Of a stretch of DNA of 64,000 nt, positions 1 through 64,000 are shown in pieces (within the stretch, counting starts at the first letter, position 1; every line of letters begins with the position of its first letter). The stretch is from positions 18,533,542 through 18,597,541 of the forward strand of contig NC_057924.1 of the NCBI RefSeq assembly GCF_018873765.1, written 5' to 3'. The notes under the pieces are model-generated. The model did not search any database, had not been told where the DNA came from, and worked only from the letters and a program-made list of their open reading frames with translations. The translations under genes were made by a program, and so were the position numbers. Source of the stretch: Telopea speciosissima. Lineage: Eukaryota > Streptophyta > Magnoliopsida > Proteales > Proteaceae.

Positions 1-2394
1 ATAATCAATGCCTCTCTTAGACCACAGTAACCAAACAGTCTATGGAGGCAGCGACAGCAGATATTTGATCACCTAATGCTATCTTTGCTCTCTCTCTCTC
101 AAGGCACGTCATGTGATGCACCAGCACTACTCCCCTCTCAGCTTGCAATGTGGACATTGGGACTCGGGTGTTTAACCATTCATGGCCACTAATGTCACCA
201 ATCTCCATGTGGTCTATTTGATGGATGTATGACCCAGATTCTTCAGAAGTCGTTCCCTTATCTTTTGTATGGCGTGAAGGATCTCTATTCGAATGAGAAA
301 ACAAATAAAGTTACATTAAAGGAAAACAGTACATAAAAAATCTGAAACTTCAAGCCTATGGAAGCAATACAATCCATACCCCAAAACATGAATGTCTGAT
401 GGATCTTCCACCTGAAGAAAATCACCAAGATTCAGGTCACCGTGATACATGGATACATGGATTCACCACTGAAGAAGAACATAAAGAAAGCTGACGATAT
501 ACTACTGATTTACAAAGTAAAGGTACCAAGAAGTGCCTATTTACCCAATTGGATGGGTTTTCTTTAAGCTCACTTGCCATCCTTCCTCATTCCCTGTACA
601 ATTTTAGTAGCATTCTCATATTGCTGATACATGAATTTTGGTAGAATACATTTGGATTTTAGAAATTGTCCTTCCAATTATTCAATCTTATAGAACTGCT
701 CCTTCAATGGTTCAATGCTTTTAACTACCTCTGAAAATTCTATATATGGTGCAGAACTAACTTTACACTAGCCTTCCCTACTCCTTGGAGTCATGCACTG
801 CCTTGGCTCCCCCCTCTCCCTCCCCTACTTCCTTTTTCCCCTGTTCTCTCTGTGGTTCCCCCTCCTTCACCCACCCCCAACAGAAAAGAACAAGGGGTGG
901 TCCTAACTGTCTAATCAATAGTCTTTACATGTAACCTGGTCATTGAATCTGGCAGCCAATGTCAGGAGAACCCCTTGTTTCACATTACTGAAAGAAACCT
1001 AACCTTAACATCCCACTTGGATCAAGTATCTGCAGCATCAAATCGTCTCATGGTGGATACCAAAAATATTGTCATTCTAAATAAACATATGATTCTCTGT
1101 TCCTTAATTTTCTCTTTAATGGTAATGCACCTGCAAATATGAACACAATTAATCTCTTAGGATCAAATTACCTCCGTAATGAATACCTCCAATCACAAAC
1201 CCAATCCTATGGAATACTTCTCAACAATCCTCTTAGCCTTGCTCCTAACCCTACTCAAATGCAATCTAGTTTTTCAAACTTGATTATGAAACCAGTGACT
1301 TTTGCTGGACAGATTTAATAACTCCCTATGGTATTGCTATAAATTATAATGGGTTATCTATAGGAACAGATTTTTTTTTTAATAATCTTTAGGGTGCAAG
1401 GGAATATGAATTCCAGTTAGGTAATTAAGGAATGTGGGCAGAAGAAGAGGGTCGGTGAGAGAACATGGGAACTGAAGTTGGAAACTGTGCATTTCTCTTA
1501 TCCTCTCTATCTAATTTATACATTCACTTAACCAAGCCAAGAAGACTTTGGCTGGAATTGGACCCATTTGTATAGTTTTACCAGATGCAACAAAGCAGAT
1601 TGGGATGAGATCTTTCTTTGTGATCTGTTTTAATTTTCTTTTTGAAGCTAAAGGAGTTGGGTGACTACATGTGAGTTAACTGCAAGTGAAGGTGCTAAAG
1701 GATCTGCGTTCTTTTCTTTTCTTTTCTCTCATATTACTACAACAAGACAGGACATAACAGGTATAGAAGAAGATCTCTCCACATGGAATAGCAGAGGCTT
1801 TAAGGTTTTATCTAAAATGGCTGTGTAGATTCAATAAGAAGTAGCAGTGCCAACAAATAATCATGACAAAAGTAAAGTCAAATGACCTATACACAGCATC
1901 TAGGTAGTCCCTCTGCTTGAAATTTGTTACTACACTTCCGAGCAAAGGACATTGAATGGCCTGATAACGACTGAATCTCACAATCTCTCCCAATTCAAAC
2001 TGAATAGGAACATTAGCTGTCAAAATGTGTTGAACACTTGAATTGGTAGAAATACAAAATAAAATAAAATTTCATAATGCTGCTAATTACTTTGAAAGGA
2101 AGAGCATACAAGATTCAAGCATATCCTAGTGTTTTTCACTCACATAACTGAAGGTTCTTCTGATTCTAGTTGAAAAATAGAACTCAAATAGCAGAAAAAC
2201 ATAATGGAAGGAAGTAACAGACAAATGGTGAGTTAAGTTAAAGATAAATAAAGGAAAACCTGAGGAATCAGAATGAATTGATAGGAAGCTAAGTAAATCC
2301 TAGGGTTTTTCACTCACATTGGAACTTATTCCATTTGGATTCAAATCCATCAAAATGAAAAAGAGAATTGAACATGGTGCCTGCTCACAGAGCC
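1..2394. other. Intergenic, no gene recognised
   Basis: This AT-rich stretch has no open frame that I can tie to a protein family. A 95-codon minus-strand frame at 17-304 could be an exon continuing outside the window, because it runs towards the window edge, but I do not recognise its product and see no convincing splice sites. A T-run at 1371-1379 and a purine-rich patch near 1430-1460 are the only compositional features. Confidence 0.5.
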
Positions 2395-2605
2395 AAGCTT
2401 CCGAGCTTTCGAAAAGAGAATAAAGCAGAGACCGAGCTTCGAACAGAGAAAAATGAGAAAACGCAGCCACCGAAATTTCGAGCAGAAAAGGATGAGCAAA
2501 TGTAGACACCGAGCTTCGAGCAGAGAGAGTTGAGAAAACGCAGCAACCAAGGTTCGAATGAGAAAGATGAGCAAACTTAGAGACTGAGCTTCAGCTTGAG
2601 AGTGT
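2395..2605. repeat. 39-bp minisatellite, about five degenerate copies
   Basis: Units built on a core like TTCGAGCAGAGA, then TGAG, AAA, and ending ACCGA, recur about every 39 bases. Because 39 is a multiple of three, minus-strand frames across it read as 13-residue repeats (for example FSHFSLFEAR beside FAHPFLLEIS). This is most simply a non-coding tandem repeat; the periodic peptide is a by-product. No flanking gene explains it. Confidence 0.6.
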
Positions 2606-3431
2606 CTCACCGTCGGGTTTCGTCGGGTTTTGATTTTACTTCTGATTTTGGTAGGGAAATGAAAAGGGAAATGTAAACCCATAATGTAAAACTTATTTCC
2701 CAGGTGAAATGTATTTCCTTGGTAAACAAACGCCTAATATTATTTCCCTTGGGAAAGAATTTTCACTTTACATAAAAAATTTGCATTCCCCTTGCAACCA
2801 AACAAAACCCCAAGGGCTCACCCAAGAAAAAAAAAGCACTCAAATCCAAAGTTGAATGGCAAACCAGTAGATAAATCAAGATTTATAAAGAGTGGCAATT
2901 CTGTAAATGTATGAGAAATTTTTAAAAAAAAGGATGGCAATATTGTAATTTCTTGTAACTTAACTCAGAAGAAGCAAAAGAATAGAGGTGTGAGTAACGG
3001 ATGGCGAAGGGACAAACTGGGATTACAATAAAAATAAGACCTAAGAGGACATCAGAAAAGAAGAAGGGTAAAACTGGAAATAAGGAATTAAATGGCAAGT
3101 CCCAACCTAGTCGTCTTCTTCCTTGTAGCGTGCAGAACCAGTGGAGGGAGGAGTTTGGCGATGACAACAGTCCCTCAACCAGGACTTCGATTCTCTTGCA
3201 ATCTGAAAAGCAAGCTCGCAATCCTTCACCATATCGATTCCAGACATCAGCAGCCCCAATGATCACGGCAACTGTGGTAATCAACTTCTGAAATATTCTC
3301 AGGCGGTAGCAAGAGACAGCGGCAGTTCCAGATTTGCTTGCACAGATCCCTTTAAAATTTGATCTGAAACTGGGAATGATGAATCAATTTCTGCAGGAAA
3401 CCCTCCCCAACTTTCAGCCTAAACTAGAATC

Positions 3432-3554
3432 CATAGTTATCAAGGCGCGAAGGCGGCTATGGCGTTTTAGAGGGTCAAAATTCAAGGCGACACCGCTATG
3501 GCGTCCAAGGCGACTAAGGAGCCTGGACGCCATGGCGATGCCTTGATAACTATG
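3432..3554. mobile_element. Foldback hAT-like MITE, 123 bp
   Basis: The element starts CATAGTTATCAAGGC and ends GCCTTGATAACTATG, a perfect terminal inverted repeat of 15 bases, and most of the interior is also self-complementary. It is flanked by an 8-bp direct repeat with one mismatch, CTAGAATC at 3424-3431 and TTAGAATC at 3555-3562. Eight-base target duplications are the hallmark of hAT transposition. There is no coding capacity. Confidence 0.8.
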
Positions 3555-3562
3555 TTAGAATC

Positions 3563-5040
3563 AATCGGGCAAGGTCTAACAAGATCGTTTCTCAGCCTGC
3601 GACACCTTCAATGAAAGTGAACCAGAGGTACAGGCAGTTTCTGATTGACAAAATAATAAGGAGAGGAGATAAAGAAAAGGATCTGGATAGAAGAAGAGAG
3701 ATTAGAGAAGAGCAAATCAGAAGAGGAGAAGAGAAAGATGCGCACAGCTCTTGGCAGCACTTTAGTAACAACCTCAAATTTTCATTCCAAAAAACATCCA
3801 TCTCCATCGTGGGAGTACATCCAAATATTTAAAGGGAAAATCAAAACCTAATCCTTGTCGAAGTCTAAATTAGAATCGACTCTATCTAAATCTAAGAGAA
3901 AAATTCAACTCTAATTGGACTCTAAAACTAAAACAACTTTGACTCATACTCTACTTGTATCTACAGCTGAAATAAAGAAAATAAAAAAATTTAATTCCTA
4001 ATTTATCCAACGTCTAACTGCATCACTCGAACTTTGAGCAAAAATTCTCCTCCTTAGGCCCTTCCATCGACCAGAACTGGAGGTCCATCTGACCTCTGGC
4101 TTGTGAGATATTACTACTTGTTTTCTGTTACTAAATTCTATCTTCTTAAGTTTCTAATTTCTGTTTTCTAGCAGATCTGACCAGCGGATCAAGCGGATAT
4201 ATGGACGATTTAAACAACCTACTTTGAAGCCCATTCGATTCAAATCTCAATCCCATCCGACCATTAGATTCTGAGATATCATAGTTTCTATATTCTGGTC
4301 TCAGTGTGATTCTGTCCTGTGTTCAAAATCTGTCCTACAGGTTATCGTTCCACATCAATGGCTGCATGCTGTTGTCATATTATTGCGCATGTTAGGCTTT
4401 ATTTAAAACCTTAAACAAGGTGTTATTTGTGGGAGAAAAAATGTGGTAGTAACCAAGAGAAGAATAAGAATGTTTTTGTACAAGGAAACAAGTTCCTCTT
4501 CCTGATAGCAAGGATGTAATGCGGTAGATTTACGAAACATAACTAAACTGTAAATCATGGGAACATACCATGGTACTTGGACTGCACCAACTAGGCAAAG
4601 TCCTAGAGAAGGTGCTCTTAAAAACATTAGATGAATGGACACGTTAGAAAAGATTAGAAAAAAAAATGAGTTATTAGTTGGACACGATGGAAGGACAGAA
4701 AGTCAAAAGCAGTTAAAAATCCTAGCCTTCCAATTCAATCTAGATTCAGATGCTCTCACAAGATGTGACTTTTGAATTCAACACCTTCATCACCCATTAC
4801 TTTGCAGTAACGAAGGTAATCTAAGTTGAGATTCTGGGACCATGCAGCTCCGAAAAAGACAAATAATAATTAAGGAGAAAAAGCAAAACCAGTAATGCAT
4901 CATTATATCTAGAAGTGTCAGTGACCTTAGAGGTTCATCATGATTCCCGTAATATTTCCTTGAATTAAACAACATAAATGATAATTTCATAGATCAGAGG
5001 AAAATTGAAGTAATAATAACAGTCAAAAGGAGTTACTGAC
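3563..5040. other. Intergenic, no gene recognised
   Basis: A purine-rich patch lies at about 3650-3750. I looked here on the minus strand for the final exon of the receptor kinase pseudogene that begins at higher coordinates, because this is where it should lie. I did not find it. Confidence 0.5.
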
Positions 5041-5432
5041 CCAGTCAAGAATCATTCCTTTTTGAACCTGACCATTTCCTGCATCCAATGCTTTTTGCCC
5101 TGTTATGAGTTCCAAAAGCAATATGCCAAACCCAAATACATCAGTTTTTTCAGAGGAGTGCCTTGTAGAAAGATACTCGGGAGCAATGTGTCCTACAGTG
5201 CCCCGCACTGCAGTAGTGACATGTAAATCCCTTTGATCTAAAAGCTTAGCCAGCCCAAAATCCTCCACCATAGCCTCAAAACTTTCATCAAGTAAGATAT
5301 TTGCAGCTTTGACATCCCTGTGAATAATTTTAGGATTACATTGTTCATGTAAGTATAACAATCCACGGGCAGCTCCAAGGGAGATACGAATTCGTTTGCT
5401 CCAATCTAAAGATGGTTTTTCATAACGAGGAT
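5041..5432 (-). pseudogene. RLK pseudogene kinase catalytic exon
   Basis: This 392-base exon is still open. It reads through subdomain VI ([15 protein letters not shown]), the DFG motif (DFGLAKLLD), the activation segment and APEYLS, then [13 protein letters not shown] to ILDW. The RD-type catalytic loop is intact. The exon ends at TGG followed by GTCAGT, phase 0, and an exon beginning with Val-Arg is expected next. Upstream exons carry stops, so the open frame here probably reflects chance survival. Confidence 0.9.
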
Positions 5433-5799
5433 CTGTACATAATAGTTAATAAGCATAAGTAAACAAAAGAAATGAAAACAGGGGCAGAAAATTGTAGTGC
5501 AAAACCTAGTTCTGTTAGAAATAAAAGAACTCAAGCAGAAGGCAGACATTAAGCACCTCACCAAAAGAGAAAAAGGAAAAGAAATGAGAGTGAGAGAGAG
5601 AGAGTAGATGGGCTTATTTCTAAAATTACCCAACCATGAATTGACAGGTAAATACTTTAAACTCCTTACGTGTGATTTCAAACCAAGATGCAATAGCTGC
5701 AGAAAAGAAGAACATTGATGATGGACCAATATGAGTTTCACATTTCTGGATTTAGAATGGACTGGCAAAACAGGTATACTCAATGCACTCAGTCAACAT

Positions 5800-8677
5800 C
5801 ATAGTTCAAGCACTCGCCGAGATCTCGGTAATATCTCTCTTTTGAAAAAGCGAGACAAGACTCAATGCAAAATGAAATATAACCCCAACTCGGTCGAGAT
5901 CTCGGTTCGAAATTTCAGTTTAACCAAGATTTGGACCAAACTTACATTTATAATGTACAAATCTCGACCGAGACAGTCGAGATCTCTCCAAAACTTGACT
6001 GTCTCGTGAACACGACAGAGAAGTGTGCATTTGAGCTGATTTTTGGGGATTTTCGACGGTGGTTTATGATAGAGATATATGTAATATGTTAAGATTAATG
6101 TGTAAAATCCACAATAAATTTAAAATTTTTTTTTTTTTTTGGAACTCATGTGATTTCAGGTTCCAGTTCCGTGTCGATGCTTGCTTCGATGCTATGGGCT
6201 GCATCGGTTGAGGTCTTAGATCAATCCCCTGACACACCTATGGAGGATTCCAGGAGTCTTCTTCTCAACTTGCCCTTCAGGTTAGAGAACCCTAGTGGGG
6301 TCCCGCATCTAAGCCACGTGTCGGATCCGCTACTTGGAGGGCATGCGAGTCTCTCCTAAACTAAATGCATTGTAAGTATAGTTTCAATATATTTATATGC
6401 CGATTGTATGACCAAATAGAGTTAGAGGGGTATTGTAGTAAATTTACCGCTGTGGGACCCGCATCCCCAGTGGGAAATGCTGTCCGTAGCAGTTACCCGT
6501 GTTCGGATTATACCTGATGTCGTCTGACGTCGCTCTGGTTAGATTAGAACAATAAAAACAGATTTCTGGTTATAAACTGATTTGAAAATCAGTTTTAGAA
6601 GTAATTATTGCTCAAAAGACCAGATTACCCCTTAGTGCTTAAGTTACTATATAAGCATTCCTATCCTTACTATTCATCCATTCTACCAAAACCAAGAGAG
6701 GAAAACGATTCAGATATTGAGTTAAGTTATATGTTTCCTGCTGAATTTCAAATTACAGCTGAAACATGAAACCTATTGAACCCTGGCATAGTGAATTAGG
6801 TTAATTTGACCAATTTCCCCAAATTAGTTATGGGTTTTCAATTAAATCAACCTAATTAAGTTGACCCACCTTAAATTGAGTCTAAATCATGAAATTGGAC
6901 CCTTGCATCCAAGGACCCATGCACCAGGAACAAAACCCCCAATTCTGCCCTCTAATCCGATCCAATATTTTTGGACAGGAATGCCCCTGGACCCTTGGTT
7001 AGACCTTAGACTGCCTTCTGACCCTAACACTTGATCTTTTCTAATGTTTTAGGGCTGCCTTTGGACTGTTTATCCTGTGTTTGTCTGTATTGCTGGGATC
7101 CTTGGAGGGTAGTTGATCTAGTCTAAATCTACAACTTCAGGTAAGGGAATTTTGACTTAATTTATGTATGTTTCTTACTTTATTCTTGTTTATTCCGTGT
7201 GCCATGTCATGTTTCATTAACAGTACACTGTTCATGTAGTTTCTTAGCTTAATTTTCTTCTGCACTAGTTGCATATGATTCTAGGCTGCATTGGCATTTG
7301 TATTTGCATTGATATTTATTGTTATGATTCAATTGATGAAAGTTAAGTACTGTCTATTATTACAACTCAGCTATCCATACATGTTCTTCATGCATAGATT
7401 GCACTGGACTAGGCTGATATGTCATAACCCAATACTATACCCCTTACCAACAGGGGGTGAGGTGTTGGACAACCCGTGGTACAGCCGAAGGGTATGCCGG
7501 GGTGCCATTTACTGTCCCATGTTAGCGAGTGTATTCCGCTGTGGGAACAAACAGTAGGGTTGGTCATTAGGGGTCTGTTGGGTTAGCTGCCTGGTGATAT
7601 GCTTTCCTAGCGGGTCCTCACCATGGTAGAATGGTTTGGCTCGGGTGACCGACGTTTGGTTATGTGTTTCTGGGACCGAGGTTAGCATCTACCACAGTAG
7701 TACTTGAACCTCATGAGACTTAGTATCCATGCTAGGACATGCTACATAGGTCATTCATCATAATTGCTACGAGATGTTTTGCATGCATTCCCTTATTGGG
7801 CTCAGTCGAGAGCTCACCCCTCGTGATCACTCTATTTTACAGATGAGACTACTGTGGCTGCTGCTTGTATCTCTGTGGGGACTCCTGCTGTTCAGGGTTC
7901 TCCTGTTGATCGTGGAGTTGACACTACTGTTCTGGTGGAGCACGATGCTTCGTGCTCCTGCGATGACTGCTCTTTCTCCTGATCTCCCAGACTGATCAAG
8001 CTTCTTCTCCCCTTTTTGTTATATCACTTTTGTAGTACGTACTGTATATAGTCTTTTGAGCCAATGTTACATCTTTTGTGAACCAACATTGTAACCCAGT
8101 TGTACATGAATGTTCATATATAAATATAAATTGTTATCACTAGTTTCCCTTAATTATTGTCTTACATCTTATTATTGCTTCCGCTGCACTTTAATTCAGT
8201 ACATTGTGAATGAAACTGCAAATAGAGAATTGCATTGTGATCTTGATTAGATGTTTGGGACATCCTGTCACCTTGGCCCTTATGAACCGGGCCGGGGTGT
8301 GACATAATGTATTTGTACACTTTTACATTTGTAATGTTTATTTAAGTTGTTTTTATATTAATTATATAATTGATTGCTTTCAATTACTAAACTATGCGTA
8401 GAATAGGGCCTATTAGTACGTCGTCACTTACCAACCTAGAGTCCAAAGTAAAACTCCTATTTGGACTTTGCTTTTTGCAAAACCTGAAAGTGCCATTGTG
8501 TTTAAATGGCCTAAAATAGGCTAAGTACCAAGTTTCAGGCCCAAACTAGGTCTAAAACCCACCGAAACCAACCTTTGAGTTAAAAAAAAAAAAAAAACAC
8601 CAACTCGCCGAGATCTCTGCCCAACTCGGTTTTTTGGCTGGGCGAAACCTATACCGAAACCAAGTTCTTGAACCTTG
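5800..8677. mobile_element. hAT-type MITE (about 669 bp) split by a solo LTR
   Basis: The ends are CATAGTTCAAGCACT at 5800 and, reversed, CAAGGTTCAAGAACT at 8677. An identical 8-bp target duplication GTCAACAT flanks them (5792-5799 and 8678-8685). Both arms carry a CGAGATCTCGG-like palindrome and Pro/Gly-codon-poor AT-rich filler; no protein is encoded. A solo LTR (6101-8304) plus its 5-bp duplication was inserted later, so without it the host unit is about 669 bp. Confidence 0.75.
6101..8304 (+). mobile_element. Solo LTR of a Ty3/gypsy element, 2204 bp
   Basis: The sequence starts TGTAAAATCC and ends CCGGGGTGTGACA, with the 5-bp target duplication TAATG at 6096-6100 and 8305-8309. The ending resembles LTRs of plant Tekay/Del-like chromoviruses (from memory, not searched). 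A TATA box (CTATATAAGC) lies near 6648. No primer-binding site, polypurine tract or second LTR follows, so the internal region was probably lost by LTR-LTR recombination. Confidence 0.8.
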
Positions 8678-8783
8678 GTCAACATTAAGTCATTAATTCC
8701 TCAAAATCCCATGTAAAAATATTAATTCATAACTTGAAACACTCCAGACTATGAAAACTACATTAAATCCAAAAGACCAAAAA

Positions 8784-8949
8784 AAGGGTGTACCCAGTGC
8801 ACGAGGCTCCCGCCACTGCGGAGTCTAGGGAGGGTCATAATGTATGCAGCCTTACCTCTGCTTTGCAGAGAGGCTGTTTCCAAAGACTCGAACCCGTGAC
8901 CACTTGGTCACAATAGACCAACCTAATCGTTGCACCAAGGTCCACCCTC
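8784..8949 (-). mobile_element. Au-type SINE
   Basis: On the minus strand the unit begins GAGGGTGGACCTTGGTGCAA, with a pol III A box (TGGTGCAACG) and B box (GGTTCGAGTC), and ends CACTGGGTACACCC plus a short T tail. This is the well-known Au SINE of plants, tRNA-derived and moved by LINE machinery. It is flanked by a 19-bp target duplication with one mismatch, AAATCYAAAAGACCAAAAA, at 8765-8783 and 8950-8968. It lies in an intron of the receptor kinase pseudogene, in the same orientation. Confidence 0.92.
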
Positions 8950-9132
8950 AAATCTAAAAGACCAAAAACTATCTTTATATCCAATGTCATTAGATGCTGT
9001 AAAGAACTGACATGCTTGAGGATTTTATGATTCTAGTAAATGCTGCTGAGAAAAGGATACCCAATTTCAGGTAATTTCTATAATCCCACAAAACAAAAGA
9101 TCTAAAAGAGACGACCAAGAAAGAAAATAAAC

Positions 9133-9874
9133 CTCTCAAGCGATCAGCAACACTCCCATTTGGCATGTGTGGATAAACAAGTAACCGCTCATTAGACGTC
9201 GTGCAGAAGCCATACAACTTTAAGAGGTTCCTGTGTACAGCCAAGCCAATCAAATCTCTACTTCAGTTTGAAACTGCACTTCTGCAGTAAAATTCGGATC
9301 CTTTAACCTTTTCACTGCCATCAACGTCTTATTCCAGAGAAATCCTTTATAGACCACTCCAAAACCACCTTGACCTAAAATGTTTTTGGGACTAAAATTA
9401 TTGGTTGCAATTTGAAGTTCATGAAATGAGAAACTCTGTAAATGACCTATGTCAAATTCAAACTATTGCTGCTCTGGAAGAAATTGAATGAATAAATCAG
9501 AAATGCTCAATCTTTTCCTTATGCCTGCTTCCTTTGTATTGAAGTAAATGAATACCCGAATTATGAGGTACCATATGAAAGAAACGGAAAGCTCTATCTG
9601 CACCAGTGCATCCAACAAACAATCAGCACCACAGAAGCCACAAAGGTGCAGCTGACACCCACAGCCATGGCAACTACCTATCGATGATGACCACTAGGTT
9701 TTGGTAATGAGTTAGTGGCTGCAAACAAAGCATGAGTCAATGTTACATCTAAAAGATAAACTCCTACCATAATCACTCTCCCCAGGTTTTGTTACATTAC
9801 CATTTACTGGTTTTGAAGCATCAGTACAAACTTGTAAGAGTGATGGTGAGCAAAAGAACATATTTCCTGCAACA
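9133..9874 (-). pseudogene. RLK pseudogene exons: ectodomain end, membrane segment, kinase N-lobe
   Basis: Exon 9801-9874 reads AGNMFFC and VCTDASKP. Exon 9572-9718 holds the membrane segment (AVGVSCTFVASVVLIVCW) with TAG codons on both sides of it. Exon 9133-9473 holds the kinase N-lobe: glycine loop [11 protein letters not shown], the ATP-anchoring Lys in AVKRLK, then a 2-base insertion, then [11 protein letters not shown] and [18 protein letters not shown]. The donor at 9132 is GTTTAT, weaker than usual, but the phase matches the acceptor at 5432. Confidence 0.88.
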
Positions 9875-10574
9875 CTAAAAGGAGACTTATAGCTTCAAAC
9901 AACCAATACAGAGAAAGAGTACCAGGATAAAACTTTAAATTGAGAATAAAAATAGAAATATACCTTAGAATATAGATCTAATGAAATGCGGTAGAAATTG
10001 TGTAAATTTCAATATTACTAGAACCCAGATATCAGATATGACCATCTCAATAGTTTCCATAAAGTGCAACTCTGGGTTACAAACCCTAATTTTGGGTTGC
10101 TATAGGCCCACAAGTGACAAATCTAAATAGCATTGGCAGTTCTGTTAATATATTGAAAGTTCAGGACTGTTTCAACAAAGAAAACAGGAACTGGGACTCA
10201 TTGGTAAATAAATTTGGAAGATAGGGGATTTTCTAGAATTTAGACTAGAATGGGGAAAAGAAACTTAAGAAAGACAAGGTGATGCAGATCCGTGGCTGAA
10301 CCGGCTTGACCAGTCTAGCCTTCAAGACCAAGAATCGGGCTTGAGTTGGGATTTAAGTCTAGCAGGATATTAGGATTTTATTTATTTTTATTGGGATAAT
10401 CATGTAATCTTTTATTTGGGTAAGTGACGTAGTAGATTTGTAGTTTCCAGTTTCCTTATTTGAGTAGTTTCCTAGTTTGTTAGTTTCCTTATTAGAGGTA
10501 ATTTCTTTTCTTTTATATATGTATATGCTTGTAACCCCCATTGTGGGAGTAGAATGAAGAATGAAATAGTGAGC
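9875..10574. other. Intronic DNA, nothing recognised
   Basis: AT-rich sequence between the receptor kinase exon at 9874 and the copia element. I see no open frame with family resemblance and no terminal repeats. Confidence 0.5.
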
Positions 10575-10849
10575 TGTTAGAGATAAGGGTGCTTTAGTCT
10601 CTTATTTACTGGAATGTTATGTTAAGTTGTAATTTTATCTTTTTTACTTTTTAACCTTTACCTCTCTAGGGAGGCATATGTAATTTCCATGGAGTGTTTA
10701 ATGAAACAATATAGGGGAGGGGAATAGTTTTCTCTCTCTCTCTCAAATCTCTCTTCTTTCGCTCTTCTTCCCTTCTTCTTCTTCTTCTCTCTTCCCAGCT
10801 GCTATTCCTTGTTCCTTGGGTTGAATCAATACATAACTAATTTCTAACT
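10575..10849 (+). repeat. Copia 5' LTR
   Basis: It starts TGTTAGAG and ends TCTAACT. Pyrimidine-rich CTCTCT tracts fill its second half, as in its partner at 14044. It is followed at once by TGGTATCAGAG at 10850-10860, the primer-binding site complementary to the 3' end of initiator methionine tRNA that most plant copia elements use. Confidence 0.88.
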
Positions 10850-12149
10850 TGGTATCAGAGCAGTTTGAAAGTCGATCAAGCTCACCCTTCTTTCTCTTCA
10901 CCTCTCTTGGAACCCTAGAAAAGTAGAGGGTTCCACTAGGGGTTGTACCATGTAAAATTCTTCACATAGAAGCTTTCGTGAAGTTCTATTCTCTCATACA
11001 AAGCCTAATGGAGAAAGTTTGAAGGCTGGAGAAGTCGATTGGAACCATAACAGCCTCAAACAAAGTTACCGCTAGCCTGTCTTCCTTGGTTTCGATTCTC
11101 CATCATCAAGCCTTTGTTTGAGCTGTGGCTAGGGCTGTTAGAATCGCCCAGGAGTATTCTTTCTAGCCCCTAAGGACTCATTTGCTGAAGCTATGTACTT
11201 TGGGAGCACTGCTCCTTCTCCCTCAGCTGGCAGGTATCGACTGGTTCATTTTTTTGTCTCTGTTTTGCCTGAATGCTTCATGAAGTGTTGAACGGCTGCT
11301 GTTAGTTGAAGGACTATATTATATGGTTTTTCTTCGGTACTTTGGAATGAAGCTATGTTACCGGAAATGCATTTGACTTGTTTTTTCTTCAAGAAGTAGT
11401 GATTTGTCTACTTGCTGCCTTGTTTTTTTGGGTCGAGTATACTCTCCAATTGATTGTTGTGTTGTTGAAATGGTTGTGGGATGCCTCATTTGGCTGTTTG
11501 AGTTCTTTTGAGATGTTACCCTTCGGAGGGTTTGTTCGAGTGAAGTTCCTCCCATTTGGATATTGTTTTTCGAAGTGGGACTACTTGGTGTTGTTTGAGC
11601 TCCTCTAGTGGTTGTGTGGTGAGGCTATACTTTAACTTCTTTGGTTGCTGGACTATATTCACCAGTGTTTGAAATCCTTCTTTGGGTTTAGAATATCCTC
11701 CCCATTAGACTTTGGGTATTACTCCCATCTTGGAAGTGTGTTTCTTCAGCTTGTCAAGATCAGTGCATTGACAGAGGTTGTTTGTAGAAGTCGTACCTGA
11801 GAAGAACTCTCTGTTTGGGTAGAGTGTGTACTCCCCATTGGATTGGGATATCACCCCCATTTTTCGTGTATTTCCACATTATGTCAGCTATTGGAAGAGG
11901 AGGGCAGGTTCCACCACAAGGAAATGACATGGATAGGTCCAGCTGTAACCACTGTGGGAAATCTAGACGAACGAGAGAGAGACGTCGGATACTTTATGGT
12001 TGTCCCCCTGGTATGCAAGGCAGCAGGAGACAACAAGGATTATTGGCAGAGGACGTGAGGAAAAGGGACTCTACCTTCTTAACCCAGGAACTTCCTCCCT
12101 ACCTACTGCTCAGTCTTACGCATGTGGGCGTGATGACAATAGTACCACA

Positions 12150-12500
12150 GACTTTGTGATGTTGTGGCATCAACGTTTGGGCCACCCTTCCTTTAGTGTT
12201 ATAAGACAAAAATTACCACATTTGTTTTCTTCCATATCTTCTTCCCATGTATTTCAGTGTGAACCATGTCTCTTTGCTAAACATTGTCGTTCTTCTTATC
12301 CTTACAATGGCAATCGATCCATTGTTTCCTTTCATATTGTCTATACTGATGTTTGGGGACCCTCTCATACTACTTCTTTACTTGGCTATCGCTATTTTGT
12401 TTCATTTGTTGATGACTATTCCCGCACTACTTGGACTATTCTGATGAAACATAAGAGTGATGTCTGTGATGCCTTTACAGTTGCCCTCTCTTCTAGTTCC
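12150..12500 (+). pseudogene. Copia integrase, truncated
   Basis: The zinc-binding part reads LWHQRLGHPSF and CEPCLFAKHC (HHCC). The catalytic core shows its first two aspartates in VYTDVWGP and VDDYSRTTW. The frame then passes directly into the reverse-transcriptase linker (DPKWKQAMSEEM), so the D35E glutamate and C-terminal half are missing. A zinc knuckle from gag (CNHCGKSRRTRE) is readable about 200 bases upstream in another frame. An element with this integrase could not insert without help. Confidence 0.85.
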
Positions 12501-12519
12501 ATTCCCAAGAATGTCACTG

Positions 12520-13600
12520 GGGCTATGTCTGATCCAAAGTGGAAGCAAGCCATGTCTGAGGAAATGATGGCTCGTGAAAAGAATGGTCCTTGTACATTGG
12601 TAGATCTTCCCAAGGGGAGATTTCCAGTTGGATGCAGGTGGGTCTACACAATCAAGTATCGGTCTGATGGTGAAGTTGAAAGGTACAAGGCAAGGCTAGT
12701 GCCAAAGGGTACAGTTAGGTATATGGGATTGATTACCAGGAGATATTTGCTCCTGTGGCCAAACACAACTCGATTAGAGTCCTTCTATCAGTGGCAGCTA
12801 ATAGGGACTGGCCCTTGTATCAATTGGTTGTGAAAAATGCCTTCCTCCATGTTGACCTGGAAGAGGAAGTATATATAAAACCTCCACCTAGTTTTAAGTT
12901 TCCCTCGGCTGAAGGGAAAGTTTGCCTCCTAAAAAAGGCACTTTATGGTCTCAACCAGTCTCCTAAGGCATGGTTTGAGCGATTTAGACAGGCCATCCTA
13001 AGGAATGGGTATTCCCAGAGTCAGGATGATCACACCTTGTTTATCCGGCGAGGTAATGGCACTATCACAGCACTCATTGTTTATGTTGATGACATTGTGG
13101 TGACTAGAAATGATCAGGCTGAGATAAGTAGATTGAAGTCATACTTAGCCCAATAGTTTGAGATTAAAGATCTTGAATTGTTGAAGTACTTCTTGGGAAT
13201 TGAAATATCAAGATCAAAGAGAGGAATCAATATTTGCCAAAGAAAGTTTGTGTTGGTCTTGTTGAAGGAAACAAGATTGTTCGATTGCAAACCAACAAAC
13301 TCTCCCATTGATCAAAATCACAAATTAGGAGAAGACAGTGGACCTCTTCTTATAGATCCAGGAAAATATTAGAGATCATTTGGAAAACTAATCTATCTTT
13401 CTTTGACTCGTCCAGACATTACTTATGCAGTTGGAGTTGTGGGCCAATTTATATATGCCCCCAAGAGTAGGCACTTGGATGTTGTATATCGCATCACCAA
13501 ATACTTGAAGTCTTCTCCAGGAAAAGGTCTTCTCTATACCAAGCACAACCATTTAAGGATAGAAGGCTACACTGATGTTGATTGGCTGGTTTAGTTTCAG
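12520..13600 (+). pseudogene. Copia reverse transcriptase, frameshifted
   Basis: The reading begins CRWVYTIKYRSDGEVERYKA, shifts frame near 12750, continues LLSVAANRDWPLYQL, and reaches the catalytic YVDD in IVYVDDIVV near 13083. An in-frame TAG stops it at 13154-13156, and another follows at 13370. The order and spacing are those of a standard copia RT, with linker motif YFLGIEIS and LTRPDITYAV. Confidence 0.88.
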
Positions 13601-14036
13601 ACGGACGATCTACATCAGGCTATTGTACATTTGTGGGTGTAATTTAGTCACTTGGAGGAGCAAGAAGCAACCTGTTGTGGCCAGATCTAGTGCAAAGGCT
13701 GAGTTTTGGGCTATGCCTCATGGAGTTTGTGAACTACTATTGTTGAAGAGGTTAGTCCAAGAGTTGGGGTTCGACACTGAAGCACCTATGAGGCTTTATT
13801 GTGATAACAAAGCTACCATAAGTATAGCCCACAATCCTGTGCAACATGACAGAACAAAGCACATCAAAGTGGACCGACACTTCATCCAGGAGAAGATAGA
13901 CTCTAGCTGCATTTGCACTCCTTTTGTGAAGACTGGTGATCAATTGGCGGACATCTTCACCAAAGGGCTTACTTCTCTTCAGTTTGGTACTCTATTATGC
14001 AAGCTGGGAATGCATGACATTTATTTTCCAGCTTGA
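13600..14036 (+). pseudogene. Copia RNase H
   Basis: The reading from about 13575 gives WRSKKQPVVARSSAKAEFWA with the catalytic glutamate, then LYCDNKATISIAHNPVQHDR with the catalytic aspartate, then HIKVDRHFIQEKI and LADIFTKGL near the C terminus. This is the usual end of copia pol. It stops nine bases before the polypurine tract GAGGGGGAG at 14035-14043. Confidence 0.88.
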
Positions 14037-14043
14037 GGGGGAG

Positions 14044-14306
14044 TGTTAGAGAAGGGGTACTTTAGTCTCTTGTTTACTAGAATGTTATGTCAAGTTGTAA
14101 TTTTATCTTTTTTAATTTTTTACCTTTTACCACCCTAGGGAGGCTTATTTAATTTCCATGGAGTGTTAAATGAAACAATATAGGGGAGAGAAATAGTTTT
14201 CTCTCTCTACAATTTCTCTCTCAACTCTCTCTCTCTTCTTCTTCTCTCTTCCCAGCTGCTATTCCTTGTTCCTTTGGTTGAATCAATACATACCTAATTT
14301 CTAACT
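14044..14306 (+). repeat. Copia 3' LTR
   Basis: It starts TGTTAGAG directly after the polypurine tract and ends CTAACT. It shares with 10575-10849 the core GGAGTGTTWAATGAAACAAT and the CT-rich end. It is 12 bases shorter through small indels. Confidence 0.88.
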
Positions 14307-15199
14307 TGACCTTGGTTAGAAAAGCCTGCGTGGTTTTTGCAACCCTCCCTCCTCTGTCTTCCCTTCTTCCCTGAGTTCTGATCTGATTCCCATTCCTTCT
14401 TCTCCTTCTTTTCTTTGTGCTATACTGCTATTGTTTTGTCAGTTCAGCTCTAGCGGTACCTGCAGCCCCTATGTTCACTTTGATCAGTCTCCTCTCCTTC
14501 CGTCCTTTCTCCCTCAAATTATGTGTATAATATCCCCTTTTTAGGGCAACTGAGGCCCTATGTCTCTGCCCCTGTTAGTTCCTCTATCATGAGATTGAAT
14601 CAGAAATCAATTTTGGTTTGAGACCTCCGGCTTAACTGTGTTAAGATGTGTGTCACAATGAGGTGGTTTGTCCCAAAAGTGATTAGTTGTTATCTTTATT
14701 TTTGGTTTATTCATTGCCTAGTTACGCTAAATCTCTGTTTTCTAATTAGACTAGACTTCTATTTCTGTTTTCTTGCTGCATAAGGACCTACTTTCCTTGT
14801 TTGATTGTACTTCATTGGTTATTATATAAGTGTGGTAAGGGGGACTGCTAGAGTAACGATTGCTAAGCTCTCTAGCAGTCTCTCCTGTCTTTCTCCCTCA
14901 ATCTTGTCTCTTTCTCTCAGCTCTCTTCTTCTTCACTGATCCTGATTATCAAGGTTTAAGTTATGTTAAAAACTGGTTTCAAAAGATTTCTGTTAAAATT
15001 TCTGTTGATAATTGGGCTGATGTTAGGTAAATTCAATAGGAATGTAGGGTGCGATCTCCTCCCTAATTTATCCTGTGAAGTGGGTTGCTAATCAGGAGGC
15101 TGGGTTGTTAGCAAGAAGCCAGCCTTTCTCTGATTTTGCTGCCCTTGTCGTGAGGTTTTAGGAGGAGGCAAAATTCCTTATTTACGATTAAGCCTGCAC
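14307..15199. other. Intronic DNA, nothing recognised
   Basis: A TATA-like TATATAAG at 14824 followed by CT-rich DNA (14870-14935) resembles a retrotransposon promoter/leader region, but I cannot set ends or find a partner repeat. Confidence 0.4.
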
Positions 15200-15202
15200 T
15201 TA

Positions 15203-16713
15203 GATACCGTTTGATAACGTTATGTTTCTAGTGTTTCTGTGCTATTTGAGTTCCCAGCACACAAATAGCACAGAAAAACCGTTTGATAAACCTGTTTTGT
15301 TTCATGTGTTTTTGGTAACATAAACCAAAATTTATGGTCATTTATGCCAACAGAAACAGATTTGTAGAAACAAGTATTACTTGTTTTTACCATTTTGTGT
15401 ACCAATGTGACAAAGTGTTGCCCGATAAATGAAGGAAAACACCCATCTCTCAGCCTTCTCCCTTCTCTTCTCTGTTCAGCTAGCGTGAGGGCTCCAAAAA
15501 ATCCATGGCTAAGGTTGAGAATGAACAGCCAGCAAAATCGGAACCCCGAAATCGGAGAAGAACTCAGGTTCCACCAGCTATAATGCTGGGGACTCTGTTG
15601 ATCTGGGTTCTTCTCAAGCCGCTGCGGCTGTGTCTTCATTGGAGCCACCTGAAAATTCTGCTCTCTCGTCTCTCTTCTAGTCTTTTTTTTTTTTCTGTTG
15701 TCGATGTGGCTGAATTCTCACAAGGGAAAGGGAAGTCGGCGAGGATGGTTCTGTGAAACGAGGATTGGGAATTAATCTGCTTGGGGTTTTTCTGAAGTTC
15801 CTGCGTTGGTGCTTTTGTGTCTTCTCTGGACCTTCTTTCAAATCAAGGTCAAGCTGTTCAGTTTGTTTTGGTTTTTGGCAAAGGTTCTCAGAAACCCTTC
15901 ATCGGATCTTCCCGTAATCTCATCCTCCGTTTTCGGTCAAGAGACAATGATCTGATTTTCTCGTCGGCATATTCGAATCTGGTAACGCTCCTTTTCCTTC
16001 TGTAGCTTTCTTCCTCTGCTCGCAAACCCTTGTTTCCTTTTTTTCAATTATTAGTCTATGGAAAGATTTTATTGTTCCTTTCCTCAATTGGGTTTGGTTC
16101 TGATTCTAGGGTTGTATCCTCTCTCTCTTTGGTTTTCAGTTTATTGTTATTTTCTTTATTGAATAGTTGAATTTGACATTCTGTGCTTTAATTACTTTGG
16201 TTTGTAGTTCTTATCGAATTGTTTGAGTTTCTGGTTGTTTCTCTGGGCTACACCAACAACTTCCATCTGTTGACTTTGAACTTATTTATAGATTTTGATA
16301 TTTGGTCATATTTTTATCTTCTGTTTTTGGTTGGGCTTAGAGAGAGAGTTCTGATTTTTTTTTTAAAACTAGCAGAACACTGAGGAGACGAAGGAGTGTG
16401 GCAGTGAGTGTTGAGCGAGCGAACATGAAGGAGGCGGTGAGAAGGGGTGCTGCTGGGGATCGAAGATGGGTTTGGGATTTCACAGGAATCAAAGGGAAGG
16501 TGGGGGTTGCTGCTGGTGTTGTTTGGTCACAACTGCAGAGAAAAGAAATTAGGAAAGAAAAGGAGGAAGAAGAAGAACAGAGTGGGGAAAACAAAACAGG
16601 TTTATCAATCACCATTTTGCAACCCAGAAACGTTATTCTGCAAACAAAAACACCAAAATACGTTTTTGGTGAGAAACAGAACAGAAACACGCGTAACAAT
16701 ATCAAACGGTACC
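15203..16713. mobile_element. PIF/Harbinger-like non-autonomous element, 1.5 kb
   Basis: The ends are inverted repeats: GATACCGTTTGATA at 15203 and, reversed, GGTACCGTTTGATA at 16713, with partial match continuing about 40 bases. Both ends are flanked by TTA (15200-15202 and 16714-16716), the target duplication of the PIF/Harbinger superfamily. The interior has no transposase. It carries short open frames, none recognised, and a gene-like pyrimidine-rich stretch with possible splice sites near 15980-16000. It could be a deletion derivative or carry captured host sequence. Confidence 0.7.
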
Positions 16714-16716
16714 TTA

Positions 16717-18187
16717 TGTTTTACATAAAGGGCCCCTATTCATATATTGTTCCTTTTTTAAGCCCAGTCCAACTCATAATTCCAGAAAATCCTACTTTCA
16801 AAATTTTTATTTACTGCTGGGTCCTCTTCATTTTTTATTTTACTCATAAGGTGGACTGTTACCAAATTTATGAAAATCGCTATTATCCTTGATTAATTGA
16901 GTCCTATTGTCCAAGGTGGGGCCATAGCGACCAAATTTAGGGTTTCAGTACCCTAGTTGCCATGTTGTAGTGAGTTACTTACGAAACGGAACTAGCATCA
17001 CGGGGCTTATGTGCAATCACTATAATTTCTGGCCTTACTTGCAAAAAGGGAAAGAAGGTTGTCATCAACCTCTCAATAGAAATAGCTAGAGGCTAAGAGC
17101 AATAGAACTGAGCCCCTTCAGTTTGATCCCACAATCAAGATAAACAACCAAACTCTCTGAAATTTCTGATGTAGGTTAATAACCCACTGTACTCTGAATC
17201 CCAACAAACAATCACTCAATTCAGAAATCTGGAAATTAATAAAAGTTCCTGAAACTAACCATGGTGGAAGACAAGGAAGCAGTCTGAGTTTCGATTTGAT
17301 CTCAGAACCCATGCAAGATTTTGAAACCAAACTTTATAGGATGTGTCACCCCTGGGATAGAGACCAAGGCACCAAATTTCAGGGTGAAAGGACTAGGAAT
17401 GAGGAAGATCAATCCCAATATTTTTGGGCTGCAACTACTTCTAGAACAGAGCACGGTGCTTGGTGTAGCAAACAGTTGCAACAGAGAATCAAAAAAAGAA
17501 ATAAATAACAGAGAAAGAGGGGGAAAGGATGGATCACAGTGGAAGAAGGCAGATGAGAGAAAAAACAGAAGAGAGAACAAAGCAGTCGACCAAATCTGGT
17601 AACAGACCCACAAAGGCAGCAGCTTCTCAAACATGAGAAAAAACTCAGTATTATTCCATTCATAACTCAATATTTTTATTCCATCCAACTGATCGATGAG
17701 AGGTTTACATACCTGACTGGAAAAAAAAAAAAAAGAAGACCATAATCATATCTTGAAACAGAACCTGAAACTAAATTGAACTCAAACTCCAATCCTGCTA
17801 ATAATAGTACCTAAAAAAAATATTATGAAGTTACAAACATAGCCCCAACAATAAAATAAATTCTTCACCTAACTACCCCTACTTGTATTTCACCAGCCAA
17901 AAACCCAAGTTTGGACCCAGTTCCCCTTGGTCAGGGTTTCCAAATGGGTTCATGCCGGTCCAACCGAGAAAGTGCTACTGCATCAGCATCTCATGGATTT
18001 TGGGATCAGGATCGTCTCAGGTGTATCGGCCAAGTTAACTCAAGATCGCTTGGGACTGGTTTGAAATTTTAAGGCGATAAATGAATGCAATATGGACCTG
18101 TTTACCCCTTGTTTTGACCTAACTTGGCTAATCCTGGCCAAGACTTGGCCGGGATGACTCAGGGTTGAATCAGGATCTGCAGCGCAC
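16717..18187. other. Intronic DNA, nothing recognised
   Basis: AT-rich with an A-run at 17721-17734. Overlapping short frames on both strands at 17296-17690 look like chance frames in a low-complexity AG/CT-rich patch. No terminal repeats or family resemblance was found. Confidence 0.5.
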
Positions 18188-18205
18188 GATCCCCCATCCC
18201 CGAGT

Positions 18206-18258
18206 ACAACATCAACAACAACTCAGCCTTATCCCAACTAAATGGGGTCGGCTGCATT
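18206..18258. mobile_element. 53-bp retroposed fragment between 18-bp target duplications
   Basis: A 53-base insert containing CAACTCAGCCTTATCCCAAC and GGGGTCGGCT separates two identical copies of GATCCCCCATCCCCGAGT (18188-18205 and 18259-18276). The insert matches the 3' part of a repeat common in plant genomes. A perfect long target duplication points to LINE-mediated insertion of a strongly shortened SINE-like RNA. Confidence 0.75.
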
Positions 18259-18643
18259 GATCCCCCATCCCCGAGTCTGAGTACAAAATCCTTGTAGCAG
18301 CTCATAATGCATCTCAGACCAACCTTTCAACTAACAAGTTCCATAAACTGAGTAAGGAACACTCCTAATGCAGAAAAGAGAGAGTTTGATAAAAGGTGAG
18401 GAAATAGCAGACACAACAAAAAGAATGATATGGTACTTGCTATTAACAGATATTGTTGGAGAAAATCACTAGTTGATTATCAGCTAAATAATACTGGCTT
18501 CCGTCATGTGCCACTCTCCTTATTTCTGCCAAAGGTGCCAAAGGCACAGCCCCTCTCAACTCCCCAAGTGTGTTGTCTAATTTGAATCAGCACATCTAAC
18601 AATTAAGGACAAAAGACATTCCATGTTCCAGAAGGTAATTTGG

Positions 18644-20575
18644 TGTTGGATTTATGTGTCCATCAAACCCGATTTAGTTTGTATTGAACCGTTTATACAT
18701 TTTGGTTTAATATTATCACATGCGATATGTTGAATTATGTACACCAGAATACTATGGGGGTATTTTGGTCATTTTATAGTTGTTTTTTATATTCTCTATA
18801 ATCCCTAGTTAAGTCGGCAATGCTAGGGGTATTTTGGTCATTAGGTTGTAATCTTTCTCCATTATAAATTCAAGGCTTGTTTGATGATATTGATTACTCA
18901 AGCAATTACTATATAATTCAGATCTGTCAATATGGTATCAGAGAAGTCAGGGGTCACGATATCGAGTCCCCCTGGGAGCGGGCAGGTGTTGAATTATTTA
19001 TCTACCTGTGTCCCCCTTTGGATAATCCGTTGTATTAGAGCTCCTATATGATATACATATTGTTTCCTCCCTTTCCTACAAGGTCGGCCTTTTAAAGGAA
19101 GCGGTTCCAACATAAAATTTTTAAGCATTATATGTCCTTAAGTTTACACTTAAAATGGTAGTCATGATTAGGGTTTGGGCTGGACACCCTTATCATATGG
19201 TCATCACATTGGGTACACGTACACCTAGGCATGTTGATGTCAGGATACGAATGCGAGTACATATACTGTTGTGTATTGGCGAAGAATCTATTTATGTCGA
19301 TTCCCTCATATGTTACTGTCAGATGTAAGTCAGGGATAGACATGCGTCACTGAGATCCAGTACCTAAGAGGATCTTGTCACTGCATAATATGAACGCATT
19401 CTTTGGTTTATCAATGACTGAGGTTTTTAGAACCAAAGACGATGCTCTGGGAATGTACAAACATTTAGTGAGTGAAAGAGTCACTCAACATGGTCTCCAT
19501 TGCCCGATTGGGGAACATTAAGTAAGAAGTTGTCAATGGACAGTTGGATGAGAATCAGGATCCTGTACCGTTTCGGAAATGGCTTTGCAAAACTTATTTT
19601 CATATAAAATGATAGATTATATATATGTTTTGATTAAAATGTTTGATCATCTTTTGCGGATTTCGATCACGTACACAAACGCTCTGATATGGACATTTAC
19701 TATGGAATGGGGTTTGGCAATATTTGTATACATGCCCTAGATTCCATAATGATAATGTTAATTAGTGGAAGGTTGGTACATAATAAGATGTTATTATGTG
19801 AGGGAAATTTTTGGGATTTTCTAATTAATTTAATGGATATGGTGCTATTATTTTTATTATCCATTAAATATAAATAAATAACTGATTATTATACCCTTTA
19901 AGATTCTGCTTCTTCACCAATTAGAAGCACACTAGGGATACACAAGTTCAAGCCAACTTGAGAAAGAGAGAGAAAGTCGGACTCTTACAAGGAATGAAGT
20001 GCACCTCATGGGCACTATAAATAAATCGGCCAAGAGGGGAGCCAGTGAAGATCGAATTTTTGGCTCTCCCCCTTTGGCTTAAATTCTCTTGGCACTCTCT
20101 CTTGATCTCTTCCCTCCTTTTTACTCTCTTGTTCCGGAGAGTTAAGGTTTGGTGAAACCCTAGTGTTTTCTTGAAGATCTTGAAGAGATTCTTGGATTGG
20201 CTTAGAGAACCTTGGCTACACCAAAGAAGGTTCAAGATTGTCTTACTTGGTGTGCTTGTTGGAGGAAGAACCATTATCTAGAGGAGGAGCAACACTTGAG
20301 GCTCTCCAGGTTAGCAAATCTTAATGTTATTATCATGCATTGAGATTTTAAGTATTTGATATTCATGGAATGCGAAAGACAATCTGAATTGATCTCTTTT
20401 TGCTGCGCATTCGGGTGTGGTATGGTTGACGGAAAGAGATGTTCTTTTCTCTTCTTGTCTTTTCCTGAATTCTAATGGGACAGAAGAAGAGATCGATGTG
20501 ATAAATTATAATTTTGATCAATTTCCCCATATATCGAATGGGAAGAACCAAGAGATGATCCCATGACTACCAACA
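18644..20575 (+). mobile_element. Solo LTR, 1932 bp, with a nested TRIM-like remnant
   Basis: It begins TGTTGG and ends CCAACA, a perfect inverted repeat, and both sides carry the same 5-bp target duplication TTTGG (18639-18643 and 20576-20580). A TATA box (CTATAAATAA) at about 20015 gives a plus-strand promoter, as expected inside an LTR. In the left part a second, smaller structure is visible: TGGTATCAGAG at 18933-18943 looks like a copia primer-binding site, between two short TGTTGAATTAT copies (18729 and 18989). This suggests a tiny TRIM-type element nested in the LTR. Confidence 0.72.
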
Positions 20576-20689
20576 TTTGGTTCCAAAGCTAAACTTTTCC
20601 AGCAAAGCTTATCTTCTGCTACAGGCTAACTTGGAGTCTTGGGCATGATTAGTTACAGTTTCATTGTAAGTAACTAGTGTGGACAACTC

Positions 20690-20890
20690 TAAGTCCACCT
20701 CCCTAGAGTATCTTTTTAGCTTATGAGAGCGGTTTCCAACTTTTATTATTCCTACATTGTTAGGCCTTATATTCAAGTGCTTGTTCCTAAGTCCACCTGC
20801 CTGGAGTACCTTTTAAGCTTATGAGAGCGGTTTCCAGCTTTCATTATTCCTACATTGTTATGGGGCCTTATATTCAAATGCTTGTCCTAG
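20690..20890. repeat. Tandem duplication, two ~100-bp copies
   Basis: Two adjacent copies share AAGTCCACC, GCTTATGAGAGCGGTTTCCA, TTCCTACATTGTTA and GCCTTATATTCAA, with a few substitutions and small indels. The sequence is intronic and non-coding. Confidence 0.7.
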
Positions 20891-21400
20891 TTGTTGACCC
20901 CTGTTTACTATCACAAAGTACTGTTGCTGACAAGAACCAGCCTTCCATGAATAGATAGTTGGTTCCAAAATTTTAAAGGATCTTATTTCATACCAGACGA
21001 TGACTCCAAGAATTACAAGTTGTTCTGATCATACATACAGAAACTGGAGGTTTCTCTGAAGGCAAACTTCTACTTTCTTCAGAAAAATTACCACTAGAAC
21101 ATTAATATTCTTATTACATTCAATTATTAGTTAGAATCCAAATTATAGAACAGAAATTTCTTCAGAATGGCTAATCCCTGTTATATGATAAACAGTATAG
21201 CAGCAATGAACTTCATGGAAATTCTGCCACTGGAAAAACTAGCAAGGAGTCAATCAGAGGACCTGATTTCTTGAGCAATTTGTTTCTCCTGTGTCAAAAT
21301 TCCTAAGAAAAAACATACAGAAATTAAGAAAGGGCCTGCACCCCCCCCCCCCCCTAAGCTGTCTTTAGCAAGAGAATTCTTTCGAGCTTAAAGATCTCAC

Positions 21401-21872
21401 CTGTATCCTTTTGCAAGTATTTTTGGCGTGGGACCACTAAGATTATTGAATGATAGATCCCTGTTTAATCACATTAGGGTGAATATTGTAACTGATTTAA
21501 AATTAAGAGAAGAAATGACAATAAGACGAGATAGAACACATACAAGAATAGAAGACCCGTAAGATTAGCAACAGTTCTGGGGATCTGTCCAGAGAACTTA
21601 TTCTTGTTAAGCCGCCTGAAAAATTGCCACAGCAATAGGAAGAAAACATTACATAAATATAAAAGGCTAGCATTACACTAAGTCGTACGAAAATATGTTT
21701 CTCCAATTAAAAGGGAAGACATACTCACAAGGAACTTAGATGAGTCAGAAAGCCCAAAGAGCTAGGGATTTCACCAATAAACTGGTTTCCTGAAAGATCA
21801 AGAGTCCGAAGCTCCAAGAGCTTCCCTATCTCAAGAGGGAGAAGACCAACTATCAGATTATTCTGCAATAAC
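21401..21872 (-). pseudogene. RLK pseudogene LRR exons
   Basis: Three exons, 21729-21872 (144 bp), 21544-21615 (72 bp) and 21401-21460 (60 bp), each begin with the last base of a Leu codon, as in LRR genes whose exons are multiples of one 24-residue repeat. Readable repeats include LRTLDLSGNQFIGEIPSS and LDLSFNNLSGPTPK. With 23068-23139 they give the five-repeat ectodomain typical of subfamily II. No stop codon lies in these exons, so the decay is uneven along the locus. Confidence 0.88.
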
Positions 21873-22469
21873 CTGCAAGAATTACAATGATGTTACTGCA
21901 ATTTCCTTATTGAGCTTTTTACCATGCAAAATGAAAAAACATAAAGGAAAAAAAATGAGATAAGCTAGCAAGTGAAGGATGGAGACTGCCACCAGAAAAA
22001 AAAAATTATTAAAAAAGAAAGCTTGACTTTGTGATACCGAAGAAAACATACAAAACTAAACAATGTATACTAGATCAAGCATACTAACAGAACCTTATTT
22101 AACAATTACTGCAAGTTTTAAGTTTAAACTTGTGTCCTTCAATATTTATTTTATAAACAGAAAGCCCATGCAATAACTTGCAAGAATTACAATGATGTCA
22201 CTGCAATTTCCTTATTGAGCTTTTTACCATGCAAAATGAAAAAACATAAAGAAAAAAAAAATGAGATAAGCTAGCAAGTGAAGGATGGAGAATGCCACCA
22301 GAAAAAAAAAATTATTAAAAAAGAAAGCTTGACTCTGTGATACCGAAGTAAAGATACAAAACTAAACAATGTATACTAGATCAAGCATACTAACAGAACC
22401 TTATTTAACAATTACTGCAAGTTTTAAGTTTAAACCTGTGTCCTTCAATATTTATTTTATAAACAGAAA
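21865..22469. repeat. Tandem duplication of ~300 bp next to an LRR exon
   Basis: Positions 21865-22163 and 22170-22469 are near-identical (a handful of substitutions and one extra A). The duplicated block includes the intron plus the splice acceptor and first eight bases of the exon 21729-21872. The second copy therefore carries a decoy acceptor 305 bases further into the intron (minus-strand sense upstream). Confidence 0.88.
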
Positions 22470-22474
22470 AGAAA

Positions 22475-23067
22475 GTAAATAAAATGCAGGTATCTAGGGG
22501 GAATTAAAAATTATCATGAATCATGAACCAAAATTTAGTGAACTCCAGATTTCAAGAACCATTCCAAGTAGGCTGTATAATGTCAGCATAACACAGTGAA
22601 CAACATGGCAAAGATTATATCACAGCCGAAAGGCCCGAAATAACATCATGGTTTGCAATAAAACAAAAAAAAAGATTTAACCTCACCAGCAGCACTACTT
22701 GTAGTGGTCCCATCTCAAACCCTTGTACAATTGCTCTGAATAACCCTTTCAAAGCTTAGATTACCCTTTCAATCAAAACATTATCCTCAAAAAGTTCTCT
22801 TTCCAAATAACAAAAGAAGATCCATCTTTTGTAAAAATGTGTTAGGAAAGTTTAAATCTATTACTACTTATAAAGAGAGTAATTATCCATTACATAAGTG
22901 CTTAACGTCTCAAATAAGGAGCTTAGCTCAATAACAATTCACAGAAAAAACCATGCGATCTTGGAACCAATGCTATTAATTATGTAATGACATATAAGAA
23001 CATCGTGGGCAGCCCTCTGCTAACAATAGTTAGGGATGTTTATTGGAGCAAAACATTCATGACTCAC
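22475..23067. other. Receptor kinase intron, nothing recognised
   Basis: AT-rich intron sequence between the duplicated block and the LRR exon at 23068. No repeats with clear ends were seen. Confidence 0.5.
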
Positions 23068-23310
23068 ATTGTGTGAAGGTGACTCAAATTCCCTATGCTG
23101 GGAGATAGCATACCCAACAAGCCCATGGTGGCCATTTCACTGCATCAATACCAAAACAGAACAGTAAGGCAAATTAAAATCAGAAAATTAAAAAAAAAAT
23201 TCTATAGATAAGGAGAAAGCAATCACTAAAAGAAGCATGGAACATGTATTCATGTCAAGAAAATCAACAAAAAGGGAACTTCTTTCCCCTAACAAGGAAC
23301 GGGAACTCAC

Positions 23311-23636
23311 AGTGAAATGACAAAAACCATCAGGAGAGCATCCAACCATGTTCCAAGTGCAGGGATCAACCGAGTTAATATCCCATCCATCAAGAACATG
23401 GTGAGCATCTTTCAACTTGCTCTTTACAGACATCAAAGCTGTCACTGGTATTCCAACAAACAACTTAGAAACACAAAGCCCATTCCCAAAGAGAAAAAAC
23501 CAAGGGGTCCTGTCATTTGTTAAGCAAGCTTACCCTCATAGTTAATGCCCTTGAGAGAAAGTAAGCTGTCAGACGATCAAACCAGAGGGAACCAAAAGAA
23601 GAAGAACAGAAGCAGCCAAAGCATCACACATTGCAT
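23311..23636 (-). pseudogene. RLK pseudogene exons 1 and 2: signal peptide and N-terminal cap
   Basis: Translation starts at 23636 with a hydrophobic Leu/Phe-rich run, broken by TGA at codon 20. It continues LLSLKGINYE, then intron 23445-23533 (GTAAGC to CCAG), then TALMSVKSKLKD and the cap motif DPCTWNMVGCSPDG. This Trp/Cys cap is diagnostic of LRR-RLK II proteins. One surplus T after codon GGT shifts the frame just before the splice donor; removing it in the reading would match the next exon, whose LEMATMG reading fits the family. Confidence 0.88.
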
Positions 23637-24164
23637 GGAGGAATCACTCTTAATTCTGCCATGTGGCAACTCTGACATTGGATAGAAAGGGCAATGTCTA
23701 GATTGGCCACGTGTCAAATCCCATTCTCAAATTCAATCAAATACCATCCCATGAATGTCCATGCACCATGTATTTTCAGCCATCTAAGTATTGGCATACA
23801 CCCTCCTCGTGCAGTTTTCTTGTAGACCTAGATTTTCAAAGCTTTATTTTTCCACTTGGCAAATTCTAATTGGGATGAAACTTGATAGGTGGGCAAGGGA
23901 ACTTACGGTTTACTTGTCCATAAATTATGGGCCCATCGAACATGCTATGTGGAAGATTTTGGGGCTGACCAGATATACTTCACCACTCAATGTAAAATCA
24001 TCGTGACCAACTGCTGCAATGCACAAGACGAGTAGCCTTTTCAGAAGAATTAATCTCATAAGAAACTGCGTAATAACTTCCATGCAGAAAGAGCATAGTC
24101 CTCCAGTCAAATATATTATTCAGTCCATAACGCTCCTCCACCAACAGTTATTCAATAGTGCATC

Positions 24165-25538
24165 TCAGTAGGCTAGAGCCCGAGCCATCCAGAGTTTTGA
24201 TCGGAGCTTCCTTGCTTCTTGTTTAAATCCCGAAGAACGAAGCCCGCAAAGTACAACCCGTTGGTCCGCAGCGAGTACTTTCATGTCTTGTCTTACACAA
24301 GACAGGATTAGCTTGGATGCTGCACGAAACCTTCTTACTTTGCAAAGACCATGCACCATGGAAGAATATGTAAAAGAATCCTTATGCTCCAACTTCTCAA
24401 AGACCTTCATCGCATAATCCACCTGACCTGTCTTACATAACCCATGAATCAAGCAGTTGTAAGCCACCAAGTCTGATTGGAAACCTCTCATCTTCATATA
24501 CTTTAAGTGCCGCAGGGCCCTATCAATATCACCTGCCCTACATAATCCATTAACCAGGATTGTGTGGGTATACTCATCACTTTCCACCCCACCTTTCTCT
24601 ATCTGATCCAACAACTGAAATGCAGTTTCCAACTTACCTTCTTTGCAATACAGATTAATCAAAGCGTTGTAGGAAACTATATCAAGACCAGCCCCACTTC
24701 CCCCCATCTCCCACATGCAATCATTAGCATCTTTTGTCATACCCATTTTAGTCAAAGCACTGATTACAGTGCAATATGCGAAGGCATCAAAGGTATACCC
24801 TTTACTTTTCATCTCTGAAAATATTTCAAAACCTTGTTCAAATTTTCCTGATCTAAAGCAACATTTCATAACAGTAGTATAAGTTATGGCATTTGGCATA
24901 TGACCTGACTCCCCGAGCTCCTTGAGGATCCTTCTCGCTTGCCCCAGCCTGCCTGATTTGCAAAGCCCATCAATAAGAATATTATATGTAACTAGCTCAG
25001 GAAGAAACCCACGACGTTGTAAGCTCCTGAACAACCTAAGGGCACTACTGGCATATCCAGCCTTGCAGAGGCCGTTAATCATGATGTTAAATGTAGCCGG
25101 AGAAGGGGATAGATTGGCCATGATTATATTCTGGAAAATGCCGCTTGCATCCTCTGGCCTTCCAGATTTAAAGAAGCCATGCATCAAAGTATTGTAACTC
25201 CATACATCCGGAAGGATACCACTCTGCAGCATTTCTTCGAACAGATCCAGAGCTTGTGACAGTAGGCGATGTCTGGCAGCACCCGCAATCAAGGAATTAT
25301 AAGTAACAACATCTGGTCTTATCCCAGCTTCTCGCATTCTATGTATAACTGAGTATCCTGCATCAAACCCATCCAATCGGCAATAGGTCGCAATCAACGT
25401 ATTGTAAGTAACAACATTGGGAAGATAACCTAGCCGTATCGCATCAACTAAAATTGTTTCAGCTTTCTCTAATTGCTGAGCTTTACAAAGAGAAGCTACG
25501 CATATATTCAATAAACGAGTAGATAATCTAGAGATCAT
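24165..25538 (-). CDS. P-type pentatricopeptide repeat protein (At5g46680-like)
   Basis: An intronless frame of 457 codons made almost wholly of about a dozen 35-residue PPR motifs, with typical blocks NVVTYNTLIATYCR, DVVTYNSLIAGAAR, ELVTYNILIDGLCKSGR and DSFTYSSMVHGLCK. Such proteins bind organellar RNA one base per repeat and act in mitochondria or chloroplasts on processing or stability. No E, DYW or SMR domain is present, so it is P class. The N terminus MISRLSTRLLN and the length match Arabidopsis At5g46680 as I recall it (about 468 residues), supporting the chosen start. There is no obvious long transit peptide. The frame is intact although surrounded by transposons, which argues for selection. 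The exact RNA target cannot be read from sequence. Confidence 0.93.
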   Translation of the reverse strand: MISRLSTRLLNICVASLCKAQQLEKAETILVDAIRLGYLPNVVTYNTLIATYCRLDGFDAGYSVIHRMREAGIRPDVVTYNSLIAGAARHRLLSQALDLFEEMLQSGILPDVWSYNTLMHGFFKSGRPEDASGIFQNIIMANLSPSPATFNIMINGLCKAGYASSALRLFRSLQRRGFLPELVTYNILIDGLCKSGRLGQARRILKELGESGHMPNAITYTTVMKCCFRSGKFEQGFEIFSEMKSKGYTFDAFAYCTVISALTKMGMTKDANDCMWEMGGSGAGLDIVSYNALINLYCKEGKLETAFQLLDQIEKGGVESDEYTHTILVNGLCRAGDIDRALRHLKYMKMRGFQSDLVAYNCLIHGLCKTGQVDYAMKVFEKLEHKDSFTYSSMVHGLCKVRRFRAASKLILSCVRQDMKVLAADQRVVLCGLRSSGFKQEARKLRSKLWMARALAY

Positions 25539-25929
25539 TCTTAGCAGGAAAGCTCAATAGAATACCAAATATGAATCATAATCCATTACATGAGATAGAA
25601 GGGAACATTCCATGTCAAACGCATTCAAGAAACAAAATTTCTTTCTCCATAGAACACGGACCAATAAAGGCATGCAAATCCAATCATCCCGGTGATTACA
25701 TTCGCATAACCAAGTTTGCCCACCAAACCCACAACAAGGTTTAAACAAATCGAACCCAAAAATGACGGTGTATCTTATCAAAGACATAATAAGGCGGCAT
25801 GGAGCAACTGAAAAATGAAATCAATCAACCAGCAACCTGCGACACTGACGCTGGACTTATCAAAATACTTGAGTTCCTAACGATCACACTCTTCTTCAGT
25901 CTCTCTGTCCAACTAAGTACGCCATTCAC

Positions 25930-27186
25930 GGATTCAGATCCTCTACTGCCAAGTCTTGGTAGCCATCGCGCTGCCACGCTCCCATGGTGTGACACGAGTA
26001 TAAAATACCATCTAACGGTTCATTTTAGAAAAATTCAAATTTTAAAATGCAGACTTGGTTATCTCCACAACCAGTCCAAGTTGACCAAAAACAAACCGAA
26101 CCATTTTCAGACCCTCGTCATCTTCACCCTGCCGTTGCAGTTGCTGTCCTCACCGTGAGCGACGGCCGCCACTCACCTGCCTGTGCGGTTACTCTCCTCA
26201 CCGTGCCTCTCTTGGGGAGTATTTGCCCTTAGGCATACTAAAATCCAATAAAGACTGCAACCCTTATTAAGCAACCCATGTTTCACAAGCGCATCCACAC
26301 CAATCCTGGAATTGATGAATTCTCTTCGTTCGCATAAAACTTTCTGATTTAATCCTTAAACACCATTACCTCAAAACCCCAATTGAGAGAAGAAAAAACT
26401 TCATTCTACAAGAAGAATCTAAGAAGTAGTAAGCATGAATTTGATTAGAAACTTGAAATTGGTACCTTCAAAATGAGGAAAAATATTGAAATCGAACCCA
26501 GAAGATATCATTGCAGAAAAAGAGAAGAAAGAGAAGATAATGTACCCATTCATAAGGGTAAAAAATAATGTTTCCTCTGCCCTGAACATAGGTGACATGG
26601 TTCACAATCAAGGAAGAAGATGATTTGGTGAACAATAAGTAAATGCAAAGCCCTTTCACGACTGGAGAAGAGGAAGAAGACGATTTTGATTCAGTGAGAG
26701 ACAAGGTGGAAGAGAAAGAAAACGACCTTGGTTGTGTTTCAGGTCAGAGATAAGGTGAAGAGTGGCCGAACAGCATTTTGGTTCAGTGAGGGGCACGGTG
26801 AGGAGAGGAAAAAGACGACCTTTGGTTCCTCTTCTCATCGCATGATCAACTTAGGGTTTTTTTAAACCATTTCGGTTCGGTCGGTTTTGGTCAACTCGGA
26901 CCAGTCGGTTGGTGGAGATAACCCAGTGACTTCTATGAAATTTGAATTTTTTATAACATGACCGTTAGATGGTAATATCTCCATGTGTCGCTCCCATGGG
27001 GCGTGGCAGCGGTATAGCCACCACCACCTTGGTCGTAGAGGATCTGAATCCGCAATTTGGATCCTCTACTGCCGAGCTGCCCGGCAGGACCCTGCTGCCG
27101 AGACACATCAAGGCAGGAAATGACCGCCTTACCCCCACTCAGGCAAGGCACTCGGGCAGGGGTAGAGGATATGGATCCCTGAATCC
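25930..27186. mobile_element. Mutator-like non-autonomous element (1257 bp) with long inverted repeats
   Basis: The outer ends are GGATTCAG at 25930 and, reversed, GGATTCAGG at 27186, flanked by the 9-bp duplication GCCATTCAC (25921-25929 and 27187-27195). Inverted repeats of about 180 bp are visible at 25930-26115 and 26865-27048, including CTGCCACGC, ACCATCTAACGGT and GTTATCTCCAC. Long inverted repeats with a 9-bp duplication define MULEs. The interior has no transposase, but it holds degenerate ~60-bp repeats around GATTCAGTGAGAG (26690-26830). A GC-rich palindromic MITE relative (27052-27175) lies within the right end. The element starts about 390 bases upstream of the PPR start codon. 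Confidence 0.78.
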
Positions 27187-27196
27187 GCCATTCACG

Positions 27197-27488
27197 ACAC
27201 TTATTTTTGCAGCTGTGTGCCGAAGACTTATTTTTGGAAAATAGCGTTCCCGAATCCTTTGTAGTTATGTACCAAAAACTTATTTTTTGAAAAATTACAG
27301 ATTACTCAAAAATTGGGTTTTGATTTACAAAATTATCCACCCGGTTCCAATGTTTATGTAGAGTTATTACGAAAGGACTGAAGATCCCTGCCACATTGAA
27401 TGGTTCCCACTGGTGTGTGTTTGTGTGTGTGTGTGTTTCTTTTTTTTTTTTTTTTGGTAGCTAAGGAATGCTAGTAGTACATAAGGCA
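27197..27488. other. Intergenic, GT repeat and T-run
   Basis: Non-coding spacer containing a (GT)n microsatellite near 27416-27436 followed by a run of about 18 T. No gene seen. Confidence 0.5.
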
Positions 27489-27856
27489 TCTCACTTGTAG
27501 CGATGACTAAATCCATTCGGATTTTATTGTCGATTGCTGCATACCATGACTATAAAATCTGGCAAATGGATGTACAGACCGCTTTCCTTAACGGTTATCT
27601 TGATGAGGTCATATACATGAATCAGCAAGAGGGTTTTGTCTCCCCAAGGGAGGAAAACAAGGTATGCAGGTTGTTGAGGTCCATTTATGGACTGAAACAA
27701 GCTTCCAGATCATGGAACATCCGTTTTGATCAAACTATCAAGGATTTTGAGTTTGAACAAAACATTGATGAACCATGTGTGTATAAAAAAATCTGTGGGG
27801 GTGTCATCTGTTTTCTTGTCCTATATGTGGATGATATACTACTCACAAGGACATGA
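27489..27856 (+). pseudogene. Isolated copia reverse transcriptase fragment
   Basis: A 117-codon open stretch reads TKSIRILLSIAAYHDYKIWQ, DVQTAFLNGYLDEVIYM, LRSIYGLKQASRSW and ends at the catalytic YVDDILL. This is the palm region of a Tork/SIRE-like copia RT, of a different lineage from the element at 10575. Nothing of gag, integrase or RNase H adjoins it, and no LTR is visible. Both edges are abrupt, with a T-run upstream and an AG-rich stretch after the YVDD motif. Confidence 0.88.
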
Positions 27857-28456
27857 TGGAGGAGTTGAAGGAGATGTATGGGAGAGAAGAAAGAGAGAGA
27901 GGGAGAAAACGGATTTTGGAGAGGGAGAGAGAGCTCCAACATTTTGGGTTCTTGTGTATCTTCTATGTGTGATTTTGCAATCCACAAATAATATATATTG
28001 AGTTTCCAAATATGACTCAATTATCTACCCATCCAATCTTTCTCAATGAGGAAAGATCTACATTGCTAGAGGAATCCAATATTGGGTGGAATATCCAATA
28101 TTCCCCGATTGGGTTTCCTTTTCTAACACACAGGCCAAAGATAGAGCCTTCCGTGCTGAGGGAGTGAGCAACAACATTGGCTTCCCTAGAAATAGAGGAA
28201 AAATGACAAGTTGAAAATTAGGCAGTCATTGCTTTGATATCATGAATGATATTCGAGGTCTGGAGAGGATAGGGAGCAGTAGGTCTCTATAGAATTTTGA
28301 TTAATTCCTCTAAATTAATGTGATTCCACAATGACCTACAGGTACCCCTGCTCCAACGCCGCCATCATGCTTGCTTGAACAGACATACTCTCTCCCTTAA
28401 CACTATCCCCAAAAATTTCATCTAAAAAAAAAAAACACTATCCCCAAAAAGCACAG
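27857..28456. other. Intergenic, no gene recognised
   Basis: AG-rich patch to 27930, then AT-rich spacer with an A-run near 28424. Nothing coding is recognised. Confidence 0.45.
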
Positions 28457-29570
28457 TGTAGACGCTGATTTTTGTCACCCCCTAATTGGCGATGATGACA
28501 ACGGGACATGGACGATGGACAACGCACCCCCCCTCTTTTCGACCCAAAGATACCGCCCATAAGACCAAGAACCATGCTGAGCACAAAATGGCCCATTTTA
28601 GGCCCAAAAACAAGGAAAAATGGCATCGCACGCGCCGTGGGCGCTCCCATGGCACCGTGGGTACCTTCCCATGGCACGTGGGGAGGTGTCCGGATTTCCA
28701 CGACGCCATGAGGGGATGTGACATCAGCCTGCTGACGTCACCCACGGCGCCGTGGACATCTCCACGGCACCGTGGAGGACTTTTTCGGCCAGGAGAGAGA
28801 AAAGGTCCCTCCCTATAAATAGGAGGGTCCCCTCCCACATTTCAAAAAAGGGGAAGATTGGGTAGAGAGACCCTCCCCAAGTGATTCCTAGCATCTTTTC
28901 TCCCTTTTCACCCTCATTTCTCCTCCTTCTCTCATGAGTGTGTGAGTATGTGAGGTTTTCCTGGGGTGGACAGATCCTTCGATTGTCCCTCTGAGTATAG
29001 AGCGCTTTGGCTCCTTAGCTTTGGTATCCCGTCTGTGCAAGGATAACCATCGAAACTCCCTTGTTACAGACGTTATTCTGTCTGTTTACTCTTTTCCAAA
29101 TCACTCGAAAGAGCCGTTACTCTGCCGAGAAAGAAGCAGCGCCGGTCCATTCGTCCATCTCCCCTGAGCCAGGGGCATACAACCATACATGTATAATTAT
29201 TGCATTTTTGTCAATCCAATGTAGTCCTTTCATATTTTACCGCTTTAGTCTGCACTTCTCACATATATAATGCAGTTTATTGTACTTTAGTTTAATTCAT
29301 AGCACCTGAATGTAGTTCATAATATCCCCCATCCCCGTAATAAGAGAGAAACAATATTCGTCCTTACGTAGCATCTAACACAGAGAGACCGGCTTCGGCC
29401 GGGCGAGGTGGGTGCCTAACACCTTCCCACACTCGTAACCTGACCCCTTACCCGATCCTTTGGTTGGACCATATGGAGTCACGTAGCCCGATTCCGCTCA
29501 CCACGGGTAGGGCTACACTTAATGGGTCCTAGGCCCTAACCCTAGGTGGCGACTTCTCATTAGGTTAACA
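28457..29570 (+). mobile_element. Ogre/Tat-like LTR remnant
   Basis: The left end TGTAGACGCTGATTTTTGTC is typical of Ogre/Tat-type LTR starts. A TATA box CCTATAAATAGG lies at about 28812, and the 3' part holds GGCTTCGGCCGGGCGAGG, GGGTGCCTAACACCTTCCC and GGTGGCGACTTC, motifs I know from the ends of such LTRs. The middle (28500-28780) contains self-complementary CCGTGG/CCACGG runs. I could not find a convincing target duplication or primer-binding site, so the right boundary is approximate and it may be truncated rather than a clean solo LTR. Confidence 0.6.
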
Positions 29571-29574
29571 TATT

Positions 29575-30400
29575 TTAATGCATGATCCCAATCCCCTATT
29601 TATCATATATTGACAATGTTATCCACATCCATACACACACACATGTATCTCCCAAAACCCTATGTCACCAAGACACTAGCAAGAAGGGCTGAGGAAACCT
29701 TCGTCCCGGAGGACCGCGGTACTTACACACAGGCTTCGAGACTGAATATGAGGGAGCTCCAACAGGGCTTAATATAAAGCCAATACCTCCATAACAAGAG
29801 TTCAGATGTATTGAAGCATCCTCCATTGATTTTGATGAAGCCAGGAGGGGGTAAGGTTCAAAGTCGGGGACCACTCATGGTTTATAAAAATCAAGTCATT
29901 GCGCACCAACAAGTACCAAATCGACCTCGACAGATCCTTGATCGATTTGATGGAGCGACTACAGGATCAAAAAATATGGTCGGATTGGCCGATCCGATCC
30001 TTAACCGATCTGACAGAAGTTTTTTTGGATTTTTTTAATTATTTTTATATTTTTTTTACCAATACCAACTGAAATTGGCTGATCCAATCCAAATAATAGC
30101 GACCAATCAAATCCCGAGATCACAACACCCCACCAACTCTGGCTGATACATGACTCAATCCAAAAAAAAAATGATTTTGGGGGTTTTTTGACTGATCCGA
30201 TCCCCATCCAGAAAGGTATCGACCATGATCGATACTGAGTCCGATACCTGGATTTTGAACCTTGGGTTGGATGTTTCTGCAGGTTCCAACGTAGTTAATT
30301 CCCACAAGGCCATCTTTGAATCACAGGAATCACTCGTTAAGATCTACCACTATACAAATTTCACCAAATGTAACATGAAAAATTCCATGATGTTCAGACT
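29575..30400. other. Intergenic with GATC/GATACC-rich repeat debris
   Basis: Positions 29930-30260 are rich in GATCCGATCC and GATACC words like those of the hAT MITE family at 56462 and 59371, but I could not define ends. No gene was seen. Confidence 0.4.
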
Positions 30401-30639
30401 TTAATATTTGGGAAATTTACGAAATACCCCTTGAAAATGGGGCGATACTCAGATCACCCCCTCAAATTTGAAAATACTCAAATCACCCCCTACATTAGAG
30501 CCCTATACTCAGATTAGTCCCTACCGTTAGTTAAGTGATGAAGTCAACTAGTTATATTTTTTTAAAATCCTAAACTGCCCTTGACCATTATATAATTACT
30601 ATTTTACCCTTTAATCTAAAAACCCCAAAATCTATCTTC

Positions 30640-30900
30640 TTCCTCACACTCTCTTCCTCACTTGACCTGCAACTCAATCTCAAGTAGACGAGTCCCCGTG
30701 GTCTTCTTCCTCACAATCCAAAAAATGGCTTGCAGTTGCACCCAAAAACTGGGTCTTGGGGCTGTTGACCTCCACTAGCTCTCTCCGGCCACTGCCATAG
30801 CATGGAACCAGCATGGCGAAACTGTTCTTCGTCTCATCGTCACTCAAGAAATCAGGGGCGTGGGCTTCAACCAACAGCCACCCAATCAAATGAAATAAGC
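30640..30900 (-). other. Possible second captured fragment in the Pack-MULE
   Basis: A 69-codon minus-strand frame (NSFAMLVPCYGSGRRELVEV) lies between the left inverted repeat and the SPS fragment. A third gene-like piece lies at 31758-31944, where the minus strand reads GTLRAMKVEKPLEEQAMALV. GC content is higher than in the surroundings, as in coding DNA. I recognise neither product; they could be captured exons or chance frames. Confidence 0.35.
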
Positions 30901-31113
30901 ATTTTCAGATTCAAGTCTACAGAAAAATAAATTTACAGATTTGAATTGGTTTTCTCTTCTTGTCTGTCTTTCTTTCTGCATATTAGAGACATACTTGGAT
31001 ATCTAAGCTCATGTAATATTTCGTGTTTTCTTCTGCAACCAGCATTTCCTGAATATAGCGACACTACAGGCGAATTCTTTTTGGAAATAATTTGATTCTT
31101 TTGGGTTGTGGAA

Positions 31114-31757
31114 AATGGCTGGGAATGAGTGGATTAATGGGTACTTGGAAGCAATTCTACATAGTGGGGCGGGCTTCGGCAATCGAGGAAAATAAGCCAT
31201 TGCAGGTTAACCTGCCTGAGAGTGGCCATTTCAACCCAACCAAGTACTTTGTGGAGGAAGCGGCCATAGGGGTTGATGAGACAAACCTCCATCGTACATG
31301 GATCAAGGTCGTTGCCACCTGCAACACTCATGAACGTAGCTGTAGGCTTGAGAACATGTGTTGGCGAATTTGGCATCTCGCCCACAAGAAGAAACAGGTT
31401 CACAACTCTCCATTTCTATCTATTTATTAAATGATTAGAGAAACTGTTCTTATTGTTTGTTCCTGTGAAAAAAAAAAAAATTCAATCCAAGTCTGAGAAT
31501 GTTTGTTTGTGGGGGTGATTGAATAGTGAGAATGGGAAGATTTACAACGAATAGCAAACAGGAGATTGGAGCGGGAGCAGGGACGGAGGGATGCAATGGA
31601 AGACATGTCTGAAGATTTGTCTGAGGGTGAGAAGGGGGATACCATGGGTGAGCTGGTGAGTTGTGAGACCCCAAGGAAAAAGTTCCAGAGAAAATTTTCC
31701 AACCTTGAAGTGTGGTTTGATGATAACAAGGGGAAGAGACTGTACATTGTCCTCATC
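31114..31757 (+). pseudogene. Captured sucrose-phosphate synthase fragment inside a Pack-MULE
   Basis: From ATG at 31114 the reading is MAGNEWINGYLEAIL, the conserved SPS N terminus. A 4-base insertion then shifts the frame; the other frame continues ESGHFNPTKYFVEEA, DETNLHRTWIKVVAT and RLENMCWRIWHLAHKKKQ. An intron (about 31400-31536) follows, then WEDLQRIANRRLEREQGRRD, MSEDLSEGEKGDT, FSNLEVWFDDNKGKRLYIVL and IS, where similarity stops and unrelated sequence begins. SPS makes sucrose-6-phosphate from UDP-glucose and fructose-6-phosphate in the cytosol. This copy covers only the first ~190 of about 1050 residues and lacks the catalytic domains. The retained intron shows DNA-level capture, not retroposition. 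Confidence 0.92.
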
Positions 31758-32315
31758 AGCGTCCGACGAAAACCAGAGCCATTGCTTGCTCTTCTAGTGG
31801 CTTCTCCACCTTCATTGCCCTTAATGTACCAATCAAGCTCCACTGGTCGACGGCGGCGGCACCATGGATCCAAGAGATAGAGGGCAGGGCTTGGAGGCGG
31901 TGAAGGGCACGGCTCCGGTGCCGGTGCTGGAGAAGGTGAAACATTTCAGTTCTTCACCACACTTGATTTTTGGGGTTTTTTGATAAAGGGTAAAACAGTA
32001 ATGGGTAAATTGAAGAGCAGAGGAGGCTGGTTGGGGAAGGGCAAGTTGCAGAGCAAAGGAGGGGTGGGGGGCTACTGGTCGACGAGGGAGAAGAGAGGTT
32101 GCCGCCTCTGGAGAGAGAGGAAAGGGTGGGGTATTTTAGGTTGAAGATGAAGGAAAGGGTAGTATTGTAAATTTAATTCTAAAGTTTAAGTACAAGGCTA
32201 AAATAGTCCTTTTACAACAATAATTAACAGCAGACTAACACCGTTAATGTAGAGGGGGTGATCTGAGTATCGCCTCATTTTCAGGGGGTGTTTCATACAT
32301 TTCCCTAAATATTTT

Positions 32316-32868
32316 CTCAAGTTATATCTGTTCTAAAAAAATAAAGTTACATTACATTTAAACTGCAGAACCCATAGGACACAACCGGGTTCATTTGTTC
32401 GAAAATTAAGCCATCAAAATTTTTACTAAATTTATGAGTTGCAACTCATCAAAATGGTTGAGAAAAAAGCGGGGGAGAGAGGAAAGGCTTACACAACTTA
32501 TGAATCAATCCAATAAAATGCAAGAACTAATGTAGCAAAATGAATAAATGAACTTTTCCTAATTTTTTCATCAATGTTGTCACATCTATCTTCTGATTCA
32601 GTGTATATTTGTAGACACTTCCTTTCAATGATTAAGCCATATAACAAGTGGCTCAATATTTTGTATCATACTATCATGTTCTGTGGTTTTGCTTTTAGAT
32701 TTTTTTTTAGAGAGGGAGGGGGTGGGGATGAATTTTTTTTATGTGTAATGTTGACCCTCCCCTTCCATTCAACCACTTCAGAGTTGTAAATAGATCTGGA
32801 TATCTTTACACACTGATGAAAAAATAAACTCATTAAAGATTTGATTGGGAGGAGGCAGTTGATATTTG
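32316..32868. other. Intergenic, no gene recognised
   Basis: AT-rich spacer between the Pack-MULE and the stray kinase exon; nothing recognised. Confidence 0.5.
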
Positions 32869-33185
32869 TCATCTGGGCCCAAACAACTCCATGGCTTCAA
32901 TGATGAATGAAGATTCTTCATGAACATCACTGTAATTTCTGGAGAAGCCATATTCCTCCCTCCAGAAAAATTCCCAAGTTGCTCTTCTTCCAAATGTCTA
33001 GACTGACCAACCACACTTTCCAGGGTCTTCAGTACTTCTGAGATCTTCGGGCGGAGGCTTGGATGAGATTGAGTACACAACAAAGCAACCTCTATTGCTT
33101 TATCCAGTTCTGACGCATCAAAACATCCATTAAGATCCCTATCTACCATCACTTCCAGTCTCTTCTCCTCATACAAAATCCTAAC
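32869..33185 (-). pseudogene. Stray last exon of an At5g45780/CIK4-like receptor kinase
   Basis: After the acceptor ATTTATGCAG the exon reads VRILYEEKRLEVMVDRDLNG, AIEVALLCTQSHPSLRPKIS, EVLKTLESVVGQ, the C-terminal part of the kinase domain (subdomains X-XI, with the conserved Arg in LRPK). A frameshift after the Ser-Pro-Glu-Ile residues moves the family's C terminus (YSDVHEESSFIIEAME then Gly-Pro-Arg, stop at 32869-32871) into another frame; in the original frame translation runs on to 32778. Its 5' phase and first residues fit exactly onto the exon that ends at 5041 with ILDW, yet it lies upstream of that gene's first exon. No other kinase exon is found at higher coordinates. Confidence 0.9.
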
Positions 33186-34101
33186 CTGCATAAATTTGGT
33201 AGGTATTATTGTTGATGATTGATGCAATGAAAAGTACAATAGAAATTATGACGTTAGAGCTTTTGATCTCCCCCCTCATTTAACAAACTGTAAACATTAA
33301 TAGTGTGAGTAAAGAAAGTCAACAGAATTTTTTATAGACAAAAGTAAGATCATGGAATAAAAAAGGTTTCATATGACTAGATTGTGGAGCAATGAGAATT
33401 CATGTGACAATTCACAATTTTTCAAAACGTCTAATGAAGCTGCTCTTTTTTAATTTCCAAAATTTTGCCTTGAAAAAATGCTCCCAACAGTTCTTTCTCC
33501 CATACAAACTTGTGGCAAATCCCTTCCCAACATGCACTTAATATGAAGATGGCATGAATTGCAGCAATCCTCACAATCAGATGATCCTCCAATTTTGGTC
33601 AAAGGTAGGAAGGTCAGAGAAACAAATAATATCAGAAAATAGGCAATCAAATTTTTTTTTGGCTATTCAAAAAAAGAAATGCTCTTATGAGTTACTACTG
33701 TGGTGTTTCAGTTGCAAGGTCCTAGGTGGTGATTCCTATGGCTGGTTGGTGGTGAAGCTGACCTAGGCTTAGTGGTTATACCAAGTCATATCCCCTCTAC
33801 TTTTCGCCCACCTCCTTTCTCTTTCTCTTTGTTCTATCTTCCTGTTCTGTCAATTCTAGCAACATCCTTCTAATGCTATCCTAATCACCCAACAATAGTG
33901 ACTAGGAATCCAAAGAAAATCCAGACCCGCAAGGATAGGTAAAGACCAAATTTGAAGGAAAATCAGTAACTCACAGTTCTATGACCAAATGAACTGGAAA
34001 CTCTAATTTTCACCCAAAAAAAGGTAATGTATTCCTAGGTTTGAATAATCAAACTAGGAACCAGTAACCAGGATCTAATATGAACAGGTAGTTCGACAAG
34101 G
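33186..34101. other. Intergenic, no gene recognised
   Basis: I searched this stretch on the minus strand for further kinase or LRR exons that would belong to the stray last exon and found none. A T-run lies at 33650-33659. Confidence 0.5.
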
Positions 34102-34111
34102 TCAAAATAGG

Positions 34112-34302
34112 GATTTTAATCCTCTCCAATTCCTAAAAGTGTGTAGTGTGACAGTGCTAGGTGGAGATGTCGACATCTGGCAGCTTGGACATCCAACGTT
34201 CCAAACACAACAGAAGTCAATGAGGTCGATGTCCAAGCTGCCAGGTGTCGACATCTCCATCTAACACTGCCGCATTGCACACTTTTAGGGAATTGGAGAG
34301 GA
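34112..34302. mobile_element. Foldback MITE, 191 bp
   Basis: Arms of about 85 bases are inverted copies: ATCCTCTCCAATTCC, CACACTTTTAG (reverse), GGAGATGTCGACATCTGGC and CAGCTTGGACATC on the left are answered on the right by the complementary sequence. A direct repeat TCAAAATAGG lies at 34102-34111 and 34303-34312, compatible with a 9-10-bp Mutator-type duplication. It has no coding capacity. Confidence 0.75.
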
Positions 34303-34312
34303 TCAAAATAGG

Positions 34313-37300
34313 TAATTTTGGTCAAATTAGGGTTAGGGTTTAGTGGAAGTTAGGGTTTGATAGTAGGGTTAGGGTAAGTTGATATAGGGGAGTCTTCCAG
34401 TGAAGGTCCTATTAAACTTCAACAAGTCTAAGATAGGTAATTAGAATCAGCAGCAAGTTTTGGGGTTAGGGTTTGGGTTTTTTGAAAAGAGGAAAATGAT
34501 TATTTTTAGGGTTTGGATGGGATGCTAGGGCTACAACTAGGATCAAGTTCTGCAATGGGGCAGAGGTGTATTCGATCCAAAGATGGGCTTGTTTTGATGG
34601 TTGGAATGGTCTGGGCAGTAATTGGCTATGGGAAGAAGTTTTAGTATGGAGGGAATGCTACAATTTGGTGGTTTAGAGGGATTAGAAGAAGAATGGTTAG
34701 GGTTGGGATGAGTCAAACTCACTGTTGTTGTAGAATTTTTTTGGCAGCAGCTTGTTTGATTGTAGATCTAAATCAAAACTTGAACTAGAACTTGAATGTA
34801 GCAGCAATGGAGAACAAAGAGAGCTTGAATGAACCACCCGGGCTTCACACCACAAGGTGTCGATTGGATCAAACATCAATCCCACCAACCTTTGATCAAA
34901 CACAAGACCAAAATCTTTAATGGAGAAGAAGATTAGAAAAAAGGTTTTTCATTAATCAAAATTCGTGTTCAATGCTTGCCCTCCTCCCCCCCCCCTTCCC
35001 CTTTTACAACTTTATATAGACTCCTGTACTAAAAGGAAAAGCCTAACCCAATCCTTAACCTATTAATAATACTTTGAGTTTCAGTAATACTAGAAAAAGC
35101 AACATATTGCATCATTATAGTCTATCATTTGGGATCAAGAATGTAACACGCTAGTGGTTCACTCAACAGACGTTAGAAGTCACCCATAGGGCCAAGAATC
35201 TATCTACACAACCAGACAGTGATGTGTGCCCTTAGACACTCCCATCTTAACCTAACTACTAGACTAATGATTTTTCATAATGCCCTATAATTTTTCTTTA
35301 ATTTGATGTTATCACAGTTATGTTTAGGGTTAACAATTATGGCCATGACAACCACGATGGAACGTGTACCTTTGGATACTCCCATTCAACCTAATTATAT
35401 GACCTAATACCCTAAACTAGTTGCAATACATTTGGGATAAAATTTCATTTATATTTAAGGCTGATTGTTAGATTCTATAAATATGATTGTCTTTAGTGCC
35501 TTAAAATATTAGATTCTTTTATGATGTCATTTATTTAATGATGTTTGGATCCAGTTATTTATGTATTTTTTTTATCCCTAAAAATCCAACATTTTATCAT
35601 ATATGACATCAATAAAGTACTAATTTTATTATCCCAAAAATAAGTGCGACTAACGTCATCAATATGTTTTATCTTAAAGTTCTCCTAAAATAGCAAACAT
35701 AGGAGAAGACAGAATTAGAATCAGATTTAAAATGAAGATAGAATCATAGCGGAAACGGTTATGTAATAATTCTATTATACATAAATTTTCGTCCCTAAAG
35801 GTTCTGTTTCTATCATTAATAATAAGTTTCTGTTGCAAACGATTCTGTTACTAATAATCATAAATAAACAGAAACTAATCTAAAGAGAACAAGCTTGTTT
35901 TCAGAAACAAAAATAGAAAACATACATGAATAGAAACTGAAATAAAAAATAAACAGAAACAAACATAATTCTATTTATAACATAAATAGAATAAAAACAC
36001 AAACACAAATCCAAAAATAGATTCAAACAAACCAGTTTCTAATTATGAATAGAAGCAAAAACATAAATAGAAATCAGTTTAATAAATCCAAACAAATAGA
36101 TTCTATTTATAACATAAATTGTTTTTCATATAAGTTGATTTCATAAACAAAATCAAAACAAACAGAAACTCATTTCATAAATAAATAGAAATATAAAACA
36201 GAAATTAGTTCAATAAATTCAAACAAACATATATCTGTTCACATAAATATATTTTTTAAAAATAAATAAGGGTGACTGGAATAATTCGGTCAATGGCGCA
36301 ATGTTGACCGTCAGCCACAGGAATCCAATGGGGGTTTTTGGATTATGAATCCAGGTCGGGGTTGGGTCAGATCGGTTCGATCTGGATTAAAACGGTTTGG
36401 CCAAGTTCGATTATGACCAAACCAAATTGGTTAACAAATGGTCCAATATAATGGGCCAATCATTATGGGCCCAGATTTTTTTTTTTAACAGATAACATCA
36501 TAATGGGCTATAGCTTGGGCTACAACCCATAACTTAAACAAATGAAAGCAACCCATGCCATGAACGATAAAACAACAAAAATCATATAATGACTATCATC
36601 TCCCCATCTTCTCCAACAAGTCAAGAACAAACAGTCCGTGAAAATTAGTCGGCCGATGAGGCCTCTACAAGTGATCAATCACTTCTATATCTTCGACGAA
36701 CGACGGCGGTACTCCGGTTAACATTAATCTGGTGTCCAATCTTCAGAAAACAACCCACATAAAGCGATTCAAAAAAAAAAAAGAAGAAAAAACAAACAAA
36801 TCCAAACAACAAACCTCCTTATAATGGCTGATTTCCACATTGGTAACAACATGATTCAAGAAAAAAAAAAAGGCGTGCCCGTGTCGTCAACATGATTCAA
36901 GAACATACGGCAAAATCTTGCACTCTAATACTATTATTCTAGGAACTTTAATAATAATAATCCTACATACATGTTCTAGCCAATACATAAATGAATCATT
37001 TAAATAATGGGGGAGGGGGGGATTGACAACTTACCCTTCATTGTCGACATTGATCCTCTAGTAGAACTTGATCCGACCATCTTCACACACGTTTGCAAGA
37101 CGACAAGCACCAACGAACAATGACAAGATTCGGTAATGGAGGACAAGATTTTCTCCTCTTAATACTTTTCACTAGGTGAGAATGGTACGTGTGTACAAGG
37201 AGCACCTAGTCTCCCTTTAATGATATAAAAGCCAACCTCCTGTTAAGGTAGGACAACCAATCAATGGGATCTCTCCCATATTACAATCCAATCAATATGA

Positions 37301-38733
37301 TCTTTCTCAAATTAAATCCAATCAATAGGATTTCTCCAAATTATAACTTTATTGAAATAGAATGAGTATATCTCAATGAATCCAAGTATGATATGGTGAT
37401 AAAAAAAGAAATCAAATCTCTTGAGTCCATTAATGGAAAAGGTCTAATGGGACAACTAATTAGGAATAAAAAATCTCTACAAATGGTAAATCCATAAACA
37501 TCATGTACTTGACTCTCTTCAGTTAAACAACAAGGTTGAAATTGTAAAATAAGTCACCAAAACCATGACTATTTTCTATAAAAACTTAAAGAAAATGGTG
37601 ATTTAGAATGAACCTTTCTATAATATATAATGAATTTCATAATGAAATCATGTTAAATGAATTATGCATGGTCGACGTATAATAGAAATAATGCGTGGTC
37701 AGGCTGTTTGTTATTGATAAAATACCTCTCTCTCCTCTCCATACATAAAGTGACTAAATTTTCATATAATTCTCATGTAATATTCACATATACAAATTAT
37801 TTTTAAGAAAAAGTACGAAGTTTTCATTGATAGTTTGAGAAAGACATTCTAATATCTTCAACATGGCATCTGTATTGAGTTCCAAATTTTGTAGACATAT
37901 TGACCACTTCATCATATATATCGTGTGGCGATATAAACTTAATGGATTGGTTTAGAATTCGATATTCAACTTTGGCAACTTTAGCTCCACCTTTGAAAGT
38001 ATAAAAAAGATGGACTCAAATCATGAAATGTAGCTAGTCCAAGAATAGGATTTCCAATCCAATGGATTATTTGTCTAGAAGAAGTCTTCACCTCAGAAAA
38101 GATGGATTGTTTTTCTGTGATGAATCATGTAAACAATTGTTATTGCTTCTTTGTAAAGTTAATGATACTTAGCTATAACTAGTACGTAAGTACAAACACT
38201 GAAAAGGGAGGCAAAAAAAAAAAAAACATGTTGGCAAGTTAGCAATACATCCTACTTTAATCCAGGATCTGGGGGATGGTTCCTTATTGGTTTCGGTCCC
38301 AAGGGGGGCAATCCTAAGAATCGTCCCATTTACTAGACGGTCCTAAAACCAGGATCCTCAATAATATTTAGTAATAACGAGACGGTTCGAAGCCCTGTTT
38401 AATTATGGTTTGGGCCACTCAAAGTCTCAAACATTCAAAATCTCAAATGCATCCAAAATCCCTACCAAGCATATAAATAATTGTTATATATTCTTGAACA
38501 TACAAATTCATACTCCAAATTACCAATACCAAATTTCTATCGAAAAAAAAAAAAAGAAAAAGAAATTACCAACCCCAAATCATATTCAATTCCAAAATTA
38601 TCCAAATAAACATCTTCCATTTCCATGTTAACATCCTAAAGCATCAAAATACTTTGGTACTATTAAAACCAAATTGGCCAAAATAAAAATCTAAATCTTC
38701 AGCATTTGTCTTTGTCATCATTACCATCAACCT
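34313..38733. other. Long AT-rich intergenic stretch, no gene recognised
   Basis: No protein family was found in 4.4 kb. A minus-strand TATA-like box (CTATATAAAG) near 35016 with a C-rich tract (34981-34996) resembles an LTR promoter, but no ends are visible. A degenerate direct repeat is seen at 35220-35275 and 35360-35410 (sharing CCTTWGRYACTCCCAT). Positions 35900-36200 are very rich in short AAACAGAAA-like words. A (GGGGGA)-like patch lies near 37010. Confidence 0.45.
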
Positions 38734-38742
38734 TTTCAATTC

Positions 38743-38896
38743 CAATTTGGATCCTCTACTGTCGAGCTGCCCGGCAGGACCGTGCTGCCTAGACACGGTG
38801 AGGCATTCAATAACCGCCTTACTCCTGCCCGAACGCCTCACCGTGTCTAGGCAACACAGTCCTGCCGGGCAGCTCGATAGTAGAGGATCTGGATCC
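38743..38896. mobile_element. GC-rich palindromic Mutator-type MITE, 154 bp
   Basis: Two arms read outwards as GGATCCTCTACTGTCGAGC, TGCCCGGCAGGACCGTG and TAGACACGGTGAGGC, almost perfectly self-complementary, with a short centre near 38815. A 9-bp duplication TTTCAATTC flanks it (38734-38742 and 38897-38905). Its GC content stands out against AT-rich surroundings. A diverged relative lies in the element at 25930-27186. Confidence 0.85.
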
Positions 38897-38905
38897 TTTC
38901 AATTC

Positions 38906-39880
38906 ACACAAAAAGTTATTACATATTGAAAATAGCGAGATTTTCAATTAACAAAGTATCAATGAAACAAACAACATATAAATTGAATAAATAATGCACC
39001 CTCACCTTGAGCCTCAAAACTATATGAAAGTATGAAACCTACCTCTTGATTGAGTCATGATTCGCGAACTTGAAATCTTGAACTCTTGATCAAATTTTAT
39101 TATTTTAATGATTTAATCCTCAACAGTATTTAGTAATAATTTTTAAAAACATAATTGATAACCTTTAGTTTTTCTTTATTTCAACCAAAAAAAAAAAATT
39201 TTTTTTTCTTTATAATTGCATGATAACATTTCTATAAGTTATAACTGTATGTATTAATTAACCCCAAAAATAAATAATTTAAGCATGTTAAACGGGTCCT
39301 AGCAGTTTTAGTTATTGGGTTTTTGATTATGGACCCATTGGAAAACCTGTCCAAAAAACATCTTGTCCCATTCAATAATCGGTCCCAAAAACCAACTCTT
39401 AGAACTGTCTCATTTATAGTAACAAAATGGGTTGGTTTGGTTCTGGCATGGTTCCTGGTTCTGAACCCAAATTGACACCGTTACATGAGGGACCCTACCA
39501 ATTCATACAGTTGGAAGATTTCGTATAATCAACCATGAGGCCAAAATCAGTAGGGGAAATGTTGTTCCCGTCCTGCCACATAATTGCCAAAAACCACTAA
39601 TTTTTTTAATTTAAACTTGAGAACCCTAAAAAGAAAAAAAAAGAAAAGAATAGTTAACACATTTGTGGTACGAAATGTGTTCAGTGATAAATTATCATTA
39701 AGATTTATATAGTCAAAGATTCTTTTAATATATAAAATACATACCAATTTATTTATAGGACTGGAGATCCAATTTATGGAATCTAGCTAGGGTCCTTGTT
39801 GCCTAATTAGTGCCATTGAGTGGTGTTGTTTGGCTTCCAATTTTTTTTTTAATATATAGTCTTCATGTATAATTATGTAT
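38906..39880. other. Intergenic, no gene recognised
   Basis: AT-rich DNA. The word CAGTATTTAGTAATAA near 39124 echoes AATATTTAGTAATAA near 38362 across the MITE, suggesting an older repeat in which the MITE lies. No ends were defined. Confidence 0.4.
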
Positions 39881-39889
39881 TTATCCTTC

Positions 39890-40044
39890 GGGCAAGAGAT
39901 CTTTACTTGGTCGCATGGTCTTTATACAAGCATCAGGGTCAATGGGTGAGCACGCCTGAGTATCTACCCAGGAGGCAGAGGCGTCATCTCAGGGTGCCCT
40001 GTGAGAGGGCAGAGGAAACACCACCAAGTAGAGATCTTTTTCCC
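39890..40044. mobile_element. Mutator-type MITE, 155 bp
   Basis: The ends are GGGCAAGAGATCTTTACTTGG and, reversed, GGGAAAAAGATCTCTACTTGG, flanked by TTATCCTTC (39881-39889) and TTATCCTTA (40045-40053), a 9-bp duplication with one mismatch. The interior is GC-richer than the flanks and non-coding. End sequences resemble the MITE-like units at 52272 and 55401. Confidence 0.8.
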
Positions 40045-40433
40045 TTATCCTTATTAGTAAACATTTATCCAAGATATATAAAAAAGTAATTATGTCTTAT
40101 TAGGTTAAGAAAAATCACAAACCCTTAATTATGGCCCTCTAATAATTGTTTTTCTATAAAAGCAAAAGAAAATTGTTTTATTTAAAAAGATAAAAATTGT
40201 TTGACTGAAAATCTACATAAAAATTTGGAAATGTTGTTTTCCTTTAAAAGGAAAAAGAAATGGTGATATATTGGTGACCAAGAGAAGGAGCCTTATTGAA
40301 TGGAAATTTTTTTATTATTTTTTTTAATCTCTTTGTTTATTTAATATTTTTTTTCACCTCGAATATAATAATCTGAGCACAATTGCAGACATTTCCTTCA
40401 CAACCATGTAAATGCCCCCTCTTATATATAACG

Positions 40434-41137
40434 TGTTGCGTGTGAAAACCTCCGATGCTTGGTTTGCCCACGGATGAGCCTGCAAAAACCAAGCGATGAG
40501 CACAAGAGAACCAGTGTGGCTCCGGCCTAGGACTCTCCGATGCTCAAGTCAGGTCTCCAATGCAACAGCGTAACTGCGTAGTAAAAAGCCAGATGATCGA
40601 TGGTGTTCCATACCTGGGTATTTATAGAGTGAGGAGGAGATGAGGCGGTTGGGAGAGTCCTAGTATGGTAGGAGTCCTTCTTTCGGAAGGTTCTCCCCCG
40701 AATAGCGGGGTGGAGAGCTATTTTCGGGGTCGGACTCTTATTAAGGTAAGAGTCCATGTAGAGTGTGATTCCGTGTTGCACTGGGATCATGGCTCGATCC
40801 TTATCCCGTGACTCTCGGGATGTGCTGACGTGGCCCGGAGGTCCCTGGTGGGGTGCTATGGCAGCTTCAGTGGAGGAGGGCTTCGGCCTCGGAGGTAGGC
40901 CCAGGGGGGTCGGCAAGGGAGGTCGGCCCGAGAGGTTGGTCTCGGCCAGGAGTCTATGGATGACCTGTATGAGCTTGGCCTCAGCCACCGGCTAGCTCGC
41001 TCGAGTCTGGCTCTGTCAGGTGACTTATCGGAGATGGGGTCGGCCCGGTCTCCTGCTCGGCCCAACTCTGTTCTCGGACTGAGGTCGGGTCAGCCATGTG
41101 GCAGCCTCTGATAGGAGGGGTGTTTTATGCCTCATCA
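40434..41137 (-). repeat. Tat element 3' LTR
   Basis: The 704-base partner of 50738-51466. On the minus strand it is preceded by a polypurine tract (GAGTGGGGGGCCTG, 41138-41151) and starts TGATGAGGC. The minus-strand TATA box is at about 40618-40631. Confidence 0.92.
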
Positions 41138-41393
41138 CAGGCCCCCCACTCATCAGGGGTCGGCTCGGCACTGATGAGTGAAATTTCCTGGTTTGCTTGT
41201 CTGGAAGATTTTTGTGGTCGAGCCGAGCTTATTTTTTGCCGCGGATTTGACGTTACACGTTCTGATGGTTGGGTGTCAGTGTCACGTCAGCAGAATCATT
41301 ATGACAGGCTCAGGAATTCGAAACGTCCTTTGATCTGGGCCGTTGAACCATGCTGAGCTCTGATCGGCCGTTGGATCATTAAAACCCAAGGAT

Positions 41394-41401
41394 TATAAAT
41401 A
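41394..41401 (+). promoter_or_regulatory. TATA box of the antisense gene in the Tat element
   Basis: TATAAATA on the plus strand lies 178 bases upstream of the chosen ATG at 41579, with a pyrimidine-rich region (ATTCATTCCTCACTGCTC) about 20-40 bases after it as a plausible start site. It lies outside the LTR (which ends at 41137), so the antisense gene appears to have its own promoter. Confidence 0.6.
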
Positions 41402-41578
41402 GGCAACTCGTAACTATTCATTCCTCACTGCTCTAAGTTATTGACTTCTCGGCAAGCTTGGATTCTTCAGCTCGGTAGCGCTCGGTGTTTACTTGTTCGT
41501 GATCAGCTCGGCCTTTGCTTCGTTCGCGCTCAGCTCATCCTTAGCCCTTCTTCAACCAATAAGTCTTCTCCGCCCAGT

Positions 41579-43886
41579 ATGTCAGTTGGTAGTAGTCCTA
41601 TGGGCGAGCTCTTTACCGGGGCAGCAGAGGGCGCGAGTCCGAGCCGACAGCTCCCTGCTCGTTCTCCCACCATAGACCTGTTGGGCTCGACCTCGGATGA
41701 ACCCGATATAGTGGAGCTTCGTCAGGCCGAGGTGGCCGAGTCTCCGTTACTCTTGGAGTTTGACCATGCGGCCCACCCAATCGCCACAGACCGAGCCGAG
41801 AGCCCTGGGTCATCCTCATCCGATGAGGAATCAAGTGAGGGAGATTCATCCAAGGTGGGGGTTGGCTCGGTCAGCTCGTCCGCTGACGCCCCTGAGCCAG
41901 AGGAAGGTAGTGTCGGCACCATTCCGAGCACAATCACGGAGGCCGACCTTGACTATCTGAGGATGACCTATGCCATCCTCGAGGACATTCAGCTCCGAGT
42001 TCCTAACCCCGGGGAGATGGCCTGCTTCATCAGGCCCGACGAGGTGGCTTTGTACGAGACGCCCTTCAAGTATGCGTTCAGGCTCCCCGTTCTTGGCCTG
42101 GTGGACCAGATCTTGGACCACTTCCACCTGTCTCCTGGTCAGCTGGTGCCGAACTCTTGGCTGGCCGTCTACGGCTTCTACGCCTTATTCTGCGAGATGG
42201 GCCGAGGTGCGAGCGTGGCGCTTTTCTCTCGGCTCTTCTTCTTGAAGAAGTCTCCCGAGAAGGGGTGGTACTATTTCTGCCGCCGATCGGGGAAGAGTGC
42301 GGCTCTGGGCGGCCACAAATTTTTGGTCGTCACACTGACCTTCAATAAGTATTGGAAGCCTCATTTTTTCTTCGCTTCCATTCCCAACAGCCCTCTCCGA
42401 ACCGAGTGGAAGGAGATGAACTTGAATTACGTCAATAGGGTACTACCCCTGACCGAGAACGAGATGACCTCGCTTGACCTGATCCTCCAGCGTCCGCCCT
42501 TCGATGTCCTCCAGCTTCAGGATGAGGGGTTTCTTCAGAGGTGGCATATGACCCCTGGTAGGAGCCCGACCCGAGCCCGTCTCTGTTGTTCGAGCTGACC
42601 CCTTTACTTAATCTTCTTTTCTGTTTCTACTTATTTTTTATGTTCTCGATTTCTCTTGCAGTGGTTGGCCACATTCCCCCTATGGATACAGCTCGGCTAA
42701 GGGCCGAGACCCTTGCAGATCGAAGGAAGAAGAATATTAAGAAGAAGTCCCGGGGTGAGTCTTCCAAGGTCCCCAAAGGCAAGGCTGTGATGCCGGGACC
42801 GTCCGACGCTGTAGTCGGCCTTGAGGCCGAGAAGAATACGGGCCCAGCGGGGTCCCCGAGGAAGGGGAAAGGCCGAAAAGGCGAGAGGAGCCCGCCGAGA
42901 GACATCAAGCGTTAGAAGCTCTCGGTCAATCTGATGAGTGGTGGTCTTCCGCCCGTGGCTTCACCCACCAACATCTCTCGATACGTCTTGGGGAGGGCCT
43001 CGGCCAGCAACGTTCCTGTGAGGCCGACCTGGCGCCTCTTCCCAGGGGACTCGGCATTGACGTCGGCCGCACACGCCAAAGAATGGCTAGATGCAGGTCG
43101 GCTTCCAACCGACAAGGAGAAGCTAGAGGTGCTGCCTGACCCCGAGCTCCTCTCCACTCTGTTCCAAGATTTCAACATGGTAATTTTTCTGGTTGGCTTT
43201 TGTGATTAGATATGATCTGTGTAGTCTGTCTTGATTTTTGTTCTCATGCTCTTTTGTAGGGATTCGCCAAGGCAATGGAGACCATGCTTCGCTTTGAGCG
43301 GCTCCTGACCGAGAACCATTCCTTAGGCGTCCAATGCAAGAAGGCCTATCAGGATGCCCAGGATGCCGTTCAGAAGCATCGAGAGACCCAAGAGAAGCTC
43401 ACTGCTGTCGAGGCCAAAGTGGAGAGCTCTCAGGCCGAGGTGATCAGGAAGAGAGAGAAGGTCCGGGCTCTGCAGGTTCAGCTTGCCGAGGTGAGGGAGA
43501 AGGCCAAGGAAGATCTGGCCATAGCTCGGGTCGAGGCGGTCAGCGACTATCTCCAATCGGAGGAGTATGCTGATGTGTGCCATGAGATCAGGAAGCCTCC
43601 CTACGCCGAAGGTTTTGAGGCAGGCCGAGCTGAGCTTTTGGCCGAGATCAAGGCGACGTACCCTGATCTCAATCTCTCCCGGTTTGATGATGACGCGACT
43701 ACCTTCACCGGGGAGTTGGGAGATGAGGAGGGAGCCGAGGTCACCTAGGTTCTGCCCTTTGAGGAGCCTACTCAGGCCGACGTCTTCCCTCTGGATGCTA
43801 GATCAAAAGACCCTCCTGTCGAGCCTACTGCCGTGGACACCGCCGAGGTCGCCTCCAAGTCCAACGTCGAGGAGACCGAGATGTAA
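41579..43886 (+). CDS. Antisense spliced ORF of the Tat element (putative gypsy-type transposon domain protein)
   Basis: Exons 41579-42557, 42662-43179 and 43260-43886 join in frame across GT-AG introns of 104 and 80 bases, giving 707 codons before TAA at 43884. TAG codons interrupt it at 42913-42915 (codon 411) and 43746-43748 (codon 662), each where CAG would fit. Residues about 1-120 are Ser/Glu-rich. About 125-330 form a globular region (NPGEMACFIRPDEVALYETP, LPVLGLVDQILDHFHLSPGQ, WLAVYGFYALFCEMGRG) like the Pfam family named putative gypsy type transposon (PF04195). Then comes a Lys-rich, nuclear-signal-like part (KKNIKKKSRG), and exon 3 forms a long coiled coil (MLRFERLLTENHSL to LAEVREKAKEDL) with an acidic tail. 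Extra ORFs, some antisense, are known in Tat elements; their function is unknown. A possible poly(A) signal AATGAATGAAAAAA follows at 43950. Confidence 0.82.
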
Positions 43887-44304
43887 AATTTTTTTTATTT
43901 TTTGGGGCCGGATTGCCCATCTTGTAACCATGCCGATCAGTCGGCTTATAATGAATGAAAAAATCTATTTTTGCCAGAATTTGTCTAAGTGTTTTAGCTC
44001 GGCGCTCTTAACCTTCTTTTCCTTGTGTACTCTGTTCTATTTGTGGCCGAACTGCCGAGTCGTTTTGCTAGCCGAGCTTAGGAACTTGTCTCTTTTTTGC
44101 CCATGCCTCACGTGGTCGCCGTGCGGCCATGCCATGCCCGAGGTCAATGTGATCCTTGCCTTAGTTGGTTAATTCGGTTCCTTTGGTCCGATTGGGCTAT
44201 CATATAAACGGATGCGTGGCCGAGCATCCTTCCTGGCCGAGCTTAATGCCTTAGCTTAGTTTTGAACTTTGTTAGGCTCGGCCAAAAGGGGGATGTTTGC
44301 TCTT

Positions 44305-44672
44305 GAGAGGTCGGCCAGGTCTATGAGAACCGGTCTTACGACTTAGCTGCTGACCTATGAGGGTTGGTCTTTGAGGTCGGCCAGGTCTATGAGGGCCGAT
44401 CTTACGACTTGGCTGCCGACCTATGAGGGTCGGTCTTTGAGGTCGGCCAGGTTTATGAGAACCGGTCTTGACGCTGGCTGCCGACCTATGAGGGACGGTC
44501 TTTGAGGTCGACCAGGTTTATGAGAACCGATCTTACGACTTCTGCCGACCTATGAGGGTCGGTCTTTGAGGTCGGCCAGGTTTATGAGAACCGATCTTAT
44601 GACTTGGCTGCCGATCGATGAGGGTCGGTCTTTGAGGTCGGCCAGGTTTATGAGAACCGGTCTTACGACTTT
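44305..44672. repeat. 66-bp minisatellite, six copies, inside the Tat element
   Basis: Units begin GAGGTCGGCCAGGT, continue CTATGAGAACCGGTCTTACG, then GCTGCCGACCTATGAGGG and GGTCTTT. They start near 44307, 44373, 44439, 44504, 44568 and 44634; spacing is 64-66 bases. The array lies between the 3' end of the antisense gene and the end of integrase. Tat and Ogre elements often carry tandem repeats in this position. Confidence 0.88.
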
Positions 44673-44761
44673 GATTTAGGAGCTTGCAAATACGTTAAGT
44701 GGTGGACGAAGACTTTATTGAATCAAATGTCGGAGCTGAAGCCGAATACAATCATTCTCAG

Positions 44762-46087
44762 TTATTGGAAAAACTTCTTCAAATTTTTCGAGTTCCAAGG
44801 TCTCGGTACCTTCTTGCCCCCTAGAGTCTGCAAGCGATACGTGCCAAGGCAAATTTGCTTGGAGACTATGTACGGGCCTTCCCAATTTGGTGCTAACTTT
44901 CCTTACTGCCTCAGCTGGGATGCGCTAAGCTTTCTGAGAACAAGGTCCCCTTGACGGAAGTGCCGCTCTTTTACTCTTGAGTCATAGTACTTTGCCGTCC
45001 TCTGTTGGTATGCCGCGTTTCGGAGTGGGGCATTTTCTCAAACTTCATCGAGGAAGTCAAGGTTGGCTCTCATCCATCTTCATAGGTCTTCTCATCGAAG
45101 TTGAGCACTCGTGCGATGAGGCCATAATTTCAAGCGGGCAGGGCTTCGATCCCATAAGCGAGGTGAAAAGGACTCTCCCGGTTGGAGTTCTTCATGTCGT
45201 CCGATATGCCCATAGGACACTTGGGAGTTCTTCCACCCATCTCCCTTTGGCCTCATCTAACCTTCTCTTAATGCGGCGAGTAATGTTCGGTTGGACACTT
45301 CTACTTGTCCATTTGCTTGTGGATGAGCTCACGAGACTGGTCGAAAGTCAATGTAGAAGTGTTCGCAGAACTCTCGAAAGGCCGGGTTGTTGAATTGGGT
45401 GCCATTATCGGTGATGAGCACTTTCCGTAGTCCGAACCGGTAGATGACCTTGTCTCGGAAGAATTTCTCCATGTTCTTCTTGGTGATGGTGGCAAGGGGC
45501 TCACCTCGACCCACTTGGTGAAGTAATCAATCGCCACTACCACATACTTTACGTTCCCCGATGCCGGGGTGAAATCTCGAGAATGTCCATTCCGCACATA
45601 GTAAATGGGATTGGGCTCAGCATTGAAGTCAACTTTGTTGCTTGGTAGGCTTGGGATTGGTGCGAACAGTTGACACTTCTCGTGCGTCTTCACATACCTC
45701 ATGGCCTCTTCTTGCATTCTTGGGCAATAGAATCCTTGCGAAGTATCTTGTAGCAAGAGCTTGGCCACCCATGTGACTCCCGCATATTCCCTCATGCACC
45801 TCGGCCAATGCATACTCGGCCCCCTTTGGTCCAAGGCATCGGAGAAGAGGGGTCGAGATTGCTCTTTTGTAGAGCACTCCATCGATCATGGCGTACTTGG
45901 CGGCTCGGATCTTGACCTTTCTCGCTTCGTCTCGGTTCTCCGGGAGCAGGTTATTCTCCAAGTAGTTGACAATGGGGTCCAACCAGGTCGGCCCGTCCTC
46001 TTTAATGTGCTTTACGCTTTCTTCTTGTAAGGAGGGCTTCTCCAAGATTTCTATGTATACTGACCAGCTCAGATATTGGAGGTCAGC
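44762..46087 (-). pseudogene. Tat integrase, frameshifted
   Basis: The zinc-binding part reads EVHEGICGSHMGG. After a frameshift near 45735 it continues YVKTHEKCQLFAPIPS. The core shows VVVAIDYFTKWVEV, a frameshift near 45510, then VLITDNGTQFNNPAF. A TGA follows at about 45330 just before AHPQANGQVEVSN. The C-terminal region keeps NWEGPYIV (GPY/F module) and ends at TAA (44762-44764). Additional stops are present between 45240 and 44860. The family product inserts element DNA into chromosomes. Confidence 0.88.
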
Positions 46088-46824
46088 CTAGGCCAACCTG
46101 GATAGGGAGTCAGCCGTGGCATTTTCTTTTCTCGGTATTCGAGTCATCTTAAAGTGCTCGAGTTTGAAAATCAGATCTCGGGCTCGGCTCAGGTAAGCTA
46201 TCATCCTTTCGTCTTTCGCTTCATAGTCTCCGTTGACCTGGTGACCACGAATTGGGAGTCTCCTCGCACCTTCCACCGCTTTATGCCCATTGCTTTACTG
46301 ACTCGAAGCCCAGCTAGAAGGGCTTCATACTCAACCTCGTTGTTCGAGGCAGGAAACTTGAACCTCAGGGCATATTGGATCAGAAACCCTTCGGGGCTTA
46401 CCAGTATCAGGCCGACCCCGCTTCCTTTGGAGTTTCTTGAGCCGTCGACATTCATGGTCCAAGTCGGGTCGACCGTAGCCCCGACCTCTTCTACTATCTT
46501 TTCCTCCCCGACCTTAAGGTCGGATCCAGTGCATTTGGCGATGAAGTCGGCAAAGGCTTGTCCTTTTATCGCCGTCCTCGGACGATAGCTTATATTGTAT
46601 TCACTTAGCTCAACCGCCCAGGTAATCAGCCATCCCGAAATGTCGGGTTTGTGCAATATCTTCTTGAGTGGCTGGTCGGTCAGTACCGCGATCGGATGAG
46701 CTTGGAAGTACGGCCTTAGTTTCCTTGCGGCCGTAATAAGAGCAAATGCTACTTTCTTGAACCCGGAGTACCTTGTCTCGGCATCGACAAGAACGTGGCT
46801 GATGTAGTATATGGGTCTTTGAGT
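46088..46824 (-). pseudogene. Tat second (archaeal-type) RNase H
   Basis: After the connection segment (ITWAVELSEYNISYRPR, AFADFIAKCTG) the second RNase H reads WTMNVDGSRNSKGSGVGLI with the first Asp, NNEVEYEALLAGL with Glu and VRGDSQFVV with the next Asp. A frameshift near 46245 moves the end (DERMIAYLSRARDLIFKLEH, ATADSLSRLA) into another frame. This extra domain is a hallmark of plant Tat elements. Confidence 0.9.
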
Positions 46825-46829
46825 TCAAC

Positions 46830-48066
46830 TCTCTTCCTTGATCAACACCGCGCTGACCGCTACAGGGGTAGCGGCTAAGTAGACTTGAAGCTCCTCTTTT
46901 GGTTCAGGTCGGCTGAGGAGAGGCGGGTTCTCCAAATATTTCTTCAGCTCTTCAAAAGCTTCTTGGCATTCGTCCGACCAAATGAAGTCCTTTGGGTTCC
47001 GGATATTCTTAAGGGCCTTAAAGAACGGTAGGCACTTGTCTCCCGATCTCGACATGAATCGTGCCAATGCCGCCACTCGTCCATTTAGCCTCTGTACTTC
47101 TCGGATCGTCCTTGGCGGGCTCATCTCTTGGATGACCCTGATTTTTGTTGGATTGGCTTCGATGCCTCTGACAGAGACCATGAAGCCGAGAAACTTTCCC
47201 AAAGTCACGCCGAATGCACATTTGGCGGGGTTCAGCTTCATTTGGTTCTTCCTCAATACACCAAAGGCTTCTTCCAGGTCGGCCAAATGGTGTTCGGCCT
47301 TCAAACTTTTCACCAACATGTCATCCATGTAGACTTCCATGTTCCTTCCGATCTGCCCGCAGAATATATAGTTCATGAGGCGCTGGTATGTCACTCTGGC
47401 GTTCTTCAATCTGAATGGCATGACCTTGTAGCAGAAATTTTCTTGGTCAGTTCAGAATGCCGTGTATGACTCGTCCTCCTCATGCATCATGATTTGGTTG
47501 TAGCCAGAGTACGCGTCCATGAAACTCAGCATCTCGTGACCTGCCGTGGCATCGATCAAGAGGTTAATCCGAGGTAGTGGGTACTCATCTTTTGGACAAA
47601 CCTTGTTGAGATCGGTGTAGTCGACACACATTCTCCACTTCCCACTCGGTTTAGGGACCATGGCGACGTTAGCCAACCAGGTCGGGAATTTTTCTTCTCG
47701 GATGAACCCTGATCGGCGAAGCTTCTCCACCTCTTCTTTTATCGCGGTTTGTCAATCAAGTGCGTAGTTCCTTCTCTTCTGCCGGATTGGTTTTCGACCC
47801 GGATCTACGTGGAGTTGGTGCTCAGCTATACGTCTGGGTATGCCTATCATGTCGGCAGCCGACCAGGCAAAGACATCGGTGTTCGCCTTCAAGAAAACTC
47901 CGAGCTGATTCCTTTGATTTTCATTTAGTAAAGATCCGAGCTGGACCACCTTTGCTGGGTCATCTTCGCTGAGATGAAATGGGGTCAGGTCTTCCACGGG
48001 TCGTCCTCTCCTCTCGACAAGCTCATCCTGCTGATCCTCGGGGAGATGCTCGACGCACATTGCCAT
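46830..48066 (-). pseudogene. Tat reverse transcriptase and first RNase H
   Basis: The reading runs DVFAWSAADMIGIPR, then MVPKPSGKWRMCVDYTDLNK, YPLPRI, SFMDAYSGYNQI, then the catalytic VYMDDMLVKS near 47325, and KCAFGV...FLGFMVS. The RNase H domain starts with FIWSDECQEAFEELKKYL and PELQVYLAATPVAVSAVL-like sequence. All pieces share one frame. TGA stops at 47752-47754 and about 47450 both sit where family proteins have Trp, and another TGA at 46825-46827 sits before TQRPIYY. This enzyme copies element RNA into DNA. Confidence 0.92.
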
Positions 48067-48141
48067 TCCTCGGACATTACCCTTATTTTGCTTTACGAAA
48101 GTAGCGTAGCACTAGCACTCGTTCTCGGGGGGGCTTCATCT

Positions 48142-48945
48142 TCAAGTGTCGGGAAGAAAAAGGGCCCGGTATGGGTTGAAAGCCACTACCGACAGTACCA
48201 CCATGACTTTGACTTGAATCGTCACCTGGCATGGAGCTCGCCCCATTGTGACCAGCAGGTCGATTGAGCCTTTGATGGTCGCGACAGCTCCCGAGAACCC
48301 GTGAAGTGAGGTGCCTTCTGGGTTGAGCGCTTCGTCGCCGAAGCCAAATTGTCGGTACGCTTCTAGTGATATAAGGTCCACGGATGCACCGGTATCAACC
48401 AATACACGATGGACGGGTCTGTTTGCAATTTCTACCTGCACCACTAAAGCATCATCATGAGGTAAACTTATACCTTCAAGGTTGGCTTCGGTGAAGGAGA
48501 TCGTCGCCGCTGGTTTGACTCTCTTGGTGGGCATCTCGGCCACTCTGATGAACGGTGCGTTTGCCTTAGCCTTTCGAGTAGTCTCTTGGCCGAGCCCCCC
48601 GAGGATAGTGTATATGGGAGCCCCCTTGTTACTGCTCGGCCCGGATCCGTCCTCTTTCTTCTTGGCTTGGACTTTATCATCATCTCGTTCGACTCGCCTA
48701 TTTTTGACCCTAGGCTCGGCTCTTCTGTGATCTCGTTCTTCAGGCCGCCGACCTCCACGCTCTTCTCGGCCTCCTTTGACATATCGCTTCAAATGACCCG
48801 CTTTTATCAGCTCTTCAATTTCTCTTTTTAGCTGATAACAATCCTCGGTGTCGTTACCTGTGTCCTTGTGGAACTGACAATATTTGTTGGGATTTCGAGA
48901 TGACCCCGCTTGCATCGATCGGGGTCGGCGGATGTACCCCCCGTC
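48142..48945 (-). pseudogene. Tat zinc-knuckle-like linker and aspartic protease
   Basis: It begins with a Cys/His cluster (YCQFHKDTGNDTEDCYQL), then a basic region, then the protease active site VLVDTGASVDLIS at about 48385-48405, which would cut the gag-pol polyprotein. Downstream of FMVV-like sequence the frame reads into an atypical tail ending at TGA (48142); family proteins have more sequence here before reverse transcriptase, so a deletion or frameshift is likely. Confidence 0.85.
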
Positions 48946-50667
48946 CTATATTTGTATCAAGATCTCCTTGTGCGAGGTGTTCAGTGGGGTGTAGTCGGGG
49001 CATCGAGCTCGGTCTGACCTATCAGCTCGACGATCCATCCTGGGCCGTTTATCTTCCCTACGATCTTCTGTTGTCGGCCTTTTCTTATCGGGCTGGGCTT
49101 CGTTTCCCTTCCGGGCCTGGAGGACCTCGACCATATTTGCAAATTCATTGCATCTTTCTAAGAGTTCGGCCAGGTTTCTGGTCAGCTTCCGGGCCAAGTC
49201 CTTGATGAGGTCCATGTCGGCCAATCCATTGCTCATAGCCGTATGGGCCGTGGCCTCATCCAAATCCTTGATATCTAAGGATTCCTTGTTGAAGCGGGAG
49301 ACGAATGCTCGGATCGATTCGTCGGGCCTTTGCTTCACGCTGAGGAGGTTGATCATTGTCTTCTTGTGTTTCATACTGCTCTGGAAGCGCGTGACGAATG
49401 CTCGACAGAGTTGAGCGAAGCTTTTTATAGAGTTCGGCGGCAACCAGGAGAACCATGAGGTCGCCGCACCCTTGAGGGATGCGGGGAAGGCTCGACAAGA
49501 AACGATCTTGGTTCCCCCGTACATGGTCATCATCGCATTAAAGTAGTTGATGTGATCGATCTGGTCGGTCGTCCCGTCATATCGGTCAAACGGGGGAGGT
49601 TTGAACCCGTTTGGTAGTGGCGCGATCATGATCTCAGGAGGATATGGGTGTCGCCCGACCAACGAATAGGCTTCCGGGGTCGCTTGTTTCTTCAACCCCT
49701 CCACTTGCTCCGCCAAGTCTCGTAGCCACCTCTCCAGCTCTGTTCCAGGCGCTCGGCCAACCGGCCCCTCGGTCCGAAGTCGGTAGGGTCGACCGTCCCG
49801 TTGTGGTCGGCCGTTCTGGTCAGCTCGATCCTCACCGTCCTTCCTTGTTCTTCTTTCCTCCTGGAAGTTGGACCCACGGGGGCTCCCCTACTGTTCTTCT
49901 CGGGCAGGCGAGCCTTAACGCCAGGGGTTATGATGAGATCCTTCTCCTTGTCTCGCAGCGCATCATTCATTCGCTTCTTTCCCTTATTCTCAGACTCTTC
50001 TCGGCTGTTCGTCCTCTCCGAGCCGCCCAAAAAATATCGACCTCCTCGCTACCGAGACGGCTGGTTCAATTTCCTGCCTTGTTCGCGGGCTTTGGCGATG
50101 CTCTTGCTCATCCCGCCGAGCGCCTCTACTAGGGCGTGGAGGTGGAGTCTTCTGACAAGACGGGTGTGAGGATGCGGCTCGGCTAGGTTCGGCCCTATGC
50201 CCGCCACCATGCTGCAAGTTCCTCTCTGCACGGACCAGAGCTGGAGGGGGCACGGCCAGTGGTTGGCCCATCAGCCCACCTCCGGCCATCTGGTTCATGA
50301 AGGTACGCAGCATCTCGTTGGTGTGGAGCATCTGCAACTGCAAGTCCATAACCTGTCGATTATTTGCCCGGGCTTCGGGGTCCAAACTCTTAGGCAAGTG
50401 TGGCGGCGCTGGTAGGCCCATCCCGTCCAAGCTTGGCTCGGCCTGTATCCGTCCAGCCGCGGCCGTGGTTAGTACCGCTCCCCCATTCCCGCCCTCCGGT
50501 GGGGGAATGGTGCCCGTGATGGGCTGCACACCCCCTGCCCGAGGGGGTCTTCTGTTTATCCCCTGCCGAGAGGCTTCGGGGGGCGGTGATCGCCTCGTCT
50601 GCCCAACGGGTTGTGGCTCGTCTGTCCGAGAAGTCGAGCCATGCTGCCCTGACCTCGTGTGCACCAT
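48946..50667 (-). pseudogene. Tat gag, frameshifted
   Basis: The likely start is the Met of MVHTRSGQ at 50667. The N-terminal part is Pro/Gln/Arg-rich. The frame shifts near 50020 and back near 49740 (the reading resumes at LAEQVEGLKKQA). The capsid-like domain follows: PFDRYDGTTDQIDHINYFN, TSWFSWLPPNSIKSF, LLSVKQRPDESIRAFVSRFN. The frame ends at TAG (48946-48948) just before IRRPRSMQAG, in the same frame as pol, so gag and pol were probably one frame and this stop arose from a CAG codon. Gag packages element RNA into cytoplasmic particles. Confidence 0.85.
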
Positions 50668-50715
50668 TATTATTGCTCTTGGAATTGGTAGAAACGACGA
50701 TGCTTGTCGATGTCG

Positions 50716-50737
50716 TTCCCACAGACGGCGCCAAATC
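50716..50737 (-). other. Primer-binding site of the Tat element
   Basis: Directly inside the 5' LTR, after a three-base spacer, the minus strand reads TTTGGCGCCGTCTGTGGG. The TGGCGCC start complements a tRNA 3' end ending GGCGCCA, the usual arrangement for priming minus-strand DNA synthesis in Tat-type elements. I do not assign the tRNA. Confidence 0.8.
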
Positions 50738-51466
50738 TGTTGTGTGTGAAAACCTCCGATGCTTGGTTTGCCCACGGATGAGCCTGCAAAAACCAAGCGA
50801 TGAGCACAAGAGAACCGGTGTGGCTCCGGCCTAGGACTCTCCGATGCTCAAGTCAGGTCTCCAATGCAACAGCGTAACTGCGTAGTAAAAAGCCAGATGA
50901 TCGATGGTGTTCCATACCTGGGTATTTATAGAGTGAGGAGGAGATGAGGCGGTTGGGAGAGTCCTAGTATGGTAGGAGTCCTTCTTTCGAAAGGTTCTCC
51001 CACGTATAGCGGGGTGGAGAGCTATTTTCGGGGTCGGACTCTTATTAAGGTAAGAGTCCATGTAGAGTGCGATTCCGTGTTGCGCTGGGATCGTGGCTCG
51101 ATCCTTATCCCGTGACTCTCGGGATGTGCTGACGTGGCCCGGAGGTCCCCGGTGGGGTGCTATGGCAGCTTCAGTGGAGGAGGGCTTCGGCCTCGGAGGT
51201 CGGCCCAGGGGGGTCGGCAGAGGAGGTCGGCAAGGGAGGTCGGCCCGAGAGGTTGGTCTCGGCCACAAGCTTGGCCAGGAGTCTATGGCTGACCTGTATG
51301 AGCTCGGCCTCAGCCACCGGCTAGCTCGCTCGAGTCTGGCTTTGTCAGGTGACTTATCGGAGATGGGGTCAGCCCGGTCTCCTGCTCGGCCCAACTCGGT
51401 TCTCGGACTGAGGTCGGGTCGGCCATGTGGCAGCCTCTGATAGGAGGGGTGTTTTATGCCTCATCA
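50738..51466 (-). repeat. Tat element 5' LTR
   Basis: On the minus strand it starts TGATGAGGCATAAAAC and ends CACACAACA. A minus-strand TATA box (CTATAAATACC) at about 50931-50944 lies mid-LTR, marking the U3/R junction. It is 25 bases longer than its partner owing to two insertions near 51215 and 51270 in a GGTCGG-rich stretch. Confidence 0.92.
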
Positions 51467-51471
51467 TAACC

Positions 51472-52262
51472 CAAATTTGTCATGTGGTAGTTCAATGAAG
51501 CCCAAATTTTGTGAACAAGTAGATCCCTAGATTGCTTACTCACATGTGGCAAAATAAGAAATGGGAAAGTGCACAATATTGACACATGCATGTACATACA
51601 TGAGTATTCATGACTATACATGGATTGAAATTGCCAAATCATCCTACCACGTGGCAAAGAGTGGTCCTATGGAAGGAAACCTATTTATAGTGGGATGTAA
51701 GGGTATTTATTGGTTTGGTTCCGATTTATTGGTTTACTTTCAGTTTGCTTCACAAGAAATCAGGTTTAAACCAAAACCAAATTGGATACGGTTCCGTGAG
51801 TTTTGTAATAGCATTAAGATGAAATTTACAAAATTATCGAGATACCTTAAAGGCTTATACTTTTTTTTGGTGAATCCTTAAAGGCTTATACTACAATTAC
51901 CATATTCAACACCATATAAATACACTAGAAATCTAAACTCTCGAAATTAAAAAGTTATATAGGTGTAACAATCTTGGTTCAACCAAGGTTCAGTTTAATT
52001 ATTACTTGACTTATCGCTTTACGGATTATTCGGTTTCTCTTATTTATGATTTTATCTCGTTTATCGTTTTTTAATAGGTTTGGAACCGACGGTTTGGTTC
52101 AATTGTAAACAATTGATATCTGTTTTGGTTAACTTTTGACACCCTTACTCCCTCTCTGTGACGATTAGCTTGGTGTGGGAGACGCCAGTATATGTAGGAC
52201 GTGTAGATTCCTCCCCCCAAAACTAGAATGATGAGAAATTTTCTATAACAGTGAAGGACAGT
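51472..52262. other. Intergenic, no gene recognised
   Basis: AT-rich flank of the Tat element. It contains words like TTGGTTTGGTTCCGATTTA typical of old repeats, but no ends and no coding similarity. Confidence 0.45.
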
Positions 52263-52271
52263 TTTAGTTTA

Positions 52272-52456
52272 GGGGAAAAGAATGCCACTCGCACCAGACA
52301 CACCACCCCTGCGCCTTGAAATAGGGGAGCGCAAAATGACCATTGCATCCATGGTCATTTATGGGGTTCCAAGGAGTGCGGTGGCCATTTCGCGCACCCT
52401 TGTGTCAAGGCGTAGGGGCAGCATGCGCTGCGCGACTAGGTGGCGTTCTCTGTCCC
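52272..52456. mobile_element. Mutator-type MITE, 185 bp
   Basis: The ends are GGGGAAAAGAATGCCAC and, reversed, GGGACAGAGAACGCCAC. A perfect 9-bp duplication TTTAGTTTA lies at 52263-52271 and 52457-52465. The interior is GC-rich and contains CGCGCACCC and GCGCTGCGCG words. It is non-coding. Confidence 0.85.
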
Positions 52457-52465
52457 TTTAGTTTA

Positions 52466-53772
52466 TTATGAACATTAGTATTATTCTTGAGGATGTGATT
52501 GGATAGTTTCAATTTAGTGAGAGAAACTAAAATAATAAAAAATGAGCAAATTACATGCATCTCCTCTCATGTTTGAAGCAATAACAAAAAAAACCCGTTG
52601 TTTCCACAATTACATCTGTACCCATGAAGGTTGACAGCGTTAGTGAGGTGTTAGTTTTGAAATGTAAAAGACAAATTTACTTTTTATATATCATGAACAA
52701 AAATGATAAGATTTTAATACCATTTTTACCCTTATTACATCCTCCAAAACCTAAAATCCCCAAATCGATTTTCAAATAGGGTTTGCTACATACCATCTCC
52801 GGCGAAGGTCAAAAAGATAGAATTTTCCAATGGACCTCCCATTACCCAACAACTCTCTGGTGAAAGGTGTACCTGGGTCAATGGCTATAGTCGAATGTTG
52901 AGGGATGGGCAAAGGGTAGAGAAGACCAGAGTCTCCCATCTTCTTCTGCCGACCTGTTTATTATTATTATTATTTTAATCACATTATATGACCCACCAGA
53001 GTGGAACCCCCCCGGGTAGAGTGTTTGGTCAGGGGTAGGGTGGTCATTGCACCCCTTTGTTAGGGCACTGGGAAACTGGACGGGCAGGGAACTGGAAGGG
53101 ATACAAAATCCGGGACCCACCACCTCCTCCTCTTCCTCCAAACAGCAGTGGCTTGCGGAGACAGGATTTCTGTGAACCTATATTCTCATGGAACCTCAAA
53201 CAACGACAAAACAAAGGAAAGTAAAGGTTGGAGTTGCAACAAAGTTAACAACATGTGGATTCAATAACTCGGAACCATGTGTCCACAACCCTTTGGCTTC
53301 AACATACAGAGTATACAAATACGACGAAGGACGCAAATCACCATGTCCTCAACAAGAAAGGGAATTTCTCCAGAGCCTTGAATTTACACAGAATAAAAAA
53401 ACTGAGAAGCTCAATACGAACCAAGTTAAAGCTTGAGCTGCAGGAAAGTAAAAGGAGGGGCCAATCCCTGTTCTTCCCATTTGCTCTATCTCTAATTAAG
53501 CTGGTGCCATCAAACCCTAAAACCACAACTTGCAGAAACAGAACATAGAAACAACAAAAAACGGAAACTTTGAAACCCACACCACTCTCAACATTGTGGA
53601 TTCCATCTTGACTCTAACGACCAACGGGAATCGAATTGGCATTCATTGGATCCTCATTGATGAGACGAACCCGTGAGACACACGCGACTATCCGCCTAAC
53701 CGATGAGACGAAGAGAAAGACAACAACAACTAAGTGTACCGAATTTGAAAGAGCCTATAAATTTCTATATTG
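52466..53772. other. Intergenic, no gene recognised
   Basis: Non-coding. Short overlapping frames on both strands at 53188-53580 have no family resemblance. A (TTA)n microsatellite lies near 52958-52975. Confidence 0.45.
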
Positions 53773-53780
53773 TCGGAGAC

Positions 53781-54535
53781 TAGGGGTGTAAGTTTGGCTC
53801 TGTCCTGGTCCTTCTTGAGCCCGAATAAGGCCTGGGCTGGATTTTTCAACCCTGAGGACGGCTTAGGGTTGAAATTTTCAGGTCTTCGGTCAAGGTCGGG
53901 CTAGACCAAGGTTGAGGCTTCGGGCTAAGCCTAGCTCGACCCGCCCCACCCCTGTGTTAGGTTATGCTTCACAACTTATTTTTTACATTTTGCGATTTTT
54001 CTTAGTATCTAGTTATCTATTGGTTTATCAAAAAAAAAAGAAGCTAATTTATCTATTGAAAGAAAATAATTACAATTTTAAGATTGAGCTAAGTTTTTTA
54101 ACTCAAAGAAAAATCTAATAGTCAATTGAGTATGAAACAAACCAATACCCAATCATACGTATCTCATTTTTTTTAATGCATAGGACGACGTAAATGACAA
54201 AAAAAATTAGATTAGGAGAATCCATAGAGAGATATATTGATAGGGAAAGTTAGGGCTAAGTTGCCAACCAGGCCCTAGAAAAAATCAAGGTCAATCAGGG
54301 CCAACTCAGTCCTTGGCAAAAATCAGGATCAATCAGGGCCAGCCTGGCCTAGCTAGGCCCGATCAGGGTCAATCAAGGCCGGGCTGGGCTAAACCAAGTC
54401 TGACAGGGTTGGGCCTAGGCTGAGATATCTCAGCCCAACCTAGGGTCGCGTTGCGCTTGGGTTGAGCTAAGAGGACTCAGAGTTGGGCTAGGGGGTTTAA
54501 AAAACCCGACCCAACCAGGCCCTGTTTCACCCCTA
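53781..54535. mobile_element. hAT non-autonomous element, 755 bp
   Basis: The ends TAGGGGTGTAA and, reversed, TAGGGGTGAAA are flanked by a perfect 8-bp duplication TCGGAGAC (53773-53780 and 54536-54543). The arms are rich in GGTCGGGC and GGGCTAAG words around an AT-rich centre (53960-54200). The same family occurs at 62232-62794. No transposase is encoded. Confidence 0.9.
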
Positions 54536-54543
54536 TCGGAGAC

Positions 54544-56201
54544 CCATTCCTGGAAGTGATCCGCTACTGGTAACGGAGATGAAAACTGTGAGTCGGTGCA
54601 ATGGTGAAATGTTTAAGTAGAGAGAACTATATCCTTTATATTGTTTGACGAGCATTTCACCATTTGGTGCGAAAATGGAGACAAGACACAGTTAGGAAGC
54701 AAATGCTTACTTGGGAAGAGGATTTGCAAACAGATTACATATTCAAAAAATGATCAAAACGAGATGAAAAAAATAAACTAAATTCTGAGAAGGTTGTAGC
54801 AATTGTTGGGATGACAAGTAGCGGAGGAGGGCAAAGAAGAGTGGGTGAGGCGGGGGCAGTGGGGACTCGGATGGAGGGGAGAGGGATTGAACACAGGGGG
54901 TGGGGCAGGGGTGGGCAGAGAAGCTGGGGATGGAGTTGCAGGAGAGGGGAGAGTGAGAGCAGGAGAGGGAGGGGGATTGGGGGAGTTGCAGGGCAAGGTG
55001 AGAGGGTTGCAAGCGAGGGATAATGCGGCTTCTGAAGAGGTAGATAAGAGGAGGTGATGGGTCCCACATAATGTAATTAATGAAATTATTGAATAAAAAT
55101 ATAAAAAAAAAACATGGAGAGAAGATGAAATGATGTAAGGGTATTTTAAGAAGTATAATTTTGTTTTTCATAAGCAATAACTAACTTTTGGGATTAAGTA
55201 AATCTTTTCAAAATGGAAACTAATAGATGTAAAATAAATTTTAAACTTACTTTTCTTATAATTAATTTTCTTATCTAGTGGATCTAGGAAATTTCCCCAA
55301 AAAAAATACAATTTTAGCACGATTAAGTTATTTTTCTACTATCATAAAAAAAAAGTTATTTTTCTATATTTTTGTTTCTTAAGAAAGGCATAGAAAATCA
55401 GGGAAAAAGAATGTTATCTGGTCGTGTGGTTCCTGCACCAAGACACATGAGCGTGTAAAAATCCCACCCGACCCCTCCATGAAATAAAAAATGACATCAA
55501 TGTTGATGCCTCTACATGTGCTCTTATTGGCCTGATGCAGTAGCTACATGACCAGAAAGATTTCTTGCCCATAATTATTACCCCCAACATTAAGAATAAC
55601 CAAAAAATTCCACGGCATCGCTTCAACCATTGGATAATCAAGAGAATGTGTAATACTATTTCTGCCATAGAGGAATGGTTGAAACGACACCAATGATATA
55701 CACAACATTGCACAAAAACCAAATCTACAAAGGAAATAAGAAAAGAATTTAATCATAATAAAATACAAAAAAAGGGACTAAAAAAGAATTTAATCAAATA
55801 AAATACAAAAAAAAAAAAGACTAAGGTTAAATGCACAGCTGTATACATACACGATCGTGTCTTACAACCGTTCGATAAGATGTGAGAGCAAAAACATAAT
55901 TACACATCCTCATCCAATGGTTAAGATACAACCATATATATACACGGTCGTGCATATAACCCCCCCCAAAAAAAAAAAAAAAAAAAATCACCATTCTCAA
56001 CCCCAAAACCCCGACCCCATACACGGTGAAGTGAAAGAATCCAGTCACCAGCTACAACAACTACCTCCCAACAAGAAACGGGCAATACCAGCACCACTAA
56101 TAAAAGAAATCTACATTCCTCAAAAGGGAAACACATCAAGTGGATGCGCAGGTTAGCTGAACACACCATAGCCTCTCATGGTCTCAATTACGTACGTACC
56201 C
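54544..56201. other. Intergenic; purine-rich tract and MITE-like unit
   Basis: The plus strand at 54800-55060 is strongly purine-rich (GGGGAGAGGG, GGGGCAGGGG). This creates Pro-rich minus-strand frames that I take as compositional artefacts. At 55401-55570 a unit with ends GGGAAAAAGAATGTTATCTGG and, reversed, GGGCAAGAAATCTTTCTGG resembles the Mutator-type MITEs at 39890 and 52272, but no target duplication is visible. A C-run followed by an A-run lies at 55961-55987. Confidence 0.5.
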
Positions 56202-58824
56202 TCAATTCATTGGGTGTTCCTTGTCAGTACCAGCGTGGGTATCTGTTGTGTTGTTGTTGTTGTGGTTCATCTTCTTAAGGTTTTGCTGTTGGTACACATG
56301 CCTTAATCTCTCTATCTCCTTCCTTAGTGCTTCTTGGTGAGCTGCATTTGATTTATACACAAAACCCACCATACTTTAAGCTTAAACCCTTAAAAACACA
56401 CACACAGGAAAAGAAAAAAAAAAAAAAAAAAAAAAAACCCCTATCAAATTATAGATTAGACCATGGTCCAAGGTATCGACGGATACTGCACGGATCGGCC
56501 GATATGATATTGCACGGCATCACTGGCTATCGATCCCGATATCTGATCAATATTGTATCAGTGGAATGATACAGACCAAGGGTAAAACTGTCCAAAAACC
56601 CAAAATTTTGAAAAAACCAAAGGCAAAACTGTCCAATACCAACCAATCCATATTGATATTGTATCGGTTTTCAGGATGCGCAATACCTGGTCTGACCATG
56701 CACTAAATCCATGGACTAGACTAAAATTAAATAGATACCAATAAAATTACAAGAAAGAGAATGCTACCTGGTCGCATGCAATGAGATCCGTGAGCCCAGG
56801 CACAAGGCCGCATGAAATGATTTTCGTATCCCCAAGAATTTCCACATTTCCATGGGGATATGGAGATTATTTCGCGATCCTATGTCTGGGCACAGGGACC
56901 ACGCACTACACCCGACATTGTCCCTAAAAATTTAAAGCCATTCTTTTTGTCTTTTCTAATACAGTAAAGTTGCATCAATACATGAAATTCTTAACTTCCT
57001 TTACCAAAAAACAGGAATTCTCACCTTAATGTCAATTAAAGAAACCTACTATTGGTTGGTGGTTCTAAAGCCATACAAACCAACTATAAAACTACCCATT
57101 AAACATTGGAAAAAATTTCCCTGCACCGTGGGAATGTCTGTCTCCTTATTTAGGTCAATAATATCTCCATTATATCCCTATACCCTATGGATATCATCCA
57201 GATCCATCGGTCAAGGGATTATTCTTGGGTGCAGAAAAACTCGATCCTTAAACACATTCAATAATTCAAGAACCCATTAAGAAAAACCAATTCCTCGTTT
57301 ATAATTACTAATAAAATTAACTAATAAATACTTGTACTTACCATCTTTGAATATCTTATCTTGAGCAAGAGCTGCGATTCTTTGCTTAAGAGTGCTATTA
57401 TCGACATTAAGCACCAACCTCTGATGATCAAGAAATGCAACTCTGGGTGACAATGCTGATACCTCCGTCTTCATTTTCATGTCAATTATAATAGAAAAAT
57501 CAACACATTAATAATTGATATTTTGAATACATAAAACTATAACAATAATTGATTTAGAACAAAGTTTAATTTCCTTCACCCATAGAAGATGGTTCACCCA
57601 TCATCCTACGTTTACAAATCCCTCTTAGGATTTTCATATATTCTAAAATATCCTCTCGATACCCATTCCCGCTCTCTCCCACCTCACAATGAATGGGATC
57701 CCATTCATTGTGGGCGAAGGGAAACTCAGTCCATTGGTTTATACTTTATACACAATTAAAATAGGTAAAACTTTTTAAAACATCTTCTCCCAAAAAGATT
57801 ATCAAGTGGATCCCAAGGTTTTATACTTAGAGTTAGGATCATGTGTTTTCATACGCAAAAACGTATGAGAACGGTTCACAATGGTTCATATGGAATCCAT
57901 TATGTGGGACCCACATGAATTGGATTTCGTTGAGCCCAAATCCTTTACTCACATATTAAATTTCATTTTAAAACTTACGAACTAGGAAAATACAGATTTA
58001 AAAACTTTGAAAACTTATGAATATAAAACAGTGCATACATAATACGTACTTGTAACGATGTAACGCTACGTTCAAGCTCCGAAATGTATTGCAGCTTTCT
58101 CACTCGTGACCTCTGCGCAGATTGCCGGTTGGCCAGTATCCTAAATTCAAATTAATCACAATAATAGATAATTAAGATAATTAATCCATGAATTAAGGGC
58201 GTGTTTGGATTGCAAATTTTTGGTTTAGGGAGGGTGGGGGGTGTGTAGGAAAGGAAATTACCTCTTGACACGTCTAGGATCAACGATGGGATCACCATTA
58301 GCAGAAGTGGGAGGAGGATCGTCAGCATTATTGCAAGAGCTCTGGACTTCAGAAGATTCATTCTTTAAGTTCTGATCGGATGGTGTAGGCTTGTCATCGT
58401 TAAAGCTATTGTGATCGGACGGTGTGGAAGGATTGGAAGATGATACCGTTGGATGTAGATTAGCTGATGAGATGTCGTCGGAGAACATAGACATGAGTTG
58501 CTCATCATCCAATCTATCGAATTGATCATTAATATTGTTAGGCCTTAATGAAGCTGCAGATCTCCTGCATTCTTCAACTAAAGGTGCTTCAAGGAATGCA
58601 ATCGAGTCACTTGCCGATCTCCGGTGAGCGCCGCGTTTCGCCGACGAGAAATCCACGAATTCGTCCACCCATGAAGGCTGTGGTTGTTGTTGGACGGCGG
58701 CGACTGCGGTGGCGGTGGTGATGGTGGTGGTGGGCATCAAGCTACCCATGGAAGGTAAACTTAGGTGTGAGAAATTAGGCCAATTGGGTGTCAGGTTTGG
58801 GATTTTGGGAGGTAACTGTGCCAT
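56202..58824 (-). CDS. bZIP transcription factor, group E (bZIP61/bZIP34-like)
   Basis: Exons 58262-58824, 58050-58140, 57342-57468 and 56202-56341 join across GT-AG introns in frame: 921 bases, 306 residues, no internal stop. The N terminus MAQLPPKIPNLTPNWP and the blocks SWVDEFVDFSSAKRGAHRRS, SDSIAFLEAP and FDRLDDEQLMSMFSDD match Arabidopsis bZIP61 and bZIP34. The basic region holds the DNA-contact signature N-x7-R (NRQSAQRSR) split after Arg-Val-Lys-Arg by intron 1. The leucine zipper runs LQYISELERSVTSL, LSPRVAFLDHQRLVLNVDN, LKQRIAALAQDKIF into EIERLRHVYQQQ; the tail is Asn/Thr-rich. bZIP34 is known in pollen wall and lipid metabolism; whether this gene shares that role is inference. Intron 3 (1.0 kb) holds MITEs. 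The 5' leader has GGTT/GAGTT repeats. Confidence 0.95.
56462..56712. mobile_element. hAT-type MITE, 251 bp, in intron 3 of the bZIP gene
   Basis: It starts CATGGTCCAAGGTATCG and ends with CATG, flanked by an 8-bp duplication with one mismatch (GATTAGAC at 56454-56461, GACTAGAC at 56713-56720). Length and internal words (GGTATCG, CCGATAT, GTATCAGTGGAATGAT, CTGTCCAATAC) match the copy at 59371-59622. Confidence 0.75.
56752..56930. mobile_element. Possible Mutator-type MITE in intron 3 of the bZIP gene
   Basis: The left side GAAAGAGAATGCTACCTGG and right side (reversed) GGGACAATGTCGGGTG resemble the MITE family at 52272. It also has an internal CATGGGGATATGG palindromic region. No target duplication was found, so the ends are approximate. 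Confidence 0.4.
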
Positions 58825-59362
58825 CTTATGTATCTAAAAATGACAGAATTTAAAGATGGAATGATAGAGATAACAACTCAACTCAACTCAACTCAACCAA
58901 CCAACTAACCAACCAACCAAACAATAAACAAACAAACCCTAATCAAATCTTGCTATTCCCAAGTTAGGGTGGGATGTTAGAACTTCTTCTTCTCCTCTCA
59001 TCTCATTAATATTTGGGGGTGGTGGAGGTGGTAGTGTTGTTTATCTCTCTATCTATGATTCTGTTAATCGTCTTGCAAGTTTTTTTGTTTTTTTTCTATT
59101 TCTTTCTCACAGGCAGGCAGTCAGGCCCGGAGGTTTTGGAGAGGGAAGGTCACATGGGAAGAGATAGGGGGGAATTGGGACAGCTAGCTACAGCTGGGAA
59201 GGGGTTGGGTGGGTCTCCACTGTTATACTGGAACGTCGCAGTAGTTTAATAACTGGCGGAATCAGCGACCACGTGCCGATGTGACCTTCTCTTCAGCTCA
59301 ATGTTTATAATAATCATCTCATTAGTATCACATTGGATCATTTTCTCTACCTCTCCTTCTAC
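58825..59362. promoter_or_regulatory. bZIP gene upstream region and leader
   Basis: Minus-strand upstream sequence. Directly before the ATG lie tandem GTTGA and GGTTG words (58870-58925), then AGGGTTT and a GAAGAAGAAG run (58983-58993). No clear TATA box was identified. Purine/pyrimidine repeats of this type are common in plant 5' leaders; any regulatory role is inference. No other gene was seen here. Confidence 0.4.
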
Positions 59363-59370
59363 ATTCCAAT

Positions 59371-59622
59371 CATGGTTAGAGGTATCGGTATCGGGTCGTT
59401 CATGTCGGGTGATACGTATCAGTTTAGCTAGTCTACTAATTCCGATATCATGCCGATATCATATTAGTGAAATGATGTGAATACAGAGTAAAAAACTCAT
59501 TTTCTTAAGGAAAATTAAGGGCAAATTTGTCCAATACTACAGATTTTTGTTTGTTGTTTGCTGATACCATATCGATATCGTATCGGTTTTGTAGATGACC
59601 AACTCAGTGCACTAGAGCCATG
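59371..59622. mobile_element. hAT-type MITE, 252 bp
   Basis: It starts CATGGTTAGAGGTATCGG and ends AGAGCCATG, with a perfect 8-bp duplication ATTCCAAT (59363-59370 and 59623-59630). It belongs to the same family as 56462-56712 and is non-coding. It lies about 550 bases upstream of the bZIP start codon. Confidence 0.88.
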
Positions 59623-59630
59623 ATTCCAAT

Positions 59631-61339
59631 ACTCTTCAACACTCTCCGATTGGATCCATTGATCAATGATGTTTCATTTACTACCTTCATCAGGGATTGA
59701 GATATCAGTATCGATTTATCGTTCAATTTTATCCCTATTTTTCTTTAAAAATCGAGTTTTTTGATGATTTTATCCTTGGTTCGATACAAATATCCAATCT
59801 AGGATCGATCAGGTATCAATATTGGCCTCAATTGATACCGATATGATTTGGTTTAGGATCCTAAAGACCAAATGGGTCACAGCCGTTTGATCAATTTCAA
59901 ATATATAAGATTAATAGTTTGATTGGCATGTTTGGTGGCATTTGTTTGAATGGTTTGCTTATACATTGTGTATGGATGATACTTGGTTGTAGTAGAGCTA
60001 CAAAAGGTATGAACCCATGAAAAGATGGGTATAAATGTAATAATATAATGGTGTTATAGTAGTGGAGAGATGTGGAATTTTGAGCTGTGAAGGGAGGGAA
60101 GAGAATTTGAAAGTATCATAAATATCATGTCCTTCCCATGTGAAATGCTTGCACGCCCCCACCTTTCTTTGCTTTGCCCTCAAATCAGGCGTCACATGGT
60201 GGCTTTAGCCTCTTAGGTGGCTCACTTTTTTTTTTTTTTTTTTCCTTTCTTTCCCTCAGCCCTCACTACAATTTCTAGGTACCTTCGACCATATCAAATT
60301 GGCATTTCTCTTGTTTATTTATTTAAAGTTTTTTTTGGGAGACAGCAATAATGATTAGTGAAAATAGATGTATAGTTAAACAAGTTGATATGTGCCCAAG
60401 TTTTTTTTTTTTTTTTTTTTTTTTCAAGAGGACTTTTGTGAATTGGACTCTACCGACAATAAAGATTTTGGAGTCTAATTATAGGAGTAAGGACTAAGGA
60501 CCACTACAATATTGAACTCCTGGCCCAAAACCCAAAGTTTGCCATTGCTTAGTGGTAACATCCATAATCCACCATTGAAGAACTGATAAACATTCTCTCT
60601 CTTTCTCTCATGGTTTTAGTGTATGATATTTGATCGGGTATTGGGCATTTTTAAAATCAACATAATATTAATATGGTATCGATACAGATCGGCTGTATCA
60701 GATAAGTTTATTCTTGATTTTCCTTTAAAGAGGGTTTTGATTATTTTACCTCTTGTCCATACCGTTTCACTGATACGGTATTAATTAGATATTGATATCT
60801 GATATCGATACCAATACCTCAAATCATGAGTGTCATTCTCTCTCTCCACACACACACATATGGTGTGTAGATGTATGTCTTTGTCAAATACATGAATGAT
60901 GAATTATTTTTAAGTGGGAATGTGAGTAGTCCCAAAGAAAATTCTTCTCTACTACCGAATAAAAGGAAGAGGAGAGGAAGGTTGGGGAATTGTATAATGG
61001 AGAAGCATTATTGCATGTGAGAAGAAGAAGAAGAAAACTGAAGAGACAGCTGTTTTATAAAGTAATAATGTATGGGAGAGAAGCTATTACACACTTGCAC
61101 TCTACCCTATAATGGGAAGTAACAAGTACATGAATCAACTGATCAACATTGATACATGCATACATGTATAGCATAAAAAAAAAGAGAGGAGATGGGGGGG
61201 ATTTATTAGAGCTAGAGTCAACTCTTCCTTGACCTAATGGATTTTTTTGGGTTTCATCATATTAAATGGATCAAACAGACCTTGTTATTGAGTGAATCAC
61301 TTTCAAGTGTATGCTCGCTCATGTGCTCATAGTTTGAAT
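59631..61339. other. Intergenic with relatives of the GGTATCG MITE family
   Basis: Positions 59690-59870 and 60609-60827 share the words GGTATCGATAC, TGATATCGATACC and TTTTCCTTTAAAGAGGGTTTTGA-like filler with the hAT family at 59371, but I could not confirm target duplications. Long T-runs lie at 60229-60243 and 60401-60424. No gene was seen. Confidence 0.45.
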
Positions 61340-61347
61340 AACATATG

Positions 61348-61579
61348 TCGATCCAGGGTTTGCCCTGGTGGTTTGCTATTCCTTTGGGAGAATTGCGTCA
61401 AGAGCTTGATCGGTGGTTCAAGTCCCCTTAGCGATATCAAGTTCACATTTACTTGTATTCTAAGAAGCGGAGCCCATGTGGGTATCATATTGATCCCTTG
61501 TGGGTCTTCTCTTGCCTCCTTATGGACCCTTATAGCCAATAAGCCCTTGACAACTGCTCCCTAAAAATAAAAAAACAAG
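61348..61579 (+). mobile_element. Probable tRNA-derived SINE
   Basis: The unit has an A-box-like GCCCTGGTGGTTTGC and a canonical B box GGTTCAAGTCC about 40 bases later, consistent with an internal pol III promoter. It ends in an A-rich tail (CTAAAAATAAAAAAAC). An 8-bp direct repeat AACATATG flanks it (61340-61347 and 61580-61587). Family unknown to me; it differs from the Au SINE at 8784. Confidence 0.62.
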
Positions 61580-61587
61580 AACATATG

Positions 61588-62049
61588 ACCATTTTTGGGT
61601 TGGGCTAAGCAGTTCTATGGACCAGATTTTTTTTTGGAGAGGGGGGAAAGTTAATTATGTGGACCATGTTGTGAGCCATTTCCATGTTTGTTTTTCAGTG
61701 GAGCCCCCTTGTTTCCTGATTGCTTGAATTAGTTGACCTGAAGTTTTTGGTTAAAATTCATTCAATTTGAGGAATCGTTTGAACATGAGTGCATTACTTT
61801 ATTCTTTTCTATTCTCTTTTTCTTTTCTTTTTAATGTACTGAAAACCCCATAAATGAAGAAAATTTATATACAGCCCAACTGAGCAAAAGGGTAAATAAA
61901 TTCTTAAGAAAATTCTCAGGGAAAGAGTTCTACCAAAGACCCATATCGAAGCCCACTTAGAAATAACATGAGTGCATACATTGTTAGATCTACTTATATA
62001 ATAAAAAGAGAATCAGAATTCCAAACATGTCAATAGAAACTTTACATTA
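61588..62049. other. Intergenic, no gene recognised
   Basis: AT-rich spacer that may include the 3' end of the neighbouring LINE; no boundary found. Confidence 0.4.
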
Positions 62050-64000
62050 GAAATGAGAGTAGAACTCTACTGAAGGGGACACTGAAGGATTTGAAAGGTA
62101 GAGAGTCAACACTTGGCCTCCCGAATTGATGGATAGCTTCCTCACTCCAATCTTTAGTACAATCTTCAATTCCAACCTAGTAACCAATGCTTCCCCAACT
62201 ATGACGGAACTAGGGAAAACATGGTTGGTACTAGGGGTGCAAGTTTGGCCCTATCGGCCCGAACGCACCCTGGCTCACCCTGAGTCCGAAGAGAGTCTGA
62301 GCTAAGATATTTGGCCCTGAGCGGGTTAGGGCCGGAAATTTCTAGCCTTGAGTCAGGGTCGGGTCGGGTCGGGCAAGGGTTGAGACCTCGGGCTACGCCT
62401 GGCTCAACCCGGCCTGACCCTGTTTTAAGTTATACTATAAAATACATTTTGATATAATATATATATATATTATAAACTTTAAACGTCACCCATATTTTGT
62501 TATATAATATATTATATATGAAGATAATAAGTGATATAATACATTTTATTACAATGTTATTTTACATAAAATTGATAATTTTCTCCCCGGCCCATTCCAG
62601 CCCATGCATTTCCTTCCCCCTCCCCATGATTAGGGCCAATCAGGGTCAGCCCGGCCCGACCCTGAGGGCGGGTCAAGGTTGGATTTGTAAGACCCTGAGT
62701 CAAGATCGGGTCGAGCCTGGACCCAGCTAAGGGGACTCAGGATTGGGCTAGGGTTCTATAAAACCTCGCCCAATCCGACCCTATTGCAGCCCTAGTTGGT
62801 AACCACCATGATGACATGTCCTCTATCAACAAGTGTGAAAGAACCCAACCTAAAGCACCTTTGGTAAGAGAGAGAGAGGTCGCGGCATCAATGAATATAT
62901 GATAGATATCACCACATGGAGTAGACCTAGGCTTGAGAGGGGTTTAGGCTTTTCAACTTATAACATCTCAATGAGAGTCCCAAGATACAAGTTCAGACAC
63001 CCAAGCAGTTGTGCACAAAAGAGGCCTAGCTAGGTGATTGCAATCTGTAACCATGAAGAGATGGAATCCCAAATCTGAATATATATCCCTACAATTTCCA
63101 ACAACCCAAAGCAAACCTTCAACAAGTAAAGTTCTACCTTTGCGATGCTTCTCAATGCCCAAGACAGGGTGGTATCCAAAATGTGCTTTGAGGAGGTTTC
63201 CATCGGCGAAGTAAATGCTACTTATTAGTCTTTCCCAGAGAGAGAGAGAGAGTTTTGTTGATGAGAAGATACCATCCCAATTTTGCAAGCAGAGTAATTT
63301 ATCAAATATGAAGATCTCTTATACCAAGCCCTCTTTCAAGTTTCGGTTTGTAGAGACAGTTCCAAACAACCTAGTATATTTTCTTTTCATTTTGTTTTTG
63401 TCCCCACAAAAAGTGATATCTAATTCTATTAATATCCTCCAGAAGCCTATCAGGAGGCTTGAAGTGAATCATAAAATATGTTGAGGTTGCAGTAGTAACA
63501 CCCTTTAAGAGCACCTCCCTTCTAGCAAGTGAACTTATTTTTTTTCCCCAACCAAAAATTTGTGCTAATTAGAGTCTAGTTCATGATGTCTTGAAAAGTG
63601 GTCATTCTATACTTTCGCACCTCAGTAGGGAGATGAGACTATGTACCCCAACAATCCTTGTAAATATTTTGTACAGCCCAGGGTATTGGGATGGAAAGAA
63701 GCTGAAGACTTTTGTAGGTTTACTGCCTATCTAGATGCCTCACAATAAAGGGTCAAGAAACTTCTTAGATGCTGAAGGGAGCTATGAGAAGGCTAGAGGA
63801 ACAACAAGCGATCATCCGCAAAGAAAGAATGAGTAGCTGTTGGACTGTTTCTTTGCACACTAATGACCTGTATATTATTTTGGGATGCTACGTACATGCT
63901 ATTGCAATCGAGGATGTGAGATTCTTTTAAACATAAAATGAGTAAGTTGGGGAAGAGTGGATCGCCTTGCCTCAATCCTCTAGAGGGACTAAGGTTGCCT
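62050..64000 (-). mobile_element. L1-type LINE fragment, running off the window
   Basis: On the minus strand the reverse transcriptase reads RQGDPLFPNLLILCLKESH and the catalytic HSFFADDRLLFL (63785-63975). Degenerate C-terminal sequence follows in several frames: KLGWYLLINKTLSLWERLIS, GNLLKAHFGYHPVLG and EGLLWVVGN (62968-63290). An RNase H-like part follows (FIDAATSLSLTKGALGWV near 62870, then SSVIVGEALVTRLEL near 62200 beyond a MITE). This is the plant L1 order, RT then zinc region then RNase H. Many stops and frameshifts make it inactive. The 5' end lies beyond 64000 and the 3' end is not defined. Confidence 0.85.
62232..62794. mobile_element. hAT non-autonomous element (563 bp) nested in the LINE
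   Basis: The ends TAGGGGTGCAA and, reversed, TAGGGCTGCAA are flanked by GTTGGTAC (62224-62231) and GTTGGTAA (62795-62802), an 8-bp duplication with one mismatch. Arms rich in GGGTCGGGTCGG surround an AT-rich centre (62430-62590), as in 53781-54535, which is the same family. It splits the RNase H-like part of the LINE, so it is younger than the LINE. Confidence 0.88.

What the first reader, a model, noticed from the sequence alone, without database searches (positions are those of the whole stretch)
30410..32306. Pack-MULE that captured the N-terminal exons of a sucrose-phosphate synthase gene
Seen: Mutator-type inverted repeats of more than 60 bases, a 9-bp target duplication with one mismatch, and inside them two SPS exons with the intron between them, ending abruptly after the Leu-Ile-Ser of the N-terminal domain. 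Known: Mutator-like elements can carry host gene pieces (Pack-MULEs), best studied in rice. Inference: because SPS is dosage-sensitive, a transcribed fragment could affect the parent gene; at least one more captured piece on the opposite strand may make this chimeric.
Basis: partly seen in the sequence, partly recalled or inferred. Interest (0 to 1): 0.78.

Follow-up and report, generated by a model that had tools for sequence, protein, structure and literature searches.

The report
Jumping gene carrying sucrose-phosphate synthase exons
A plant jumping gene of the Mutator type carries a copied, now broken start of a sugar-making enzyme gene plus an older piece of another gene; it is a clear and well traceable case of a known phenomenon.

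Summary
The element spans 30410-32305 (1,896 bp), with 54-bp terminal inverted repeats (49/54 identical) and a 9-bp target duplication with one mismatch. Inside lie leader, exon 1, intron 1 and exon 2 of sucrose-phosphate synthase (SPS). The assembly (G000, 823 Mb; probably Telopea speciosissima) shows five SPS loci. The donor is one on C7 (95%, window 30890-31759). A second copy of the element, with the same cargo and junctions, sits on C6 with a perfect 10-bp duplication, so it moved after the capture.

It is chimeric. The left arm holds an older minus-strand fragment of another conserved gene, found in 15 copies. A right inner arm belongs to a second MULE subfamily. A 7.9-kb element with matching ends encodes MuDR-type transposase pieces. 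Both SPS copies are frameshifted and differ from each other at Ka/Ks 0.96. The Pack-MULE reading is supported; an effect on SPS dosage is untested. One oddity: the right breakpoint falls exactly on the exon 2/intron 2 border, probably by chance. New member of a known kind.

The parts
30401..30409 (.). left copy of the 9-bp target-site duplication, TTAATATTT
   Evidence: 8 of 9 identical to the right copy
30410..30463 (+). left terminal inverted repeat (54 bp core)
   Evidence: 49/54 identical to the right one; 50/54 identical to the left end of the transposase-bearing C8 element
30410..30889 (.). left arm shared with the MULE family (family A)
   Evidence: up to 30887 at about 83-93% identity in many copies
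30738..30873 (-). older captured fragment of a conserved plant protein gene (Protea homologue P0121); the protein match spans 30713-30886
   Evidence: 91% DNA identity to a C4 gene; 15 of 19 genome matches to P0121 lie in MULE copies
30890..31759 (+). captured SPS segment (870 bp) from the C7 SPS gene
   Evidence: 95% identity, 3.46% substitutions
30890..31114 (+). SPS 5' leader, upstream of ATG
   Evidence: alignment to donor
31115..31397 (+). SPS exon 1, frameshifted by a 4-bp duplication at 31167-31174
31398..31526 (+). SPS intron 1, GT and AG retained
31527..31759 (+). SPS exon 2, first codon TGA; ends exactly at the donor's exon 2 / intron 2 border
31760..32001 (.). right inner arm shared, in inverted orientation, with five elements of a second MULE subfamily (family B)
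   Evidence: L029-L033 are 90-93% identical to the C6 copy and 85-88% to the window copy here
32002..32305 (.). right end of family A type; 32000-32270 is 97% identical to L012
32252..32305 (-). right terminal inverted repeat; shorter than that of the C6 copy
32306..32314 (.). right copy of the target-site duplication, TAAATATTT

Best explanation
It is a non-autonomous Mutator-like element carrying host DNA (a Pack-MULE), and a double one. SHOWN by sequence: a MULE family whose left arm already carried a 136-bp fragment of a conserved gene acquired an 870-bp piece of the C7 SPS gene (leader to end of exon 2). Intron 1 is present, so DNA rather than spliced RNA was copied. The piece is joined to an inner arm of another MULE subfamily and an A-type right end. 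The finished element stands at two places, C9 (window) and C6, with different target duplications. INFERRED: the piece was filled in by template switching during repair of a break inside a MULE, and the element was moved in trans by transposase of its family, for which a 7.9-kb element with matching ends is the best candidate source. It now decays without sign of coding constraint between the copies. Any present effect would be through transcripts or small RNAs matching the SPS donor; this is open.
For: TIR and TSD. SPS match on raw DNA. Donor on C7, 95%; the donor gene goes on to exon 3 and to model position 1051. Second copy on C6 with the same two junctions and a perfect 10-bp TSD. In a left-arm tree of 14 copies C9 and C6 pair, UFBoot 97. 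Of 17 delimited relatives 10 have a perfect 9-bp TSD and 1 (C6) a perfect 10-bp TSD. 348 TIR-core sites with up to 3 mismatches against 0 for the reversed pattern. C8 element whose left end is 97% identical over 100 bp to that of the C6 copy, with DBD_Tnp_Mut, MULE and SWIM matches. Older fragment: 15 of 19 genome matches lie in MULE copies, 2 are gene loci, 2 elsewhere. A relative carries an NFD4-like gene piece. Decay: Ka/Ks 0.96 between copies, separate frameshifts.
Against: No empty site shown. Six of 17 delimited relatives lack a perfect TSD, the window's TSD has one mismatch and the C6 one is mostly a run of A. The right inverted repeat is shortened. A tree of right ends does not resolve C9 with C6 (support below 50). 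Against the donor, Ka/Ks is 0.38 (C9) and 0.21 (C6), with fewer amino-acid changes than neutral expectation (P 0.03 and 0.02); I read this as constraint on the donor branch, since the two copies compared with each other give 0.96. No microhomology at the right junction and an untidy left one, so the repair step is not signed. The C8 transposase lies in separate open pieces; its activity is not shown.
Confidence: 0.95

Rival explanations
1. Truncated SPS pseudogene or segmental duplicate that happens to lie between two unrelated inverted repeats.
For: The SPS piece is broken (frameshift, TGA) and 95% like one gene.
Against: The same cargo with identical junctions and the same ends occurs at a second place with a different target duplication; homology to the donor stops at both junctions, where MULE-family sequence begins.
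Confidence: 0.02
2. RNA-mediated capture: the segment runs from near the transcription start to the 5' splice site of intron 2, as a splicing intermediate with intron 1 retained would, and was copied into the element from RNA.
For: Right breakpoint exactly at the exon 2 / intron 2 border in both copies; left breakpoint just after a CT tract 229 bp upstream of the donor's ATG. The transcription start itself is not known.
Against: Intron 1 is kept and no poly(A) stands at the junction. With about 20 splice junctions in a 5.7-kb gene (my count) an exact border is roughly a 0.35% event per breakpoint, not compelling alone. A sister element's NFD4 capture starts inside an open frame and ends exactly after a stop codon, a point that no RNA processing marks, so exact feature borders do arise by chance.
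Confidence: 0.04
3. The element is a functional regulator: transcription through it makes small RNAs that lower expression of the donor SPS gene, retained by selection.
For: 362 of 847 24-mers of the C9 cargo occur exactly in the donor locus, 18 of 847 in the C3 paralogue locus; captured sequences of maize Helitrons, Pack-MULEs and Sireviruses are reported as siRNA reservoirs that can silence donor genes (passage in PMC13317346).
Against: No expression data here. The copies differ from each other at Ka/Ks 0.96 with about 2% private change each, so no coding constraint between them; RNA-level constraint was not measured.
Confidence: 0.08

Closest known systems
Pack-MULEs of rice, tomato, sacred lotus (non-autonomous Mutator-like elements with gene fragments)
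   Same: Inverted repeats, 9-11-bp TSD, no transposase found inside, host exon and intron sequence, donor elsewhere in the genome, more than one copy. Sacred lotus is reported to have 1,447 (passage in PMC4053705).
   Different: Host probably a Proteaceae plant; the one held paper with both Pack-MULE and Proteaceae is the lotus genome. The captured part is hardly GC-richer than the rest of the donor gene (0.418 against 0.406), unlike the tendency in Oryza (PMC4858842 passages).
Chimeric MULE-derived genes of Oryza with two or more parents
   Same: Fragments of two unrelated genes in one element; PMC4858842 gives 5-10% of MULE-derived putative genes (passage).
   Different: Here the two captures can be ordered: the first is in 15 copies, the SPS one in 2.
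MULEs with multiple or tandem TIRs (tomato PM-ZIBP, PMC3310237)
   Same: Parts of different MULE copies joined in one element (passages).
   Different: The window element has one pair of ends; the family B arm is present without its own terminal repeat.
TE-carried sucrose-metabolism gene pieces (PMC4663468)
   Same: A rice Pack-MULE with a UDPGP fragment, and other TEs with SuSy and SPP pieces, are given as examples (section 6 read).
   Different: The section read names no SPS example in a Pack-MULE; the counts in its figure were not seen.

Membership tests
Mutator-like element (MULE superfamily) | Long terminal inverted repeats | tested here: met
   54 bp, 49/54 in the window copy; C6 right end against window left end 83 columns at 95%. 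Below the 100 bp used in the tomato curation (PMC3310237 passage), so at the short end.
Mutator-like element (MULE superfamily) | 9-11-bp target-site duplication | tested here: met
   8 of 9 in the window; perfect 9- or 10-bp in 11 of 17 delimited relatives, not in 6
Mutator-like element (MULE superfamily) | Ends shared with an element encoding MuDR-type transposase | tested here: met
   C8:59348578-59356469: left end 97% over 100 bp to the C6 copy, 50/54 to the window; PF03108 2.7e-11, PF10551 6.1e-9, PF04434 4.8e-9
Pack-MULE | Non-autonomous: no transposase inside | tested here: met
   1,896 bp; the four longest frames (100-172 aa) are SPS-derived pieces, the antisense frame over them and a right-arm frame; the 172-aa frame has no Pfam match at 0.001. 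Not every frame was scanned.
Pack-MULE | Carries a fragment of a non-TE host gene whose parent lies elsewhere | tested here: met
   SPS parent on C7; second parent on C4
Pack-MULE | Capture at DNA level (introns kept) | tested here: met
   Intron 1 present and alignable to the donor
Pack-MULE | Mobilised with its cargo | tested here: met
   C6 copy with identical junctions and a different TSD
Pack-MULE | Empty site in a related genome | tested here: inconclusive
   Only the own genome could be searched; no paralogous empty site for the window copy; the C6 test did not complete
Pack-MULE | Preference for GC-rich acquired sequence (a tendency, not a requirement) | tested here: not met
   Captured 0.418 against rest of donor 0.406
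Retrocopy | Introns removed | tested here: not met
   Intron 1 kept

The most novel reading that the evidence does not exclude
Capture by this MULE family is steered by transcription: the SPS piece corresponds to a nascent or splicing-intermediate unit (near the transcription start to the 5' splice site of intron 2), hinting that RNA or an R-loop at the donor gene supplied or positioned the template.
Probability: 0.04. Interest if true: 0.8.

Novelty: new member of a known kind. Interest (0 to 1): 0.36.

Why it matters
It is an unusually complete record of gene capture outside grasses: donor, both breakpoints, a sister copy, an earlier capture in the same lineage and a plausible transposase source are all in one assembly. 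It gives an order of events (first capture, family spread, SPS capture, two insertions) and a ready set of breakpoints for testing how Pack-MULEs acquire DNA. A link to SPS dosage would matter for sugar metabolism but nothing about it was measured.

Tried and rejected
Considered and rejected: plain SPS pseudogene (C6 copy); retrocopy (intron kept); opposite-strand frame 31427-31945 as a gene (172 aa, no Pfam match at 0.001); coding function of the SPS piece (frameshifts in both copies). Pfam and PDB gave nothing for the SPS N-terminus; NCBIfam did. Five fetched transposase loci (L040-L044) showed no such TIR within the 3.3 kb held of each, which does not exclude it further out; the partner was found through the TIR pattern. 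The other pair fetched then, L058, has no open frame of 120 aa. The exact 24-base TIR pattern gave 8 sites, the looser one 348 (the list shown stops at the first places). No empty site for the window insertion; the same test for the C6 copy did not complete. L026 was dropped from the TSD count because only its left end was found; L029-L037 were not counted for TSD; L024, L025, L027 and L028 were left out of the left-arm tree. A script with a syntax error was repeated in corrected form.

Not done: expression, small RNA, methylation, comparison with other Proteaceae genomes. The host name is an inference: assembly size against 823 Mb in a table of PMC13080361 (passages; that table lists 11 scaffolds, this assembly has 1,287 contigs, of which C1-C10 are 63-88 Mb), and a Protea homologue.

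Full report
Observation. The window copy runs from 30410 to 32305 (1,896 bp). Its ends are inverted repeats of 54 bp with 49 identical positions (local score 83; best of 300 shuffled pairs 31), flanked by TTAATATTT and TAAATATTT. Between them, raw unmended translations hit the plant SPS model TIGR02468: 31176-31397 at 3.9e-29 (model 24-93) and 31530-31826 at 1.5e-24 (model 95-177). A typed read-through hit model 1-176 at 1e-72 and 311 of 329 candidate proteins at E 0.001; among the 120 listed, those with an organism named are plants. Exon 1 carries a 4-bp GGGC duplication and exon 2 begins with TGA, so the piece cannot encode the SPS N-terminus as it stands.

Genome. The window lies in G000 (822,943,500 bases, 1,287 contigs) at C9:18533542-18597541. 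Telopea speciosissima is listed with 823 Mb in a table of PMC13080361 (passages seen); I infer that host. TIGR02468 marks five SPS loci (C7:25.02, C3:71.52, C7:22.25, C2:62.29 and C7:6.78 Mb) and two places with N-terminal positions and no later exons: the window and C6:46.08 Mb (64 matches, 44 of 66 candidates scored). Further matches in that list, at late or middle model positions on other contigs, were not examined.

Donor and junctions. The C7:25.02 Mb gene matches window 30890-31759 at 95%, continues into exon 3 and to model position 1051, and aligns in blocks to its C3 paralogue from L009 3532 to 9662. At the left junction the element changes from family sequence to ATGAAATAAGC, which in the donor follows a CT tract 229 bp before the ATG. 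At the right junction the donor reads CATCAG|GTAATC, the element CATCAG|CGTCCG, and family B elements mostly CTTGATCTT|CGTCCG: a blunt join exactly on the exon 2 border. With about 10-11 exons in 5,731 bp (my count), a random breakpoint would fall on a splice border about 0.35% of the time.

Second copy. C6:46079195-46081120 (L010) has the whole element, the same junctions and a perfect 10-bp duplication, TTAAAAAAAA, which is low in complexity. It lacks the GGGC duplication and the TGA but has its own 1-bp deletion at codon 3. In the cargo the copies differ from the donor by 3.46% (C9) and 3.69% (C6) and from each other by 4.29%; C9 has 18 private changes, C6 17, and at 2 sites all three differ. 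Ten sites are shared by the copies against the donor; at 6 the paralogue agrees with the copies, at 3 with the donor, at 1 with neither. So few changes separate capture from the split of the copies. Ka/Ks between copies is 0.96; against the donor it is 0.38 (C9, P 0.03) and 0.21 (C6, P 0.02), which I put down to constraint on the donor; donor against paralogue is 0.10 with Ks 0.61. At a generic 7e-9 per site per year (recalled) the 2% private change per copy is about 3 million years; woody plants may be slower.

Family. The same search scored 40 of 2,917 candidates. Of 17 relatives that I delimited, 10 have a perfect 9-bp and 1 (C6) a perfect 10-bp duplication; 6 do not. Most share the left arm to about 30855-30887 and the right end from about 32039, and they differ inside. 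The TIR core with up to 3 mismatches occurs at 184 + 164 sites, the reversed control at 0. One pair, C8:59348578-59356469, is 7,892 bp long; its left end is 97% identical over 100 bp to that of the C6 copy, and it encodes DBD_Tnp_Mut, MULE and SWIM matches in three neighbouring open pieces; its own duplication is 8 of 9. It is a candidate, not a proven, source of transposase. The genome gave 150 MULE-domain matches, 150 of 828 candidates being scored.

Chimera. The minus-strand stretch 30738-30873 is 91% identical to a gene locus on C4 whose Protea homologue is P0121. Of 19 genome matches to P0121, 2 are gene loci, 15 lie in MULE copies (window, C6 and L026, of which only one end was found, included) and 2 are elsewhere. 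This capture is therefore likely older than the SPS one. Segment 31760-32001 occurs, inverted, behind an end of five other elements (L029-L033), and 32000-32270 is 97% identical to L012. So the element is a mosaic: family A left arm with capture 1, SPS capture, family B arm, family A right end. A left-arm tree of 14 copies pairs C9 with C6 (UFBoot 97); a right-end tree of 18 does not resolve them. Another member, L014, carries 1,030 bp of an NFD4-like gene from C3:34.08 Mb (95%), starting inside the open frame and ending exactly after the stop codon. That second exact border has no conceivable processing signal and warns against reading much into the SPS one.

Mechanism. Copying of DNA rather than spliced RNA is shown by intron 1. 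Filling of a break by template switching is a favoured idea for such elements (PMC8277862, passages, which finds microhomology at one or both breakpoints of 67.6% of animal cases). Here the right join has none and the left join is untidy (a shared ATG with a few altered bases), so the mechanism is inferred. Nothing was measured about transcription. The cargo shares 362 of 847 24-mers with the donor locus, enough to make small-RNA cross-talk possible but not shown.

Known or new. Pack-MULEs, multi-parent chimeras (PMC4858842 passages) and TE-borne pieces of sucrose-metabolism genes (PMC4663468 section 6) are in print. Searches for Pack-MULE with sucrose-phosphate synthase (1 and 2 papers), with Proteaceae (1 paper) and for Mutator-like with Telopea (0 papers) found no report of this element; of these papers I read passages or a section of PMC4663468 and PMC4053705, and only the listing of PMC8211194. 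It is a new member of a known kind.

Noticed in passing
window 5023-5445 (-) and 32781-33245 (-): A receptor-kinase exon at 5 kb (Pkinase 2.7e-24) and, by my reading, a C-terminal exon of such a kinase at 33 kb (no Pfam match), on the same strand but in the wrong order; tblastn found no other copy of either in the window. Displaced exon, second gene fragment or assembly issue.
   Followed up: partly
window 40434-51466: LTR retrotransposon with reverse transcriptase on the minus strand; its two repeats of about 700-730 bp are 94.4% identical.
   Followed up: partly
window 11967-14036 (+): Frames that read like a decayed Copia-type polyprotein (integrase, reverse transcriptase, RNase H); my reading, no family search.
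   Followed up: no
window 21864-22469: Tandem duplication of about 301 bp, 97% identical.
   Followed up: no
window 24165-25553 (-): Pentatricopeptide repeat protein in one 462-aa open frame.
   Followed up: partly
window about 30110-30264: Left flank of the element is part of a dispersed repeat (40 matches besides the two own flanks, 40 of 451 candidates scored).
   Followed up: partly
L014 (C4:57518251-57520177): Sister Pack-MULE with a 1,030-bp NFD4-like transporter gene piece that ends exactly after the parent's stop codon; pieces of it also match the places of L024, L036 and L037.
   Followed up: partly
L057 (C8:59348578-59356469): 7.9-kb MULE with matching ends and transposase pieces, plus a GRF zinc-finger frame on the minus strand, possibly itself a captured gene.
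   Followed up: partly
L022 (C1:80839754-80848346): Family member whose ends lie 8.6 kb apart, with frames between them that read like a nested Copia-type element, and a perfect 9-bp TSD.
   Followed up: no
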